Source: Biomaibacter acetigenes (GTDB lineage Bacteria > Bacillota > Thermosediminibacteria > Thermosediminibacterales > Tepidanaerobacteraceae). From it: DNA of 64,000 bases. The stretch is from the NCBI RefSeq assembly GCF_003691585.1, contig NZ_CP033169.1, forward strand, positions 248,001 to 312,000, read 5' to 3'. Positions 1-64,000 of the stretch are shown one piece after another. The translations under genes were made by a program, and so were the position numbers. The notes under the pieces are model-generated. The model did no database searches, had not been told where the DNA came from, and saw only the letters and a list, made by a program, of their open reading frames with translations. Positions within the stretch are counted from its first letter, which is position 1; every line of letters begins with the position of its first letter.

Positions 1-1148
1 ATCATGACGGAAGCAAAAATTTTGTCCTGCAGCACACCGTATTTCACAAATGCGTTTAAATTGGGCCAATGAGCTTCGTATGCTTCTCGCCTTTTTTGAA
101 ACATGTCATTTAGGGCAATTGTTACTTCTTGAGAAAGGCATTCATAAATCAATTCGCACATATCATCGTTTTGTTTATCTTCTCTTATTGTTGAACGAGA
201 AACGACAAGCGGCAAATAGTCACATTCAATAATACCGCTTTGAAGATTTACAAATTTGGGTATTATTTCGCGGATATTATCGCCGACGTAGACCCCTCTG
301 TTGTAAACCTTGATTTTTCCATCGATCTCTTCAGTTCCGTTTTTTGTATCCCTGAAGAACAGGATGCCCCTTACGCCAATGTCTATGATTTCAAACTGAA
401 TCCAAAACAATGGGTCGCATACATCGTCGAAAAACTCCCTGTAAAACGTATTCATATCAGTTGGATTGATGGATTCTTTAGGCTGTCTCCATAATGGATA
501 AGGATTGTTGACTAATACATGGTCGTAACCGGGTGCTTCAAAATATATAGCTGTCTTTGAAAAAATAAAGTATTTCTTTATACTTTCATATATGAGGTCA
601 GGCTTTTTTAAATAAAGATTGTTTTCGTCCAGATAAAGAATGACATCCGTGCCAACTTCGGTCCTGTCGCAGTCGCACATGCTGAAGGACATGTCTGACA
701 TGCAATTCCATCGGACTGCGGTTGAATTTTTCTTGTAAGATTTAGTTTCAATCGCCACATGATCTGACAGCATAAAAGCGGAATAAAAACCCACTCCAAA
801 ATGGCCGATGATTGTATCTTTACCAGCCTGGTTGTGTTGATTAATAAACTCCGTTGCACCTGAAAAGGCAATTTGATTTATATATTTATCGACTTCTTCT
901 ATGTCCATGCCGATGCCGTTATCACTTATGATAAGCTTCTTTGATTCGGGTTCCAACCTTACAAGGACTTTTCCCTCCGCCCAAGCTATACTCTCATCCG
1001 TATTTCTTAATTGTGTAAGCTTTTCGATGGCGTCTAAAGCATTTGAAATGAGTTCTCTGAAGACAATATCCTGTTTTGTGTATAACCACTGTTTCAGTAT
1101 GGTAAAAATGTTTTTGCTTTCAATTGACAAAACCCCATTCCGATTCAT
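1..1148 (-). CDS. htpG: Molecular chaperone HtpG (Hsp90), N-terminal 382 residues, cut by the window edge
   Basis: The frame is open from an ATG at 1148 to the window edge. It begins MNRNGVLSIESKNIF, and the N-terminal GHKL ATPase fold is plain: the E/N helix (FRELISNALDAIEKL), the nucleotide-binding DNGIGM motif near residue 78, and the lid motif GHFGVGFYSAF near residue 115. The middle domain follows, with the Hsp90 pattern LPLVVSRSTIREDKQN close to the edge. Family members are about 620 residues, so roughly 240 C-terminal residues lie outside. The product should be a cytosolic ATP-dependent dimeric chaperone. It is transcribed away from the catabolic region and seems unrelated to it. A weak GGAAGTGAT ribosome site precedes the start. 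Confidence 0.9.
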   Translation of the reverse strand, partial: MNRNGVLSIESKNIFTILKQWLYTKQDIVFRELISNALDAIEKLTQLRNTDESIAWAEGKVLVRLEPESKKLIISDNGIGMDIEEVDKYINQIAFSGATEFINQHNQAGKDTIIGHFGVGFYSAFMLSDHVAIETKSYKKNSTAVRWNCMSDMSFSMCDCDRTEVGTDVILYLDENNLYLKKPDLIYESIKKYFIFSKTAIYFEAPGYDHVLVNNPYPLWRQPKESINPTDMNTFYREFFDDVCDPLFWIQFEIIDIGVRGILFFRDTKNGTEEIDGKIKVYNRGVYVGDNIREIIPKFVNLQSGIIECDYLPLVVSRSTIREDKQNDDMCELIYECLSQEVTIALNDMFQKRREAYEAHWPNLNAFVKYGVLQDKIFASVM

Positions 1149-1188
1149 AAACAATATCACTTCCTTATTTTTATCGTCTTATATGTCT

Positions 1189-1197
1189 ATTATAACA
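1189..1197 (-). promoter_or_regulatory. Extended -10 promoter element for htpG
   Basis: On the minus strand this reads TGTTATAAT, a perfect TATAAT with an upstream TGn extension, about 40 bases before the htpG start. No good -35 hexamer sits 16-18 bases upstream, which is typical of extended -10 promoters. No HrcA (CIRCE) box was noticed. Confidence 0.4.
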
Positions 1198-1342
1198 AAA
1201 TACAACAGCAAAATCGGGCAAAAAAGCAAATCATGTTATGCATTTTATGAATTTTACGATTCACCAATGATCAGTTAAAATAAAATTCAGAAAGTTGCCT
1301 GTGGATTTATCAATTAAAAATAATATATGTCTGGAGGAATAG

Positions 1343-2236
1343 ATGATGTCAAAAAAAAGAGAGACAAATACAAGCTTTGTAAAATGGCCGACTTTTGAAG
1401 AAATCAAGGAGATGTTCAAAGAACATTTTATTATGGACAGACGTGAGGACGGTGTTGTCACTGTCCGCATGCACACTAAAGGCGGCCCGGTAATCTGGTC
1501 AATGGAACTTCACGATGCGATCGGAAAAATGTGGAGAATGCTCGGAACAGATCGCGATACAGAGATGATCATTTTCACTGGCACAGGCAATTTATGGGTC
1601 ACTGACTTCGAGGCCGCAAGCTGGGCTGCAGAAGGTGATAATCCGGCTGAAACAAGATACAACCACATGTTTGTGGACGGACGCCGCATGATTATCGCCA
1701 TGATTCAGGACGTTGAAGTGCCGACACTTGGCGTGCTCAGCGGTTCCGGCGGTCATACTGAACTGGCGCTCATGTGTGATCTGGCAATTGCAGCCGACGA
1801 TATTACCGTACTTGACCCGCACATGCTGCCGGGAACCAACAATGTGCCCGGTGATGGAATACACAGTTGTTTCATGGAACTTATGCCGCCAAGATTTGCA
1901 GTATGGTACCTTTTGACCGGCGATAAGATGTCAGCTCAAGACCTTCTGAGATTGGGCCTGGTATCTGAAATCGTTCCAAGAGAAAAGCTGATGGATCGTG
2001 CGTATGAAATAGCAGATATGCTGATGGCTCAGAACAGGATTGTGAGAAGGCTGGCAACCCAACTTGTCAGGAGAAACTGGAGAAAGAGAATTGCCGACGA
2101 CCTTGATATGGCATTTGGAACCGAACTGTTCGGAATGTTCTGTTCTGATGAACTGCATTCTGAATTGCTTTCCATGATCGAATATCTGGGTTTGGAAGGA
2201 AAGATCGATCCACCGTTAAAAGGCAAGATACGATAG
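1343..2236 (+). CDS. Crotonase-superfamily hydrolase resembling 6-oxocamphor hydrolase (retro-Claisen beta-diketone hydrolase)
   Basis: This 297-residue protein has a crotonase core: the oxyanion-hole region around residues 75-95 and the GSGGHTELALMCDLAIAAD block at 134-152. Unlike ordinary enoyl-CoA hydratases, it keeps the pattern I recall for 6-oxocamphor hydrolase. His44 (MHTKGG), His138, His160 (DPHMLPG), Asp171 (VPGDGIH) and Glu261 line up with that enzyme's His45, His122, His145, Asp154 and Glu244. That enzyme hydrolyses a C-C bond in cyclic 1,3-diketones without CoA. I infer a similar ring-opening or beta-diketone hydrolase here; enoyl-CoA hydratase is the conservative alternative. 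ATG codons at 1343 and 1346 both follow a GGAGG site at 1333. A strong hairpin after the stop separates it from buk. Confidence 0.75.
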   Translation: MMSKKRETNTSFVKWPTFEEIKEMFKEHFIMDRREDGVVTVRMHTKGGPVIWSMELHDAIGKMWRMLGTDRDTEMIIFTGTGNLWVTDFEAASWAAEGDNPAETRYNHMFVDGRRMIIAMIQDVEVPTLGVLSGSGGHTELALMCDLAIAADDITVLDPHMLPGTNNVPGDGIHSCFMELMPPRFAVWYLLTGDKMSAQDLLRLGLVSEIVPREKLMDRAYEIADMLMAQNRIVRRLATQLVRRNWRKRIADDLDMAFGTELFGMFCSDELHSELLSMIEYLGLEGKIDPPLKGKIR

Positions 2237-2247
2237 TTTGATAGTTT

Positions 2248-2284
2248 AAAACACGCAGAGATTCATAAAATCTCTGCGTGTTTT
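2248..2284 (+). terminator. Rho-independent terminator after the crotonase-family gene
   Basis: A perfect 15-bp stem (2248-2262 with 2270-2284) has a 7-base loop; it ends in TTTT on the plus strand and starts with AAAA, so it could work in both directions. It ends 11-20 bases before the butyrate kinase start, so buk expression needs read-through or a promoter I cannot see. Confidence 0.75.
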
Positions 2285-2303
2285 CAGAAGAGAGGTGCTG
2301 GCA

Positions 2304-3437
2304 TTGAAGAAGATTTTTGCCATTAATTGCGGATCTACTTCTACCAAAGTGGCATATTTTGAAGATGACAAGATGATCAGCAAAGTATCCCTGGATGTTA
2401 CTGCAGAGCAATTGAGAAAAATGCCCAAAGTTCTTGATCAAAAGGAATATCGGACGAATCAGGTCAAGGAATTTTTGAAGGAGAACAAACTTGATCCGGC
2501 TCAGTTTGACATTATAGTCTGCCGGGCAGGAACTATTCCACACGTTCCATATGATGGAGCATACGAGGTCAATGATTTGATGATAGCCACCGTTACTTAT
2601 GCGCCAGAAGCTCAGCATGCTTCTACCCTGTCGTGTTTAATTGGAAAAGAATTGGTGAAGGGATTGGATATCCCGGTCATAATTTATGATCCAACGTGTG
2701 TTGATTCGGCTGATGAAATTGCTAAAATTACTGGAATTCCCGAAATAATTAATATGCCTCTTGCACATTTGTTGAACACTAAAGCAGCAGGTACTGAATA
2801 TGCGAAATCTATTGGCAAGGATTATAAGGATTTGAACCTTATTATAGTTCAGCTTGGAGGAGGAATTACTTTAGGTTTTCACGACCATGGCCGCATATCC
2901 GATTGGGTATATGATGATGAAGGGCCGATGTCGCCTCAAAGAGCAGGTGCGATTCCCACAAGGTATATGGCTAATTTCTGTTATGATTGGTTTAAAAGCG
3001 GGAAAACTTTGCAGGAATTAAGGATGTACCTGTGCGGGCAATCCGGTCTGGTTGCGTATTTTGGAACGCAGGATGTCCGAGAAGTAGAAAAAATGATCAA
3101 TCAAGGCAACAAGAAAGCCGAATTGATTTTGAAGGCAATGGCCTATGGAGTTGCCAAAAGTATTGGGCAGCTTTCCGTAGTCAGGGGTGGAAAAGTGGAT
3201 CAAATAATCCTCACCGGAGGGATGGCATACAGCGAAAGGATCACCAACTGGATTAAGGAGAAGGTTTCTTTCATTGCTCCCGTTACCATAATTCCAGGCG
3301 AACGGGAGATGGAGGCCCTGGCAGCCGGAGCCCTTCGAGTCTTGAATAAAGAAGAAGAAATTCACCCTTACAACGTCTATCCCAAAGGTTATAGCTCGAT
3401 AGAGGAAATTATAAACAATCCGAATTATCTTGCCTGA
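2304..3437 (+). CDS. buk: Butyrate kinase (acetokinase/ASKHA family)
   Basis: Butyryl phosphate + ADP gives butyrate + ATP, the energy-conserving last step of butyrate formation; branched-chain acyl phosphates are possible substrates. The ASKHA fold is visible: the phosphate-1 motif INCGSTSTKVAYF at the N-terminus, the VQLGGGITLGFHDHGRISDW block near residue 180, and the adenosine motif ILTGGMAYSERI near residue 300. About 377 residues is normal for Buk. I prefer the TTG at 2304 (KKIFAINCGST), 8-9 bases after GAGAGG; the GTG at 2295 overlaps the ribosome site. It is followed after 43 bases by the beta-keto acid cleavage enzyme and then ptb, so Buk and Ptb are split by an inserted gene. Confidence 0.95.
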   Translation: MKKIFAINCGSTSTKVAYFEDDKMISKVSLDVTAEQLRKMPKVLDQKEYRTNQVKEFLKENKLDPAQFDIIVCRAGTIPHVPYDGAYEVNDLMIATVTYAPEAQHASTLSCLIGKELVKGLDIPVIIYDPTCVDSADEIAKITGIPEIINMPLAHLLNTKAAGTEYAKSIGKDYKDLNLIIVQLGGGITLGFHDHGRISDWVYDDEGPMSPQRAGAIPTRYMANFCYDWFKSGKTLQELRMYLCGQSGLVAYFGTQDVREVEKMINQGNKKAELILKAMAYGVAKSIGQLSVVRGGKVDQIILTGGMAYSERITNWIKEKVSFIAPVTIIPGEREMEALAAGALRVLNKEEEIHPYNVYPKGYSSIEEIINNPNYLA

Positions 3438-3480
3438 CGCATGAATTCAGGTGCAAATAAAAAGATATGGGGAGATCATA

Positions 3481-4314
3481 ATGGCACTGGATAATAAAGT
3501 AATCATAACTTGCGCCTTAACAGGCGCCGTAACGCCAAAAGAACTAAATCCATCAATCCCGCTCACACCCGAAGAGATTGCAGAGGATGCCTATAAATGC
3601 TGGAAAGCCGGCGCGGCAGTTGTCCATTTGCATATGAGGGATGACAAAGGACTTGGCACCATGGACAAGGAAAAATTTAAAAAAACGATTGACCTGATTA
3701 AGCAGAGGACCGACTGCAACGTGGTTATCAACTGCACTACATCAGGCGACAACAGGGCTACCTACGAAGAGCGCATGGCACATCTCTCTTATGTGAAACC
3801 CGAAATGGCATCTTTTGATGCGGGTTCATTCAACTGGATGCCTTTGGGCATATTTGAAAATTCGCCGCAGTTTCTGGAGCAGCTTGGTTTGAAGATGAAA
3901 GAGCTGGGCGTGAAGCCTGAGCTGGAAATCTTTGATTCTGGATTTATGAATATCGTAAGTTATTATGTAAATAAGGGAGTGCTTGTGCCGCCGTGCCATT
4001 ATCAATTTGTTCTCGGCGTGCTCGGAGGAATGGAAGCCACGGTAAAAAACCTTTTATTCCTTCATGAAATGCTGCCCGAAGGCTCAACATGGTCTGCGTT
4101 CGGGGTGGGCAGGCAGCATTTGCCGATTATGTATGCAACGCTGGCTTTAGGCGGCCACATAAGAGTGGGGCTTGAAGATAATGTTTACTACAGCAAAGGA
4201 AAACTTGCTACAAATGTGATGCTGGTGGAAAGAGCAGTAAGGGTTGTTCGGGAATTCGGGAAAGAGCCTGCAACGTCAGATGAAGCAAGAGAAATACTCG
4301 GCATAAAGAAATAG
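3481..4314 (+). CDS. Beta-keto acid cleavage enzyme (BKACE family, Kce-like)
   Basis: This is a 277-residue TIM-barrel protein of the BKACE (former DUF849) family. Members use zinc to condense a beta-keto acid with acetyl-CoA and split it into acetoacetate and a new acyl-CoA. The zinc-binding HLHMRD motif (His near residues 45 and 47) and the C-terminal GLEDN glutamate are present. The best-known member, Kce, acts in lysine fermentation, but no other lysine-fermentation gene is here; another characterised type, triacetate acetoacetate-lyase, acts in phloroglucinol degradation. The substrate is therefore open. I chose the ATG at 3481 (MALDNKVIITCALTGA) behind GGGGAG; an upstream in-frame start at 3451 lacks a ribosome site. 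It is co-directional with buk and ptb. Confidence 0.92.
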   Translation: MALDNKVIITCALTGAVTPKELNPSIPLTPEEIAEDAYKCWKAGAAVVHLHMRDDKGLGTMDKEKFKKTIDLIKQRTDCNVVINCTTSGDNRATYEERMAHLSYVKPEMASFDAGSFNWMPLGIFENSPQFLEQLGLKMKELGVKPELEIFDSGFMNIVSYYVNKGVLVPPCHYQFVLGVLGGMEATVKNLLFLHEMLPEGSTWSAFGVGRQHLPIMYATLALGGHIRVGLEDNVYYSKGKLATNVMLVERAVRVVREFGKEPATSDEAREILGIKK

Positions 4315-4326
4315 CGGGTGATGAGA

Positions 4327-5229
4327 ATGTATAAGGATTTTGAGTCATTAATCAAAGCGCGTCTTGACCGCAATGCATCTTTAAAAAGGGCTGTCGTTGC
4401 TGGCGCAAATGACGAACATGCGGTGGAAGCAGTTTTTTTGGCTCAGGAAAAAGGTCTGGTCATTCCCGTTCTTGTCGGAGATAAAAAAGAAGTCAAAGAT
4501 ATAATTCAAAAAATGAATTATCTGGACAGAACTTATGAAATTATTCACTGCGAAGCAGATGATAATCCTTCAGAAATAGCTGTAAAGCTGATTCACGAAG
4601 GTAAAGGCGATTTTATTATAAAAGGCAAAATTGAAACCAGGAATTTGCTTAAACCAGTGTTAAACAAGGAAACCGGTTTAAACAGGAAAGGATTCATCAC
4701 GCATTTCGGCCTGATGCAGCTTAAAGGATATCATAAGCTTTTGGCTATTAGTGATTGTGCCATCATTCCATATCCAACCCTGGAAGAAAAGAAAAAAATC
4801 GTGAAAGCAGGCATGGAAGCTTTAAGAAAATTGGGATATGAAAAACCTGTCGTTGGAATACTATGTGCCGTAGAAACGGTTAGCGAAAAAATGCCCGAAA
4901 CTCTCGACGCGCAAAAACTGCAGCAAATGGCAATGGATGGCGAATTCGGGAATGGAGTCGTGATAGGGCCTATTTCGTTTGATCTTGCCACAAGAAAAGA
5001 ATCTGCGATTATTAAAGGATACGACTCTCCTTATGCAGGCGATGTAGATATGCTGGTGGTACCTCAAATGGTTACGGGGAATGTCATGAGTAAAATATGG
5101 AATGCAGACCCGGAAAACATCATGGCCGGCTGCCTGATTGGCGCCGATGTACCAATCGTATTGACTTCCAGAAGCGCCAGCATGAATGAAAAACTTTATT
5201 CAATATTGCTATGCAATATGCTAAGTTAG
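4327..5229 (+). CDS. ptb: Phosphate butyryltransferase (phosphotransbutyrylase)
   Basis: It converts butyryl-CoA and phosphate to butyryl phosphate, supplying Buk two genes upstream. About 300 residues with the PTA_PTB fold: the N-terminal VVAGANDEHAVEAV segment, the central GKIETRNLLKPVLNKETGL block, and a C-terminal region containing VPQMVTGNVMSKIW and PIVLTSRSAS. The start is uncertain among GTG 4318, ATG 4321 and ATG 4327; the last gives about seven bases from GGGTG. The upstream gene stops at 4314, so the two are translationally close. Its stop overlaps the stop of the convergent lysR gene by three bases, and there is no room for a separate terminator. Confidence 0.94.
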   Translation: MYKDFESLIKARLDRNASLKRAVVAGANDEHAVEAVFLAQEKGLVIPVLVGDKKEVKDIIQKMNYLDRTYEIIHCEADDNPSEIAVKLIHEGKGDFIIKGKIETRNLLKPVLNKETGLNRKGFITHFGLMQLKGYHKLLAISDCAIIPYPTLEEKKKIVKAGMEALRKLGYEKPVVGILCAVETVSEKMPETLDAQKLQQMAMDGEFGNGVVIGPISFDLATRKESAIIKGYDSPYAGDVDMLVVPQMVTGNVMSKIWNADPENIMAGCLIGADVPIVLTSRSASMNEKLYSILLCNMLS

Positions 5230-6152
5230 CCTTTTTGAAATATCAGTTCCCCTAAGATTTTTTTTTGTAAAAGGTTCTTAACGATATCGACAAAGCTGTT
5301 GACAAGTTCGGAAGAGTTGGCTTTTTTATAGAGCATGATAATTGTACTTTTAGCTGAAAAATCATCAAGAGTAATATATGAGATATTCTGGTCGCTGGTC
5401 TTGGCTTTTGTCAGAGATGCCGGGACAATGCTGTAACCTAACCCCAGAGAAACGTCAAAAACAGCGGATTCCGTTGTGTTGACATAGGTTGTGTTGATCT
5501 GCCTTATTCCGGCATAGCTTTGAAGTTTATGAATGAACAGTTTCATAAAAGGCGGCTCTATATATGACGGCAGAATAAGGGGCAGTGAATTGACAATATC
5601 AGCAATTGACTCTTTTGAAGGATTCTTAAAGAGCTTTGACGGTACGATTAAGGAGAAATCGTCTGTTCCGACGGGAATACTTTCAAGTTCTTCATAGCCC
5701 GGAAAGGCAAAATCATAAGTAAATCCGACATTGTAAATGCCGTAAAGGATTGCGGACGGAATTTCGTTGAATTCATACGATTCGACAATAAGCTTTATTG
5801 AAGGGTACTTTTGTCGGATTAATAACAATGCAACGGATAGCATATAACACAATTTGCCGGGCGAAGTTATTTTGAGCACTCCGGCGCTGCCTTTGCCTGC
5901 TAGCTGTACATTTTTGGTTACAATTTCCAGATGCCGGATTAGCATGTCGCATTCCCCGTATAAAGCTTCGCCGGCTTCAGTCAGATCAACCTTTTTGTTG
6001 TTCCGCTCAAAAAGCTTAACGCCGAGTTCAGTTTCCAGAGCTATAATATTGCGGCTTAATGTCGACTGGCTGACAAAAAAGTACTTTGAAGCTTTGGTTA
6101 TGTTCCTGTACTTTGCAATGTATTGAAAATATCGCAATGTTTCGAGGTTCAT
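5226..6152 (-). CDS. LysR-family transcriptional regulator
   Basis: This is a 308-residue LTTR. The N-terminal winged helix-turn-helix is clear (NLETLRYFQYIAKYRNITKA, then SQSTLSRNIIALETELG), followed by the linker helix and a periplasmic-binding-like effector domain. The minus-strand ATG at 6152 is preferred over 6161 because GAAAGGA lies eight bases before it. It is divergent from the thiolase operon, with a 151-base gap holding a T-N11-A type dyad at 6229-6254, and its 3' end overlaps the end of ptb. The position between the two catabolic blocks suggests that it controls one or both in response to a pathway intermediate. The effector is unknown. Confidence 0.93.
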   Translation of the reverse strand: MNLETLRYFQYIAKYRNITKASKYFFVSQSTLSRNIIALETELGVKLFERNNKKVDLTEAGEALYGECDMLIRHLEIVTKNVQLAGKGSAGVLKITSPGKLCYMLSVALLLIRQKYPSIKLIVESYEFNEIPSAILYGIYNVGFTYDFAFPGYEELESIPVGTDDFSLIVPSKLFKNPSKESIADIVNSLPLILPSYIEPPFMKLFIHKLQSYAGIRQINTTYVNTTESAVFDVSLGLGYSIVPASLTKAKTSDQNISYITLDDFSAKSTIIMLYKKANSSELVNSFVDIVKNLLQKKILGELIFQKG

Positions 6153-6228
6153 AAAAAGCATCCTTTCAACAAGTGTTTTATGCTTCTTTTAGGATAATTT
6201 TATCACAAAGAAAACAGAAATCAATTAT

Positions 6229-6254
6229 TTATTATTCATTGAAATGATTGATAA
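6229..6254. promoter_or_regulatory. Candidate LysR-type operator between lysR and the thiolase operon
   Basis: The dyad TTAT-N4-CATT-GA-AATG-N4-ATAA is centred at 6241.5, about 90 bases from the lysR start and 50 from the thiolase start. It fits the T-N11-A symmetry of LTTR sites, and the position suits divergent control. No binding data exist, and the region is AT-rich, so chance symmetry is possible. Confidence 0.4.
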
Positions 6255-6303
6255 TGGATTGATCTTGCGAAGAAATTAACCAGGAAAAGGAGTCTAATTA
6301 ATT

Positions 6304-7458
6304 ATGGACAAATGCGTAATTGTGGCGTACGGCCGCTCGGCCATAGCAAAAGCCGTCCGCGGAACATTAGCCGCGGCAAACCCTGTGGATTTTGGAGCAG
6401 AGGTACTGAAAGGTGTTGTTGAAAGGGTTCCTGAATTGGATTTGAGAGAAATTGACGATGTTATTGTGGGTTGCGCGATCCCCGAAGGGAAAATGGGATT
6501 GAACCCGGCTAGAAATATAGTAATAAGGGCAGGATTCCCGGTTGAAGTTCCCGCACAGACCATTAACCGCTTTTGCGCGTCTGGTCTGCAATCGGTGGCA
6601 ATAGGCGCTTCCATGATAATGAGCGGCTTGCATGAAGTTGTAATTGCCGGGGGGGTGGAATCAATGTCCTGCCCGGTGCTTTCGGAAAGCCCGGAATATC
6701 TAAATAAATGGCTTCTTGAAAATACAGATATCTACATGCCCATGGGAATTACAGGAGAAAATGTGGCTGCAAAATACGGCATCAGCAGAGAGCGCATGGA
6801 ACAGATGTCTGTTGAAAGCCATGCAAAAGCTGCAGCAGCCGTGGAAAACGGCCTGTTTGATGATGAAATCATACCTGTGACAGGCTACGATAAAGAAGGC
6901 AATCCGGTTGTATTCAAACGCGATGAATGTTACAGGAAAGGAACAAATATGGAAGTGCTGGCCACTCTGAAGCCTTCTTTCAAAGAAGACGGCTTGCTGA
7001 CCGCTGCTACGTCTTCTCAAAGAAGTGACGGTGCTGCCTTTGTTGTGCTGATGTCTGAAAGAAAGGCAAAAGAACTTGGTATAAAACCGATTGCAACCTT
7101 TGTATCCTTTGCAGTGGAGGGTTTGGACCCTGCTTACATGGGATTGGGGCCGATCTATGCCGTGAGGGAAGTTTTGCACAAAACAGGCCTTAAAATTGAT
7201 GACATGGATGTGATTGAATTAAATGAAGCCTTTGCTTCACAGGCGATAGTTACGATTGATGAACTTAAAATGGACAAGAAAAAAGTTAACCCTCGGGGCG
7301 GCGCATTGGCTCTGGGCCACCCGCTGGGGGCAACCGGCGCGATATTGCTTTGCAAGGCCATGAACTATTTGAAAGATACAGGTGGCAAGTATGGCCTTAT
7401 AACTATGTGCGTTGGAGGCGGCATGGGAGCTGCCTGCATAATAGAAATGGCAAAGTGA
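6304..7458 (+). CDS. Acyl-CoA thiolase, FadA-like
   Basis: This 384-residue thiolase carries the nucleophilic cysteine in INRFCASGLQS (near residue 89), the GGALALGHPLGATGA His motif near residue 337, and the C-terminal acid/base cysteine in MCVGGGMGAA. The NRFC(A/S)SGLQ form is typical of FadA-type 3-ketoacyl-CoA thiolases, whereas the second thiolase at 16413 has the NMVCGSGMKA form of acetoacetyl-CoA thiolases. The two likely act on different chain lengths. AAAAGGAG precedes the ATG. It opens a co-directional run of seven genes that ends at 14336. Confidence 0.94.
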   Translation: MDKCVIVAYGRSAIAKAVRGTLAAANPVDFGAEVLKGVVERVPELDLREIDDVIVGCAIPEGKMGLNPARNIVIRAGFPVEVPAQTINRFCASGLQSVAIGASMIMSGLHEVVIAGGVESMSCPVLSESPEYLNKWLLENTDIYMPMGITGENVAAKYGISRERMEQMSVESHAKAAAAVENGLFDDEIIPVTGYDKEGNPVVFKRDECYRKGTNMEVLATLKPSFKEDGLLTAATSSQRSDGAAFVVLMSERKAKELGIKPIATFVSFAVEGLDPAYMGLGPIYAVREVLHKTGLKIDDMDVIELNEAFASQAIVTIDELKMDKKKVNPRGGALALGHPLGATGAILLCKAMNYLKDTGGKYGLITMCVGGGMGAACIIEMAK

Positions 7459-7475
7459 AACAGGGGGAAAAAATC

Positions 7476-8702
7476 TTGAATTTTGAAGAGAAAAGATGGA
7501 GGTATATGGCAGGAGCGATGCTGCTTGCCTTATGCTCCGGGATTGGATATGCGTGGAGCGTTTTTCAAAAGCCGCTGATGGAAAACTTGGGATGTGATTT
7601 AAAGTCCATCTCTCTAACTTTTACAATTCAAATATTAATATCAACAATTGCACCGGTATTTCTTGGAAGATTTCAAAATGTTATTGGGGTTGCAAACTAT
7701 TTGCGAATAGGCATTGCGGTTTATGTGCTTGGGCTTTTTGCGACAATGTTTGCAGGTTCTATCGTCTATTTGTATATTGTGTATGGCGTTGTAGTGGGTA
7801 TAGGTATCGCCATGCTGTATCCCAGCCTGATGGCTTACAGTACGAGTTTATTCCCTGATAAGACAGGGCTGGCTTCAGGCATATTGGCATGTTCTTATGG
7901 CAGTGGCGCAATTTTTTGGGCGCCAATTGCAACGTTTTTCATGCAGCGTTATGGTGTATTATCGGTATTTGGATTATTTGCAGCTATCTTTTCCGTTGCA
8001 ATGATTCCCGCATCATTTCTTATAAAAAAAGTACCTGATGACTTTATTGCAAAAATGGGTAAAGCCGGAAAGATAAATACTGATAATGCATTTGTAACGG
8101 ATTATACGTGGAGGGAAATGTTAAAGACATCCACATATTATTTGCTGGTTATGGCACTTACATTAGGAACTGCAGCGGGTTTGATGATTATGGGCCATGC
8201 TTCTACAATTTTGCAGGAGGTGTTGAATTTTCCGGCGTCAAAAGCAGCTCTTTTGGTTGGCCTATTTTCCATATTCAATTCACTTGGCCGCCTTATTTTC
8301 GGGTTTGTATCAGATCGTTTTGGGAGATATAATACAATGATGTTCTTGTTTGCCGTAATTGGAGGAGCGATGTTGCTTCTAACAAAAACAAGCGGCATTA
8401 TATTTGTTGTTGCGCTGCTCGTAATCAGCTCATGCTATGGTGGCTTTACTTCAATGTTTTCACCGGTATGCGCAGAAAACTTTGGCTTGAAAAATCTTGC
8501 TGTCAACTATCCGTTTCTTTATGTTGCTTACGGACTGGCAGGGACAATCGGGCCACAACTTGCAGCCAGAATAAAAACTGCAAGCGGTGGATATGACCTG
8601 GCGTTTTTTACTGTAGCAGTTATGAGCGCGGTAGGCTTTATTGTGGTATTGTTTTTAAAGGCTAAAAAAAATGCAACTAAAATAAAGCCGATTCAATGTT
8701 AA
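7476..8702 (+). CDS. MFS transporter, oxalate/formate antiporter (OFA) type
   Basis: This is a 12-helix major facilitator of about 408 residues. The opening RYMAGAMLLALCSGIGYAWS, then the N-half helices with the VVGIGIAMLYPSLMAYST segment and the SLGRLIFGFVSDRFGR loop between halves, fit the OFA subfamily, which moves small carboxylates. I place the start at TTG 7476, 8-9 bases after AGGGGGA; the frame is open further upstream but only through the end of the thiolase gene. The gap to the thiolase stop is 17 bases. It probably imports the carboxylate substrate of this region or exports an acid product. Confidence 0.88.
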   Translation: MNFEEKRWRYMAGAMLLALCSGIGYAWSVFQKPLMENLGCDLKSISLTFTIQILISTIAPVFLGRFQNVIGVANYLRIGIAVYVLGLFATMFAGSIVYLYIVYGVVVGIGIAMLYPSLMAYSTSLFPDKTGLASGILACSYGSGAIFWAPIATFFMQRYGVLSVFGLFAAIFSVAMIPASFLIKKVPDDFIAKMGKAGKINTDNAFVTDYTWREMLKTSTYYLLVMALTLGTAAGLMIMGHASTILQEVLNFPASKAALLVGLFSIFNSLGRLIFGFVSDRFGRYNTMMFLFAVIGGAMLLLTKTSGIIFVVALLVISSCYGGFTSMFSPVCAENFGLKNLAVNYPFLYVAYGLAGTIGPQLAARIKTASGGYDLAFFTVAVMSAVGFIVVLFLKAKKNATKIKPIQC

Positions 8703-8714
8703 GAGGGGTGAATT

Positions 8715-9737
8715 ATGAAAAGCATTACTTTAAAAATCGATGGATACGTAATTGAAGCAAAAGAAGGGCAGAACTTGTTACAGGCTGCATTGGACGCGGG
8801 CATATACATTCCGCACCTTTGTTATCATCCGGATTTGACGCCGGCCGGCAATTGCAAGTTGTGTGCTGTAGAAATTGAAGGCCATGATGGCATTGTTCAG
8901 GCATGCGAAACCGTTGTCGAAGACGGCATGGTAGTAAATACAAAGACAGAAGCGGTAAAGAAACTTCGCAACATGGCGTTGGAACTGCTGCTGGCAAGTC
9001 ATCCCAAAGATTGTACATCTTGCAACAAGTATCTTAATTGCGAATTGCAGGCCTTAATGCAATATATGGGCGTTGCCCATTCCAGGCTTCGCGAAATTCA
9101 AAAGGAAAATACAGGTATTGCCAAATCAGATAATTTGATAAAGCGCGAGATGCAGCGCTGCATCCAGTGCGGGCGTTGTGTCCGTGCTTGTGAGGAACTT
9201 CGCGGCGTTGGAGTCCTAACTTTCAATAAGAAAAATGGAGAAACTTATATTTATACAAAAGATGATAAACCATTGAAAGAGACGGATTGCAGGTTCTGCG
9301 GAGCATGCGTGGAGGTATGCCCTACGGGAGCCATCCAGGATGTGGAGGGTGTTTTTTCTAAAAATGTTCCAAGAAATATGGCGTTGGTGCCGTGCAAGAA
9401 TAATTGTCCCGCGCATACAGATATACCTATGTATATCAGGCTTGTGTCGCAGGGTAGATACAGCGATGCGGTTTCGGTCATAAGGGAAAAATTGACATTC
9501 CCTCATTCTCTGGGATACATCTGCACGCATGCTTGTGAATCGGGTTGCAAGAGAATGCATCTGAATGAACCTATAGCAATAAGAGAAATAAAGCGTTTTG
9601 CTGTGGAAAATGACGAGGCTCAGGCATGGAGAAAAAAGGTTGTCAAAAATAAACCTAACGGGAAAAAAAGTGGCTATTATTGGAGGCGGCCCCGCAGGAA
9701 TGACAGCAGCATACTATTTGGCAAAAAAGGGTTATGA
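8715..9737 (+). CDS. NuoG-like iron-sulfur/flavoprotein, N-terminal part; gene split by a frameshift
   Basis: The N-terminus is a [2Fe-2S] ferredoxin domain (HLCYHPDLTPAGNCKLCAVE) with a NuoG-type cysteine cluster (KDCTSCNKYLNCELQ). Two [4Fe-4S] ferredoxin motifs follow (CIQCGRCVRACEE and CRFCGACVEVCPTGAI), then the Fer4_20 cysteine domain that precedes GltD-like FAD domains (CKNNCPAHTDI, CTHACESGCKR). True homology ends near 9668. After the A7 run at 9663-9669 the frame turns into nonsense (SGYYWRRPRR), while the FAD domain starts at once in the +1 frame. One base fewer would join this to the next entry as a single protein of about 695 residues. GAGGGGTG precedes the ATG. Confidence 0.85.
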   Translation: MKSITLKIDGYVIEAKEGQNLLQAALDAGIYIPHLCYHPDLTPAGNCKLCAVEIEGHDGIVQACETVVEDGMVVNTKTEAVKKLRNMALELLLASHPKDCTSCNKYLNCELQALMQYMGVAHSRLREIQKENTGIAKSDNLIKREMQRCIQCGRCVRACEELRGVGVLTFNKKNGETYIYTKDDKPLKETDCRFCGACVEVCPTGAIQDVEGVFSKNVPRNMALVPCKNNCPAHTDIPMYIRLVSQGRYSDAVSVIREKLTFPHSLGYICTHACESGCKRMHLNEPIAIREIKRFAVENDEAQAWRKKVVKNKPNGKKSGYYWRRPRRNDSSILFGKKGL

Positions 9738-10803
9738 AACTGAAGTATATGAGCGGCGCGCCCGTGCCGGAGGCATGCTTTCTTATGGTATTCCGAAATA
9801 CAGATTGCCTCAATATATTGTTGACAATGAAATAGAAATCTTGAAGGAAATAGGCGGAATAAAAGTCTACACTAATTCCAATATAAAATCTGTTGATGAC
9901 CTAAAGGGAAAAAATTATGATGCCATACTGATAGCTATCGGCGCAACGAGAGGCAAAAGACCTCCGGCATACAACAAGCAATGGAAAAACGCTCTGGATG
10001 CGGTGGATTTTTGTAAAATGGCGTGTGAAGGTTTGACTCCGAAATTGGGAGACACTGTAACGGTTTACGGAGGCGGGAATGTTGGATTCGACTGCGCAAG
10101 GACAGCAAAAAAAATGGGCGTTGGCACAGTCCGAATCGTGTGCATGGAAGCTCGCGATAAAATGCTGGCAGATCCTGAAGAAATTAATAGTGCTTTGGAA
10201 GAGAACATTGAGATACTCACCAGCAGAGTCATTACAAATATTGAGGAGTCGGGAGATGCTGTCAAATCGCTGTCTCTTTCAAGTATAAAGAGTTTTAAAT
10301 TCACTGAAAACGGACTGGAGCTCGATATGGAAGAAAATTCAGCAATGACGCTGACCACGGATACACTGATATTCGCAACCGGCCAGCAGCCGGAACTGGA
10401 TGATTCATTTGGAATTGAGCTGGTGAAAAGCAGTTTTGCAAAAGTCGACGGCATGATGAAAACAAACAGGGAAGGGGTCTTTGCTGCCGGCGATGTAATC
10501 TACGGGACCAAATCTGTTGTGGACGCCATAGCATCCGGGAGACAGGCCGCAATTAACATAGACAAATATCTCGGCGGCGATGGGAACATTGAAGAAACGC
10601 TTTTTGAAAGGGAAAAATTAAACCCGCGCATAGGCACGATTGATGGCTTTTCGAAGCTTGCAAGAATTGATCATTTTAAAAATGCATGCGATGCAAATGC
10701 AGAATCTATTCGTTGCCTTCAATGCGATCTGAGGCTGGATATTCAAAAGGTCAAATATTGGGTAGATGCACACTTTAAGTCGGTAAAGGGGGTGATAAAA
10801 TGA
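9664..10803 (+). CDS. GltD-like NAD(P)/FAD oxidoreductase, C-terminal part of the frameshifted gene
   Basis: The homologous part starts at the A7 run with KKVAIIGGGPAGMTAAYYLA (FAD GxGxxG), has a second Rossmann motif VTVYGGGNVGFDCARTAKK near 10070, and ends with FAAGDVIYGTKSVVDAIASG and a CLQCDL remnant motif. It resembles the small subunit of glutamate synthase and similar flavoproteins that shuttle electrons between NAD(P)H and iron-sulfur partners. The open frame reaches back to a TTG at 9598, but that start has no ribosome site and the first residues (LWKMTRLRHGEKR) look out of frame. I therefore treat it as the second half of the gene at 8715, not as an independent gene. The stop overlaps the next gene's ATG. 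Confidence 0.82.
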   Translation, partial: KKVAIIGGGPAGMTAAYYLAKKGYETEVYERRARAGGMLSYGIPKYRLPQYIVDNEIEILKEIGGIKVYTNSNIKSVDDLKGKNYDAILIAIGATRGKRPPAYNKQWKNALDAVDFCKMACEGLTPKLGDTVTVYGGGNVGFDCARTAKKMGVGTVRIVCMEARDKMLADPEEINSALEENIEILTSRVITNIEESGDAVKSLSLSSIKSFKFTENGLELDMEENSAMTLTTDTLIFATGQQPELDDSFGIELVKSSFAKVDGMMKTNREGVFAAGDVIYGTKSVVDAIASGRQAAINIDKYLGGDGNIEETLFEREKLNPRIGTIDGFSKLARIDHFKNACDANAESIRCLQCDLRLDIQKVKYWVDAHFKSVKGVIK

Positions 10804-11450
10804 CCTGTAAGGCAAACAGTGCAGTTTTGCCAAAATGGCAGGAGTCAGATGCCAATGCCTGTGTAGTAGATTATTGCAAGAATCTTATGGATACCGCAAG
10901 GAAAGAGTCATGCGGGAAATGCGTTCTCTGCAGGGAAGGCACGTGGCAGGTTTATGAGATAATTAAAGACATAACGGAAGGCAACGGTCAAAGCGAAGAC
11001 TTTGAATTATTGCTTGAAATCCTCGAACAAATGGACAAAAATGCAAAATGTGAAATGTCAAGGACGGCAGCTTCCATTTGCATTGATTTGATGAAAGCAC
11101 ATGAAGAAGAGTGGGATAAGCATATCCGCCGAAAAAGATGTTCAAACCTTGTATGTAAAGGCACTTATACCGTTTATGTGGATCCACAGTTGTGCGATGG
11201 ATGTGGAAAATGCCTGGAGAGCTGTCCACATGGGGCGATTGCCGGCAAAGCAGGCATGATTCATGTTATTAATCCCAATATGTGCAGCAAGTCGATGATT
11301 TGCATGTCTGTTTGCCCCAAAGGTGCGATAAAGAAGGCCGGCGCAGTTAAACCAAAACTTCCGAGTGAACCCGTACCGGTAGGCAGTTTCGATCAGCCGT
11401 CCGCAGGCCAGGAAGGTGAAACAATGATGCGGCGGCGCAGAAGGCGATAG
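10800..11450 (+). CDS. NuoF C-terminal-like plus 2x[4Fe-4S] ferredoxin protein
   Basis: Residues about 25-105 match only the C-terminal iron-sulfur domain of NuoF/HydB (ESCGKCVLCREGTWQVYEII); the FMN/NADH-binding and SLBB parts are missing. A bacterial-type ferredoxin domain follows (CDGCGKCLESCPHGAI, then CSKSMICMSVCPKGAI). Next to the NuoG/GltD-like protein it completes a reduced electron-transfer module in which NAD(P)H-binding FAD, iron-sulfur chain and ferredoxin domains lie on separate genes. I infer that it feeds the flavoenzyme at 11503 or the one at 14451. The C-terminus is odd: MMRRRRRR. It starts ATGA, overlapping the previous stop by four bases. Confidence 0.85.
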   Translation: MTCKANSAVLPKWQESDANACVVDYCKNLMDTARKESCGKCVLCREGTWQVYEIIKDITEGNGQSEDFELLLEILEQMDKNAKCEMSRTAASICIDLMKAHEEEWDKHIRRKRCSNLVCKGTYTVYVDPQLCDGCGKCLESCPHGAIAGKAGMIHVINPNMCSKSMICMSVCPKGAIKKAGAVKPKLPSEPVPVGSFDQPSAGQEGETMMRRRRRR

Positions 11451-11502
11451 TAAAAGTTGATTAAGCCAATAATTTCAAAATTAAAAGGAAGGAGAGTCTT
11501 TT

Positions 11503-13020
11503 ATGAGTATAAAGTTGGAAGCCGATGTCATCGTAATAGGCGGTGGGGCATCGGGCATCACAGCAGCGGTGGCGGCGGCTGAAAAGGGTGTTGGAGTCAT
11601 TGTATTGGAAAAAGGAAGCACCACCGGCGGAGCAGCCAATATGGGGATGGGCCTTTTTGCCGTAGAATCAAAATACCAAAAAGCACAGTTGATCGATTTT
11701 ACAAAGGAAGATGCGTTCAACCTCTTGATGAATTATACCCATTGGAGGGTTGACGCCCGCCTGGTAAGAAGATATATCGAACAATCCAGCAATACCATTG
11801 AATGGCTGGAATCCATAGGTGTCGAATTTCTGGGCGCATACAAATACTTTGAAAAGTCAACCCAGACATGGCATATCGTGAAAACAAGAGGAAGCAATGC
11901 TCCGGCTGAAAGGGCAGCCTCCAACATGTTCCGGGCTTTAACTGAAAGAGCGGAAGAACTTGGCGTTAAAATTATGTATAACACCAGAGCAACCAAGATT
12001 TTAAAAGAGAACGGTTATGTGACGGGCGTTGAATTAATTACTGCTGACGGCGAAAAGGTTACCGCTGAATGCAATGCCGTTATCGTAGCAACAGGCGGAT
12101 TTGGAGACAACCCGAAGATGCTCAATGAGCTGCTTGGATATGAATGGGGCAAGGATCTCCACTCATTCAGAATACCGGGCGTGCAGGGCGAAGGATTGAA
12201 AATGCTCTGGGAAGCTGGCGCTGCCAGAACACAGCCAACTATGGAATTGACGTACACGACGCCGGGCGTGACCGATATATACAAAACAATAAGCGAGACG
12301 ATGCGTCAACCCAATCTTATGGTGAATCTTGACGGAAAGCGCTTCATAAATGAAGAAATCATGAACAATACGGTTTATACGGGCAACGCAATTTCACTGC
12401 AGCGCGAGAGGATGGCCTTTACCATCATTGACGACAGCATACTGGATACATACAGAAAAAATGGCCTGGATTACGTGACTGTCCATCACAATATTAAAAC
12501 AATAGAAAACTGGGACAAGGAGCTTCATAATTACTTTAGCGGTGAAGGCTCCGACAGTGCCGGCCTTAGCGAACTTCACAGCGAAGCACAAAAAAAGCAG
12601 GTGAATGTTTTTGTTGCGGACACACTGGAAGAATTATGCGAGAAAACAGGGATAAATCTTGAAAATCTCAAGGAAACCATCGATGAGTACAATCGCATGT
12701 GTTCAACTTCAGACGAGATGTTCTTTAAAAAGCACAAATACATGAAGCCTCTGAAAGGCGGGAAATATTATGCTGCAAGACATTTTCCTGCAGGCTACGG
12801 CAGCCTTGGCGGCGTAAAAACTAATGATAAAATGGAGGTCCTTAATACTTCAGGCATAAAAATACCCGGACTGTATGCCTGCGGCATGGATGCATGCAAT
12901 ATCTATGGCGACAGTTACTGCTTCTACATGCCGGGAAATACGATGGGTTTTGCTGTCAACAGCGGAAGAATGGCCGGCTACAATGCGGTAGATTATATAA
13001 ATTCTGAAGAATTTATGTAA
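11503..13020 (+). CDS. FAD-dependent fumarate reductase-like flavoprotein (FRD/KstD superfamily)
   Basis: This 505-residue flavoprotein starts with ADVIVIGGGASGITAAVAAAEKG and EKGSTTGGAANMG (FAD-binding). It has the family ATGGFGDNPKML segment near residue 195 and ends with IPGLYACGMDACNIYGDSYC and PGNTMGFAVNSGRMAGYNA. Relatives include fumarate and urocanate reductases, BaiN-type flavoproteins and ketosteroid dehydrogenases, so it either reduces an activated C=C bond or dehydrogenates a ring ketone. No signal peptide or haem motif is seen, so it should be cytosolic and take electrons from the preceding iron-sulfur genes. A GGAAGGAGAG site precedes the ATG. Confidence 0.9.
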   Translation: MSIKLEADVIVIGGGASGITAAVAAAEKGVGVIVLEKGSTTGGAANMGMGLFAVESKYQKAQLIDFTKEDAFNLLMNYTHWRVDARLVRRYIEQSSNTIEWLESIGVEFLGAYKYFEKSTQTWHIVKTRGSNAPAERAASNMFRALTERAEELGVKIMYNTRATKILKENGYVTGVELITADGEKVTAECNAVIVATGGFGDNPKMLNELLGYEWGKDLHSFRIPGVQGEGLKMLWEAGAARTQPTMELTYTTPGVTDIYKTISETMRQPNLMVNLDGKRFINEEIMNNTVYTGNAISLQRERMAFTIIDDSILDTYRKNGLDYVTVHHNIKTIENWDKELHNYFSGEGSDSAGLSELHSEAQKKQVNVFVADTLEELCEKTGINLENLKETIDEYNRMCSTSDEMFFKKHKYMKPLKGGKYYAARHFPAGYGSLGGVKTNDKMEVLNTSGIKIPGLYACGMDACNIYGDSYCFYMPGNTMGFAVNSGRMAGYNAVDYINSEEFM

Positions 13021-13046
13021 AATAAAAAAACATGAGGAGGGTCATC

Positions 13047-14336
13047 ATGTTTGAAAACAGGAAATTTGCAGGTTACAGCATAGCTTTCATGTTTGTTGGA
13101 CTGCTGTACAACTTCTTTTATTCGGGTCTTCAAAATGACCACCTGAACATCCTGACACCTTTTTTGCAATCAAATTATGGATGGGATGACCTCAAGATTA
13201 CAAATCCGGTGACAGTAGGGGCTTTGGTGACGATTATACTGTACCTGGTCATAGGTTCACTGTTTGTCAAATACGGCGTCAAAAAAATATTATTGCCGAG
13301 CATTGTAGTTATGGCGCTGGGATGTGTAGGAATAGCACTGTCCGCAGGCCAAAATTATTTGCTGTATTCAATAAGCCTTTTTATCGTTCGTGTTCTGGTG
13401 GTGCCGCTACAAATGGGGGGATTCATGCTGGCTGCAAACTGGTACATCAAATACCGCGGCCGAGTTTTGGGGGTAATTACGGCAGGCAGTCCCTTGATGT
13501 CTGTTGTGGGAATACGAATGTTGACATCAATGGTAGCCGGCTATGGCCTGAATGCTTATGTTATTATAGCCGGTGCGCTGGGTGTGCTGGCGGCCCTGAC
13601 TGCATTTGCCATTAAAGATACGCCGGAGGAAGTCGGGCTGTTTCCTGATGGCGCCGACCATGCGCCGCTTTCCGAATCTGAAGATGCCGGCCAGCCTATC
13701 ACATTGAAACAGATTTTGACGGATGCAAGGGCATGGCAGCTTATTATATCATACGGCATTCTTCAATTTGTCATTATGGCAATGATGAGTTATATGGCTG
13801 TAAGATATATAAGTCTGAGCACGCCGCAGGATGTTCCAAACCTTTTTGTGAGCAAAGCAATGTTCTGGCTTTCCATAGGAGCCGCTTCGGGAATTCCGAT
13901 GAGCTATGTTCTGGGCTGGATCGACGATAAACTCGGCTCCATAAAAGCGTCACTGGTTCTAAATATATTGTTCCTGTTTGCCGTTATTCCGCTTGCTATC
14001 ATGCCTGTTGGCGGCAATACCACCCTTATGGCGATATGGGCGTTTGGTGTTGCATGCATGACAGGCGGCCTTCCGACAATGCACCCGTGTGTTACATCGT
14101 ATGTTTATGGACGAAAGAATTATATGGCGGCAAACAGATGGATTATGACCATACAGGCCATTCCGATGGCGTTTGCATTGACATTTATGGGCATATTCAA
14201 TCAAATGGGGAAGCTAACAACGGCTTACTATATACTTCTTGTCATGTTGGCCATTTCTTTTGTAACCATTTTAACCATGTGGAATATTCCCGATGCAAAT
14301 GCTGCTGATAGGGAGTACGGGTTGCAGAGGAATTAA
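13047..14336 (+). CDS. MFS transporter
   Basis: A 12-helix MFS protein of about 429 residues. It has short hydrophobic helices throughout, the KYRGRVLGVITAGSPLMSVVG segment at the end of helix 4/5, and a cytosolic central loop (KDTPEEVGLFPDGADHAPLSESED) of the kind seen in OFA/NNP and anion:cation symporter relatives. The ATG at 13047 follows GAGGAGGG by six bases; an ATG at 13032 is too early for that site. It lies 26 bases after the flavoprotein and ends the second block. Two carriers in one pathway suggest uptake of one acid and export of another. The substrate is not readable from sequence. Confidence 0.88.
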   Translation: MFENRKFAGYSIAFMFVGLLYNFFYSGLQNDHLNILTPFLQSNYGWDDLKITNPVTVGALVTIILYLVIGSLFVKYGVKKILLPSIVVMALGCVGIALSAGQNYLLYSISLFIVRVLVVPLQMGGFMLAANWYIKYRGRVLGVITAGSPLMSVVGIRMLTSMVAGYGLNAYVIIAGALGVLAALTAFAIKDTPEEVGLFPDGADHAPLSESEDAGQPITLKQILTDARAWQLIISYGILQFVIMAMMSYMAVRYISLSTPQDVPNLFVSKAMFWLSIGAASGIPMSYVLGWIDDKLGSIKASLVLNILFLFAVIPLAIMPVGGNTTLMAIWAFGVACMTGGLPTMHPCVTSYVYGRKNYMAANRWIMTIQAIPMAFALTFMGIFNQMGKLTTAYYILLVMLAISFVTILTMWNIPDANAADREYGLQRN

Positions 14337-14399
14337 AAGCAGCAGATGAAAAAACAGACTAAAGATATTGGTGTTATTTAAAGACAAATCATTTTTTTC

Positions 14400-14431
14400 A
14401 AACGAACAAGTATTTCAATACTTGTTCGTTT
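14400..14431. promoter_or_regulatory. Perfect 14-bp inverted repeat upstream of the enoate reductase-like gene
   Basis: Arms 14400-14413 and 14418-14431 are perfect complements around TTCA. There is no T-run after it, so it is a poor rho-independent terminator. It ends 20 bases before the ATG at 14451 and would put a hairpin just upstream of the ribosome site. An operator for a dimeric regulator (TetR-like in style) is the alternative. Confidence 0.5.
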
Positions 14432-14450
14432 GATTCGAAAGAGGGATTAT

Positions 14451-16370
14451 ATGCAGGCGCAATATAAACACGTTATGAGTCCGATTCGAGTTGGCAAGCA
14501 TATGTTGAAGAACCGGATTATCGCGGCTCCGGTTACATTGCATTCAGCTTCAAACGGAGAAAACTACCCTACCGAAGCCGCTATGAACTTTTTTGTCCAG
14601 AGAGCGAAGGCAGGTGCCGGTCTTGTTGTATGTGCAGGTGTAAAGGTGCTGCCTGTGGGGGATGACGGTGAACACGTAAACTGGAACCTTTATAAGCACA
14701 ATGCCATGCACAGACTGGCAGAACTGGCCGAAAGGATTCATTTTTATGGCGCAAAGGCATCCATGGAGTTAATAGGTATTTTTGAAGATGGGTATGTTGC
14801 GTCGGAAGGCGGATTGCTCATGGATGGCGTGACCCCGGGCCGTGAAATTCCCGTCAGCGAAATGATGCGCTATAAAGAAGGATATGCACATTCAGCAGAA
14901 ATGCTGATGAAGTTAGGCTATGATGGAATACTGCTTCATTTTGGCCATGGCATACCAATAGCACAGTTCCTGTCACCTCTGACAAACAAAAGGACCGACC
15001 AGTATGGTGGAAGTTTTGAAAACCGGGTGCGCTATATTATTGAAATTCTCAAAGCGATCCGGGAAAGAGTCGGAGACAATATGATAATTGAGATTCGCAT
15101 GTCTGCTGACGAATTCAAAGAAGGCGGCATTGATATCGCGGAGGGAATAAAAATTGCAGAAGCGCTTCAACAATATGCGGACATCATACAAGCAAGCTGC
15201 GGAATGATAACGCCGGACCTCATGTGCAGAACACATCCGTGCGATTTTCTGCCTCCCAACCCAAATGTATATCTTGCAGAAGCTTTTAAGAAGTCAGGTA
15301 AAATTACATCTTATGTAACAGCAATCGGTGGCATTGGGAGCCTGGCGGATGCCGATGAAATAATAGCCTCAGGCAAGGCCGATTTTGTTGCAATATGCAG
15401 AGCGCTTATTGCTGATCCGGAACTTATTACAAAAAGCATAGCCGGAAAAGAAGATGATGTGGTGCCCTGCATCAAATGCATGAGATGCCATGACAGCACC
15501 GTGTATGGACATTTATTGCAGTGCTCAGTCAATCCGACAATTGGCATAATGCATCATCTGGATTCCATGATCATACCGCCGCAAGAAAAGAAAAAGGTTG
15601 CTGTCATCGGCGGAGGGCCGGCAGGCATGTATGCAGCACTTACTGCCTCAAAGCGCGGGCACCAAGTTACTTTATATGAAAAAACAGGCAGCCTGGGAGG
15701 CACGTTAAAGTTTGCAACCAAAGTTAATTTCAAATATTCCCTTGCAAAATTCAGAGATTACCTGATAAGTCAGGTGGAAAAATCGCCTGTTGAAGTGAAA
15801 CTAAATACGTGTGTTTCACCTGATGAACTTAAAAATCTGGGATATGACGCGGTTATTGTTGCAATTGGAGCAGAACCTTTGGTTCCGCCAATTCCGGGTA
15901 TTGAACATTCTATTTTTGCAACGAACACATACGGCAATGAAGATATCCTTGGCAACAATGTAATAATAATAGGCGGCGGGCAAGTTGGATGCGAGACGGC
16001 ATTGCATTTGGCCAGATTGGGTAAAACAGTCACTATACTCGAAATGCGCGATGAAATGGCCCCGGATGCTTCCAGAACCCATCGGGGAGATTTATTGGCT
16101 GAAATGAACAAAGAAAAGAATTTGATTCAAATTACCTCTGCAAAATGTATTTCCATAAATCCGGATGGCATTGTTTATGAAAAGAACAATGAAAAATTCA
16201 CGTTATCTGCAGACAATGTGATTTTAGCAGCAGGCATGAAGCCGCGAACATCAGAGGCTGATGCATTTGCAGGCATTTCGGATATCTACAGGCTCGCCGG
16301 TGATTGCGTCAGGGCCAGAACTGTTGAAGCGGCTGTGAGAGAAGGTTATTTTGCAGGTATTAATGTGTAA
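14451..16370 (+). CDS. Old-yellow-enzyme/2-enoate reductase-like FMN-[4Fe-4S]-FAD oxidoreductase
   Basis: About 639 residues in the 2,4-dienoyl-CoA reductase layout. Residues 1-345 form the FMN TIM barrel (MSPIRVGKHMLKNRIIAAP; LLHFGHGIPIAQFLSPLTN; KRTDQYGGSFENR). The [4Fe-4S] cysteines follow (CIKCMRCHD, then LLQCSVNP). Then come the FAD motif VAVIGGGPAGMYAAL near residue 383 and the NAD(P) motif VIIIGGGQVGCETAL near 505. Relatives include FldZ-type enoate reductases, BaiCD/BaiH and dienoyl-CoA reductases, all reducing conjugated C=C bonds. The barrel's HFGHG replaces the HxAHGYL common in enoate reductases, so the substrate may differ. It starts the third block with a thiolase and a CoA-transferase. 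The ATG at 14451 follows AAAGAGGG. Confidence 0.92.
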   Translation: MQAQYKHVMSPIRVGKHMLKNRIIAAPVTLHSASNGENYPTEAAMNFFVQRAKAGAGLVVCAGVKVLPVGDDGEHVNWNLYKHNAMHRLAELAERIHFYGAKASMELIGIFEDGYVASEGGLLMDGVTPGREIPVSEMMRYKEGYAHSAEMLMKLGYDGILLHFGHGIPIAQFLSPLTNKRTDQYGGSFENRVRYIIEILKAIRERVGDNMIIEIRMSADEFKEGGIDIAEGIKIAEALQQYADIIQASCGMITPDLMCRTHPCDFLPPNPNVYLAEAFKKSGKITSYVTAIGGIGSLADADEIIASGKADFVAICRALIADPELITKSIAGKEDDVVPCIKCMRCHDSTVYGHLLQCSVNPTIGIMHHLDSMIIPPQEKKKVAVIGGGPAGMYAALTASKRGHQVTLYEKTGSLGGTLKFATKVNFKYSLAKFRDYLISQVEKSPVEVKLNTCVSPDELKNLGYDAVIVAIGAEPLVPPIPGIEHSIFATNTYGNEDILGNNVIIIGGGQVGCETALHLARLGKTVTILEMRDEMAPDASRTHRGDLLAEMNKEKNLIQITSAKCISINPDGIVYEKNNEKFTLSADNVILAAGMKPRTSEADAFAGISDIYRLAGDCVRARTVEAAVREGYFAGINV

Positions 16371-16412
16371 CAGCATTAAAACCATTGAAACTATTGCGGA
16401 AAGGGGTCTTAT

Positions 16413-17621
16413 ATGAAAAAAGTATATATAGTGGCTGCAAAGAGGACTGCCATCGGCAGTTTTCTCGGGAGCCTGAAGAATGAAAGCGCATCTGACCTGG
16501 GTGCTGTGGTATTGAAAAATATAATTGAAGAAACGAAGATTAATCCTGAAAAAATTGATGAAGTTATCATTGGAAATGTTTTACATGCAGGGCAGGGCCA
16601 GGGTGTTGGAAGACAGGTAGCTATCAAGGCGGGTATTCCGTTTACCGTACCGGGCTATAGTGTGAATATGGTTTGCGGCAGCGGGATGAAGGCATTAATG
16701 ACAGGATATGCAAATATTAAGGCTGATATCCATAAATTGGTTGTTGCAGGCGGCGTGGAATCCATGAGCCAGGCCCCATATTTGGCACACGGGAATCTGA
16801 GAAATGGGCATAAAATGGGAGACTTCAAATTAACCGATCATATGGTTTTTGATGCACTGACAGATGTGTATGAAGGTTGCCATATGGGGATTACCGCTGA
16901 AAACATAAGGAGAAAATATAACATAACCAGAGAAGAACAGGATGAATTTGCGGCTGAATCACAGAAAAGAGCTATAGAAGCAATAAAGTTGGGGAAATTC
17001 AAAGATGAAATAGTGCCTTATGAGGTGAAAACCAAAAAGGGCAGCTTTATATTTGATACTGATGAACACCCCAGAGAAGGAACAACAGTTGAAGTTTTAG
17101 CAAGGTTAAAGCCGGCTTTTGAAGAAAACGGCACGGTTACTGCCGGAAACTCCTCGGGAATCAACGATGGGGCAGCGATGATCATGCTTGCTTCAGAAGA
17201 GATAGTGCGAGAGGAGAATCTTAATCCTATGGCTGAAGTTATTGCCGTTGGACAGGGAGGAGTAGATCCCAGCATAATGGGTCTCGGGCCAACGCCTGCC
17301 ATCAGGAATGCTTTAAAGATGGCAAAACTAAAGTTGAGCGATATAGATTTATTAGAACTTAATGAAGCTTTTGCTGCTCAGGCTCTGGGTGTTATAAGGG
17401 AGCTTTCAAATGAGCATTGTGTCTCTGAGGCGTGGCTGCGGGAAAGAACCAACGTAAATGGTGGAGCAATTGCTCTTGGGCATCCGGTTGGAGTAAGTGG
17501 GGCGAGAATAATTGTAACACTTGTTCACGAGATGAAAAAGAGGGGTTCAAAGCTGGGAATTGCTTCGCTGTGCATCGGCGGAGGCATGGGAACTGCTGTA
17601 GTAATAAAAAATCTGGGGTGA
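16413..17621 (+). CDS. Acetyl-CoA acetyltransferase (acetoacetyl-CoA thiolase)
   Basis: A 402-residue biosynthetic/degradative thiolase with the active-site cysteine in NMVCGSGMKAL (near residue 88), the GGAIALGHPVGVSGARI His motif and the C-terminal SLCIGGGMGTA cysteine. It interconverts two acetyl-CoA and acetoacetyl-CoA. It is about ten residues longer than usual because of a small insertion (EHCVSEAWLRERT) before the His motif. The next genes encode an acetoacetate-type CoA-transferase, six bases away, so acetoacetate made by the BKACE enzyme could be activated and cleaved here. GAAAGGGG precedes the ATG. Confidence 0.95.
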   Translation: MKKVYIVAAKRTAIGSFLGSLKNESASDLGAVVLKNIIEETKINPEKIDEVIIGNVLHAGQGQGVGRQVAIKAGIPFTVPGYSVNMVCGSGMKALMTGYANIKADIHKLVVAGGVESMSQAPYLAHGNLRNGHKMGDFKLTDHMVFDALTDVYEGCHMGITAENIRRKYNITREEQDEFAAESQKRAIEAIKLGKFKDEIVPYEVKTKKGSFIFDTDEHPREGTTVEVLARLKPAFEENGTVTAGNSSGINDGAAMIMLASEEIVREENLNPMAEVIAVGQGGVDPSIMGLGPTPAIRNALKMAKLKLSDIDLLELNEAFAAQALGVIRELSNEHCVSEAWLRERTNVNGGAIALGHPVGVSGARIIVTLVHEMKKRGSKLGIASLCIGGGMGTAVVIKNLG

Positions 17622-17627
17622 TGCAGG

Positions 17628-18284
17628 ATGAAAAACAAGATAATAGATAAAGAAACATTCAGATCACTATTGAAAGATGATATGACTATCATGTTCGGCG
17701 GATTTATGACTGTAGGAACATCTGACGTATTGATTGAGGAAATATTGAAAAGCGGTATAAAGGGCATTACTGCCATCTGCAACGATGCAGGCTTTGAGGA
17801 CAGGGGCCTTGGCAAGCTTGTAAAAAACGGTCAGGTAAAAAAGCTATATGCTTCACACATAGGCTTAAATCCCCTGGTAGGGAAAATGATGTCGGATGGA
17901 ACACTGGAAGTTGAACTCAGTCCGCAGGGAACGCTGGTGGAGAGAATAAGATCAGGCGGTGCCGGCCTTGGAGGAGTCTTAACGCCGACTGGAATTGGGA
18001 CGGATGTGGAAAAGGGGAAACAGATTATAGAAGTTCAAGGCAAAAAATATATTTTAGAAGAGCCTCTAAGAGCTGACATGGCAATAATCAGAGGAAGAGC
18101 CGTGGATAGACTGGGCAATGTAGTCTATGCACGAACGGCCAGAAATTTCAATCCTGTAATGGCAACGGCAGCAGATATTGTTGTTGTTGGAGCTGATCAG
18201 ATTGTGGAAGTGGGCTCGCTGGATCCTGAAGAAATTATTACACCTCATATATTTGTTGATTACATTGTAAAGGAGGACATATAA
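17628..18284 (+). CDS. CoA-transferase alpha subunit (AtoD/CtfA-like)
   Basis: A 218-residue family I CoA-transferase subunit A with the [19 protein letters not shown] glycine motif and the conserved [22 protein letters not shown] segment. With the next gene it forms the heteromeric enzyme that moves CoA between short acyl-CoAs and acetoacetate or similar 3-oxoacids. Start and spacing (six bases after the thiolase stop, one base before the beta subunit) indicate tight coupling. The exact acyl pair (acetate, butyrate or a pathway acid) cannot be told. Confidence 0.94.
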
Positions 18285-18285
18285 G

Positions 18286-18930
18286 ATGAAGGAATTGATT
18301 GCAAAAAGGGTCGCAAAGGAACTGCATGATGGCGATGTGGTAAATCTAGGGATAGGTCTTCCTACAATGGTGGTTAATTACATTCCGGATGACATTGAGG
18401 TGTATCTGCAGTCCGAAAACGGTCTTATCGGTCTGGGGCCAGAACCTACCGGAGAGGATTTTGACAAAAATATTACAAATGCTGGAGGTCAGCCTGTCAC
18501 TCTTCTTAAAGGCGGAATGTACTTTGACTCAGCAATGTCGTTTGCCATAATCAGGGGAGGGCATGTTGATGTTACAGTCCTTGGTGCACTGCAGGTGGAT
18601 GAAAAGGGGAACCTTGCAAACTGGATCATTCCTGGCAAGCTTGTGCCGGGGATGGGCGGAGCCATGGATCTTGTAACAGGATCGAAAAAGGTCATCGTGG
18701 CAATGCTTCATACCAACAAAGGCGTCCCGAAGATACTTAAAGAATGTACGCTTCCGCTGACAGCCAAAGGGCGGGTTGACATGATTATAACCGAGATGGG
18801 CGTGATGAAGATTACGAAGGAAGGCATTCTTCTTGCTGAGCTGAATCCGGAGTATTCCGTAGAAGATATTCAGCGCGCTACGGAAGCCAGGCTTTTGATT
18901 CCGGATGATTTGAAGCCCATGGCTGTATAA
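18286..18930 (+). CDS. CoA-transferase beta subunit (AtoA/CtfB-like)
   Basis: A 214-residue subunit B. It contains the catalytic glutamate in the [13 protein letters not shown] motif near residue 46, [11 protein letters not shown] at the N-terminus and a [17 protein letters not shown] block. The glutamate forms the covalent acyl/CoA intermediate. AAGGAGG sits eight bases upstream within the end of the alpha gene. It is the last enzyme gene of the third block; a 15-bp palindrome follows. Confidence 0.94.
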
Positions 18931-18945
18931 ATAATTATGAATTAA

Positions 18946-18978
18946 TACCAATGTTAAGCCATGGGCTTAACATTGGTA
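18946..18978. promoter_or_regulatory. Perfect 15-bp palindromic hairpin between ctfB-like and the S-layer gene
   Basis: Arms 18946-18960 and 18964-18978 are perfectly complementary around ATG. As RNA this is a very stable hairpin, but it is followed by AAAAACAGG and not by U residues, so it is not a standard plus-strand terminator. It may be a processing or attenuation element, or an operator. It lies 42 bases before the S-layer ATG. Confidence 0.5.
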
Positions 18979-19019
18979 AAAACAGGGAGAACAATACAAA
19001 AATAAAAGGGGGAAATTAT

Positions 19020-21584
19020 ATGGAGAAATTCAAAAAGCAATTAGCCGCTTTTATTAGTATTGTTTTAATAGTGGGCCTTTTTGGCACTAGCGTTTTTGCG
19101 GAAACAACTGAGGTAGATGTTTCAGGTGAAACACCTGCTACGGCTGTAAACGGTGCTGCTAGCACTTTGGAATTAGTTGATTTTGACAAGGTGGACGCGA
19201 AGGAAGCTGTAAGTTTATTATTAAAACTGGGATTAATCAACGGCAAAGTTCAGGCTGATAAAAAAGTGGCTTATGAGCCCGACGCCAAACTGACTCGCGC
19301 AGAAATAGCAAAACTTGTTGCAAAGGCAGTTACTCTCGTAAGTAAGGAAGAAATTAAGGGAACAAAATCATTTGCCGACATTAAAGGCAACTGGGCTACT
19401 GATTACATCCAGTACTGTGCAGATAAGGGCATTATCGATGGCGCGGGCGGCGCATATAATCCCGATAATAATGTAACCGGCCTGGAGACAGCAAAAATGT
19501 TGCTGGCTGCTATGGGCGTCGAAGGGCTTACGGGCAGCGATTGGGCTGCCAGGACTGAAGCGGCTGCAAATGAAAAAGGCCTTTTAAAAGGCACTAAAGC
19601 CGTAAACGGGACACCCGTTGACCGCGATGATGCAGCGCAATTGATCTACAATGCACTTACCATCAGCGACGGTTCTTCAAAACTGCCGCAGGTAATCGTT
19701 GTAAGCGAAACAACTGAAAAAGCATCCTTTACAATCGGCAAGAACACTCTGGTTACAGCACCTGAGTTTAAGCTGGTCACCATGGTGGCAGACGGCAGGG
19801 AAACCCAGATGGATGCTGGCACATACAACAACGTGACCCTGGTAGTTACGGATAAGCTGAAGACCAATCCTGCGAGCTTTACCGGCCGCGGCATTGAAGA
19901 TTACCGAGCTGCTATTTATGTAGACAAGAACGGCTTGAACAAATCTCTATCGGTAACCCAGGCCATTTCAGGTGGGACTTATACAGATACGGAAGCTTCT
20001 GGTATTAAGATTGATTCCACCGGAAGGAATTTCAAAGGAATCATTGTAAACGGTGGAGAATACACCGTTAAGGATTCAACCATTAATCTCATCGGCAAAG
20101 CCGATGGAAGCGATACAAGCGACTTTACTGGTCTGGGCTCTGCTGTTGCAGCATTCAGCAATGCAAAAGTTACGCTAGATGGAGTTGAGATAAATACTGA
20201 AGGTGTTGCCCGAACCGCACTCTTTACAGACAGTGGCGCGGATACCATGATTACTGATTCAAAATTCAAGGTTATGGGCGGAACGCTCTATCCCGGCTAT
20301 GTGAATACTGCAGACCAGACAAAGATGGTGGCGCCTCCGTGGGTACTTGGCATTACGGGCAATGCACGTGGAACAAACCTGATGGGCAACTTTTCCACTG
20401 CAACGGTAGTGCGGACTGAAGCAACAGCCAATCAATGGGGTGTCCTTTCAACCGATTCGGGTTCTAACATGCTTTTAACAGTAGTGGATTCGGTTTTGAC
20501 ATTGCTGGGTGAAGGGCAGAAAGACCCGTACAGCACCAACTACGGCAGCGGCTATGGAACTTATATCATCGGCGATGCACAGGAGTATTTTTACGGAACA
20601 ACTTTCAACGTAGGAACCTATGCATCTATTCTCACCGGCGGGAAGGCTGTCTATGCGTCCTCCAAATTTGATAAACCACTTGATATCTATCCCCTTAAAC
20701 AGAAGCTGACAGGCAGAACAAGAACAAATTCCACGGGTGAAGAGGAAGAGGTTTATGATATCGTTAAGGAAGATACACCCGTATTTACCGGTATCACAGG
20801 CCAGGGGAAAATCACAACCATAAATTCGGACGCCTTTGGTTTCATGGCTCATAACAACGGCGAGCTCGTAATCACCGACGGGACTGTAGTCAATACCGAC
20901 AATGCAACATTCCTCATTAAAGCAGGAGATGTTCAACTGACTGTTGAAGACGGTGCACAGCTCAATACAAAAGACGGCGTAATTCTTCAAATGATTGATA
21001 ACGACGATTCCATAGTGGGTGTAGATTTTTCCCAGGGTGCGCCCAATTTCAACACTGACTTTTATGAAAAAGCCGGTTATCCGGATATCGATTATGATAT
21101 TGATGTTAAAACCGATGGAGGCAATACAGTCAAGTTCAATGCTACGGACGTCGACCTGAAGGGCAACCTTTACAACGGTACGGGTTATTTCGGCGGCGGA
21201 CCTGGAGGTGGCTTGCAGCCTGCAGACAAGCTTGAAGTAACATTGGGTAAGGGGGCAACTCTGACAGGAACCATTAGTGCAACATCGGTAATACATGTGG
21301 ATGAAAATGGGAAACAGAATACACACTTTACTATTAATGAATATTATTACCTTGGCCATGTTGCCAATAAAGTCCATTACAATGGTGGAAATGATATTTC
21401 TGTAACCATTAAGGATGGTGCCGTGTGGAATGTTACAGATACTGGCATAATCACCAGCCTCACAGTAGAGGATGGATGCAAAATTAATGGTACAATAAAG
21501 GTGGACGGAAGAGAAATGACAGTGGCCGACATCATTGCAAAAGGTGGAACCGTAAAAGGCACTATTGAAGTTTCAAAAAAATAA
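19020..21584 (+). CDS. SLH-domain surface protein with a beta-helix-like body
   Basis: About 854 residues. A Sec signal peptide (residues 1-28, ending SVFAETT) leads into SLH-type repeats at about 58-105, 118-165 and a weaker one at 180-217 (RAEIAKLVAKAV; FADIKGNWATDYIQY); these normally bind cell-wall polymers. The rest is rich in G, T, D and V, with repeating patterns such as GGTYTDTEASGIKI, NGGEYTVKDSTINL and NGELVITDGTVVNTDNATF that suggest a right-handed beta-helix or beta-sandwich stack. A glycine-rich linker (GYFGGGPGGGLQPA) lies near residue 725. No catalytic motif was recognised. It could be a major S-layer protein or a surface binding protein linked to the catabolic cluster. GGGGGAAATT precedes the ATG. 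Confidence 0.85.
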   Translation: MEKFKKQLAAFISIVLIVGLFGTSVFAETTEVDVSGETPATAVNGAASTLELVDFDKVDAKEAVSLLLKLGLINGKVQADKKVAYEPDAKLTRAEIAKLVAKAVTLVSKEEIKGTKSFADIKGNWATDYIQYCADKGIIDGAGGAYNPDNNVTGLETAKMLLAAMGVEGLTGSDWAARTEAAANEKGLLKGTKAVNGTPVDRDDAAQLIYNALTISDGSSKLPQVIVVSETTEKASFTIGKNTLVTAPEFKLVTMVADGRETQMDAGTYNNVTLVVTDKLKTNPASFTGRGIEDYRAAIYVDKNGLNKSLSVTQAISGGTYTDTEASGIKIDSTGRNFKGIIVNGGEYTVKDSTINLIGKADGSDTSDFTGLGSAVAAFSNAKVTLDGVEINTEGVARTALFTDSGADTMITDSKFKVMGGTLYPGYVNTADQTKMVAPPWVLGITGNARGTNLMGNFSTATVVRTEATANQWGVLSTDSGSNMLLTVVDSVLTLLGEGQKDPYSTNYGSGYGTYIIGDAQEYFYGTTFNVGTYASILTGGKAVYASSKFDKPLDIYPLKQKLTGRTRTNSTGEEEEVYDIVKEDTPVFTGITGQGKITTINSDAFGFMAHNNGELVITDGTVVNTDNATFLIKAGDVQLTVEDGAQLNTKDGVILQMIDNDDSIVGVDFSQGAPNFNTDFYEKAGYPDIDYDIDVKTDGGNTVKFNATDVDLKGNLYNGTGYFGGGPGGGLQPADKLEVTLGKGATLTGTISATSVIHVDENGKQNTHFTINEYYYLGHVANKVHYNGGNDISVTIKDGAVWNVTDTGIITSLTVEDGCKINGTIKVDGREMTVADIIAKGGTVKGTIEVSKK

Positions 21585-21689
21585 ATCTAAGATGTAATAT
21601 TATAACTAACTCTATTTAGCTATTTTAATTTAATTTTAAACGATAATTGATTCAATACTGGAATTTTAGTGAAAAGGGAGGCATCATGC

Positions 21690-22454
21690 ATGGCAAGACT
21701 GGATGGGAAAATTGCCATTATTACAGGAGGAAATTCAGGTATTGGACGTGCAACTGCTAAACTATTCTGCAAAGAAGGAGCAAAAGTAATTATTGCAGCA
21801 AGGCGTACAGAAAAGAATCAGGAAACTGTTCGGGAAATAACTGCTGAAGGCGGGACAATTGTGGATATCCAGGCAGATGTTTCAAAAATGGAAGATTGTA
21901 AAAGAATTGTTGAGGAAACTATTAAAAAATTTGAACGTATAGACATATTGGTCAATAATGCTGGCATGGCAGACAGACATATACCAATAAACTTGTGTGC
22001 GGAAGAATGGTATGAAAAAGTTGTCAGAGTTGATCAGTTTTCAGTGTTTTATATGTGCAAATATGTACTGGAACATATGGAAAAGCAAGGCAGTGGGTCC
22101 ATTGTTAATGTTTCTTCAATAGGAAGCCAGGGGATTGCAGGTATTGCATACAGTGCTGCAAAAGCAGCCGTAAACAGCATGACCAGAAATATAGCAATTC
22201 AATATGCGGGTACAGGTATCAGATGCAATGCTGTTGCTCCTGGCCCGACTCCAACAGAACTGAATTCACCAGAACAATTCAAATTATTTAATAAAGAATT
22301 TGCAGCAGTCTGTGGAAGGCATATTGATTTAACATTACCAGAAGCACAACCTGAAGATCAGGCTGAAGCAATATTATTCTTTGCCAGTGATGCGTCTAAA
22401 GCAATTACAGGTCAAATTCTATATGTAGACAACGGAGTACTTGTTATTTGTTAG
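21690..22454 (+). CDS. Short-chain dehydrogenase/reductase (SDR)
   Basis: A classical 254-residue SDR: cofactor motif TGGNSGIG at residues 13-20, NNAG near 89, catalytic Ser in NVSSIGSQG and the YSAAK Tyr/Lys pair near 155-159, then the substrate loop. AARRTEK after beta-2 suggests NADP(H). Related enzymes act on 3-oxoacyl-ACP/CoA, hydroxysteroids and, in phloroglucinol degraders, on polyphenols. Near the ring-reduction cluster it may reduce or oxidise a ring or chain keto group, but its own 105-base upstream gap suggests separate expression. The ATG at 21690 follows AAGGGAGG. The strong hairpin at 22634 ends the unit. Confidence 0.9.
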   Translation: MARLDGKIAIITGGNSGIGRATAKLFCKEGAKVIIAARRTEKNQETVREITAEGGTIVDIQADVSKMEDCKRIVEETIKKFERIDILVNNAGMADRHIPINLCAEEWYEKVVRVDQFSVFYMCKYVLEHMEKQGSGSIVNVSSIGSQGIAGIAYSAAKAAVNSMTRNIAIQYAGTGIRCNAVAPGPTPTELNSPEQFKLFNKEFAAVCGRHIDLTLPEAQPEDQAEAILFFASDASKAITGQILYVDNGVLVIC

Positions 22455-22633
22455 CCAGAGTTTACGAAAAACGAACAAAACAATACAAAAAACACGTTTA
22501 AAGTCAACAATTTGAATGGGCGATATGTATTTATATTACCTAACCTGACATAGCCAGAACAAGAAAATGATTTTTCAATGAGTTGTTGAATATATAATAT
22601 AAGCTTAGTTTGCAAAGTAATAGGTTTATATGC

Positions 22634-22674
22634 AAGCTTTAAGAGCCGGGACAGCTTCCCGGCTCTTAAAGCTT
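22634..22674. terminator. Bidirectional terminator between the SDR and PNPOx-like genes
   Basis: A perfect 18-bp stem (22634-22651 with 22657-22674) has a 5-base loop; T-rich flanks occur on both sides (CTTAAAGCTT and its complement). The genes on either side converge on it, and the minus-strand gene's stop codon lies in the stem. Confidence 0.7.
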
Positions 22675-23073
22675 AACCGTCTTGGATTCGCCCGTCATGG
22701 AACAAAAAACAGCTTCGCCGTCTTCTACATAAAACACCTCAAATATCGTATCATCCGCCGAGTACATTTTTTTGAGCGAAGGCATTACCTCCAGAGCCTT
22801 AGCTTTTGCGGCATAAGTGGAATTAAACACGGCTTTTCCCGTAAGGCGCATCCATTTTCCATCGGGCGACGCAGTTGATACCTCAAAATACGGGTTTTCT
22901 TTTAACTGCCTGTATACATTCTTCTGGTTGTTTGTGCAGAAATAAAGCCTTCCTTCATACTCCATTACAAAACCGAAAGGCCGCACCCTGGGCTTATCGC
23001 CATCGACAGTGGCGATGTAAAACGTGGGGTTGTCGGTTAAAAACTTGAGGACTTCCTTCATGCCGTCATCCAT
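22666..23073 (-). CDS. Pyridoxamine 5'-phosphate oxidase-like (split-barrel FMN-binding) protein
   Basis: About 135 residues with the PNPOx-like split beta-barrel: FLTDNPTFYIATVDGDKPRV, PFGFVMEYEGRLYFCTNN and QLKENPYFEVSTASPDGKWM. Small proteins of this kind bind FMN or F420/haem and are seldom true PdxH. The start at 23073 (MDDGMKEVLKF) is eight bases after GGGGG; longer in-frame starts are less likely. It is divergent from an HxlR regulator that probably controls it. The biochemical role is unknown; detoxification or flavin reduction is common for this family. Confidence 0.88.
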   Translation of the reverse strand: MDDGMKEVLKFLTDNPTFYIATVDGDKPRVRPFGFVMEYEGRLYFCTNNQKNVYRQLKENPYFEVSTASPDGKWMRLTGKAVFNSTYAAKAKALEVMPSLKKMYSADDTIFEVFYVEDGEAVFCSMTGESKTVKL

Positions 23074-23112
23074 AAACATGACCCCCTTGCTAATATTTTT
23101 ATATCTGATATT

Positions 23113-23140
23113 ATTGTAAGTGAAACACATAAAATATCAA
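23113..23140 (-). promoter_or_regulatory. Promoter of the PNPOx-like gene
   Basis: On the minus strand TTGATA (23140-23135) and TACAAT (23118-23113) are separated by 16 bases. The -35 lies inside one copy of the direct repeat described at 23134-23164. Confidence 0.5.
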
Positions 23141-23164
23141 GTACACAGTTTTTTCATATCAAGT
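23134..23164. promoter_or_regulatory. Candidate HxlR operator: direct repeat ATATCAAGT
   Basis: ATATCAAGT occurs at 23134-23142 and again at 23156-23164, 22 bases (two helical turns) apart, in the divergent hxlR/PNPOx gap. HxlR-family regulators often bind tandem sites in such gaps. One copy covers the PNPOx -35, which suits repression. Confidence 0.45.
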
Positions 23165-23193
23165 CAGTAATTCATGAGCAAAGGGGATACACA

Positions 23194-23571
23194 ATGAGCG
23201 GCAAAGAACAATTATCAGAGGGGATCAATGCTTGCCCTGTAACATATGCATTAAAGCTTATAGGTGGAAAATGGAAGATTCCGATACTGTGGGTGCTCAG
23301 CCAAAACGGGACAATGCGATATAACGAGTTAAAAAGAAGAATATCAGGTATAACAAACATGATGCTTACGCAATCTTTGAAAGATTTGGAGGCAAACGGC
23401 TTAATTAAACGTGTTCAATACATGGAGATACCTCCACGTGTCGAGTATTCTCTAACCGATGCTGGCATGAGTCTGCTGCCGGCGCTCGCCGAGCTCGCCA
23501 GATGGGGAACAGAACAAATGAAGCAATATAACAATAAATGTGATATTGCAGGTGGGAATACATCCCAATAA
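23194..23571 (+). CDS. HxlR-family transcriptional regulator
   Basis: A 125-residue winged-helix protein of the HxlR/MarR-like family. It has the typical N-terminal cysteine motif (INACPVTYALKLIGGKWKI), then ILWVLSQNGTMRYNELKRR, the recognition segment ITNMMLTQSLKDLEANGLI, and a wing (PPRVEYSLTDAG). Such proteins sense reactive carbonyl or oxidative stress through that cysteine. It is divergent from the PNPOx-like gene. AAAGGGG precedes the ATG. The gene is intact, but the DNA after its stop is degraded. Confidence 0.93.
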   Translation: MSGKEQLSEGINACPVTYALKLIGGKWKIPILWVLSQNGTMRYNELKRRISGITNMMLTQSLKDLEANGLIKRVQYMEIPPRVEYSLTDAGMSLLPALAELARWGTEQMKQYNNKCDIAGGNTSQ

Positions 23572-23695
23572 AGTTAAACGGTCTATTGACATCTTGATTG
23601 CCAAAGCTGTAATTGAAAAGATGGCCAGAGGAAGTTATATTTTTGTGGAGCCCATGTTTCAGCAGTACATATTGAGAGAAGACAAGAGGATATAG
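23572..23695 (+). pseudogene. Tail of a lost AAA-type ATPase gene (remnant)
   Basis: Directly after the hxlR stop, an open stretch without a proper start reads KVKRSIDILIAKAVIEKMA, then GSYIFVEPMFQQYI, and stops at 23693-23695. This resembles the C-terminal winged-helix end of archaeal-type/DUF ATPases (the pattern G-x-Y-x-hydrophobic-x-x-P-x-F). Only about 40 residues remain. Identification is tentative. Confidence 0.35.
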
Positions 23696-23696
23696 T

Positions 23697-24036
23697 AAGT
23701 AAAATTTCCAGCAACGGCCGTCTTTTCTAACCTTTATGATGGTATCAACTATGATGAAAGGATAGTTTTTTTCTCTAAGAGACCTTGAATTCCAGGCAGT
23801 TACAATAGGGTCAAGGCTTTTACAAAGCTCAGAAATTGTAAATTTTGAAAACTCTGTCCCGCAAAGCTCGTAAGTGATTTCTTCAATCTCTGGTGACTAA
23901 ATTCCTTGGATAGTAGCCATTTACGATAGTCTTGTCTTTCTTCGGTTCTTTCATAAGATTCGGCTTTGATTTACTCGGTGGCCTGGGCTTGCAGTATTTG
24001 ATTGAGTACTGATGCATAGGCTTTCAATAGAAGTGA
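23697..24036 (-). mobile_element. Degraded IS256-family (mutator) transposase remnant
   Basis: Read on the minus strand from about 24024, one frame gives KAYASVLNQILQAQATE, a stop, then IKAESYERTEERQDYRKW, close to the N-terminus of IS256 transposases. After an internal deletion another frame gives EEITYELCGTEFSKFTISEL, CKSLDPIVTAWNSRSLREK and YPFIIVDTIIKVRKDGR, the mid-region leading to the first catalytic Asp (here IVDT). The remnant ends near 23714. Two frames, a stop and missing ends show that it is dead. No terminal inverted repeats were identified. Confidence 0.7.
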
Positions 24037-24044
24037 AGTTAGCG

Positions 24045-24079
24045 CAGCACAACCTGCTGTGCTATAATGTGGCTATAAT
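24045..24079 (+). promoter_or_regulatory. Possible promoter of the KaiC-like operon
   Basis: Two TATAAT boxes (24063-24068 and 24074-24079) lie 25-40 bases before the TTG at 24103. The first is overlapped upstream by AGCACA-N6-TGTGCT, a 6-bp dyad. The matching -35 is poor. Confidence 0.35.
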
Positions 24080-24102
24080 ATAATGAGTTTGGAGGGATAA
24101 TT

Positions 24103-24472
24103 TTGAATGATCTTGTTGACAAGAAGATCGAACGCTATGAAACTTTACTACGAGAGATGTGGGCTGCGTCCGAGAAGTACCCTCGGGGCGTTTTCTGTGA
24201 AACTTTTGGTGGAAAGGGTTGTGTGGGATATTTCTACGGAGTATAGGGAAATAGAACTGCTGCACTACGATGAGGGCAGGATATCGTGTGCAGAAATGGC
24301 GGCCAGTATGAAGGAAAATCCAAACCTGCCGGTTGATGATATGTTCATGAAGTTTATTACAAGATATGTGGAAATTCTGGCCAGGCTTATTGGTTGTGAA
24401 AAAGCGGACAAAATAGCGAAGAAACTGAAAGAGGAATTCGGGAATATTCCTTTTGACTCAAAGGAGGAATAA
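24103..24472 (+). CDS. Small protein of unknown function, probably frameshifted, upstream of the KaiC-like gene
   Basis: A TTG at 24103 sits six bases after GGAGGG and opens a plausible sequence (LNDLVDKKIERYETLLREMW, then ASEKYPRGVFCETFGGKGC) that stops at 24244-24246. The neighbouring frame is open from ATG 24107 to 24472, and its later part looks natural (REIELLHYDEGRISCAEMAA; FITRYVEILARLIGCEKAD; KKLKEEFGNIPF). Its first 45 residues, however, are arginine-rich and unlike coding sequence. One protein of about 122 residues with a frameshift near 24240 explains both. The stop is three bases before the KaiC-like ATG, so it probably belongs to that operon. Function is unknown. Confidence 0.5.
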
Positions 24473-24475
24473 GAG

Positions 24476-25879
24476 ATGGAGAAATTGAAAACAGGTATTA
24501 AAAATCTTGATGGCATTATTTCTGGCGGTATACCTTTGTATTCGCTGAACATTGTTTCCGGTTCTCCGGGCAGCGGGAAAACGATATTCGTTCAAAACAT
24601 TATTTTTAACAGCGCAAGGAACGGTCTTAAAAGTTTATACCTGACTACTATCTCTGAATCACAATTCAAGATGGTAAGGCATTTACAGGAATTTGAGTTT
24701 TTTTCGGACGATTTCCTGGGGGACAAGTTTATTTACAGTGATCTGGGAGCTGTTCTGCGCAAACAGGGCACCGAGAAGGTTCTTGAATACCTTACCGAAA
24801 TGATCAAAAGACATCAACCCAATATACTTGTAATCGACAGTTTCAAGGCCATAAGAGACATCTTTCCGGATGAGAAGACTTTTAAGGCTTTTGTTTTTGA
24901 CCTGGCTGCTGCTTTATCGATATGGGAGGTTACTGTGTTTCTCGTGGGCGAGTATGAAGAAAAAGAACTCACTCTCTTAAGTGAATTTGCTATTGCTGAT
25001 GGGATTTTTCACCTTTACGGTCAGGAAGAAAAAAGGTTTCAAAAAAGGTATTTGCGTATTCTGAAGATGAGAGGTACCAATTTTGAACAAGGAGAGCACC
25101 TGTTTCAAATCAGCCCTGCAGGAATAGAAGTCTATCCGAGGATAAAGCCGGAGGGCAAAGAACTCCAGTACGAGGTCAAACCGGGGAAAAAAGGATTCGG
25201 AATCACAGGCCTGGATGAAATGCTGAATGGTGGATTTAGAGAAGGTACTATTACGCTCATTACCGGCGGCACAGGTACGGGTAAAACCGCCCTTGCACTT
25301 AAATTTTTACTGGATGGGGCTGAAAAAGGCGAAAATGGGCTGTTTCTTTCTTTTGAAGAGCCGGTTTCTCAGCTTATAGATAACGCCCACCATCTGGGAT
25401 GGGAGACGGATAAATATCTGGCAGACGGCCGCCTTGATATCAAGTTTATTTCTCCAATAGAACTGGACGTAGATAAACACGCTTTTGAAATACTGGACAT
25501 GGTCAGCAATAAGAAGATAGATAGGCTTGTTATTGACAGCATATCTTCTTTTGAAAGCAGCGTTTCTGATATACAAAAGTATAAAGATTATCTTTGGGCA
25601 ATAGCACAGCAGATCAAAAGGCGGCATATCACTGTTATATTTACTGTACTAAACGAAGACCTCTTTTCACCTGCTTCAGTAACAAAAAATCAAATATCTT
25701 TGTTAGCCGATAATATAATTATTCTCCGCTACGTGGAAGAAAATTCAAGCATCAAAAAAGTTTTAGGAATCCTTAAAGCCCGTGGTACCAACCACGACAG
25801 AGACATTAGAGAATACGAGATTACCCTGAATGGAATAAATGTTCTCGGAAAGTTAGATAAAGCAAATATGTTGAGATGA
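24476..25879 (+). CDS. KaiC-like double RecA-domain ATPase
   Basis: A 467-residue protein with two RecA/KaiC domains. The first has Walker A GSPGSGKT near residue 29 and a Walker B-like NILVIDSF near 122. The second (from about 240) has GITGLDEMLNGG, Walker A GGTGTGKT near 265 and DRLVIDSISSFESS near 345. Circadian KaiC is longer and pairs with KaiA/KaiB, which are absent. Bacterial and archaeal relatives are signalling ATPases often linked to histidine kinases or cyclases. Here a diguanylate cyclase starts ten bases downstream, so I infer a signalling pair. GGAGGAATAAG precedes the ATG. Confidence 0.88.
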   Translation: MEKLKTGIKNLDGIISGGIPLYSLNIVSGSPGSGKTIFVQNIIFNSARNGLKSLYLTTISESQFKMVRHLQEFEFFSDDFLGDKFIYSDLGAVLRKQGTEKVLEYLTEMIKRHQPNILVIDSFKAIRDIFPDEKTFKAFVFDLAAALSIWEVTVFLVGEYEEKELTLLSEFAIADGIFHLYGQEEKRFQKRYLRILKMRGTNFEQGEHLFQISPAGIEVYPRIKPEGKELQYEVKPGKKGFGITGLDEMLNGGFREGTITLITGGTGTGKTALALKFLLDGAEKGENGLFLSFEEPVSQLIDNAHHLGWETDKYLADGRLDIKFISPIELDVDKHAFEILDMVSNKKIDRLVIDSISSFESSVSDIQKYKDYLWAIAQQIKRRHITVIFTVLNEDLFSPASVTKNQISLLADNIIILRYVEENSSIKKVLGILKARGTNHDRDIREYEITLNGINVLGKLDKANMLR

Positions 25880-25889
25880 GGTGGGTTAA

Positions 25890-27308
25890 TTGCCGACAAA
25901 CCTTTTACTAAGTGTTTCGTTAAAATATTGGCAGGATTTTCAGGATACTCTTGCAAGAATAATGGATGCGAACATTTACATCTTTGATACAAATGGCAAC
26001 TCCTTTTCCCAATTCAGTCGAGAACCTGAATTATGCCAGAATGTAAACAAAGGAGAAAAGATCTGCAACGAAAAGTGCGTCCATTTTTATAAAGAAATCT
26101 TGGGTTCGTTGAAAAATAAAGGCATATTTACATGCCCTTACGGGATTAAACTTTATGCCTATCGCCTGGGCACTTATGCTCAAAAGATAGGCTTTCTTAT
26201 CGTTGCTCCTACCAGGATAAGAACCCGGGCAGGTAGCGAGGAAGAAAATGCTTTTATCACCAAAGCGCACAGCATTTACCAGACTATCAATGAAGTTCTT
26301 AAGGCCATCCTTGAAAAAAACCTTTTAGGATTACGAAGTCTTGAGCTAAACAGCATTTATGAAATCAGCCGCCTGTTGACCTCAACCGTCGAACTGGATA
26401 AGGTTATGGACCTCATAACGAATTCCCTGATCATAATATATAAGGCTGAACTGGGTTTTGTTGGCCTTCGAGAGGGTGATAAAATAAGGATAGCTCAGGC
26501 CAAAGGTGATCACGGCGACCTTTCGATAGGTAAGGAATGGCCGATGGTACAGCCGTTGATTGAAAATGTTTTTTCCAAAGTTGAGCCGTCATTTCTGAGT
26601 ATTGATGAATTAATGACCTTACCGGGCCTTTCCGATTTGGAGCTTGATTCCAAGAATAAAATCATGGTTTATCCACTATGGACATCTTTGGGAGCTGTCG
26701 GCCTGTTAGGTATAGTGTTTTCACCTGATTCGATGGATGACAACGATACCAGAAACCTGCAGATTTATGCGAACTTTGCTGCGATAGCTTTGGCTAACGC
26801 AAAACTTGTAAGCCGACTGGAAAAAGAAGCTGAAACCGACTTTTTGACAGGGTTTTTTAATAAGCGTATAATCCGCAACATACTGGTTAATGAACTCGAG
26901 AGGACAATCAGGTACGGCATTCCTTTAACGGTTATTTTCCTGGATATTGATAACTTCAAGACTTACAATGACACCTTTGGCCATGTTGCCGGCGATGTGG
27001 TGCTGCAGAAGACGGCAGATATAATAAAAAACTCTATAAGGACAGTGGATATTGCGGGGCGCTTCGGAGGCGAGGAGTTTGTAATTATTCTTCCTGGGAC
27101 AAAAGAAGAAGGCGCTGTCGCAGTTGCTGAAAGAATACGAAAATCTATAGAGACCTATCCTTTCCCACATCGCAAAGTTACTGCAAGCCTGGGTATAGCC
27201 TTAGCAAAAAACAGTGATTCTGTTGATTCCCTGCTTGAAAAGGCAGATCAGGCCCTGTATCAAGCAAAAAGACAAGGAAAAAACCGCTTTTACCTGGCCC
27301 CATCGTAA
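25890..27308 (+). CDS. Diguanylate cyclase with PocR, GAF and GGDEF domains
   Basis: A 472-residue cytosolic protein. Residues about 5-145 match the PocR sensory domain (LARIMDANIYIFDTNGNSFS; cysteines in CQNVNKGEKICNEKC; CPYGIKLYAYRLG). A GAF-like domain spans about 155-305. The GGDEF domain follows from about 310, with TDFLTGFFNKR, DIDNFKTYNDTFGH and the active signature RFGGEEF. An RxxD inhibition site (RTVD) lies five residues before GGEEF, so product feedback is expected. PocR domains bind small hydrocarbons or diols. It starts with TTG behind GAGGTGGG, ten bases after the KaiC-like gene. Confidence 0.92.
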   Translation: MPTNLLLSVSLKYWQDFQDTLARIMDANIYIFDTNGNSFSQFSREPELCQNVNKGEKICNEKCVHFYKEILGSLKNKGIFTCPYGIKLYAYRLGTYAQKIGFLIVAPTRIRTRAGSEEENAFITKAHSIYQTINEVLKAILEKNLLGLRSLELNSIYEISRLLTSTVELDKVMDLITNSLIIIYKAELGFVGLREGDKIRIAQAKGDHGDLSIGKEWPMVQPLIENVFSKVEPSFLSIDELMTLPGLSDLELDSKNKIMVYPLWTSLGAVGLLGIVFSPDSMDDNDTRNLQIYANFAAIALANAKLVSRLEKEAETDFLTGFFNKRIIRNILVNELERTIRYGIPLTVIFLDIDNFKTYNDTFGHVAGDVVLQKTADIIKNSIRTVDIAGRFGGEEFVIILPGTKEEGAVAVAERIRKSIETYPFPHRKVTASLGIALAKNSDSVDSLLEKADQALYQAKRQGKNRFYLAPS

Positions 27309-27360
27309 CAATATCATCTTAAATTGGCTTAAAACAAACACAGGTCAAGCACTTTTTGGT

Positions 27361-27724
27361 TTCCCAGATTAAAGCTGTAAAGACATTATTGATGCGGTCT
27401 CAGGAAACTTTATGCCTTCACCGGTGCGTGAGTCTAATGAGAGACCTTATTATCCGCGACTTTATGTTGTTGCAGATGCCAAATCTGGTAGTATAATAGA
27501 TTATGAAGTGTATAAAAATGCAAAAGATGATGCTGATGTTTCCCGTAAATAGAATGATAGACATGTTTCTAAATAAAGGATTACTGAGCGAAATACATGT
27601 CAGGGACGAACGTATGGCTGCGATATTAGGTGACCTTTGCAAAAAGACAGGTGTTAAAATGAGAATAACTAATGTTCTGCCAGATGTTTATTTTTTTATT
27701 AATGAAATGGATAAAAATATGTAA
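27361..27724 (+). pseudogene. Frameshifted DUF6930-like gene fragment
   Basis: One frame reads CKDIIDAVSGNFMPSPVRES, then YYPRLYVVADAKSGSIIDYE and KNAKDDADVSRK up to a stop at about 27550. The homology continues in another frame as MIDMFLNKGLLSEIHVRDER, AAILGDLCKKTGVKMRI and VLPDVYFFINEM, to the TAA at 27722. The joined product resembles the DUF6930-type domain as I remember it (lines of the form YPRL-VVxDxxSG-IIDxE, then IxVRDE). No proper start is present, so it is a truncated and frameshifted remnant. A short ORF from ATG 27503 is an artefact of this. Confidence 0.5.
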
Positions 27725-27775
27725 GAAATATTTCCCGTTTTTTGTGGGGATTAAGTCTGGAGGTTGTAAAGAATT

Positions 27776-28182
27776 ATGAAAAGCTATAGAAAAGAATTAT
27801 GGTTTAACACAACTTCTAGAAGAGAATTCATTAATATTACTCCTCAAGTTGAAGAGTGTTTAAAGGAGAGCGGTATTAAAGAAGGATTGCTTTTATGTAA
27901 CGCAATGCACATTACTTCAAGTGTTTTTATAAATGATGATGAATCCGGCTTACATCGAGATTTTGAAAGGTTTTTAGAAAAGTTGGCTCCTGAAAAGCCT
28001 TATGACCAATATGAGCACAATGTTTTTGAAGATAATGCAGATGCTCATTTAAAAAGAACTATAATGGGCAGAGAAATTGTCGTGGCGATTAGTTAGATTT
28101 TGGGCCATGGGAACAAATTTTTTACGGGGAGTTTGACGGAAGAAGAAGGAAAAGAGTTTTGGTGAAAATCATCGGTGAGTAA
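27776..28182 (+). pseudogene. YjbQ-family gene (UPF0047) disrupted by a small deletion
   Basis: The intact part gives about 106 residues of the YjbQ/UPF0047 fold ([55 protein letters not shown]) and stops at 28094-28096. The missing end is present in a shifted frame just after: DFGPWEQIFYGEFDGRR and KRVLVKIIGE, stopping at 28180-28182. Comparison with the usual AIxxGxLDFGPW suggests loss of about ten bases near 28088. The family is linked to thiamine-phosphate synthase-like activity. AGTCTGGAGG precedes the ATG. Whether the truncated form is active is unknown, but the lost C-terminal strand makes it doubtful. Confidence 0.8.
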
Positions 28183-28404
28183 GAAAAAAGCTTAATAAAG
28201 TATTTACAAATGCGGCTCAAATCATCAGCATACTAAATATTGTAACTCATTTTGTACTGGCATGATAAGCTTCTTTATGATCAAAATTAATATTTTTTAT
28301 ATTTTATCAGTTCATAAAGAAAAAAGTCAGTAGTATTTTTATTCCTTTATATGTCTATAGTAAATTGGAATTTGACGTAATCCTGATCTCTAAAACTGGT
28401 ATTA
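28183..28404. other. AT-rich non-coding stretch upstream of the rpoB promoter
   Basis: No convincing ORF, RNA gene or repeat was seen between the YjbQ remnant and the rpoB promoter. The usual upstream neighbours rplJ and rplL are not here. Confidence 0.6.
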
Positions 28405-28433
28405 TTGACAAAAACGGGGCTTTGTGGTATTAT
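28405..28433 (+). promoter_or_regulatory. Promoter of rpoB (start of the RNA polymerase/ribosomal superoperon)
   Basis: A perfect TTGACA (28405-28410), a 17-base spacer and TATTAT (28428-28433), with an alternative TATAAT at 28431. It leaves an untranslated leader of about 175 bases before the rpoB ATG. Confidence 0.75.
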
Positions 28434-28539
28434 AATATATTGCATGATTATATGCAAATTTCATGCCACGGACTCTTTTTTTATCCCTTCTGTATAATGT
28501 TCCCTGTTTTGGGAGATAGTATAATAGATAGTCCCGCCT

Positions 28540-28561
28540 AAATCCGGTGAAAACCGGGTTT
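28540..28561 (+). promoter_or_regulatory. GAAA-tetraloop hairpin in the rpoB leader
   Basis: A 9-bp stem (28540-28548 with 28553-28561, including one T-G pair) is closed by a GAAA loop. A smaller GCCA/TGGC hairpin follows. No T-run comes directly after it. It may stabilise or process the leader RNA, or take part in attenuation. Confidence 0.5.
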
Positions 28562-28616
28562 GAGGGGCCATTTTTGGCTTTTGGCTGTTTAAAATAAAAA
28601 GGGGTGAGAAAAACTA

Positions 28617-31600
28617 ATGGTTCATCCTGTAAAAGTAGGGGAACGCACCCGATGGAGTTTTTCAAAAATCGAAGAAGTTATGAGCATGCCCGATCTTATC
28701 GAAATCCAGAAGGATTCGTATAAGTGGTTTCTGGATGAAGGGCTGGCGGAGGTTTTTAAGGATATTTCACCCATAGAGGATTTTACCGGGAATCTTGTAC
28801 TGGAGTTCATCGATTACACCCTGGAGAATAATCCCAAATATTCAGTGGATGAATGCCGGGAGAGGGATGTCACCTATGCCGTGCCTCTCAAGGTTAAAGT
28901 GAGGCTCATAAACAAGGAGACCGGCGAGGTAAAAGAACAGGAAGTCTTTATGGGCGATTTTCCTCTTATGACCGAAAACGGTACTTTTATTATCAACGGG
29001 GCAGAAAGGGTCATAGTAAGTCAGTTGGTCCGTTCGCCGGGGGTATACTTTGACCGACAGAGGGATAAGAACGGCAGGGACCTGTTTGCCGGTACCATCA
29101 TCCCCAACAGGGGTGCCTGGCTGGAAATGGAGACGGATTCAAATGAGGTTATCTACGTGAGAGTAGACAGGACAAGAAAGGTTCCCATCACCACACTTCT
29201 TAGAGCTCTGGGTTACGGCAGCAACTCCCAGATTATGGAACTTCTGGGTGAGGATGAAAAAATCCTTCGCACCTTTGAAAAAGACAATACCGAAAATCAA
29301 AACGAAGCTCTTCTTGAAATATATAAAAGGCTGAGGCCCGGTGAACCCCCTACGGTGGAAAACGCCAGGGCCCTGCTGGAATCTCTGTTTTTTGACCCCA
29401 AGAGATATGACCTGGCCCATGTGGGGCGCTATAAATTCAATAAGAAGTTAAGGCTCAGAAACCGCATTGTGGGTAAAATCAGCGCCGAAAATGTGGAAGA
29501 TCCAAAGACCGGCGAGATCGTGCTTAAAAAAGGCGAAAGAATTACCAGGAAGATGGCAGAAACCCTGGAATCCCTTAAGATAAAAGAAATAAAGGTCCTG
29601 GTTGTGGAAGATAGGGCGGAATCCAGGGAAAAAGCCGTAAAGGTAATAAGCAACGGTTATTCTGATGATAGCCGTGACGGATTCTCTACCGAGAAACATA
29701 TTACTGTTGAAGATATAGTAGCATCTATAAATTACCTCTTAAATCTTTCTTATGGCATCGGGGATATCGACGATATCGACCATCTGGGCAACCGCCGCCT
29801 GCGGTCGGTAGGAGAACTGCTCCAGAACCAGTTCAGGATTGGCCTCGCCCGCATGGAAAGGGTGGTCAAAGAAAGGATGACCATCCAGGATGTGGACACA
29901 ATAACGCCTCAAGGGCTTATCAATATAAGGCCTGTGGTAGCTGCCATAAAGGAATTTTTCGGTTCAAGCCAGCTTTCCCAGTTTATGGACCAGACCAATC
30001 CCCTGGCGGAGCTCACTCACAAGAGAAGGCTCAGCGCCCTGGGGCCTGGCGGTCTGTCCCGGGAGAGGGCCGGTTTTGAAGTGCGCGATGTGCATCATTC
30101 CCATTATGGCCGCATGTGCCCCATAGAGACCCCTGAAGGTCCCAACATCGGCCTCATCGGTTCTCTCAGTACCTATGCCAGGGTAAACCAGTACGGATTT
30201 ATCGAGACCCCCTACCGCAAAGTCGATAAGGAACGGGGGGTTGTTACCGATGAAGTAGAATACCTCACAGCCGATGAAGAAGAGGCCTTTATCATAGCCC
30301 AGGCCAACGCACCGCTGGATGAGGAAGGCAGGTTTATCCAGAAGAGGATCACAGCCCGCCACAGGGAGGAAACCGTAGTGGTACCCGCAGAAGATGTGGA
30401 CTATATGGACGTTTCCCCGAAGCAGCTGGTCAGTGTGGCCACGGCCATGATTCCCTTCCTGGAGCACGATGATGCCAACAGAGCTTTGATGGGTTCCAAC
30501 ATGCAGCGCCAGGCGGTGCCGCTTTTAATCACCGATGCACCCCTTGTAGGCACCGGCATAGAATATAAGGCAGCCGTAGACTCCGGCGTAATGATCCTGG
30601 CAAGAAATGAAGGGGTTGTGGAAAGGGTCACCGGCCGGGAAATAGAGGTAAGAAGGGACATCGACGGCGGCCTGGATGTATATAAAGTTCATAAATTCAT
30701 GAGATCCAACCAGGGAACATGCATAAACCAGAGACCTATAGTTAAGAAAGGCCAGAGGGTGACCAAGGGGCAGCCCATAGCCGATGGTCCCTCCACGGAC
30801 CATGGCGAGCTGGCCCTCGGGCGCAATGTGCTGGTGGCATTCATGCCCTGGGAAGGTTACAACTATGAGGATGCCATTTTGCTGTCCGAACGCCTTGTAA
30901 AAGACGATGTGTTTACATCAATTCACATAGAGCAGTATGAAGCCGAAGCACGGGATACCAAGCTGGGCCCCGAGGAAATCACGCGGGATGTGCCCAATGT
31001 GGGTGAAGAAGCCCTGAAGGACCTGGATGAAAGAGGGATCATAAGGATAGGAGCAGAGGTCAGGGCCGGCGACATTCTGGTAGGAAAAGTAACACCGAAA
31101 GGTGAGACCGAGCTTACTGCCGAGGAGAGGCTGCTGCGTGCCATCTTCGGTGAGAAAGCCCGGGAAGTTCGGGACACCTCTCTTCGGGTTCCTCACGGCG
31201 AATATGGTATCGTTGTGGATGTCAAGGTTTTCACCCGAGAAAATGGAGATGAGCTTCCTCCGGGAGTAAATGAGATGGTAAGGGTTTACATCGCCCAGAA
31301 GAGGAAGATATCCGAGGGTGACAAGATGGCGGGACGCCATGGAAACAAGGGTGTCATTTCCAGAATACTTCCTGTTGAAGATATGCCCTTCCTGCCTGAC
31401 GGCACCCCGGTAGATATAGTTTTAAATCCTCTGGGTGTCCCTTCCCGTATGAACATAGGGCAGGTGCTGGAAACACACCTGGGTTGGGCAGCCAAAGCCC
31501 TGGGATGGTATGTGGCCACACCTGTATTTGACGGCGCCAGGGAGGAAGAGATAATAGAAACTCTCAAGAAAGCAGGACTACCTGAGGATGGAAAGACCAA

Positions 31601-32291
31601 CCTCAGGGATGGGCGCTCGGGAGAATATTTTGACCGCAGGGTTACCGTGGGCTACATGTACATGCTAAAACTGGCCCACCTGGTGGATGACAAGATCCAC
31701 GCCCGTTCTACAGGGCCATACTCCCTGGTTACCCAGCAGCCTCTGGGAGGCAAAGCCCAGTTCGGCGGCCAGAGGTTTGGAGAAATGGAAGTCTGGGCTC
31801 TCGAAGCTTATGGTGCCAGCTTTACATTGCAGGAACTTTTGACGGTCAAATCCGACGATGTGCTGGGCAGGGTGAAAACCTATGAAGCTATAGTCAAGGG
31901 TGAAAATGTTCCGGAACCCGGCATACCGGAAGCCTTTAAAGTTCTCATCAAAGAACTTCAATCCCTGTGCCTTGACGTGAAGATACTGTCGGAAGATGCC
32001 AAAGAGATTGAAATCAAGGAGACCGATGACGATGAGGAAGAACAGCCCCTGGATGTGAACATGGAGGGTATGGAAGACGAAGGCCGGCCCGATAGGGATT
32101 ATGAGGAACGGGAGGAAGGCGAGGAGGAAGAGGAACCCGAAGAGGTTGACGAAGAAGACATCATTTATGATGATTACACCGAGGACGACGATAAAACAGA
32201 TTTCGACGATGACGTGGATTTAAATGACGAAGACCTGGAAAAAGACTTTATCCCCGGCAAGTATGACGATGACGATACCGATGAATTTTAA
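28617..32291 (+). CDS. rpoB: DNA-directed RNA polymerase subunit beta
   Basis: This 1224-residue subunit forms one side of the RNA polymerase active-site cleft. All conserved blocks are visible, including the rifampicin region [15 protein letters not shown] with [14 protein letters not shown], where the residues corresponding to E. coli D516, H526 and S531 are wild type; [11 protein letters not shown]; and [15 protein letters not shown]. The last 90 or so residues, after [14 protein letters not shown], are a strongly acidic extension ([20 protein letters not shown], ending [10 protein letters not shown]) absent from E. coli RpoB. GGGGTGAG lies eight bases before the ATG. It is not preceded by rplL as in most Firmicutes. 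Confidence 0.99.
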
Positions 32292-32295
32292 TATC

Positions 32296-32320
32296 TAACC
32301 TCGAACTTCGAATATCGAAA
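32296..32320 (+). repeat. Short degenerate heptamer repeat between rpoB and rpoC
   Basis: Consecutive seven-base units TAACCTC, GAACTTC, GAATATC and a partial GAAA fill the gap. A similar heptamer array occurs in the element after rplQ (55601-55635). Confidence 0.4.
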
Positions 32321-32338
32321 ATGAAGGGAGAGAAACAG

Positions 32339-35300
32339 TTGCTGGAACTCAATTTCTTTGACTCCATCAAGATCGGCCTGGCATCCCCCGAACAGATCAG
32401 GGAATGGTCCAAGGGGGAAGTTAAAAAGCCCGAGACCATCAATTACAGGACCCTCAAGCCTGAAAAACAGGGCCTGTTCTGTGAGAGGATATTTGGCCCT
32501 ATAAAAGACTGGGAATGCCACTGCGGCAAGTACAAGAGAGTAAGGTACAAAGGCGTGGTGTGCGATCGCTGCGGTGTAGAAGTTACCAAGTCCAAAGTGC
32601 GGCGTGAAAGAATGGGTCACATAGAACTTGCGGCTCCGGTTTCACACATATGGTTTTTAAAAGGCATACCCAGCCGCATAGGTCTCATACTGGACATGTC
32701 CCCAAGGTCACTGGAGAAAATCATATATTTTGCATCATATGTAGTTATAGATGCGGGCAATACACCTCTGGCAAAAAAACAGCTCTTAAACGAAAAGGAA
32801 TACCGGGAATACAGAGACAAATATGGCAATGCTTTCAAAGCCGGTATGGGTGCAGAAGCCGTAAAGGAGCTTTTGGAAGAAATAGACCTTGAAAAACTTG
32901 CCAAAGAGCTGAGAGTTGAACTCAAGGATGCCAACGGCCAGAAAAAGGTCAGGATATTGAGGCGCCTGGAAGTGGTGGAAGCCTTCAGAAAATCGGGCAA
33001 CAGGCCTGAATGGATGATTTTGGAGGTCATCCCCGTAATACCACCGGACCTGAGGCCCATGGTGCAGCTTGATGGTGGCCGCTTTGCCACATCGGACCTC
33101 AATGACCTTTACAGAAGGGTCATCAACAGAAATAACCGCTTGAAGAGGCTTCTGGATTTGGGAGCTCCCGACATCATTGTAAGAAATGAAAAACGTATGC
33201 TTCAGGAAGCAGTGGACGCCTTGATTGATAACGGCAGGAGAGGGCGGCCGGTAACAGGCCCCGGCAATAGGCCCTTAAAATCCCTGAGCGATATGCTCAA
33301 GGGTAAACAGGGCCGTTTCCGCCAGAACCTTTTAGGAAAACGCGTGGACTATTCCGGGCGTTCTGTCATAGTGGTAGGTCCTGAGCTCAAACTTTACCAG
33401 TGCGGCCTTCCTAAGGAAATGGCGCTGGAGTTGTTTAAACCTTTTGTGATGAAAAAGCTGGTAACGGATGGATATGCTCACAACATTAAGAGTGCGAAAC
33501 GCATGGTGGAAAGGGTAAAACCCGAGGTCTGGGATGTGCTGGAGGATGTTATAAAAGAGCATCCGGTCATGCTCAATAGGGCTCCCACCCTGCACAGACT
33601 GGGCATTCAGGCTTTTGAGCCGGTGCTGGTGGAGGGAAGGGCCATACAGATTCATCCCCTGGTATGTACTGCATATAACGCCGACTTCGACGGAGACCAG
33701 ATGGCGGTACATTTGCCCCTTTCTGCCGAAGCTCAGGCTGAGGCAAGGCTTTTGATGCTTTCGACCAATAATATACTAAAGCCCCAGGATGGGAAACCCG
33801 TGGTTACCCCAACACAGGATATGGTCTTAGGTTCCTATTACCTCACCATAGAGAGGCCGGGAGAAAAGGGGGAAGGCAAGTATTTTTCAAGTCCCGAAGA
33901 AGCTTTGCTGGCATATGATATGGGTGAAGTAGGACTTCATGCCATGGTAAATGTGCGCATGACAAGGGTCATAGGTGGAAAACAACGCACCAGGATTATA
34001 AAGACTACACCCGGTCGGATTATATTTAATGAAGGTATACCCCAGGACCTGGGTTTTGTAGACAGGTCCATAGAGGAAAACCTTTTTGAACTGGAGCTCA
34101 ACACCCTGGTAGATAAGGGGAAACTGGGAGAAATAGTGGACAGGTGCTATCGCAAGCACGGTACAACGGTTACTGCGGAAGTTCTCGATAGAATAAAGAA
34201 AAAGGGTTATGATTACGCCACAAAGGCAGGCATAACCATAGGGGTCACCGACATAGAGGTACCCTCGGAAAAGGAAAAGATATTGTCCGAAGCCGATGAA
34301 AAGGTTGACCAGGTAGAGCTTCTCTACCGCCGGGGTTTGATTTCCGATGAGGAAAGATATGAAAAGACCATTGAAATATGGAACAATGCCACCGACAGGG
34401 TTACGGAAAGCCTCATGAATTCCCTGGACAAATTTAACTCCGTATACATGATGGCGAACTCTGGTGCCCGAGGCAACAAGCAACAGATAAGGCAGCTGGC
34501 AGGCATGCGCGGCCTTATGGCAGACCCCTCTGGAAGAATTATAGACCTTCCCATCAAGGCGAATTTCCGGGAAGGCCTCACGGTGCTGGAATACTTCATT
34601 TCCACCCATGGCGCCAGGAAGGGTCTTGCAGATACGGCCTTGAGGACCGCAGACTCCGGTTATCTGACCCGCCGTTTGGTGGATGTGAGTCATAATGTCA
34701 TAGTCAGGGAAATTGACTGCGGTACCAACGAAGGCATCACAGTAAAGGCCATCAAGGACGGCAGCGAAGTGATAGAATCCCTGAAGGAACGTATCGAAGG
34801 CCGGTGCGCCCTGGAGAATGTGAAACATCCGGAAACCGGTGAAGTGATTGTCCGGGCTAACGAGCTCATCACCGACGAAATGGCCGACAAAATTATAAAA
34901 GCCGGTATTAATGAGGTAAAAATCCGGTCGGTGCTCACCTGCAGGACGCGGCACGGGGTATGCACCAAGTGCTACGGCAAAAACCTGGCCACCGGCAAAC
35001 CGGTTAATATCGGTGAGGCCGTGGGCATCATAGCGGCCCAGTCTATAGGTGAGCCCGGAACGCAGCTTACCATGCGGACCTTCCACACTGGAGGTGTGGC
35101 AGGCCAGGATATTACTCAGGGTCTTCCCAGGGTTGAGGAACTTTTTGAAGCCCGCAAGCCTAAAGGCCAGGCAATTATTTCCGAAGTGGGAGGTACCGTC
35201 AAAATCTTAGAGAGCAAGAAAAAGCGCGAGGTGGAAATAACCACCGACACCGGTGAAACCAGGGTATATCAGGTTCCTTACGGCGCCAGGTTAAAGGTGG

Positions 35301-35857
35301 AAAACGGCATGGTGATTGAAGCCGGAGATGAACTGTGCGAGGGCTCCGTAAACCCCCACGATATATTGAAGATCAAGGGTATCCGAGGAGTGCAAATGTA
35401 CCTGTTGCAGGAAGTGCTGAGGGTTTACAGGCTTCAGGGCGTGGATATAAATGATAAGCATATTGAGATTATCATCCGCCAGATGCTATGCAAAGTAAAA
35501 GTTGAAAATCCCGGTGATACCGACTTGCTCCCCGGAGAGCTTATAGATGTATTTGAATTCGAAGATCTAAATGAGAAGGCAATACAGGAAGGCAAAAAAC
35601 CGGCGGAAGCAAGAAGGGTGCTTCTGGGTATCACCAAAGCATCTCTTGCTACCGACTCCTTCCTGTCGGCGGTTTCCTTCCAGGAAACTACCAGAGTGCT
35701 GACCGAAGCCGCCATCAAGGGTAAGGTGGACCCACTGCTGGGTCTTAAGGAAAATGTCATCATCGGTAAGCTGATTCCGGCAGGCACCGGGATGAGCCGC
35801 TACAGAAACGTGAAGATATATCCGGCGGACCAGCAGCCGCAAGAGCAAAAGCTCTGA
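32339..35857 (+). CDS. rpoC: DNA-directed RNA polymerase subunit beta'
   Basis: About 1172 residues. Features include the N-terminal zinc site ([20 protein letters not shown]), the [20 protein letters not shown] switch region, the catalytic [12 protein letters not shown] with its three Mg-binding aspartates, and the second zinc cluster ([13 protein letters not shown]) near residue 865. It lacks the large insertion of E. coli RpoC, as in other Firmicutes. I prefer the TTG at 32339 ([12 protein letters not shown], the usual N-terminus), seven bases after AAGGGAGAG; the ATG at 32321 overlaps that site and would add six unusual residues. Confidence 0.98.
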
Positions 35858-35865
35858 ATTACTAA

Positions 35866-35894
35866 TTGACAGCTAAAACCTATGATGATAAAAT
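35866..35894 (+). promoter_or_regulatory. Internal promoter between rpoC and the L7Ae-like gene
   Basis: TTGACA (35866-35871), an exact 17-base spacer and TAAAAT (35889-35894). It would start transcription about 45 bases before the L7Ae-like ATG, giving the str genes their own promoter. The same architecture recurs upstream of rplM. Confidence 0.7.
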
Positions 35895-35946
35895 ATATGG
35901 GTGTGTTTTATTAGCTCTCTTTAAAAGTAAAGGGGAGGGCGAGAAA

Positions 35947-36195
35947 ATGCTTGAAAAATTAAAAGAGGCTCCCTCTAAAACCATAGGAACAAAACAGACA
36001 TTAAAAGCGCTGGAAAGGGATAAAGTCGCAGTGGTTTTTTTAGCCCAGGATGCTGAAGAGCATGTAGTTTCCAGCCTAAAAGAATTGTGTCTGAAAAAAG
36101 GCATTCAGATCGTTCCTGTGGCCACCATGAAAGAGCTGGGGGATGCCTGCGGAATCCAGGTAGGGGCGGCATCGGCTGCAATTTTAAAACAATAA
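35947..36195 (+). CDS. rplGB: L7Ae-like K-turn-binding ribosomal protein (YbxF family)
   Basis: An 82-residue L7Ae/L30e-fold protein: APSKTIGTKQTLKALERDK, AVVFLAQDAEEHVV and VPVATMKELGDACGIQVGAA. The family binds kink-turn RNAs; in Firmicutes it sits at exactly this place, before rpsL. The ATG at 35947 follows GGGGAGGGCGAG; a longer frame reaching to 35866 overlaps the promoter and is not used. A strong terminator follows it, which raises the question of how rpsL downstream is reached. Confidence 0.93.
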   Translation: MLEKLKEAPSKTIGTKQTLKALERDKVAVVFLAQDAEEHVVSSLKELCLKKGIQIVPVATMKELGDACGIQVGAASAAILKQ

Positions 36196-36204
36196 TTTGC
36201 TTTT

Positions 36205-36233
36205 AAGATGCCCCTATGAGGGGCATCTTTTTT
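36205..36233 (+). terminator. Rho-independent terminator/attenuator between the L7Ae-like gene and rpsL
   Basis: A perfect 10-bp stem (36205-36214 with 36220-36229), a TATGA loop and a run of seven T (36227-36233). rpsL starts only 25 bases later with no promoter between, so transcription must read through. This suits partial termination or regulated attenuation. Confidence 0.85.
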
Positions 36234-36257
36234 AATTTAATGGAAGGAGGTGTGACA

Positions 36258-36632
36258 GTGCCGACCATAAATCAGCTAATAAGAAAAGGTAGACAGAAAG
36301 TGGAGTATAAATCTACAGCTCCAGCCCTGAAGGGTTCTCCTCAAAAGAGAGGGGTTTGCACGGTGGTGAAGACAACGACCCCCAAGAAACCCAACTCTGC
36401 CTTGAGAAAAATCGCAAGGGTGAGGCTTACCAATGGCATCGAAGTAACGGCTTATATACCCGGTATCGGCCATAACCTTCAGGAGCACTCCGTAGTCATG
36501 ATAAGAGGAGGCAGGGTGAAGGACCTTCCCGGCGTGAGATACCACATAATCCGAGGAACTCTTGATACAGCCGGAGTCGCCAACCGTAAACAGGCAAGAT
36601 CGCTTTACGGAGCTAAAAGACCCAAAAAATAG
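36258..36632 (+). CDS. rpsL: Small ribosomal subunit protein uS12
   Basis: 124 residues; decoding-site protein of the 30S subunit. The streptomycin-relevant lysines are wild type ([13 protein letters not shown] and [13 protein letters not shown]). I use the GTG at 36258 ([11 protein letters not shown]), 7-8 bases after GGAGGTG. The open frame reaches back to 36216 through the terminator hairpin, but that is not a real extension. Confidence 0.98.
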
Positions 36633-36651
36633 CAGTTAAAGGAGGGATAAG

Positions 36652-37122
36652 ATGCCAAGACGCGGTCATGTAGCGCGCAGAGACGTGCCCCAGGACCCAT
36701 TATACCGGGACAAGATGGTCACAAGGCTTATAAACAAGGTCATGTATGATGGGAAAAAGGGTATCGCTCAGAAGATATGCTATGGCGCCTTTGACATTAT
36801 AAACAAAAAGACCGGCAAGGACCCCATGGAAGTTTTCCAGGAAGCCATGAAAAATGTCATGCCGGTTCTGGAAGTCAGACCCAGGCGTGTGGGCGGCGCC
36901 ACCTACCAGGTTCCTATGGAAGTCAGGCAGGACAGAAGGCAGGCTCTGGGAATAAGGTGGTTGGTGGATTATGCTCGGGCCAGGGGAGAAAGGACCATGA
37001 GAGAAAAGCTGGCGGCTGAAATCATGGATGCTGCCAATGGTACAGGCGGAGCAGTTAAGAAAAAAGAGGAAACGCACAAGATGGCAGAGGCCAACAAGGC
37101 ATTTGCACATTACAGGTGGTAG
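36652..37122 (+). CDS. rpsG: Small ribosomal subunit protein uS7
   Basis: 156 residues with the canonical start [17 protein letters not shown] and the beta-hairpin [15 protein letters not shown]. It nucleates assembly of the 30S head and in many bacteria autoregulates the str operon. It lies 19 bases after rpsL behind AAAGGAGGG. Confidence 0.98.
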
Positions 37123-37168
37123 AAAGCACTGAACTTCAAGGGAAACTTAGCGGAAAGGAGTGTAAATT

Positions 37169-39235
37169 GTGCCTAGGCAAGTACCACTAGACAGGCTACG
37201 AAATATAGGTATAATGGCGCATATTGATGCCGGTAAGACCACAACTACGGAACGGATACTGTTCTATACCGGCAAAGTCCACAAAATGGGAGAGGTCCAC
37301 GAAGGTTCAGCGGTAATGGACTGGATGGAGCAGGAGCAGGAAAGAGGAATAACCATCACTTCAGCTGCAACTACATGTTACTGGAAGGACCATCGCATAA
37401 ATATTATCGATACGCCAGGGCACGTGGATTTTACGGTGGAGGTAGAGCGTTCGCTGCGGGTTCTCGACGGTTCAGTGGCTGTGTTTTGTGCTAAAGGAGG
37501 CGTGGAGCCTCAGTCAGAAACAGTATGGCGTCAGGCCGACAAATACCGTGTTCCCAGGATAGCCTATGTTAACAAGATGGATATCATGGGCGCGGATTTC
37601 TATAATGTCATTGAGATGATGAAGGAGAGACTGGGGGCTCATCCCGTTCCGATACAGCTCCCTATAGGCAGTGAAGATAGTTTCAAGGGAATCATAGACC
37701 TGGTTCGTCAAAAGGCCTATATCTACACCAATGACCTCGGCACCGAAATCCAGGAAACTGAGATTCCGGAAGATATGAAGGAAAAGGTCCGCGAATACAG
37801 AGAAAAGATGCTGGAAGCTGTTTCTGATGTGGATGAAGAAATAATGATGAAGTACCTGGAGGGCGAAGAGATTTCCGTAGAGGAAATCAAAAGAGCCATT
37901 CGAAAGGCATGCGTGGAGGTAAAAATAACTCCTGTGCTGTGCGGTTCCTCTTACAGGAACAAGGGCGTGCAGCTTCTGTTGGATGCGGTGGTGGAATACC
38001 TTCCATCTCCTCTGGATATTCCGCCGGTTAAGGGTATTTCTCCGGATACCGGGGAGGAAATTCCAAGGCATGCCAGCGATGATGAACCCTTTTCAGCTCT
38101 TGCATTTAAGATCATGAGTGACCCTTATGTAGGTAAGCTGACATATTTCAGGGTTTATTCCGGAAAATTGAAATCAGGTTCCTACGTGTATAATTCCACC
38201 AAGAATAAGAAGGAGAGAATAGGCCGGATACTTTACATGCATGCCAATCACCGGCAGGAAGTGGAAGAAATTATGACCGGGGATATAGTGGCGGCCGTAG
38301 GACTTAAAGATACTACCACCGGCGATACTCTCTGTAGCGAAGAACAACCTATAATATTGGAATCCATGCAGTTCCCCGAACCGGTTATATCGGTGGCCAT
38401 AGAACCCAAGACAAAAGCCGACCAGGAAAAAATGGGGATAGCCCTGCAGAAATTGGCGGAGGAGGATCCCACATTTAAAACCCATACCGACCAGGAAACA
38501 GGCCAGACCATCATTTCGGGCATGGGAGAATTACATCTGGAGATCATAGTCGACAGGATGTTCAGGGAATTTAAAGTGGAGGCTAATGTGGGCAAACCCC
38601 AGGTGGCTTATAAGGAGACCATACGCAAGGCTGTAAAATCCGAAGGCAAATTCATACGGCAATCCGGTGGCAGAGGCCAGTACGGCCATGTATGGATCGA
38701 AATTGAGCCTCTGGAGCCCGGAAAGGGATATGAGTTTGAGAACAAGATTGTAGGTGGCATCATACCCAAGGAATACATCCCCGCTGTAGACGCTGGCATC
38801 CGGGAAGCTCTGGAAAACGGTGTGCTGGCCGGATATCCCGTGGTAGATGTGAAAGCCACACTCTATGATGGTTCATACCATGAGGTAGACTCTTCAGAAA
38901 TGGCCTTTAAAATAGCGGGTTCCATGGCATTCAAGGAAGGCATGAAGAAGGCTCAGCCGGTACTTCTCGAGCCTATCATGAAGGTAGAAGTGGTGGTGCC
39001 GGAGGAGTATATGGGAGATGTAATCGGAGATGTCAACTCCCGCAGGGGTCACATCGAAGGTATAGAACCCAGGGGAGGAGCCCAGGTTATAAGAGGTTTT
39101 GTGCCGTTGGCCGAGATGTTCGGCTATGCCACCGATTTGAGGTCAAAGACCCAGGGGCGCGGCACCTATACCATGCAGTTTTCACATTATGCAGAAGTGC
39201 CGAAGAGCATTGCAGAGTCCATTATCAACAAGTAA
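37169..39235 (+). CDS. fusA: Elongation factor G
   Basis: 688-residue translocation GTPase. Motifs: G1 [12 protein letters not shown] at residues 17-28, switch [11 protein letters not shown]3 DTPGHVDF, G4 NKMD; domain IV is present with the [12 protein letters not shown] region, and the protein ends in [11 protein letters not shown]. The GTG at 37169 follows AAAGGAG. It is the third gene of the str operon, 46 bases after rpsG and 23 before tuf. Confidence 0.98.
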
Positions 39236-39258
39236 AAAGTTTCATAAGGAGGATAAAA

Positions 39259-40464
39259 ATGGCAAAGCAAAAATATGAAAGGACAAAACCCCATGTAAAC
39301 ATTGGAACCATAGGTCACGTAGACCATGGCAAAACCACCCTCACAGCAGCCATCACAAAAGTGCTGGCCAACAGCGGGCTATCGGACTTCGTACCCTTTG
39401 ACCAGATAGACAAAGCCCCCGAAGAAAGGGAGCGCGGAATCACCATAGCCACAGCCCACGTAGAATACCAGACCGAAAAGAGGCACTACGCCCACGTAGA
39501 CTGTCCGGGCCACGCCGACTACGTAAAGAACATGATAACAGGAGCCGCCCAGATGGACGGAGCCATACTGGTAGTATCCGCCGCCGACGGCCCCATGCCC
39601 CAGACAAGAGAACACATCCTTCTGGCAAGACAGGTAGGCGTGCCCTACATCGTAGTATTTTTAAACAAAATAGACATGGTAGATGACCCAGAACTCCTGG
39701 AACTGGTAGAAATGGAAATAAGAGAACTTCTGTCATCCTACGAATTTCCGGGAGACGACATACCCATCGTGCCCGGCTCCGCATTAAAAGCACTGGAATG
39801 CGGCTGCGGCAAGAGGGAATGCGAATGGTGCGGCAAGATATGGAACCTCATGGACGCAGTAGACAGCTACATTCCCACTCCCGAACGTGACACAGAAAAA
39901 CCGTTCCTCATGCCCATAGAAGACGTATTCACCATCACCGGCCGCGGCACCGTAGTAACCGGCAGAGTAGAGAGAGGGACACTCAAAGTAGGAGACGAAG
40001 TAGAAATAGTAGGTCTTGCCCCCGAAAAGAAAAAGACCGTAGTCACCGGCGTAGAAATGTTCAGGAAACTACTGGATTCAGCAGTGGCGGGAGACAACAT
40101 TGGAGCCCTGCTCCGCGGCATAGACAGAGACGAAGTGGAAAGAGGCATGGTCATATCCAAGCCCGGCAGCATCCATCCCCACACCCACTTCAAAGGGCAG
40201 GTATACGTCTTAAAGAAAGAAGAAGGCGGCAGGCACACACCCTTCTTCAACGGCTACAGGCCCCAGTTCTACTTCAGGACCACCGACGTCACCGGAGTCA
40301 TCACCCTGCCTGAAGGCACCGAGATGGTAATGCCCGGAGACAACATAGTCATGGACATCCAGTTGATTTCACCCATAGCTATAGAGGAAGGCCTGAGGTT
40401 TGCCATCAGGGAAGGCGGCAGGACAGTAGGAGCCGGTGTTGTTACGGAGATTATCGATAAGTAA
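39259..40464 (+). CDS. tuf: Elongation factor Tu
   Basis: 401-residue GTPase that brings aminoacyl-tRNA to the ribosome. Motifs: [23 protein letters not shown] and GSALKAL. Directly after the last is a short cysteine insert, [12 protein letters not shown] (Cys181, 183, 188 and 191), absent from E. coli EF-Tu but, as I recall, found in some Clostridia. It could hold a metal, though that is inference. Codon choice differs visibly from its neighbours: Val is mostly GTA, and A- or C-ending codons dominate until about 40370, after which usage looks like the rest. Strong expression or copy-to-copy conversion could explain this. AAGGAGG precedes the ATG. Confidence 0.98.
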
Positions 40465-40504
40465 AAGGGCAAGAACGCATTTTGGAATGCAAGGAGGGAG
40501 ATAA

Positions 40505-40813
40505 ATGGCCCAGCAGAAGATAAGGATACGCCTGAAAGCCTTTGACCACGGAGTGCTTGATCAGTCGGCCCAGAAAATAGTGGAGACGGCAAAGCGGACC
40601 GGTGCAAAGGTATCGGGGCCTATACCTTTACCTACAGACAGAAGTGTTATAACCATACTGAGGGCTCCTCATAAATACAAGGATTCCAGGGAACAGTTTG
40701 AGTCCAGGACTCACAAGAGGCTCATAGACATAAAGGACCCCAATCAAAAGACCGTTGATGCCCTGATGAGATTGGATTTACCTGCAGGGGTTGACATAGA
40801 AATAAAGCTGTAG
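40505..40813 (+). CDS. rpsJ: Small ribosomal subunit protein uS10
   Basis: 102 residues, first gene of the S10 block ([40 protein letters not shown]). Also the NusE partner in transcription antitermination. AAGGAGGG precedes the ATG, 40 bases after tuf; no separate promoter is evident. Confidence 0.98.
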
Positions 40814-40840
40814 AAAGGCAAGGCACAGGAGGTGACAGCA

Positions 40841-41476
40841 ATGATTTCAAAGGCCATACTGGCGAGAAAACTAGGCATGACCCAGATATTTAATGACAAG
40901 GGAGAAGCCTTACCGGTGACAGTAGTAGAGGCAGGGCCATGTCTGGTCGTTCAGAAAAAAACTGTGGAAAACGACGGATATAGCGCCCTGAAAGTCGGTT
41001 TTGGCGATGTCAAGGAAAAACGCTTGACAAAACCGGTATTGGGTCAATTCAAGAAAAATCAATTGAAACCGAAGAAATACCTTAGAGAGTTTAAAATACA
41101 GGATGCCGAAAAATTTAATGTAGGCGATGAAATAAAGGTAGATATATTCCAGCCCGGGGACAGAATAGATGTGGTGGGCATAACCAAAGGAAAAGGTTTC
41201 GCCGGCGGTGTAAAGCGCTGGAACTTCAACCGCGGCCCCATGGCCCACGGCTCCATGTACCACAGGCGTCCCGGTACAGGCGGCGCCACGGACCCCGCCA
41301 GGGTATTCAAGGGCAAAAGGATGCCGGGCCACCTGGGAACGGAGCGGGTAACCATTCAAAACCTTGAAGTTGTTAAGGTGGACCCTGATAGGAATCTGCT
41401 TTTAATAAAAGGTTCGGTACCGGGTCCAAAAAAATCTCTGCTCTTTATTAAGAACACTGTTAAAAGCGGAAAATAA
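40841..41476 (+). CDS. rplC: Large ribosomal subunit protein uL3
   Basis: 211 residues with the typical ILARKLGMTQIFNDKG start and the GVTKGKGF-like segment (VVGITKGKGFAGGVKRWNF) that reaches the peptidyl-transferase centre. The ATG at 40841 is eight bases after CAGGAGG; a GTG at 40832 overlaps that site. Confidence 0.98.
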   Translation: MISKAILARKLGMTQIFNDKGEALPVTVVEAGPCLVVQKKTVENDGYSALKVGFGDVKEKRLTKPVLGQFKKNQLKPKKYLREFKIQDAEKFNVGDEIKVDIFQPGDRIDVVGITKGKGFAGGVKRWNFNRGPMAHGSMYHRRPGTGGATDPARVFKGKRMPGHLGTERVTIQNLEVVKVDPDRNLLLIKGSVPGPKKSLLFIKNTVKSGK

Positions 41477-41499
41477 AACCTTAGGAAAGGAGGAGCTCG

Positions 41500-42126
41500 A
41501 TGCCTAAAGTAGCTTTGTACAATACAAAGGGAGAACAGGTGGGAGAAGTGGAACTTTCCGATGATGTCTTTGGAGTCGAAGTTCGGCCTGATGTAATGCA
41601 CAGGGTAGTGGTGAATTACCTGGCAAATCAGAGACAGGGCACTTCTTCCACCCTGACCAGAGGAGAGGTGTCCGGAGGTGGCAGAAAGCCCTGGAGGCAG
41701 AAGGGCACCGGCAGGGCCAGGCACGGCAGCATCAGGTCGCCATTGTGGCGCAAGGGTGGAATTGTATTTGGACCCAAACCCCGTTCATATAGATTTACAT
41801 TGCCTAAAAAACTCAAAAGGTATGCACTCAAGTCGGCCCTGAGCGCCAAAGTGGCCGATAATGAATTGATAATGCTTGACAGCCTCACCATGGATGCACC
41901 CAAGACCAAATCCATGGCGGAGATATTGAAAAATATTAAAGCTGATAAAAAAGCCCTCATTGTATTGCCGGGCAAGGATGAAAATGTGGAGAAATCTGCC
42001 CGCAACCTGCCGGGAGTAAAGACCACTTCCGTCAATACTCTTAACGTATATGACATACTGAACCATGACAATCTCATCATTACAAAAGAAGCGGCAGAGC
42101 GGGTGGAGGAGGTGTATGCAGGATGA
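41500..42126 (+). CDS. rplD: Large ribosomal subunit protein uL4
   Basis: 208 residues. The extended loop [19 protein letters not shown] lines the exit tunnel, where macrolide resistance changes occur; it looks wild type. It ends in ATGA shared with rplW, so the two are translationally coupled. L4 autoregulates S10 operons in some bacteria; no matching leader was recognised here. Confidence 0.98.
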
Positions 42127-42413
42127 GAGATCCGCATGACATCATTCTACGGCCGTGGATTACAGAGAAAACCATGGATATGAAACCGTATAAAAAGTAT
42201 GCCTTTGTAGTGGATAAGTACTCAAACAAGACCGAAATAAAAAACGCGGTGGAATCTATTTTCGGCGTAAAAGTAGAAAAGGTCAACACCATAAATATGA
42301 GGGGCAAGAAGAAGCGAATGGGCGTCCATGAGGGCAAGAGGCCCGACTGGAAAAAAGCCATAGTCACATTGAAAAAAGACAGCAAGGTCATAGAGTTTTT
42401 TGAAGCGCTGTAG
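42123..42413 (+). CDS. rplW: Large ribosomal subunit protein uL23
   Basis: 96 residues ([39 protein letters not shown]). It sits at the tunnel exit, where trigger factor and SRP dock. Overlaps rplD by four bases, with GGTGGAGGAGG upstream. Confidence 0.97.
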
Positions 42414-42437
42414 TTTTTATGCGAAGGAGGGAATCAT

Positions 42438-43265
42438 GTGGCTATAAAAAAGTTTAAACCCACTACGCCGGGTCGAAGAGGCATGACCGTTTCAACCTTT
42501 GAAGAAATCACCAAAAAGGAGCCCGAGCGTTCACTGGTGGAAATAATGCAAAACACCGCCGGGCGCAACATGCAGGGCAGGATTACATCCCGGCACCGCG
42601 GCGGCGGTCACAAACGCAAGTACAGGATTATCGATTTCAAGAGGGATAAAGATGGCATTCCGGCCAAAGTGGTGGCCATCGAATATGACCCCAACCGTTC
42701 GGCAAACATTGCCCTGCTACAGTATAAAGATGGTGAAAAGAGATATATTCTGGCACCTTTAGGTCTTGCAGTGGGAGATGTGGTGGAATCCGGCGAAAAT
42801 GCCGATATTAAACCGGGCAATGCCCTTCCCTTATCCCATACTCCCGTGGGCACCATGGTTCATAACGTGGAACTTACGCCGGGCAAAGGCGGTCAGTTGG
42901 TAAGGGCTGCCGGCGCTGCCGCCCAGCTTATGGCCAGGGAAGGTGGTTTTGCCACCTTGAGGCTGCCTTCCGGCGAGATGAGGATGGTCCACGAAGAGTG
43001 CAAGGCTACCATAGGCCAGGTAGGAAACCTGGACCATGAAAATATATCCATCGGAAAAGCGGGACGCTCACGCTGGATGAACAGGAGACCCCATGTCAGA
43101 GGCGTTGTTATGAACCCTATAGACCATCCCCATGGCGGTGGCGAAGGAAAATCCCCCATCGGACGCAAGAGTCCTGTTACACCCTGGGGTAAACCTACTC
43201 TGGGATATAAGACCAGGAAAAAGAAAAAGGCTTCCGACAAATACATCGTCAAGCGCCGCAAATAG
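42438..43265 (+). CDS. rplB: Large ribosomal subunit protein uL2
   Basis: 275 residues ([40 protein letters not shown]), with the conserved C-terminal loop [19 protein letters not shown] whose His is close to the peptidyl-transferase centre. GTG start behind GAAGGAGGG. Confidence 0.98.
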
Positions 43266-43283
43266 CAGAAGGGAGGTAGGATA

Positions 43284-43568
43284 ATGAGTCGCTCAACAAA
43301 AAAAGGCCCCTTCGTTGATGAAAAACTTTTTAAGAAGATAGTTGAGATGAATCAAAAGCGGGACAAAAAGGTAATAAAGACCTGGTCCAGGGATTCCACC
43401 ATATTTCCCGAAATGGTAGGCCATACCATAGCAGTTCACGACGGCAGAAAGCATGTGCCCATATATATTACCGAAGATATGGTAGGACATAAGCTGGGAG
43501 AATTTGCCCCTACAAGGACATTTAAAGGCCACGGAGCCCATACGGAAAAATCCACTGCACTCAAGTAA
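43284..43568 (+). CDS. rpsS: Small ribosomal subunit protein uS19
   Basis: 94 residues ([35 protein letters not shown]). Forms the head complex with S13. AGGGAGGTAGG precedes the ATG. Confidence 0.98.
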
Positions 43569-43597
43569 TAAAAGTCCGGGAAAAGGAGGTATACAAG

Positions 43598-43936
43598 TTG
43601 GAAGCAATGGCGCGGGCAAGATATGTAAGGATTGCACCCAGAAAGGTGAGAGTTGTAATGGACCTTATCCGGGGCAAGAAGCTTTCAGAAGCTCTTTCCA
43701 TTTTAAAATTTACGCCCAAATCGGCGTCGAAAGTCCTGGAAAAGGTGCTGCTTTCGGCGGCTGCCAATGCGCAAAACAACCATGACATGGATAAGGATGC
43801 GCTCTATATATCGAAATGCTATGTTGATCAGGGACCGACACTGAAGCGCTTTATGCCCAGGGCGATGGGGCGCGCAGCCGGGATTCATAAAAAGACAAGT
43901 CATATAACGGTTATATTAAAAGAAAAGGAGGGATAA
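43598..43936 (+). CDS. rplV: Large ribosomal subunit protein uL22
   Basis: 112 residues ([40 protein letters not shown]). The hairpin lines the exit tunnel. I chose the TTG at 43598, eight bases after AGGAGG; the ATG at 43607 is 17 bases away from it. Confidence 0.97.
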
Positions 43937-43939
43937 ATT

Positions 43940-44635
43940 TTGGGTCAAAAGATACACCCTCATGGGCTGAGAGTGGGAATAATTAAAGACTGGGATTCCA
44001 GATGGTATTCCAGCAGGGATTTTGCCGAACTTCTGCTGGAGGATTTTAAGATAAGAGAGTATATAAAGAAAAAACTGTATTCCTCCGGCGTTTCAAGAAT
44101 AGAGATTGAAAGGGCTGCCAATAGGGTAAAGGTCACCATCAACACTGCCAAACCCGGAATGGTTATAGGTAAGGGCGGCACCGGCGTGGAAGAACTGAAA
44201 AATGAACTTGAGAAAATGACGGGTAAACAGGTTTCCGTAAATGTGGTGGAGATAAAGAACCCGGATATCGATGCCCAGCTGATAGCCGAGAACATTGCAT
44301 CACAGCTGGAGAAGCGTATTTCCTTCCGCCGGGCCATGAAACAGGCCATTTCCAGGGCTATGAAGACCGGAGCCAGAGGAATCAAAACCATGGTGAGTGG
44401 TCGCCTGGGTGGTGCCGAAATCGCACGGTCCGAAATGTATCACGAGGGGACTATTCCTCTGCAAACTCTTAGAGCGGATATCGACTACGGTTTTGCAGAG
44501 GCCTATACCACCTATGGACGCATAGGAGTTAAAGTGTGGGTTTACAAGGGCGAAGTCCTTCCTGTTAAAAAAGCGCAAAAAACGGAGGAAGGAGGAGAAG
44601 CAATCGATGTTAATGCCAAAGCGGGTGAAATATAG
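43940..44635 (+). CDS. rpsC: Small ribosomal subunit protein uS3
   Basis: 231 residues. KH domain with [19 protein letters not shown]-terminal [20 protein letters not shown] start three bases after rplV, behind GGAGGG. The 3' end overlaps rplP by 29 bases. Confidence 0.98.
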
Positions 44636-45041
44636 AAAACAGCAGCGCGGTGTAATGAAAGGCAAGGCGCATAAGGGAACGGAAATAACCTATGGAGAAT
44701 ACGGCCTTCAGGCTCAGGAAGCCGCATGGCTTACCAGCCAGCAAATAGAGGCTGCCAGGGTTGCCATGACCAGGTTCATTAAAAGGGGCGGAAAAGTTTG
44801 GATTAAGATATTTCCCGATAAACCCGTAACCAAGAAACCCGCTGAAACCCGTATGGGTAGCGGTAAGGGTTCTCCTGAACTGTGGGTGGCTGTGGTTAAA
44901 CCCGGCCGTGTCCTGTTTGAACTAGGCGGAGTTCCCGAAGAGGTAGCAAAGGAGGCCATGACTCTGGCTTCACATAAGTTGCCTGTAAAGACAAAAATTG
45001 TAAAACGCGTGGAATTGGGCGGTGATGAGAATGAAGGTTAA
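44607..45041 (+). CDS. rplP: Large ribosomal subunit protein uL16
   Basis: 144 residues ([38 protein letters not shown]). Positions tRNA at the A site. Its ribosome site (GGAAGGAGGAG) and start lie inside the end of rpsC, so the two genes are coupled by a 29-base overlap. Confidence 0.98.
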
Positions 45042-45246
45042 ACAGATAAGAGATCTCTCCGACGATGAGCTCATGCAGAAGATAAAGGACCTCAAGGGAG
45101 AACTTTTTAACCTCCGGTTTCAAGCGGCTACCGGCCAACTGGATAATCCCATGAGAATCCGCGAGGTCAGGAAGACCATAGCGCGCATAAAGACAGTTCT
45201 TACCGAAAGGCAGAATGAAAAGCAAAAAGCAAGATTTGCAAAGTGA
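45031..45246 (+). CDS. rpmC: Large ribosomal subunit protein uL29
   Basis: 71 residues ([33 protein letters not shown]), two-helix protein near the tunnel exit. I place the start at ATG 45031; GTG 45022 and ATG 45025 are in frame as well. It overlaps the end of rplP by 11 bases. Confidence 0.95.
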
Positions 45247-45264
45247 TAAGAAGGAGGGATTGAT

Positions 45265-45522
45265 GTGGAAGGTCGAAACAATAGGAAAGTCCGCACCGGA
45301 GTTGTGGTCAGCGACAAAATGGATAAGACCATAGTCGTGGCCGTTGAAAACTTTATGAGACATCCCAAGTACGGAAAAACCATCAAGAGGACCAAGAAAT
45401 TTAAGGCCCATGACGAAAACAATGAATGCAAGATCGGCGATACGGTTAAGATTATGGAAACAAGACCCCTGAGCCACGATAAACGGTGGAGGCTGGTGGA
45501 GATCGTAAAGAAAGCCCAGTAA
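45265..45522 (+). CDS. rpsQ: Small ribosomal subunit protein uS17
   Basis: 85 residues ([39 protein letters not shown]), OB fold. GTG start behind AAGGAGGG. Confidence 0.97.
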
Positions 45523-45539
45523 GAAGGGAGGTTATTTGT

Positions 45540-45908
45540 ATGATACAGGTTCAAACCAGGCTGAATGTGGCGGATAATACCGGAGCCAAGGAATTGATGT
45601 GCATACGTATCATGGGTGGTTCCAAGCGGAAGTTTGCCCATGTGGGGGATATAATTGTAGCTTCAGTTAAAAATGCGACACCCGACGGCGTTGTTAAAAA
45701 GGGAGATGTGGTAAAGGCTGTCGTGGTAAGGACTAAAAAGGGAGTTCCACGACCGGATGGTTCATATATAAAATTCGATGAAAATGCCGCCGTTATAATA
45801 AATGAGGATAAAAACCCAAAGGGAACGCGTATATTTGGACCCGTAGCCCGGGAGCTTAGAGAAAAAGACTTCATGAAGATCATATCCCTGGCGCCTGAAG
45901 TTTTGTAG
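45540..45908 (+). CDS. rplN: Large ribosomal subunit protein uL14
   Basis: 122 residues ([40 protein letters not shown]). ATG 45540 is used, behind GAAGGGAGG; the frame is open back to 45486 only through the end of rpsQ. Confidence 0.98.
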
Positions 45909-45922
45909 AGGAGGTGGGTTTG

Positions 45923-46246
45923 TTGGCAAAGGTCCACGTGAAAAAGGGAGATATCGTCACTGTAATTTCTGGTAAAGACAAGGGCAAAAAGGGAAAGGTC
46001 ATAAGAATATTCCCCAAAGAAGAAAAGGCCATCGTTGAAGGCATCAATATGGCCACAAAGCATAAAAAACCTTCGGCAAAGGTACCCCAGGGCGGGATAA
46101 TACACCAGGAACTGCCCATATATACTTCGAAGCTGATGCCGGTATGCAGCAAGTGCCAGAGTGCCACACGAGTAGGCCACTCGGTGCTGGCTGATGGCAC
46201 AAAGGTGCGGGTATGCAAAAAGTGCGGAGAGGTTCTGGATAAATAA
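45923..46246 (+). CDS. rplX: Large ribosomal subunit protein uL24
   Basis: 107 residues with the KOW motif [20 protein letters not shown]. The C-terminal half carries [13 protein letters not shown] and CKKCGEVLD, two CxxC pairs that look like a zinc ribbon. The TTG at 45923 is eight bases after AGGAGG; TTG 45920 and GTG 45914 are in-frame alternatives. Confidence 0.96.
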
Positions 46247-46266
46247 CCAGGAAGGGAGGTAGCCAA

Positions 46267-46806
46267 GTGTCCAGATTAAAGCAAAAATATGAAAATGAAG
46301 TAGTCCCGGCTTTAAAGAAGAAGTTTAATTATAAAAATATCATGGAAGTGCCAAAATTGGAGAAGGTTGTCATAAACATGGGCATAAGCGACGCCAGAGA
46401 AAATCCCAAGGCCATCGATGCAGCTGCAAATGATCTGGCGATCATAACGGGACAGAAGCCCATAATTACAAAAGCAAAAAAATCTATTGCGGCGTTTAAG
46501 CTGCGCAAAGGCATGCCCATCGGCGCAAAGGTGACCCTCAGGGCGGAAAAAATGTATGATTTTCTGGATAAACTTTTCAATGTGAATCTTCCAAGGGTGA
46601 GAGATTTTAAAGGGGTTTCGCCGGATGCCTTTGACGGCAGGGGAAATTACACATTGGGCATCAAGGAGCAGCTAATATTCCCCGAGATAGACTATGATAA
46701 GATCGACAGAGTTAGAGGAATGGATATCACCATCGTGACCACGGCAAAGACCGATGAAGAAGCCAGGGAGCTCTTGAAAAACCTGGGAATGCCCTTTGCG
46801 TCGTAA
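46267..46806 (+). CDS. rplE: Large ribosomal subunit protein uL5
   Basis: 179 residues ([38 protein letters not shown]). Binds 5S rRNA in the central protuberance. GTG start behind GAAGGGAGG. Confidence 0.98.
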
Positions 46807-46824
46807 AAGGAAGGAGGGAAATGC

Positions 46825-47010
46825 GTGGCTAAAAAGTCGCTAATTGCGAAACAGAAGAGAACTCCCAAGTTTTCCACACGGAAATATAACAGATGCAAGA
46901 TATGCGGCAGACCTCATGCTTACCTGAGAAAATATGGCGTATGCCGTATATGTTTTAGAGAGTTGGCCCATCTGGGGCAAATACCGGGAGTAAAAAAAGC
47001 CAGCTGGTAA
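46825..47010 (+). CDS. rpsZ: Small ribosomal subunit protein uS14, zinc type
   Basis: 61 residues with the zinc site [20 protein letters not shown]. This short type is usual in Gram-positive bacteria. GTG start behind AAGGAGGG. Confidence 0.97.
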
Positions 47011-47042
47011 GGAATATAGTATATTGAAGGGAGGTAGCTTCA

Positions 47043-47441
47043 TTGGCTATGACGGATGTTATTGCAGATATGCTGACTCGTATAAGAAATGCCAACGATG
47101 CAGGTCATCCAACTGTGGAGATTCCCTGCTCTAAACTAAAAAAAGCCATTGCCCAGACCCTCAAGGACGAAGGTTACATTCAGGATTTTGAGATCATCGA
47201 TGATGCAAAGCAGGGGATAATAAAGATTTATCTGAAATATGGCCCCAATAAGAAGAAGGTCATAACAGGCATCAAGAGGATTTCCAAACCCGGTTTGAGA
47301 ATATACGCCAGAAAGGACAATATCCCAAAGGTTATGGGAGGTCTGGGAACTGTAATTCTCTCTACATCCAGGGGTATTATGACAGATAAACAGGCAAGAA
47401 AAGAACAGGTGGGCGGAGAGGTAATCTGCTACGTATGGTAG
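47043..47441 (+). CDS. rpsH: Small ribosomal subunit protein uS8
   Basis: 132 residues ([40 protein letters not shown]). TTG 47043 or ATG 47049; GAAGGGAGG upstream. S8 is the usual spc-operon autoregulator. Confidence 0.98.
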
Positions 47442-47462
47442 ACAATAAAGGAGGTGCAGCAA

Positions 47463-48002
47463 ATGTCCAGGATCGGTAAACTGCCGGTTAAAATTCCCCA
47501 GGGGGTGGAAGTAAAGGTCCAGGGGAACACCGTAACGATAAAAGGTCCCAAAGGCAGCATCAGTCGTGAATTTCACAGGGATTTAAAAATAAAACACGAG
47601 GATTCTCAAATAATTGTAGAGAGACCTTCAGATGACAATATGCACAAGGCTTTACACGGCCTGACCCGCACCTTGATAAACAATATGGTAGACGGCGTTA
47701 CGACCGGATACGAAAAAAAGCTTTCTCTTGAAGGCGTGGGCTACAGGGCGGCAAAACAGGGGAATAAGCTTGTGCTGACCGTGGGATATTCCCATCCGGT
47801 GGAAATAGAGCCGCCAAAGGGCATAGAATTTGAAGTGCCCGCTCCCAACAAGATTTCGGTTAAAGGTGTCGACAAGGAACTGGTAGGCCAGATAGCGGCA
47901 AATATAAGAAAAGTAAGAGAGCCCGAACCTTATAAGGGGAAGGGCATCAGATATGAGAACGAAGTAGTAAGACGCAAGGTAGGTAAGACCGGAGCTAAAT
48001 AA
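47463..48002 (+). CDS. rplF: Large ribosomal subunit protein uL6
   Basis: 179 residues ([40 protein letters not shown]). ATG 47463 is eight bases after AGGAGG; GTG 47454 overlaps the site. Confidence 0.98.
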
Positions 48003-48023
48003 GGCAAAGGGAGGGATAACAAG

Positions 48024-48389
48024 ATGCTAAACAAGGAATCCCGTGAGGTTTCCCGGGGAAGAAGGCATGCAAGGGTCCGCAAGAAAGTCTTCGGAACCCA
48101 GGAAAGACCCAGATTGAATGTATTCAAGAGTTTGAAGCACCTTTATGCGCAGATTATCAATGATGAAAATGGTACCACTCTGGTGGCCGCTTCCACCCAG
48201 GACCCGGCCATAAGGGACAGTGTGACGGGATGTAACATTGAATCTGCTAAAAAGGTTGGCGAACTCATTGCAAAAAAAGCTATAGAAAAGGGCATCAAAC
48301 AGGTAGCCTTTGATAGAGGCGGATACATGTATCACGGCAGAATCAAAGCTCTGGCGGATGCTGCCCGGGAAGCAGGGCTAGAATTTTAG
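48024..48389 (+). CDS. rplR: Large ribosomal subunit protein uL18
   Basis: 121 residues ([40 protein letters not shown]). Binds 5S rRNA. AAGGGAGGG upstream. Confidence 0.98.
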
Positions 48390-48405
48390 AAGGGAGGCGA
48401 AGCTA

Positions 48406-48906
48406 TTGCAGCGCAAAAGCGTGGAAGAACAGGAATTTGAAGAAAAAGTTGTTTCCATAAACAGGGTGGCCAAGGTTGTTAAGGGCGGAAAGAATTTCAG
48501 GTTTGCCGTGCTCGTGGTGGTAGGCAATAAAAATGGCAAGGTGGGCGTAGGAACGGGAAAGGCTCAGGAAATTCCCGAAGCTATACGCAAGGGTATCGAG
48601 GATGCAAAGAAGAACCTTATTGAGGTTCCCCTGGTGAACGGAACGGTTCCTCATGAAAGCCTGGGTGTTTTCGGAGCCGGAAAGGTGCTCATCAAGCCGG
48701 CTGTGGAAGGAACCGGCGTTATAGCAGGCGGTCCTGTCAGAGCCGTCATGGAACTGGCCGGAGTTAAAAATGTGGTGAGCAAATCTCTTGGGTCCGCCAA
48801 TTCCAGAAACATGATCAATGCCACCATGGAAGCCCTGAAACAAATGAAAAAAGTTGAAGAAGTGGCCAAACTCAGAGATAAGACTGTTGAAGAGCTGTTG
48901 GGATAA
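48406..48906 (+). CDS. rpsE: Small ribosomal subunit protein uS5
   Basis: 166 residues ([39 protein letters not shown]). TTG start behind AGAAGGGAGGC. Only 27 bases separate its stop from rplO, so rpmD (L30), normally found here, is missing. Confidence 0.98.
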
Positions 48907-48933
48907 TTTACTCAAAAAGAGGAGGTGCAACCG

Positions 48934-49374
48934 ATGAGATTACATGAGCTATTTCCCGCTGAAGGTTCCACCAAAAAAGTAAAGAGAGTAGGCCGAGGGA
49001 TAGGCTCGGGCCATGGCAAGACTTCCACCCGGGGGCATAAAGGCCAAAATGCCCGCTCCGGTGGTGGAGTAAGGCCCGGCTTTGAAGGCGGCCAGATGCC
49101 GTTGTACAGACGTCTACCCAAGCGGGGTTTTACGAATATATTCAAAAAGGAATTTGCCCTCGTCAATGTCGAGGATTTAAATTCCTTTGAAGAAAATACC
49201 AGGATAACTCCTGAGCTTTTGATCAAGAGCGGCATCTTGAAAAAAATAAAAGATGGAGTTAAGGTCCTGGGCAATGGAGAACTAAAAGTGAAAGTCGATG
49301 TGGAAGCCCATGCATTTTCAAAGTCGGCAAAAGAGAAAATCGAGGCTGCCGGTGGAAAGGCAGAGGTGATATAA
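48934..49374 (+). CDS. rplO: Large ribosomal subunit protein uL15
   Basis: 146 residues ([39 protein letters not shown]). ATG 48934 is eight bases after GAGGAGG. One base separates its stop from secY. Confidence 0.98.
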
Positions 49375-49375
49375 T

Positions 49376-50632
49376 ATGCTCGAGGCTTTGAGAAATGCAT
49401 GGAAAATACCAGACCTCAGAAAGAGGATCCAGTTTACGGTGCTTATGCTGATAATATTCAGGGTTGGTGCCTTTGTTCCGGTGCCGGGTATGAACCCCGA
49501 TGCGGTTAAAGCTATGATAGAAAAAGGCGCACTGCTGGGCTTCTTTGATATCATCTCTGGCGGTGCGTTCAAACAGTTTTCAGTTTTTGCCATGAGCATA
49601 ACCCCATACATTAACTCTTCGATTATAGTTCAACTGTTGACCATAGTGATTCCCAAATGGGAAGAAATGGCAAAAGAAGGGGAAGCCGGCAGAAAGGTGC
49701 TGGCCCAGTATACACGCTATGGCACGGTCATACTGGCTCTGATTCAGGGCATAGGGCTTTCCATAGGATTTCGGACTGCCATGAAGCATCCCGGATTCCT
49801 GGGCAGTGCCCTTGTGGTAATAAGCCTTACGGCAGGCACGGCATTTTTGATGTGGCTGGGTGAACAGATAACCGATAAGGGCATCGGCAACGGAATATCC
49901 CTGTTAATTTTTGCCGGTATCGTTTCAAGATTGCCCAGCGGTGCATACCAGCTTTACACACTGCTGAAAGTTGGGACCACCAACATCTTTACGGTAATAG
50001 TATTTGCCATATTCGCCCTGGCGGTTATCGTAGGCGTTATTGCGGTGCAGCAGGCTGAGCGCCGGGTGCCGGTGCAATATGCTAAAAGGGTAGTGGGAAG
50101 GAGAGTTTACGGCGGACAATCCACCCATATACCTATTAAAGTAAATGCTGCAGGTGTTATCCCGGTAATTTTTGCGTTGTCTATTCTGCTTTTCCCCAGC
50201 ACTGTGGCAGGATTTTTCCCCAACAGCAAAATAGCACTGAGCATAGCCAATTTCATTAAACCTGGCGGATGGTTGTATGCAAGTTTGTATGCCCTGCTTA
50301 TCATCTTCTTTACGTATTTTTATACGGCTGTCACGTTCAATCCCGTTGAAGTTGCGGATAACATGAAAAAATACGGAGGTTTCATACCCGGTATGAGACC
50401 CGGAAGACCCACAGCCGAATATCTGAACAGAATAATGACCAGAATAACTCTGGTAGGAGCCATTTTCCTGGCAATCATAGCGGTGCTTCCCTATCTTATT
50501 ACCGGCGTAACTTCTCTGAATATATATTTCGGAGGCACGGCACTTCTCATTGTCGTTGGCGTCGCTCTGGAAACCATGAAGATGATAGAAGCACAGATGT
50601 TGATGAGACATTATCAGGGTTTTCTTAAATAG
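49376..50632 (+). CDS. secY: Preprotein translocase subunit SecY
   Basis: 418 residues with ten predicted membrane segments; channel of the Sec translocon. Recognisable blocks: KIPDLRKRIQFTVLMLIIFR, the plug and TM2 region GGAFKQFSVFAMSITPYINS, and the C5 cytosolic loop EVADNMKKYGGFIPGMRPGR. Coupled to rplO by a one-base gap. Confidence 0.98.
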   Translation: MLEALRNAWKIPDLRKRIQFTVLMLIIFRVGAFVPVPGMNPDAVKAMIEKGALLGFFDIISGGAFKQFSVFAMSITPYINSSIIVQLLTIVIPKWEEMAKEGEAGRKVLAQYTRYGTVILALIQGIGLSIGFRTAMKHPGFLGSALVVISLTAGTAFLMWLGEQITDKGIGNGISLLIFAGIVSRLPSGAYQLYTLLKVGTTNIFTVIVFAIFALAVIVGVIAVQQAERRVPVQYAKRVVGRRVYGGQSTHIPIKVNAAGVIPVIFALSILLFPSTVAGFFPNSKIALSIANFIKPGGWLYASLYALLIIFFTYFYTAVTFNPVEVADNMKKYGGFIPGMRPGRPTAEYLNRIMTRITLVGAIFLAIIAVLPYLITGVTSLNIYFGGTALLIVVGVALETMKMIEAQMLMRHYQGFLK

Positions 50633-50644
50633 GGGTGATAAAAG

Positions 50645-51298
50645 GTGCGGATCATTATGCTTGGGCCTCCGGGAGCCGGAAAGGGAACCCAGGCAAAGAA
50701 GCTCTCGGAAGAATTCAATATTCTTCAGGTATCCACAGGAGATATTTTTAGAAAGGCTGTTCAGGAGAATACACCCATGGGGATGAGAGCGAAAGAATAT
50801 ATGAGTAAAGGCCTGCTGGTGCCGGATGAAATAGTCGTGGGTATTGTAGAAGAAAGATTAAAGCAGCCCGATCTGGCCGAAGGATTTATATTGGACGGAT
50901 TCCCCAGGACCATCTCCCAGGCCGAGAGCCTTGAGCAAATCCTGCATAAAAACGGCATGAGCCTAAATGCAGTTATTAACATTCAGGTGTCCCGGGATGG
51001 GCTCATAGAAAGATTTACCGGGCGAAGGGTTTGCAAATCCTGCGGAGCTTCTTACCATATTAAGTATAATCCCCCAAAAACACCCGGAATCTGCGATATT
51101 TGCGGAAAAGAGCTTGTGATAAGGCCTGATGACGAACTGGAGACGGTAAAAAAGCGCCTGAAAGAATATGAACAAAAAACAACTCCTCTAATCGAGTTTT
51201 ACCGTAAGCGCCATTTGTTGATAAACATCGATGGTGAAAAACCCATTGATGAGGTTTACCGGGATATCGTAGACAGTTTAAGAGGCGAAGAAAAATGA
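50645..51298 (+). CDS. adk: Adenylate kinase
   Basis: 217 residues. P-loop [10 protein letters not shown] near the start, [10 protein letters not shown], and a lid with four cysteines (CKSCG and CDICG), the zinc-bearing lid of Gram-positive enzymes. GTG start. Its end overlaps the map ATG by four bases. Confidence 0.98.
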
Positions 51299-52041
51299 TC
51301 ATATTGAAGTCCCAGCGGGAAATAGAAATAATGAAAAAGGCCGGGAGAATAGTGGCGCTAACTCTTGAAAAGATCAAGCAGGCTTTGAAGCCCGGAATTA
51401 CAACGGGAGAGCTTGACCAGATTGCAGAGGAGTTTATCCTCAGTCAGGGAGCATATCCCACCTTCAAAGGCTATCGGGGATTCCCGGCAGCCATATGTAC
51501 TTCTATAAATGAAGAGGTAGTACATGGAATTCCTGGATTAAGAACCCTAAAAGATGGTGATATTATTAGTATAGATGTAGGAGCATCCATCGAGGGGTAT
51601 AACGGAGATGCGGCCAGGACTTTCGCAGTGGGGAATGTCGCAAAAGAGGCCATGAACCTGATAGAGGCTACCCGGGCGAGCTTTTTTCAGGGCTTAGCCT
51701 TCGCAAAACAGGGCTTCAGGCTGTCGGATATCTCTCATGCCATACAGACCTATGTAGAAGGAAGGGGATATTCCGTTGTCAGGGATTATGTGGGGCACGG
51801 CATAGGCCGGAAAATGCATGAAGACCCCCAGATACCCAACTACGGCTTGCCCCACAGGGGGCCCAGGCTGAAACGGGGAATGACCCTGGCTATTGAGCCC
51901 ATGGTCAATGCCGGAGGATATGAAGTTTATACCCTGGAAAACCGCTGGACGGTTGTAACAAAGGATGGCAGTTTATCAGCCCATTATGAAAATACTATTG
52001 CAATCACGGATTCGGAGCCCGAGATACTGACTTTGTTTTAG
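51295..52041 (+). CDS. map: Methionine aminopeptidase, type I
   Basis: 248 residues. Metal ligands fall in [21 protein letters not shown] (two Asp), [12 protein letters not shown] (His), AIEPMV (Glu) and HYENTIAIT (Glu). It lacks the N-terminal zinc extension. Removes initiator methionine from nascent proteins. Overlaps adk by four bases. Confidence 0.97.
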
Positions 52042-52053
52042 GTAGGTGTTTTT

Positions 52054-52350
52054 ATGCGAGAGCTTTCCCTGGGGCAGCTGGTCTTATCCTGCGCCGGCCG
52101 CGACAGCGGGCGTTTCATGATTGTAGTCAAGATATTGGACTCCAATTATGTTTACGTAGCTGATGGCACCTTGAGAAAAGTGGATAACCCAAAGAAAAAG
52201 AAAATCAAACACCTCAAGGTGCTAAACAAAAAATCCGATTATATCGCTGAAAAGCTCCAAAACAAGAGGAAAATCTACAATGATGAAATAAAAAGGGCCC
52301 TGGAAGAACTGGTCGATGTGAATATGGATGAAACATCCAGCCAGATTTAA
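52054..52350 (+). CDS. KOW-domain RNA-binding protein (L14e-like)
   Basis: 98 residues. The first 50 (LGQLVLSCAGRDSGRFMIVV; YVYVADGTLRKVDNPKKKK) resemble the KOW/L14e domain found between map and infA in many Firmicutes; the rest is a charged helical tail. Exact function unknown; a ribosome-associated role is likely from context. Confidence 0.88.
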   Translation: MRELSLGQLVLSCAGRDSGRFMIVVKILDSNYVYVADGTLRKVDNPKKKKIKHLKVLNKKSDYIAEKLQNKRKIYNDEIKRALEELVDVNMDETSSQI

Positions 52351-52368
52351 GGAGGCGTGTGCGACCTT

Positions 52369-52587
52369 ATGTCCAAGCAAGATGTGATCGAGGTTGAAGG
52401 AACCGTGTTGGAACCTCTTCCCAACGCAATGTTTCGGGTGGAATTGAAAAACGGTCATAAGATTCTGGCCCATGTATCCGGAAAGATCAGGATGAATTAT
52501 ATCCGGATTCTGCCCGGAGACAGGGTAACCGTGGAATTATCTCCTTATGATCTGACCCGAGGCCGCATCAAATACCGCTTCAAATAG
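52369..52587 (+). CDS. infA: Translation initiation factor IF-1
   Basis: 72 residues, complete S1-type OB fold ([40 protein letters not shown]). The ATG at 52369 gives the standard protein, but its GGAGG site is 13 bases away, longer than for its neighbours; an in-frame GTG at 52357 is too close. Confidence 0.97.
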
Positions 52588-52612
52588 ATTATCGCGAGAA
52601 GGAGGAAATCCC

Positions 52613-52726
52613 ATGAAGGTAAGACCCTCGGTGAAGAAAATATGCGAAAAGTGTAAGATAATAAAGCGTAAAGGCAGGGTTATGGTCATCTGTGAAAATC
52701 CAAAGCATAAGCAAAAACAGGGCTAA
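52613..52726 (+). CDS. rpmJ: Large ribosomal subunit protein bL36
   Basis: 37 residues, [19 protein letters not shown] followed by [16 protein letters not shown]. The C-x2-C, C and H zinc ligands are intact. Starts eight bases after AAGGAGG. Confidence 0.97.
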
Positions 52727-52745
52727 GTAGAAGGAGGTGTGAATA

Positions 52746-53117
52746 ATGGCGAGAATTGCCGGTGTAGATCTTCCAAGAGAAAAGCGTGTGGAGGTTGCCC
52801 TCACATATATCTACGGTATAGGCCTCAGCAGGTCTCGTGAGATCTTAAAGGAAACCGGTGTGGACCCCGACACTAGAGTAAAGGACCTGGCTGAAAGGGA
52901 AATTACAAGATTGCGTGAAACAATCGAAAAGAACTATAAGGTCGAAGGTGATTTGCGCAGGGAAGTCGCTATGAATATCAAGCGGCTGGTAGAAATAGGT
53001 TGCTACAGGGGAATACGTCACCGCAAGGGACTACCCGTGCGCGGGCAGAGGACCCGCACCAATGCAAGAACCAGAAAGGGTCCCGCCAAGACCGTAGGCG
53101 TAAGGCACAGCAAATAA
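52746..53117 (+). CDS. rpsM: Small ribosomal subunit protein uS13
   Basis: 123 residues ([36 protein letters not shown]-type end). GAAGGAGGTG precedes the ATG. First gene of the alpha group. Confidence 0.98.
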
Positions 53118-53135
53118 TATTTGGAGGTGATCAAA

Positions 53136-53519
53136 TTGGCTAAAGCTGTTAAGAAACGTAAAGATAAAAGGCGCGTGGAAAAAGGTGCAGCTCATATACA
53201 TTCTACTTTCAACAACACCATAGTTACCATCACCGACGAGGCAGGCAGACCTCTGACCTGGGCCAGTGCGGGGACTGTAGGATTCAAAGGCTCCAGAAAG
53301 GGAACGCCTTTTGCTGCTCAAATGGCAGCTGAAGCTGCAGCCAAGCAGGCTCTGGACTATGGTTTGAGGTCGGTAGAAGTTTTTGTTAAGGGTCCCGGAG
53401 GCGGTAGGGAAGCTGCTATAAGGTCCCTTCAAGCGGCTGGTCTGGAAGTTAATATGATTAAAGATGTAACACCCATTCCTCATAATGGATGCAGACCGCC
53501 CAAGAGAAGACGTGTATAA
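53136..53519 (+). CDS. rpsK: Small ribosomal subunit protein uS11
   Basis: 127 residues ([36 protein letters not shown] at the end). TTG 53136, eight bases after TTGGAGGTG; the frame reaches 53121 but that overlaps the ribosome site. Confidence 0.98.
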
Positions 53520-53541
53520 AATACAGGAGGTGTAGAAGTAA

Positions 53542-54168
53542 ATGGCGAGATACAAAGATGCCGTATGCAGACTGTGCCGCCGTGAAGGTATGAAGCTATA
53601 CCTTAAGGGGGACCGCTGCTATTCTCCCAAATGCGCCATTGACAGAAGGGGTTATGCTCCCGGCCAGCATGGGCAGATGAGGCGCAAGCTGTCGGAATAT
53701 GGTGTGCAGCTCAGGGAAAAACAGAAGGCAAGAAGAATATATGGAGTTCTGGAAAGGCAGTTTAAAAATTACTTTGACAGGGCAGTAAGCCAGAAAGGTG
53801 TTACCGGTGAAAATCTTTTAAGGCTTCTCGAGACCCGCCTTGACAATGTGGTTTACAGGATGGGATTTGCTTCATCCAGGCCGCAGGCAAGGCAGCTCGT
53901 TAGATACGGCCATGTGGAGGTAAACGGCCGGAGGGTTACAATTCCTTCTTACCAGGTCAGAGAAAAAGATATAGTTTCAATCAGGGAAAAAAGCAGAAGT
54001 CTTCCATTTTTCAAGGAAATATCCGAAGCAGGAGCATCCAAAGTCGTTCCCGGCTGGCTGTCGGTAAACTTTGAGACCCTGACGGGGGAAGTTGTCAGCC
54101 TGCCCAAGCGTGAGGACATTGATGTTCCGATTCAAGAACATCTCATAGTAGAGCTCTACTCCAAGTAA
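53542..54168 (+). CDS. rpsD: Small ribosomal subunit protein uS4
   Basis: 208 residues. It has the N-terminal zinc-type cysteines ([18 protein letters not shown], then CAID) and the S4 RNA-binding domain ([20 protein letters not shown]). ACAGGAGGTG upstream. Confidence 0.98.
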
Positions 54169-54214
54169 TTAACCCTCATCTAAAATCTTTAATTTAAGGA
54201 GGGTAACACATTAG

Positions 54215-55165
54215 ATGATGGAAATTGAAAAGCCGAGGATTGAGTTGGTAGAGGTAAGCGCGGATGATACTTACGGCAAGGTAGTATTGGAACCGCTGGA
54301 GAGAGGCTACGGCACAACCCTTGGCAACTCCATGCGTCGTGTACTTTTATCATCATTACCTGGAGCCGCTGTCACTTCTATCAAGATCGAAGGGGTGCAG
54401 CATGAGTTTTCGACAATTCCGGGGGTTACGGAAGACACCACGGAGATCATTATGAATATCAAGGGCCTGGCCATATTGATGCACAGCGATGAACCCAAGC
54501 TATTGAGGATTGAAGCCAGCGGCGAATGTGAAGTAAAAGCCGGAGACATCATTACCGATGCCGACGTGGAAATCATTAATCCTGACCACCATATCGCTAC
54601 ACTGGATAAAGACGGAAGGCTTTTCATGGAACTTACCCTTGAAAAAGGCAAGGGCTATGTAACTGCGGACAGGAATAAAAAACCAAATCAACCCATAGGG
54701 GTTATAGCTGTCGACTCCATATTCACCCCCGTACAGAAGGTGAATTTTTCAGTGGAGCATACAAGGGTGGGGCAGAGGACCGACTATGACAAGCTGACCC
54801 TGGAAGTATGGACCAATGGTACCATAAAACCCGATGAAGCTGTGAGCGCTGCGGCGAAGATCCTCATTGAGCACTTTAACCTGTTCGTGGGCCTGACCAG
54901 CAAGGTAAAAAGTCCGGAAATTCCTGTGGAAAAGGAAAAGGATGATAGGGAAAAGATACTGGAAATGCCCATAGAGGAGCTGGACCTATCGGTCAGGTCT
55001 TACAACTGCCTCAAGAGGGCGGGGATAAATACCATCCAGGAACTCATACAGAGGACATCGGAAGATATGATGAAAGTAAGAAATCTTGGCAGAAAGTCTC
55101 TGGAGGAAGTGGAAGAAAAACTGGCTGCATTTGGTTTGGCGCTAAAACAATCGGAGGACAGTTAA
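54215..55165 (+). CDS. rpoA: DNA-directed RNA polymerase subunit alpha
   Basis: 316 residues. N-terminal dimerisation domain ([20 protein letters not shown]) and C-terminal HhH domain ([38 protein letters not shown]). ATG 54215 or 54218; AAGGAGGG upstream. Confidence 0.99.
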
Positions 55166-55178
55166 GGAGGTCAAGAAG

Positions 55179-55511
55179 ATGAGGAAATTGGGCAGATCAA
55201 CCGGACACCGCAAAATGATGCTCAAGAATCTGGTGACATCATTATTAAAACATGGGAGAATAATCACTACCGAGACCCGGGCCAAGGAAGTTCGCCGAAT
55301 TGCCGAAAAGATGATTACACTGGCAAAAAGGCACGACCTGGCATCAAGAAGGATGGTGCTGGCAGAGGTTTTGGATGAAACCACCGTAAAAAATCTTTTC
55401 GACAAAGTTGCTCCCAAGTATCAGGAGAAAAACGGCGGGTATATCCGAATTGTAAAAATCGGTCCCCGCAGGGGAGATTCTTCACCCATGGTAGTAATGG
55501 AGCTTGTATAG
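55179..55511 (+). CDS. rplQ: Large ribosomal subunit protein bL17
   Basis: 110 residues ([40 protein letters not shown]). AAGGAGG upstream, 13 bases after rpoA. Followed by a 185-base structured gap. Confidence 0.98.
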
Positions 55512-55517
55512 ATGTTA

Positions 55518-55658
55518 GGGGACACACCTTCTTTTAGCAGAGGTCGGTGTTCAGAGGTCAGATTAAGTTGGATTTGCCGAAAAGGCAAATCCCTCAATTC
55601 CGACATCCGACTTCTGACATCTGGCTTCCGATATAGGGGGAGGCGGAGGAATGTCCCC
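55518..55658. repeat. Structured repeat-like element between rplQ and ecfA1
   Basis: Outer inverted ends GGGGACA (55518-55524) and TGTCCCC (55652-55658) enclose two arrays of degenerate seven-base units in opposite orientation. One is 55540-55567 (GAGGTCG, GTGTTCA, GAGGTCA). The other is 55601-55635 (CGACATC, CGACTTC, TGACATC, TGGCTTC). A perfect 9-bp hairpin sits between them (55570-55578 with 55584-55592, GAAAA loop). No ORF. It looks like a small non-autonomous repetitive element; no transposase gene is nearby. Confidence 0.55.
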
Positions 55659-55696
55659 AATATAATCAGGCATAACTTGTAAAGGGGGCGGCATCA

Positions 55697-56527
55697 TTGA
55701 CCGCCGAAATCATCGCCCAGGGCGTATATTATCAATATACTCAGGGCAGTGACCTGGCTCTGAAAAATATAAATTTGACAATCAATAAAGGGGAATTTGT
55801 AGCCATCATCGGTCCTAACGGCTCGGGAAAATCTACTCTTGCCAAACTTTTTAATGGTATTTTCATACCCACAAAAGGGGAAATATATGTAGATGGATTA
55901 AATACCGCGAACAAAGATGATATCTGGAAGGTAAGGCAGAAAGCGGGAATGGTCTTTCAGAACCCGGACAACCAGATCGTGGCTACCGTGGTGGAAGAAG
56001 ATGTGGCCTTTGGCCCGGAAAACCTCGGAATACCGCCGGAAGAGATCAGAAAGCGCGTAAAGCAGGCACTTGAAGCCGTTGAGTTATCCGAGTTTGCCCG
56101 TAAGGCCCCCCATCTGTTGTCTGGGGGGCAGAAACAGCGGGTTGCCATTGCAGGGATCCTGGCCATGAAGCCCCAGTGTATAATTCTGGATGAACCCACC
56201 GCCATGCTGGATCCCGTGGGGAGAAAAGAGGTAATAACGACGGTTAAGAAGCTCAACAAAGAAGAGGGCAAGACCATCGTGCTCATAACCCATTTCATGG
56301 ATGAGGCAGTCCAGGCGGACAGGGTTATAGCCATGGAAAAGGGGCAGATTGTGCTGGAGGGAACTCCGAGCCAGGTGTTTTCCAGAGTAGACAGATTAAA
56401 AAGCATAGGCCTGGATGTTCCGCAGGTAACCGAACTGGCTCATCAGCTAAAGAATGCAGGTATAAAAATAAGGCCTGATATTCTGACATTAGAGGAAATG
56501 GTGGACTGCCTATGTCAATTGTTGTAA
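55697..56527 (+). CDS. ecfA1: Energy-coupling factor transporter ATPase EcfA1
   Basis: 276 residues. Walker [10 protein letters not shown] at about 36-44, Q-loop [10 protein letters not shown], signature [13 protein letters not shown], Walker [13 protein letters not shown], and H-loop ITHFMDEA. With EcfA2 and EcfT it powers uptake of vitamins or cobalt/nickel through exchangeable S-components, none of which is in the window. TTG start behind AAAGGGGGCGG. The 3' end overlaps ecfA2 by 16 bases. Confidence 0.96.
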
Positions 56528-57375
56528 GAAACCTTACACATGTATATATGCCGGGAACTCCCTTTGAATCCGTGGCCCTGAAAGATGTAAACTGGGAAAT
56601 TGCGGATGGAGAATTCTGGGGACTTATAGGCCATACAGGCTCGGGAAAATCCACCCTCATACAGCATCTAAATGGTCTTTTAAAACCCACATCCGGGGAG
56701 ATCATAGTGGATGGCGTAAATCTCCACAGTAAAGGTGTGAACATAAAGAATATCAGGCAGAAGGTAGGTCTGGTATTTCAATACCCGGAACACCAATTAT
56801 TTGAGGAAACCGTGGAAAAAGATGTGGCCTTTGGACCCAGGAACATGAACCTCTCGGAAGAACAGGTAGAAAAAAGAGTAAGGGAAGCCCTGGAACTGGT
56901 AGGTTTAAATTATGGAGAGGTAAAAGACAAATCTCCTTTCGAGCTCAGCGGCGGTCAGATGAGAAGGGTGGCTATAGCCGGAGTTTTGGCCATGAACCCC
57001 GAAGTGCTTATTCTCGATGAGCCCACCGCAGGCCTGGACCCCAGGGGGCGCGATGAGATTCTGGATGAAATAGTGACCTTAAGAAAAAAACGAAATATAA
57101 CCGTTATCCTTGTTTCCCACAGCATGGAAGACATAGCCAAACTGGTGGATAAGATTGCGGTGATGCACCGGGGCAAAATGATAAAATCGGGTCCTCCCCG
57201 GGAAATTTTCGGAGACTACAGGGGACTTACCGCCATGGGGCTGGGTATACCTCAGATTACTGAACTTATGCTGAGATTGAGGGAAAAAGGCAAGGCCGTC
57301 GCGGGGGATATTTTAACGGTGGAAGAAGCCGGGGTCGAGATTTTGAAGGCCATAAGGAGGAAGGGCAGTGCGTGA
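56512..57375 (+). CDS. ecfA2: Energy-coupling factor transporter ATPase EcfA2
   Basis: 287 residues. Walker [11 protein letters not shown]-loop [10 protein letters not shown], signature [13 protein letters not shown], Walker [13 protein letters not shown] and H-loop VSHSMEDI. Starts within ecfA1 and overlaps ecfT by eight bases, so all three subunits are made together. Confidence 0.96.
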
Positions 57376-58165
57376 GATAACCATAGGTCAGTATATACCG
57401 GGGAATTCCATAGTGCATCGCCTGGACCCCAGGACAAAAATCATAATAACCCTGGTTTATATGATTCTGCTGTTCATTTTAAACAATTTTGAGGGTTATC
57501 TATTCCCCATAGTCTTCATACTGCTGGCATCGGTGCTTTCGGGAATATCCCTGCGATACATGGTTAAAGGCTTGAGGCCTCTCATAGTGATAATAGTATT
57601 AACCTTTATTTTAAATGTATTCATGATCAAGGGAACCGTACTTTATCAGATAGGTCCCTTTGATGTGACGTACGAGGGTCTGTACCAGGGGTCCTTTATG
57701 GCTATAAGGCTGGTGCTGCTCATTGTTGGTACATCGCTGCTGACACTGACCACATCCCCTATAGCGTTGACCGATGGTATTGAAAAGTTGCTTTCGCCTG
57801 CCAAAAAGATTGGAGTTCCTGCTCATGAACTGGCCATGATGATGACCATAGCATTGAGGTTTATTCCCACACTTTTGGAGGAAACCGACAAGATCATGAA
57901 GGCCCAGATGGCTCGGGGAGCAGACTTCGAAAGCGGAAACATAATAAGGCGGGCAAAAAACATGGTGCCGCTGCTGGTGCCGCTGTTCATCAGTGCCTTC
58001 AGGAGGGCCGACGACCTGGCCATGGCCATGGAAGCCCGGTGCTACCGGGGAGGGGAAAACAGGACCCGCATGAAAGAACTGAGAATGTCCAGGCTTGATT
58101 TTATAACATATATAGTTTTTTTGATTATTGTTCTGGGTGGAATAGCCAGCCGCTTTATATGGTAG
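57368..58165 (+). CDS. ecfT: Energy-coupling factor transporter transmembrane protein EcfT
   Basis: 265 residues with about five to six membrane helices and the two coupling motifs: [20 protein letters not shown], then [12 protein letters not shown] and [19 protein letters not shown] (the Ala-Arg-Gly signatures that touch the ATPases). GTG start inside ecfA2. Confidence 0.95.
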
Positions 58166-58175
58166 GTGGAGGCTT

Positions 58176-58907
58176 ATGAATGTAAAGATACTTCTGGAAT
58201 ATGACGGTACCAATTACCACGGCTGGCAGAGGCAGAAAAACGCCAGGTCCATCCAGGAAGTGCTGGAAGAAGCCATAAGTGCCATAACGGGAGAAAAAAT
58301 CAGGGTCACCGGAGCGGGTAGAACCGATGCCGGAGTGCATGCCGCCGGGCAGGTGGCCAATTTCAAGACCAATACCCGCATACCGGTGGAAAAACTGCCC
58401 TATGCCATAAACAGCAGGCTTCCGGATGATATAGTGGTCAAAGAAGCCCGGATGGTACCAGAAGAATTTCATGCAAGACTTTCAGCAAAGGCCAAGGTCT
58501 ACAGCTACACCATTTATAACGCTCCCTTTCCGTCGCCGCTTTTGCGTAATTACACTTACTTTTTTCCACTACCCCTGGACATGGGCGCCATGAAAGAAGC
58601 GGCGAGCCAATTTGTGGGATTGCATGATTTTTCGGCTTTCAGGGCGTCAGGGAGTCCCGTGAAGTCTTCGGTGAGGCAGATTAACCGCCTTGAGATTAAC
58701 CGCTGTCAGGACCTTATAAAAATTGAAATTGAAGCCAATGGTTTTTTATACAACATGGTAAGGATCATAGCCGGGACACTGCTGGATGCAGGACTCCACA
58801 AGATCAACCCCGGGGAAGTGGCATCAATCATCAGGTCCGGCGACAGAGATAGAGCGGGAAAGACCCTTCCACCGCAGGGGTTATGCCTTTTGAAAGTGGT
58901 ATATTAA
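58176..58907 (+). CDS. truA: tRNA pseudouridine(38-40) synthase TruA
   Basis: 243 residues. The catalytic aspartate is in GAGRTDAGVHAAGQVANF near residue 51; EYDGTNYHGWQRQ opens the protein and HDFSAFRASGS follows in the second half. Modifies the tRNA anticodon stem. Starts ten bases after ecfT behind GGTGGAGG. Confidence 0.97.
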   Translation: MNVKILLEYDGTNYHGWQRQKNARSIQEVLEEAISAITGEKIRVTGAGRTDAGVHAAGQVANFKTNTRIPVEKLPYAINSRLPDDIVVKEARMVPEEFHARLSAKAKVYSYTIYNAPFPSPLLRNYTYFFPLPLDMGAMKEAASQFVGLHDFSAFRASGSPVKSSVRQINRLEINRCQDLIKIEIEANGFLYNMVRIIAGTLLDAGLHKINPGEVASIIRSGDRDRAGKTLPPQGLCLLKVVY

Positions 58908-58911
58908 CGGC

Positions 58912-58940
58912 TTGACACAAAATTTAACGTATAATAAAAT
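58912..58940 (+). promoter_or_regulatory. Internal promoter upstream of rplM
   Basis: TTGACA (58912-58917), 17-base spacer and TAAAAT (58935-58940), directly after the truA stop. Allows rplM-rpsI to be transcribed apart from the long operon. Confidence 0.7.
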
Positions 58941-58970
58941 AATTCTATGGTTTCACGAGGAGGGAAAAAG

Positions 58971-59405
58971 ATGAGCACGTTCATGGCAAAAAAGGAAGAA
59001 GTTAAAAGAGACTGGTTCGTAATAGACGCCACGGACAAACCTCTGGGGAGGTTGGCGGCTAAGGTGGCCATGATTTTGAGGGGAAAACATAAACCCACAT
59101 ATACTCCCCATGTTGATACAGGCGACCACGTGATAATAGTGAATGCAGATAAAGTGGTGCTTACGGGAAAAAAGCTGGATAAAAAGCTGTATATCCGCCA
59201 TTCCATGTATCCCGGCGGCATCAAGACCGAAACTTACCGGAGTTTCCTGAAAAGGAGTCCTGAAAAGGCCGTATACAAGGCCATCTGGGGCATGCTTCCG
59301 CACAACTCCCTGGGCCGCAGAATGATTAAAAAATTGAGGATTTACAGAGGTCAGGAACATCCTCACGAAGCACAGCAGCCGAAGTCATTATCCGTTGATA
59401 TTTAA
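58971..59405 (+). CDS. rplM: Large ribosomal subunit protein uL13
   Basis: 144 residues ([40 protein letters not shown]). ATG 58971 follows GAGGAGGG by five to six bases; an in-frame ATG at 58947 lies before that site. Confidence 0.98.
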
Positions 59406-59422
59406 CAGGAAGGAGGAGAGCA

Positions 59423-59812
59423 ATGAAACAGGCAGTTCTTGCTACGGGAAGAAGGAAGACATCCGTCGCCAAGGTATGGGTTACACCGGGTAGCGGTAAA
59501 ATAATTGTGAACAGAAGGCCCCTGGATGAATACTTTGGGCTTGAGACCCTGAAGGTGGATGTAAAAAAGCCGCTGGAAGTGACCAATACAGCAGGCAGGT
59601 TCGATGTGATCGCCAGCGTGAAAGGCGGCGGATTCACCGGCCAGGCCGGAGCCGTGCGGCATGGTATCGCCAGAGCGCTTTTAAAGATCGATGAAGAATT
59701 TAGACCCGTGCTCAAAAAAGAAGGATTTTTGACAAGAGACCCGAGAATGAAGGAACGCAAGAAATACGGCCTCAAGAAGGCCCGCCGCGCTCCGCAGTTC
59801 TCCAAGAGGTAA
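59423..59812 (+). CDS. rpsI: Small ribosomal subunit protein uS9
   Basis: 129 residues with the usual [20 protein letters not shown] start and the C-terminal [19 protein letters not shown] tail ending in KR that reaches the P-site tRNA. AAGGAGGAG upstream. Last gene of the superoperon. Confidence 0.98.
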
Positions 59813-59841
59813 AAGAAGGACAGAGTCCTTCTTTTTTTTTT
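59811..59841 (+). terminator. Rho-independent terminator of the ribosomal superoperon
   Basis: An 11-bp stem (59811-59821 with 59825-59835), AGA loop and a run of ten T (59832-59841), overlapping the rpsI stop. Confidence 0.92.
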
Positions 59842-60088
59842 GATCGGCCAACTGAATGCTTCCTGCGTGGTTGGCATCGGAATAGAAAAAGAAGCGGTTG
59901 ATTAAATAAAAAGAAATGATACAATAAAAAAGAAGGACTTGATGATATATGAAAAAAATTCTTGAACTTTAATTGACACATTATTTTAACACTGTCAGGA
60001 TAAGGATATAATAAGGATTGAAAAATAAGTCGAGATATATTAATATATTCATATAGATAAATATAAGACAGGAAATGGAGGAATATTT

Positions 60089-61000
60089 GTGAAAGATGTT
60101 GCTATAATCGGTGCCGGGCCGGCAGGGCTTTCGGCGGGGATCTATGCTGCCAGGGCGAAACTATCCACCGTCATAGTGGAGAAGATGTATCCGGGAGGGC
60201 AGGCGGCCATCACCGACCGTATCGAAAACTATCCCGGTTTTAATGAGGGCATCGGCGGTTCCGAGCTCACCGACAACATGAAGGCCCAGGCGGAAAAATT
60301 CGGGGCGGAGCTTTTAAATGGCGATGTAATAGGTATAAAAAAAGAGAACGAAAAATTTATCATCCAGCTAACAGGAGAGACTCTAGAGGCAAAAACCGTC
60401 ATCCTGGCCATGGGAGCCGAATCCAGGAAGCTGGGAGTTAAAGGCGAAAAGGAATACACCGGCCGTGGTGTATCATACTGTGCCACCTGTGATGGGGCCT
60501 TTTACACCGACAAGCCCATCATGATGGTGGGTGGCGGGGATACGGCCATTGAAGAAGCCCTATACCTCACAAGATTTGCCGAAAGCATCAAGGTGGTGCA
60601 CCGCAGGGATCAGCTGCGAGCCACAAAGATACTGCAGGAACGGGCCTTTAAAAACGAAAAAATTAAATTCATCTGGAATTCTGTAGTGGATGAAATAAAG
60701 GGTCAGGACATGGTGGAAGAAGTAATAGTAAAAAACGTGAAGACCGGTGAAAAAACCTCGGTCTTAGTAAACGGGGTTTTCGTAGCCATCGGCCTTGTTC
60801 CCAATACATCTTTTGTAAAAGACCTGGTAAAATTAAATGAGCAGGGTTATATAATAACCGATGAAAATATGGGGACCGGTGTCCCGGGCCTTTATGCGGC
60901 AGGAGATGTCAGGCAAAAATCCCTGCGTCAGGTGGTCACCGCCGTGGCCGATGGGGCCATAGCCGCCGTAGAAGCCGGAAAATATCTCGAGAGCCTATAA
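60089..61000 (+). CDS. trxB: Thioredoxin-disulfide reductase
   Basis: 303 residues. FAD motif IGAGPAGLSAGIYAARA, redox-active CATCDGAF (Cys near 133 and 136), NADPH-binding MVGGGDTAIEEALYL with HRRDQLRA, and YAAGDVRQKSLRQVVTAVADG. It reduces thioredoxin with NADPH in the cytosol. GTG start behind ATGGAGGA. A 250-base gap upstream contains a TTGACA at 59973 and a TATAAT at 60007 that are too far apart to pair, so the promoter is unclear. No thioredoxin gene is next to it. Confidence 0.95.
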   Translation: MKDVAIIGAGPAGLSAGIYAARAKLSTVIVEKMYPGGQAAITDRIENYPGFNEGIGGSELTDNMKAQAEKFGAELLNGDVIGIKKENEKFIIQLTGETLEAKTVILAMGAESRKLGVKGEKEYTGRGVSYCATCDGAFYTDKPIMMVGGGDTAIEEALYLTRFAESIKVVHRRDQLRATKILQERAFKNEKIKFIWNSVVDEIKGQDMVEEVIVKNVKTGEKTSVLVNGVFVAIGLVPNTSFVKDLVKLNEQGYIITDENMGTGVPGLYAAGDVRQKSLRQVVTAVADGAIAAVEAGKYLESL

Positions 61001-61011
61001 GGCTCTCTTTT
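60989..61011 (+). terminator. Weak terminator after trxB
   Basis: 8-bp stem around an ATA loop, overlapping the trxB stop and followed by only four T. Confidence 0.5.
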
Positions 61012-61096
61012 GTCAATGAAAAGGCACGGTTTTTTATTAAAAATGGAGTTAAATTTTTGACTAACTTTTTCATTTATGTTAACTTAAAAAATAGCG

Positions 61097-61131
61097 GGTC
61101 GAGCTTAAGTTTTCATTATTCAAGCTTGACC
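61097..61131. promoter_or_regulatory. Inverted repeat upstream of the M20 gene
   Basis: Arms GGTCGAGCTT and AAGCTTGACC (one G-T pair), 15-base loop, 28 bases before the TTG start. Operator or leader hairpin; no T-run. Confidence 0.35.
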
Positions 61132-61159
61132 GCAAATAATATAGAAAGGGGTCTTCACA

Positions 61160-62338
61160 TTGGAGAGCTTAAAAGAGAAAGTAGTTTTGCAAGTAGATGA
61201 AATCAAAAACGATATTTTTGAGGTAGCCGATGAGATACACAGGAATCCCGAGTTGGGCAATCAGGAATTCAAGGCTTCAAAACTTTTAAGGGAAAAGATA
61301 GCAAATTATGGATTTACCGTAAAAGATGTGGAAGGACTTCCCACAGCCTTTATAGCTACAAAGAAAGGCACAAAGCCTGGGCCCACCATAGCACTGCTGG
61401 CGGAATACGATGCCCTTCCCCAGATAGGCCATGCCTGCGGCCACAACCTCATAGCCGCTGCGAGCTTCGGGGCCGCAGCAGCCCTTGGAAAGCTGGGCAA
61501 TGATCTGGTCGGAGAAGTGATGCTGGTGGGTTCTCCGGCAGAAGAAACTGATGGAGCCAAAGTGCTACTGGTAGAAAAGGGCATATTCCGTGATGTGGAT
61601 GCGGCTATGATGGTCCACCCCGGCAATAAGACGACGGCTTACTCCACATCCCTTGCCATGGAAGCCATTGAGTTCACATATACCGGCAAGGCCGCCCATG
61701 CAGCAGCAGCGCCCCATATGGGCATAAACGCCCTGGATGCGGTTATAATGCTTTTTAACGGTATAAATGCACTACGGCAGCAGCTTAAATCCGATGTGAG
61801 GATTCACGGCATAATCACCGAAGGCGGCAAGGCCCCCAACATCATCCCCGACAGAGCCGTAGCCCGCTTTTATGTAAGGGCAAAAGAAAAAGGCTACATG
61901 CTCAAAGTAAAGGAAAAAGTGATCGCCTGCGCTAAGGGGGCCGAACTTGCCACCGGCGCAAAACTATCATATAAGAATTTCGAACTGCCCTTCGATAATC
62001 TTATTACCAATAAAACCATGGCGGATATGTTCAAACACAACCTGAAAGAACTGGGGGTTTCCGACATCAGCGATGAGGAAGAAGGCATTGGCTCTACCGA
62101 TATGGGCAATGTAAGCCAGGTGGTTCCCGCCATTCATCCCCACATAGCCATAGCCGAAAGAAATGTGGCTCCTCACTCCATTGAGTTCTGCCAGGCAGCC
62201 GGCTCAAGCAGAGGAAAAGAAGCCGCACTCCTATCGGCAAAAGCCATGGCGATGCTGGCAGTGGAACTTGCTGTAAAACCGGAGCTGCTGCAAAAAGCAA
62301 AACAAGAATTCACAAAGGCAACTTCCCCCTCCCTGTAG
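61160..62338 (+). CDS. M20-family amidohydrolase/peptidase
   Basis: 392 residues of the M20D type (relatives: aminobenzoyl-glutamate hydrolase AbgB, N-acyl-amino-acid amidohydrolases, PepD-like). DEIHRNPELGNQEF opens the domain; metal ligands are in GHACGHN, SPAEET and the late His region VAPHSIEF; the dimerisation domain spans about 170-285. It should cut an amide bond of a small substrate in the cytosol. TTG start behind AAAGGGG. Expressed alone, between a hairpin and a strong terminator. Confidence 0.9.
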   Translation: MESLKEKVVLQVDEIKNDIFEVADEIHRNPELGNQEFKASKLLREKIANYGFTVKDVEGLPTAFIATKKGTKPGPTIALLAEYDALPQIGHACGHNLIAAASFGAAAALGKLGNDLVGEVMLVGSPAEETDGAKVLLVEKGIFRDVDAAMMVHPGNKTTAYSTSLAMEAIEFTYTGKAAHAAAAPHMGINALDAVIMLFNGINALRQQLKSDVRIHGIITEGGKAPNIIPDRAVARFYVRAKEKGYMLKVKEKVIACAKGAELATGAKLSYKNFELPFDNLITNKTMADMFKHNLKELGVSDISDEEEGIGSTDMGNVSQVVPAIHPHIAIAERNVAPHSIEFCQAAGSSRGKEAALLSAKAMAMLAVELAVKPELLQKAKQEFTKATSPSL

Positions 62339-62351
62339 AGGGGGATTTTTT
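62324..62351 (+). terminator. Rho-independent terminator of the M20 gene
   Basis: 8-bp stem (62324-62331 with 62338-62345) with the stop codon in the loop, followed by six T. Confidence 0.8.
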
Positions 62352-62618
62352 ACGTAACGAGGGGGCGTGTACTTGCCATGGTGACATTCCACCGTCCCAT
62401 ATCTCTCCATTTCTTGGGAATCCTGCAACAAAAATGAAATAAATTGAAAACAGAAAAATGATAAATAAGGAATATAGTATTTCTAAGCTAAGAAACCACT
62501 AATTAGTTTCTATTGAAAAACGCCCCCCTCAAACCCACAGAAAACCGGCAGTATGAAATTGTCCGGCAGTTTTTGCTTTGTAGCCACTTTTTATTAATAT
62601 ATCAGAAAAATTTCAGTC
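62352..62618. other. Non-coding gap between the M20 gene and the lacI-type promoter
   Basis: AT-rich, no ORF of note. A palindrome ACTAATTAGT lies near 62500. Nothing else recognised. Confidence 0.5.
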
Positions 62619-62648
62619 TTGACAACTTTGAAATCAAAGTTGTATAAT
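62619..62648 (+). promoter_or_regulatory. Promoter of the LacI-family gene, with a palindrome across its spacer
   Basis: TTGACA (62619-62624), 18-base spacer and TATAAT (62643-62648). A perfect palindrome with 9-bp arms ACAACTTTG and CAAAGTTGT (62622-62643) fills the spacer and touches both hexamers, so it is a possible second operator. Confidence 0.8.
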
Positions 62649-62657
62649 TATTATAGG

Positions 62658-62677
62658 TTGTGCAAGCGGTTGCACAA
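62658..62677. promoter_or_regulatory. LacI-family operator
   Basis: Perfect dyad TTGTGCAAGCGGTTGCACAA with the AAnCGnTT-type centre of LacI/GalR operators. It starts ten bases after the -10 box, over the likely transcription start, pointing to autorepression by the gene at 62720. Confidence 0.85.
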
Positions 62678-62719
62678 ATTTAATTGACCATGTTATATAC
62701 GAAATGAGGGCTGATTTTA

Positions 62720-63748
62720 TTGTCAAATAAGCAGATAAAAATCAGAGACGTTGCAATGGCGGCCGGAGTTTCCGAATCGACCGTGTCGAGGGTTCTTTCA
62801 GGAAACAAAAGGATAAGCGAGAAAACAAGGCAGAAAGTTATGAAAATAGTCGATGAAATGGGTTACAGGCCCAATGCCATAGCCACAAGCCTTGCGCGAA
62901 ACCGTTCAAATTCTATAGGCATTGTGATACCAGATTCGGATAACGAGTTTTACTCCACAACATTTTTCCAGGAGGCATTGAGAGGCATATCCACAGTTGT
63001 GTCGGATAATGGATACGACGTGTTGATATCATCCGGAAGGCCGGACGAAGTCACAGCGCTGAAGGAGCTCGTGGCAAGATGCAAGGTCGATGGGGTAATT
63101 CTTATGAGGTCACATATAAAAGATCAGAGCATAAGATTTTTGCACGAGAGCAAATTCCCTTTTGTGCTTATAGGGACCTCTGTAGAATATGACGATGTAT
63201 ATTCGGTTGACAACGACAACTTTGGTGCGGCCTTTGAACTTACGAAACACATCCTCGGGCAAAATCGCAGGAATATCGCATTTATCGGGGGCGGGAGCAA
63301 TTTCGTATATACTATGGAGAGGCTCAGAGGGTATGAAAAGTGTATTGAATCAAACGGCGCAGAGCTTCGCAAGGAGTATGTCAGGCTCGATATAGATACA
63401 GTCAGGAAGGCTTATGAGGCCATGTCCGAGCTGCTGCAGCTTAAAAGGCGCCCCGATGCCGTAATTATCACCGATGACACAGTCTGTGCCGGGATAATGG
63501 ATAGCATTCGTCAAAACAAATTGAACATACCCGATGATATCGCTGTTGCCAGTTTTAATGACAGCCTTTACAACAGGCTTTCAATTCCGCCGATTACTTC
63601 GATATCGGTGAATTCAATTGAGCTTGGAAGGAAAGCTGCCGAAACTATATGCCGGATTCTCTCGGGTGATTCCGTTGATATCAAAAATATCAGGGTTGAT
63701 TTCAGGCTTTTGGCCAGGGATTCGACGATTTTGAACCGGCTACCGTAG
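62720..63748 (+). CDS. LacI/GalR-family transcriptional regulator
   Basis: 342 residues. Helix-turn-helix and hinge: KIRDVAMAAGVSESTVSRVL, YRPNAIATSLARNRSNSIGI. Periplasmic-binding-protein-like ligand domain follows (IVIPDSDNEFYSTTFFQEAL; VDGVILMRSH; PDDIAVASFNDS; PPITSISVNSIELGRKAAE). Probably senses a sugar and represses itself and the downstream transporter. TTG start at 62720; GAGGG lies upstream. A lipoprotein gene follows after 87 bases. Confidence 0.94.
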   Translation: MSNKQIKIRDVAMAAGVSESTVSRVLSGNKRISEKTRQKVMKIVDEMGYRPNAIATSLARNRSNSIGIVIPDSDNEFYSTTFFQEALRGISTVVSDNGYDVLISSGRPDEVTALKELVARCKVDGVILMRSHIKDQSIRFLHESKFPFVLIGTSVEYDDVYSVDNDNFGAAFELTKHILGQNRRNIAFIGGGSNFVYTMERLRGYEKCIESNGAELRKEYVRLDIDTVRKAYEAMSELLQLKRRPDAVIITDDTVCAGIMDSIRQNKLNIPDDIAVASFNDSLYNRLSIPPITSISVNSIELGRKAAETICRILSGDSVDIKNIRVDFRLLARDSTILNRLP

Positions 63749-63806
63749 ATCTCATCGCGCATGCTTTGCTTTCGGGTTCTGGGAATGGAGCATGACTGAT
63801 GAGATC
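63748..63806 (+). promoter_or_regulatory. Hairpin between lacI-type gene and lipoprotein gene
   Basis: Arms GATCTCATC (63748-63756) and GATGAGATC (63798-63806) with inner CATGCT/AGCATG pairing. No T-run. May be a processing or attenuation element that sets the higher level of the binding protein. Confidence 0.35.
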
Positions 63807-63835
63807 AAAAATCATAAAAAAAGAGGAGGAGAAGC

Positions 63836-64000
63836 ATGAAAAGGTTAATGTGCTTGATTTTCACACTGGTACTGGCGGTTTATTTGCTTTCCGGCTGTTC
63901 CGGCGGGGGCAAGACTGCGAATACCGAATCGAAAAATGCTGCACAGGCTGAAAAGGTGACAGTGGACGTCTTCCAGTTTAAGGTGGAGTTTAAAGACGCT
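63836..64000 (+). CDS. Lipoprotein, probably ABC transporter solute-binding protein (N-terminus only)
   Basis: 55 residues visible. Signal peptide MKRLMCLIFTLVLAVY with lipobox LSGC; the cysteine would be lipidated, followed by a Gly/Ser/Asn linker and VTVDVFQFKVEFKDA, where family-1 (sugar) binding proteins usually begin. Strong GAGGAGGAG site. The position after a LacI-type regulator supports a sugar-uptake system, most of which lies outside the window. Confidence 0.75.
   Translation, partial: MKRLMCLIFTLVLAVYLLSGCSGGGKTANTESKNAAQAEKVTVDVFQFKVEFKDA

Follow-up and report, generated by a model that had tools for sequence, protein, structure and literature searches.

The window, i.e., the whole stretch of 64,000 nucleotides analysed from the genome of Biomaibacter acetigenes, carries near its left end a gene cluster built around a crotonase-family ORF of 297 amino acids, with an SD-like GGAGG 5' of its ATG (Table 1). 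The coordinates given for this ORF in the earlier note were reproduced, and the butyrate genes that it mentioned nearby are indeed present as buk and ptb.

Table 1. Features of the hydrolase cluster in their order along the window
Feature	Position	Strand	Basis or remark
HtpG/Hsp90, divergent sequence, divergently transcribed; N-terminal 386 aa in window	3..1160	-	full gene 617 aa, L029:11307-13160 (-)
OCH/ABDH-type crotonase, putative CoA-independent β-diketone hydrolase	1343..2236	+	sequence, profile, tree, fold
Butyrate kinase (buk)	2295..3437	+	TIGR02707 above cut-off
β-keto acid cleavage enzyme (BKACE)	3481..4314	+	PF05853, 349.6 bits
Phosphate butyryltransferase-like (ptb)	4318..5229	+	best NCBIfam matches below cut-off
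LysR-type regulator (lysR), opposite strand within cluster	5226..6161	-	
Thiolase 1 (thl1)	6304..7458	+	conserved next to hydrolase across clusters of Clostridia and in several of actinomycetes
OFA-type MFS transporter	7350..8702	+	
Soluble electron-transfer module: NuoG-N/Fer4, NAD(P)H-flavin (NfnB/GltD-like), NuoF-C/ferredoxin	8715..11450	+	
FAD_binding_2 reductase, fumarate/urocanate/vinylphenol reductase-like	11503..13020	+	
Second MFS transporter	13032..14336	+	
OYE-type enone reductase, 2,4-dienoyl-CoA reductase/BaiCD-like	14430..16370	+	best PDB match NCR, 6qkg
Thiolase 2 (thl2), acetyl-CoA C-acetyltransferase type	16413..17621	+	
CoA transferase subunits A and B (ctfAB)	17628..18930	+	
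S-layer-homology protein inside cluster	18951..21584		
SDR alcohol dehydrogenase	21669..22454	+	61-79% identical homologues in 9 loci

NCR, the best PDB match of the OYE-type reductase, is known as a cyclohexenone reductase, which speaks for the reading preferred below. In the electron-transfer module, the NuoG-N and NfnB-like parts (window 8715-10803) are encoded by a pair of ORFs that overlap in different frames, while in most relatives they form one ORF (about 694 aa in L004, L006 and L025). Since the tail of the first ORF resembles the second ORF read out of frame and the relatives are fused, a frameshift or sequence error near window 9600-9740 is likely. Upstream of the Hsp90 gene are found a second OYE-type reductase (L029:7617-9518), a short ORF that by eye is iron-containing alcohol dehydrogenase-like (L029:9522-10202) and, just upstream, pieces of an S-layer-homology protein similar to that of the cluster (L029:10302-11310).

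The earlier note had proposed that the ORF contains the five catalytic residues of 6-oxocamphor hydrolase (OCH), at His44, His138, His160, Asp171 and Glu261. In a MAFFT alignment, OCH H45, H122, H145, D154 and E244 correspond to H57, H138, H160, D171 and E261, respectively. Four of the five assignments are thus retained, while His44 is ruled out as a catalytic residue: its column is that of OCH H32, and the residue meant is present 13 residues further on, as His57. With this replacement the residues superpose on those of OCH and of the Anabaena β-diketone hydrolase (ABDH), whose named catalytic residues D153, H144, E243 and H43 (PMC3584854) fall on D171, H160, E261 and H57. The five residues, as well as H44, are invariant in the 26 clade members aligned. 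The columns of H138 and H160 are occupied by Gly and Glu in the enoyl-CoA hydratases of the same genome and in Crt of C. acetobutylicum. The catalytic Glu of the QPE motif (E144 of rat enoyl-CoA hydratase) is absent from the hydrolase, where its column holds H160, and the full five-residue set is missing from all the hydratases compared. The hydrolase gene occurs as tandem or nearby pairs in L008, L009 and L010; in L008 and L010 both copies have Gln for the motif His174 (VPGDGIQ).

The hydrolase belongs to PF00378, and none of its best 25 NCBIfam models, all of crotonase type, reaches its cut-off. Searched with phmmer against all PDB sequences, it matches ABDH (4.6e-30) and OCH (8e-30) at levels far beyond chance and better than the best enoyl-CoA hydratase (1.9e-14); a profile of 22 sequences finds OCH at 2.1e-36, while the best hydratase reaches 5.9e-21. 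The overall identity with OCH and ABDH is about 25-29%. In the maximum likelihood tree all OCH-like sequences are split from the four enoyl-CoA hydratases at 100/100. The window clade stands as a separate group (96/93) next to the OCH, ABDH and plasmid-borne sequences; the OCH/ABDH sequences are themselves held together weakly (66/74).

The AlphaFold model of the hydrolase has a pLDDT of 74.7 and a pTM of 0.78, with the lowest confidence in the C-terminal part that carries E261 (pLDDT < 50 at 259-261). With this model, ranks 1 to 12 of Foldseek are all OCH or ABDH, and VIA-align gives Z values of 29.0 and 28.8 for OCH and 27.6 for ABDH, the next family scoring 24.7. Sequence, tree and fold therefore agree in supporting a crotonase of the rare OCH type, as proposed in the earlier note, and neither of the two outcomes named there as refuting it (residues that do not superpose, closer grouping with enoyl-CoA hydratases) was observed: the closest solved relatives of the hydrolase are OCH and ABDH, and an identity as enoyl-CoA hydratase is ruled out by the residues, the tree and the fold. 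PDB 3q1t from M. avium, which ranks high among the structures matched by the model, was reported as an enoyl-CoA hydratase but has been argued to be a β-diketone hydrolase (PMC3584854).

The scan of GTDB genomes gave 23 hydrolase loci with 59-90% identity, distributed among (i) Sedimentibacter, Anoxynatronum, Sinanaerobacter, Lachnospiraceae and other Bacillota; (ii) Actinomycetota, i.e., Cellulomonas, Propionibacteriaceae and others including a Thermoleophilia bacterium; (iii) Spirochaetales (Spirochaetota), with in addition one partial match in Deltaproteobacteria. A clostridial member beside butyrate genes, which the earlier note considered new, is thus real but is not an isolated oddity, as close relatives are also present in Actinomycetota, Spirochaetota and several families of Clostridia. 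The cluster is rare: sampling of 398 genomes of the phylum found it in 1, and it is absent from 60 relatives, the sole genome of the same genus included. In Anoxynatronum, Sedimentibacter and Sinanaerobacter, the identity of the hydrolase is 87-90%, whereas that of RpoB over its long segment is about 71-76%; this closer resemblance of the cluster between families indicates that it has been transferred laterally.

The shared members of the clusters are the BKACE, thiolase, CoA transferase, Ptb/Buk, enone and FAD reductases and transporters, with Hsp90 in many of them. Clostridia share the gene order of the core, whereas in Actinomycetota and Spirochaetales it is rearranged. Of 18 long loci, 15 include a BKACE gene and a 16th (L008) has one farther down its contig; none was found within the locus sequence examined for L010 and L020. 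None of the plasmid-borne relatives (27-33% identity) stands beside a BKACE gene in the six regions examined. The cluster of the hydrolase is catabolic and conserved among distant anaerobic bacteria. Two loci have additional genes: L009 contains an HpaB-family protein and a 3-hydroxybutyryl-CoA dehydrogenase (3HCDH), and the actinomycete locus L015 has a phosphotriesterase-family (lactonase-like) gene between BKACE and ptb (L015:14089-15081), hinting at a lactone intermediate.

The BKACE of the window is the only one of the genome. The position of Glu14 of Kce, which touches the 5-amino group and is Trp16 in TAL, the phloroglucinol enzyme of C. scatologenes (PMC10470551), is Val in the window BKACE and Val, Met or Ile in all 17 cluster BKACEs aligned, none of which has the TAL-type Trp. 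The acyl part of the β-keto acid used is therefore probably uncharged. The window BKACE misses the NCBIfam cut-off for the Kce of lysine fermentation and scores 224 bits with the 3,5-dioxohexanoate model NF053538, for a cut-off of 430. To judge from these residues and scores, neither lysine fermentation nor a strict TAL is indicated.

The Hsp90 of the cluster is the only one of the window genome. It scores 433 bits with NF003555 (HtpG; cut-off 371) and has the ATPase motifs ELISNA-DA, DNGIGM and GHFGVGFY. A separate housekeeping Hsp90, with 26-30% identity to the cluster Hsp90, exists in Anoxynatronum, Sinanaerobacter, Sedimentibacter, L022 and L023. The Hsp90s found beside the hydrolase, in several phyla, make up a single clade (100/99, and 90/93 after addition of an outside relative), the branching of which follows in outline that of the hydrolase. 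Hsp90 is present in 13 of the 18 long loci. Since five actinomycete loci (L014, L016, L017, L020 and L021) show none, a requirement of the pathway for Hsp90 is unsupported. In its strict form, exclusivity of this Hsp90 to the cluster is also ruled out: of 398 genomes, one encodes a relative of it among unrelated genes, although this sequence branches outside the cluster clade (90/93).

The reading preferred here, with a probability of roughly 0.7, is that the protein is a cofactor-free and CoA-independent C-C hydrolase of the OCH/ABDH branch which acts on a cyclic 1,3-diketone supplied by the reductases of the cluster, and the product of which is fermented. By analogy with OCH, the His160-Asp171 pair would activate a water molecule, H57, H138 and E261 would bind both carbonyls, and the enolate remaining after the attack would be protonated, i.e., a retro-Claisen reaction. 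The MFS carriers may import an aromatic or alicyclic compound, which the FAD and OYE-type reductases would turn into the cyclic 1,3-diketone inside the cell. Ring opening by the hydrolase would yield an oxo-carboxylate, convertible by the SDR and the BKACE, with acetyl-CoA, into acetoacetate and an acyl-CoA; the CoA transferase, the thiolases and Ptb/Buk would then lead to acetyl-CoA, butyrate or a similar acid, and ATP. The most likely fate of the hydrolysis product is thus fermentation to acetate and butyrate.

BKACE, SDR, thiolase, CoA transferase and Ptb/Buk suit the further breakdown of an oxo-acid formed by ring opening. The phloroglucinol pathway of C. scatologenes is comparable: there, dihydrophloroglucinol cyclohydrolase (DPGC), a Mn-dependent enzyme of the 'cyclase' family, opens dihydrophloroglucinol to 3-hydroxy-5-oxohexanoate, and a BKACE then acts (PMC10470551). 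On the other hand, a simple cyclic 1,3-diketone would have to gain an extra oxygen function before it could give the β-keto acid that BKACE uses, which counts against the proposed pathway. Candidate substrates are phloroglucinol- or resorcinol-like compounds; the side-chain residue of the BKACE matches neither known enzyme.

It is unlikely that the hydrolase cleaves the ring in an alternative phloroglucinol pathway, where it would replace DPGC, the SDR would replace TfD or PGR, and the BKACE would be a triacetate:acetoacetate lyase (TAL). Dihydrophloroglucinol is a cyclic 1,3-diketone, the window cluster is devoid of a DPGC-type gene, and the chemical logic and the partners (BKACE, thiolase, butyrate kinase, transporter and regulator) are shared with the C. 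scatologenes cluster. However, the cluster BKACEs depart from TAL in residue (Val/Met/Ile vs. Trp16) and in score (224 vs. 430 bits), the window cluster yielded no TfD-like 3HCDH, and PGR does without an FAD/Fe-S electron chain. The 3HCDH of L009, read from an alignment, retains the CoA-binding Lys56 and Asn221 that are missing in TfD, and is thus ruled out as a TfD. The classic cluster (PGR-DPGC-TfD-TAL) is ruled out as well, because there is no DPGC nearby and the BKACE is not TAL-like. The two genes of the DPGC family (PF04199) in the genome lie outside the window cluster (L027, ~1205500; L028, ~3018900). Each of them adjoins a carbamate kinase-like gene, and that of L027 has a W-x-Y spacing in common with the residues reported for DPGC.

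Quite improbable is the opening of 1,3-cyclohexanedione in a reductive resorcinol pathway, where the FAD reductase and the NuoG/NfnB/NuoF-like proteins would be a ferredoxin-linked resorcinol reductase. Such a pathway, with a ferredoxin-dependent reductase and a hydrolytic cleavage, has been described biochemically, as far as a citing paper relates it (Kluge 1990); the literature searched yielded no gene for it, and the FAD_binding_2 reductase of the cluster has its own Fe-S/NAD(P)H electron module. Yet the 5-oxohexanoate formed would not be a β-keto acid; this would leave the conserved BKACE without a direct role, and neither acyl-CoA dehydrogenase nor hydratase was found among the cluster genes. 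Finally, an ordinary CoA-dependent crotonase (enoyl-CoA hydratase or BadI/BamA-like ring hydrolase) with converged residues would fit PF00378 and the CoA enzymes among the neighbours, but is very improbable given the complete set of OCH/ABDH residues, the replacement of the hydratase glutamate, the sub-threshold scores of the best 25 NCBIfam models, and a tree, profile and fold that favour OCH/ABDH, the direct comparison being with enoyl-CoA hydratases.

A broader proposal can be advanced only tentatively, the odds being somewhat against it: the cluster may encode a new anaerobic, O2-independent ring-degradation pathway, based on a cofactor-free hydrolase of crotonase fold and mobile between phyla together with its own Hsp90, which would serve its enzymes. 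No prior description of the cluster was found in the open-access literature searched, a limited library in which OCH is named in a single paper and by which absence is weakly tested. If the preferred reading as a CoA-independent hydrolase is true, the crotonase fold would be an anaerobic and metal-free ring opener, parallel to the Mn enzyme of phloroglucinol degradation. The cluster would then also offer concrete candidate genes for reductive ring-degradation pathways for which none appear in the literature searched, e.g., that of resorcinol. The Hsp90s that many clusters carry belong to one clade, distinct from the housekeeping copies in these genomes; this would be a rare case of an Hsp90 proper to a catabolic pathway, and would make the choice of clients by Hsp90 testable.

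Among known systems, OCH of Rhodococcus (PDB 1o8u, 1szo) shares with the hydrolase the crotonase fold, the His/His/His/Asp/Glu set and the VPGDGxH motif, with 25-26% identity over about 245 residues and a Z of 29. OCH is known from camphor breakdown in an aerobe; in contrast, the window clade has a longer C-terminus, forms its own 96/93 clade and occurs alongside BKACE, reductases and often Hsp90 in clusters of anaerobe type. ABDH (Anabaena alr4455; PDB 2j5g, 2j5s) has the four equivalent residues given above and is the best single-sequence match, but is cyanobacterial and not known from a cluster like that of the window. Kce has PF05853 in common with the window BKACE and differs by its Glu14 and by the missed lysine-fermentation cut-off. 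The best analogue is the phloroglucinol degradation of C. scatologenes. The Mn hydrolase that opens the ring there is unrelated to crotonases, and the specificity residue of its BKACE is different; nevertheless, a CoA-free hydrolytic ring opening is followed in the same manner by a BKACE-family enzyme, a thiolase and a butyrate kinase.
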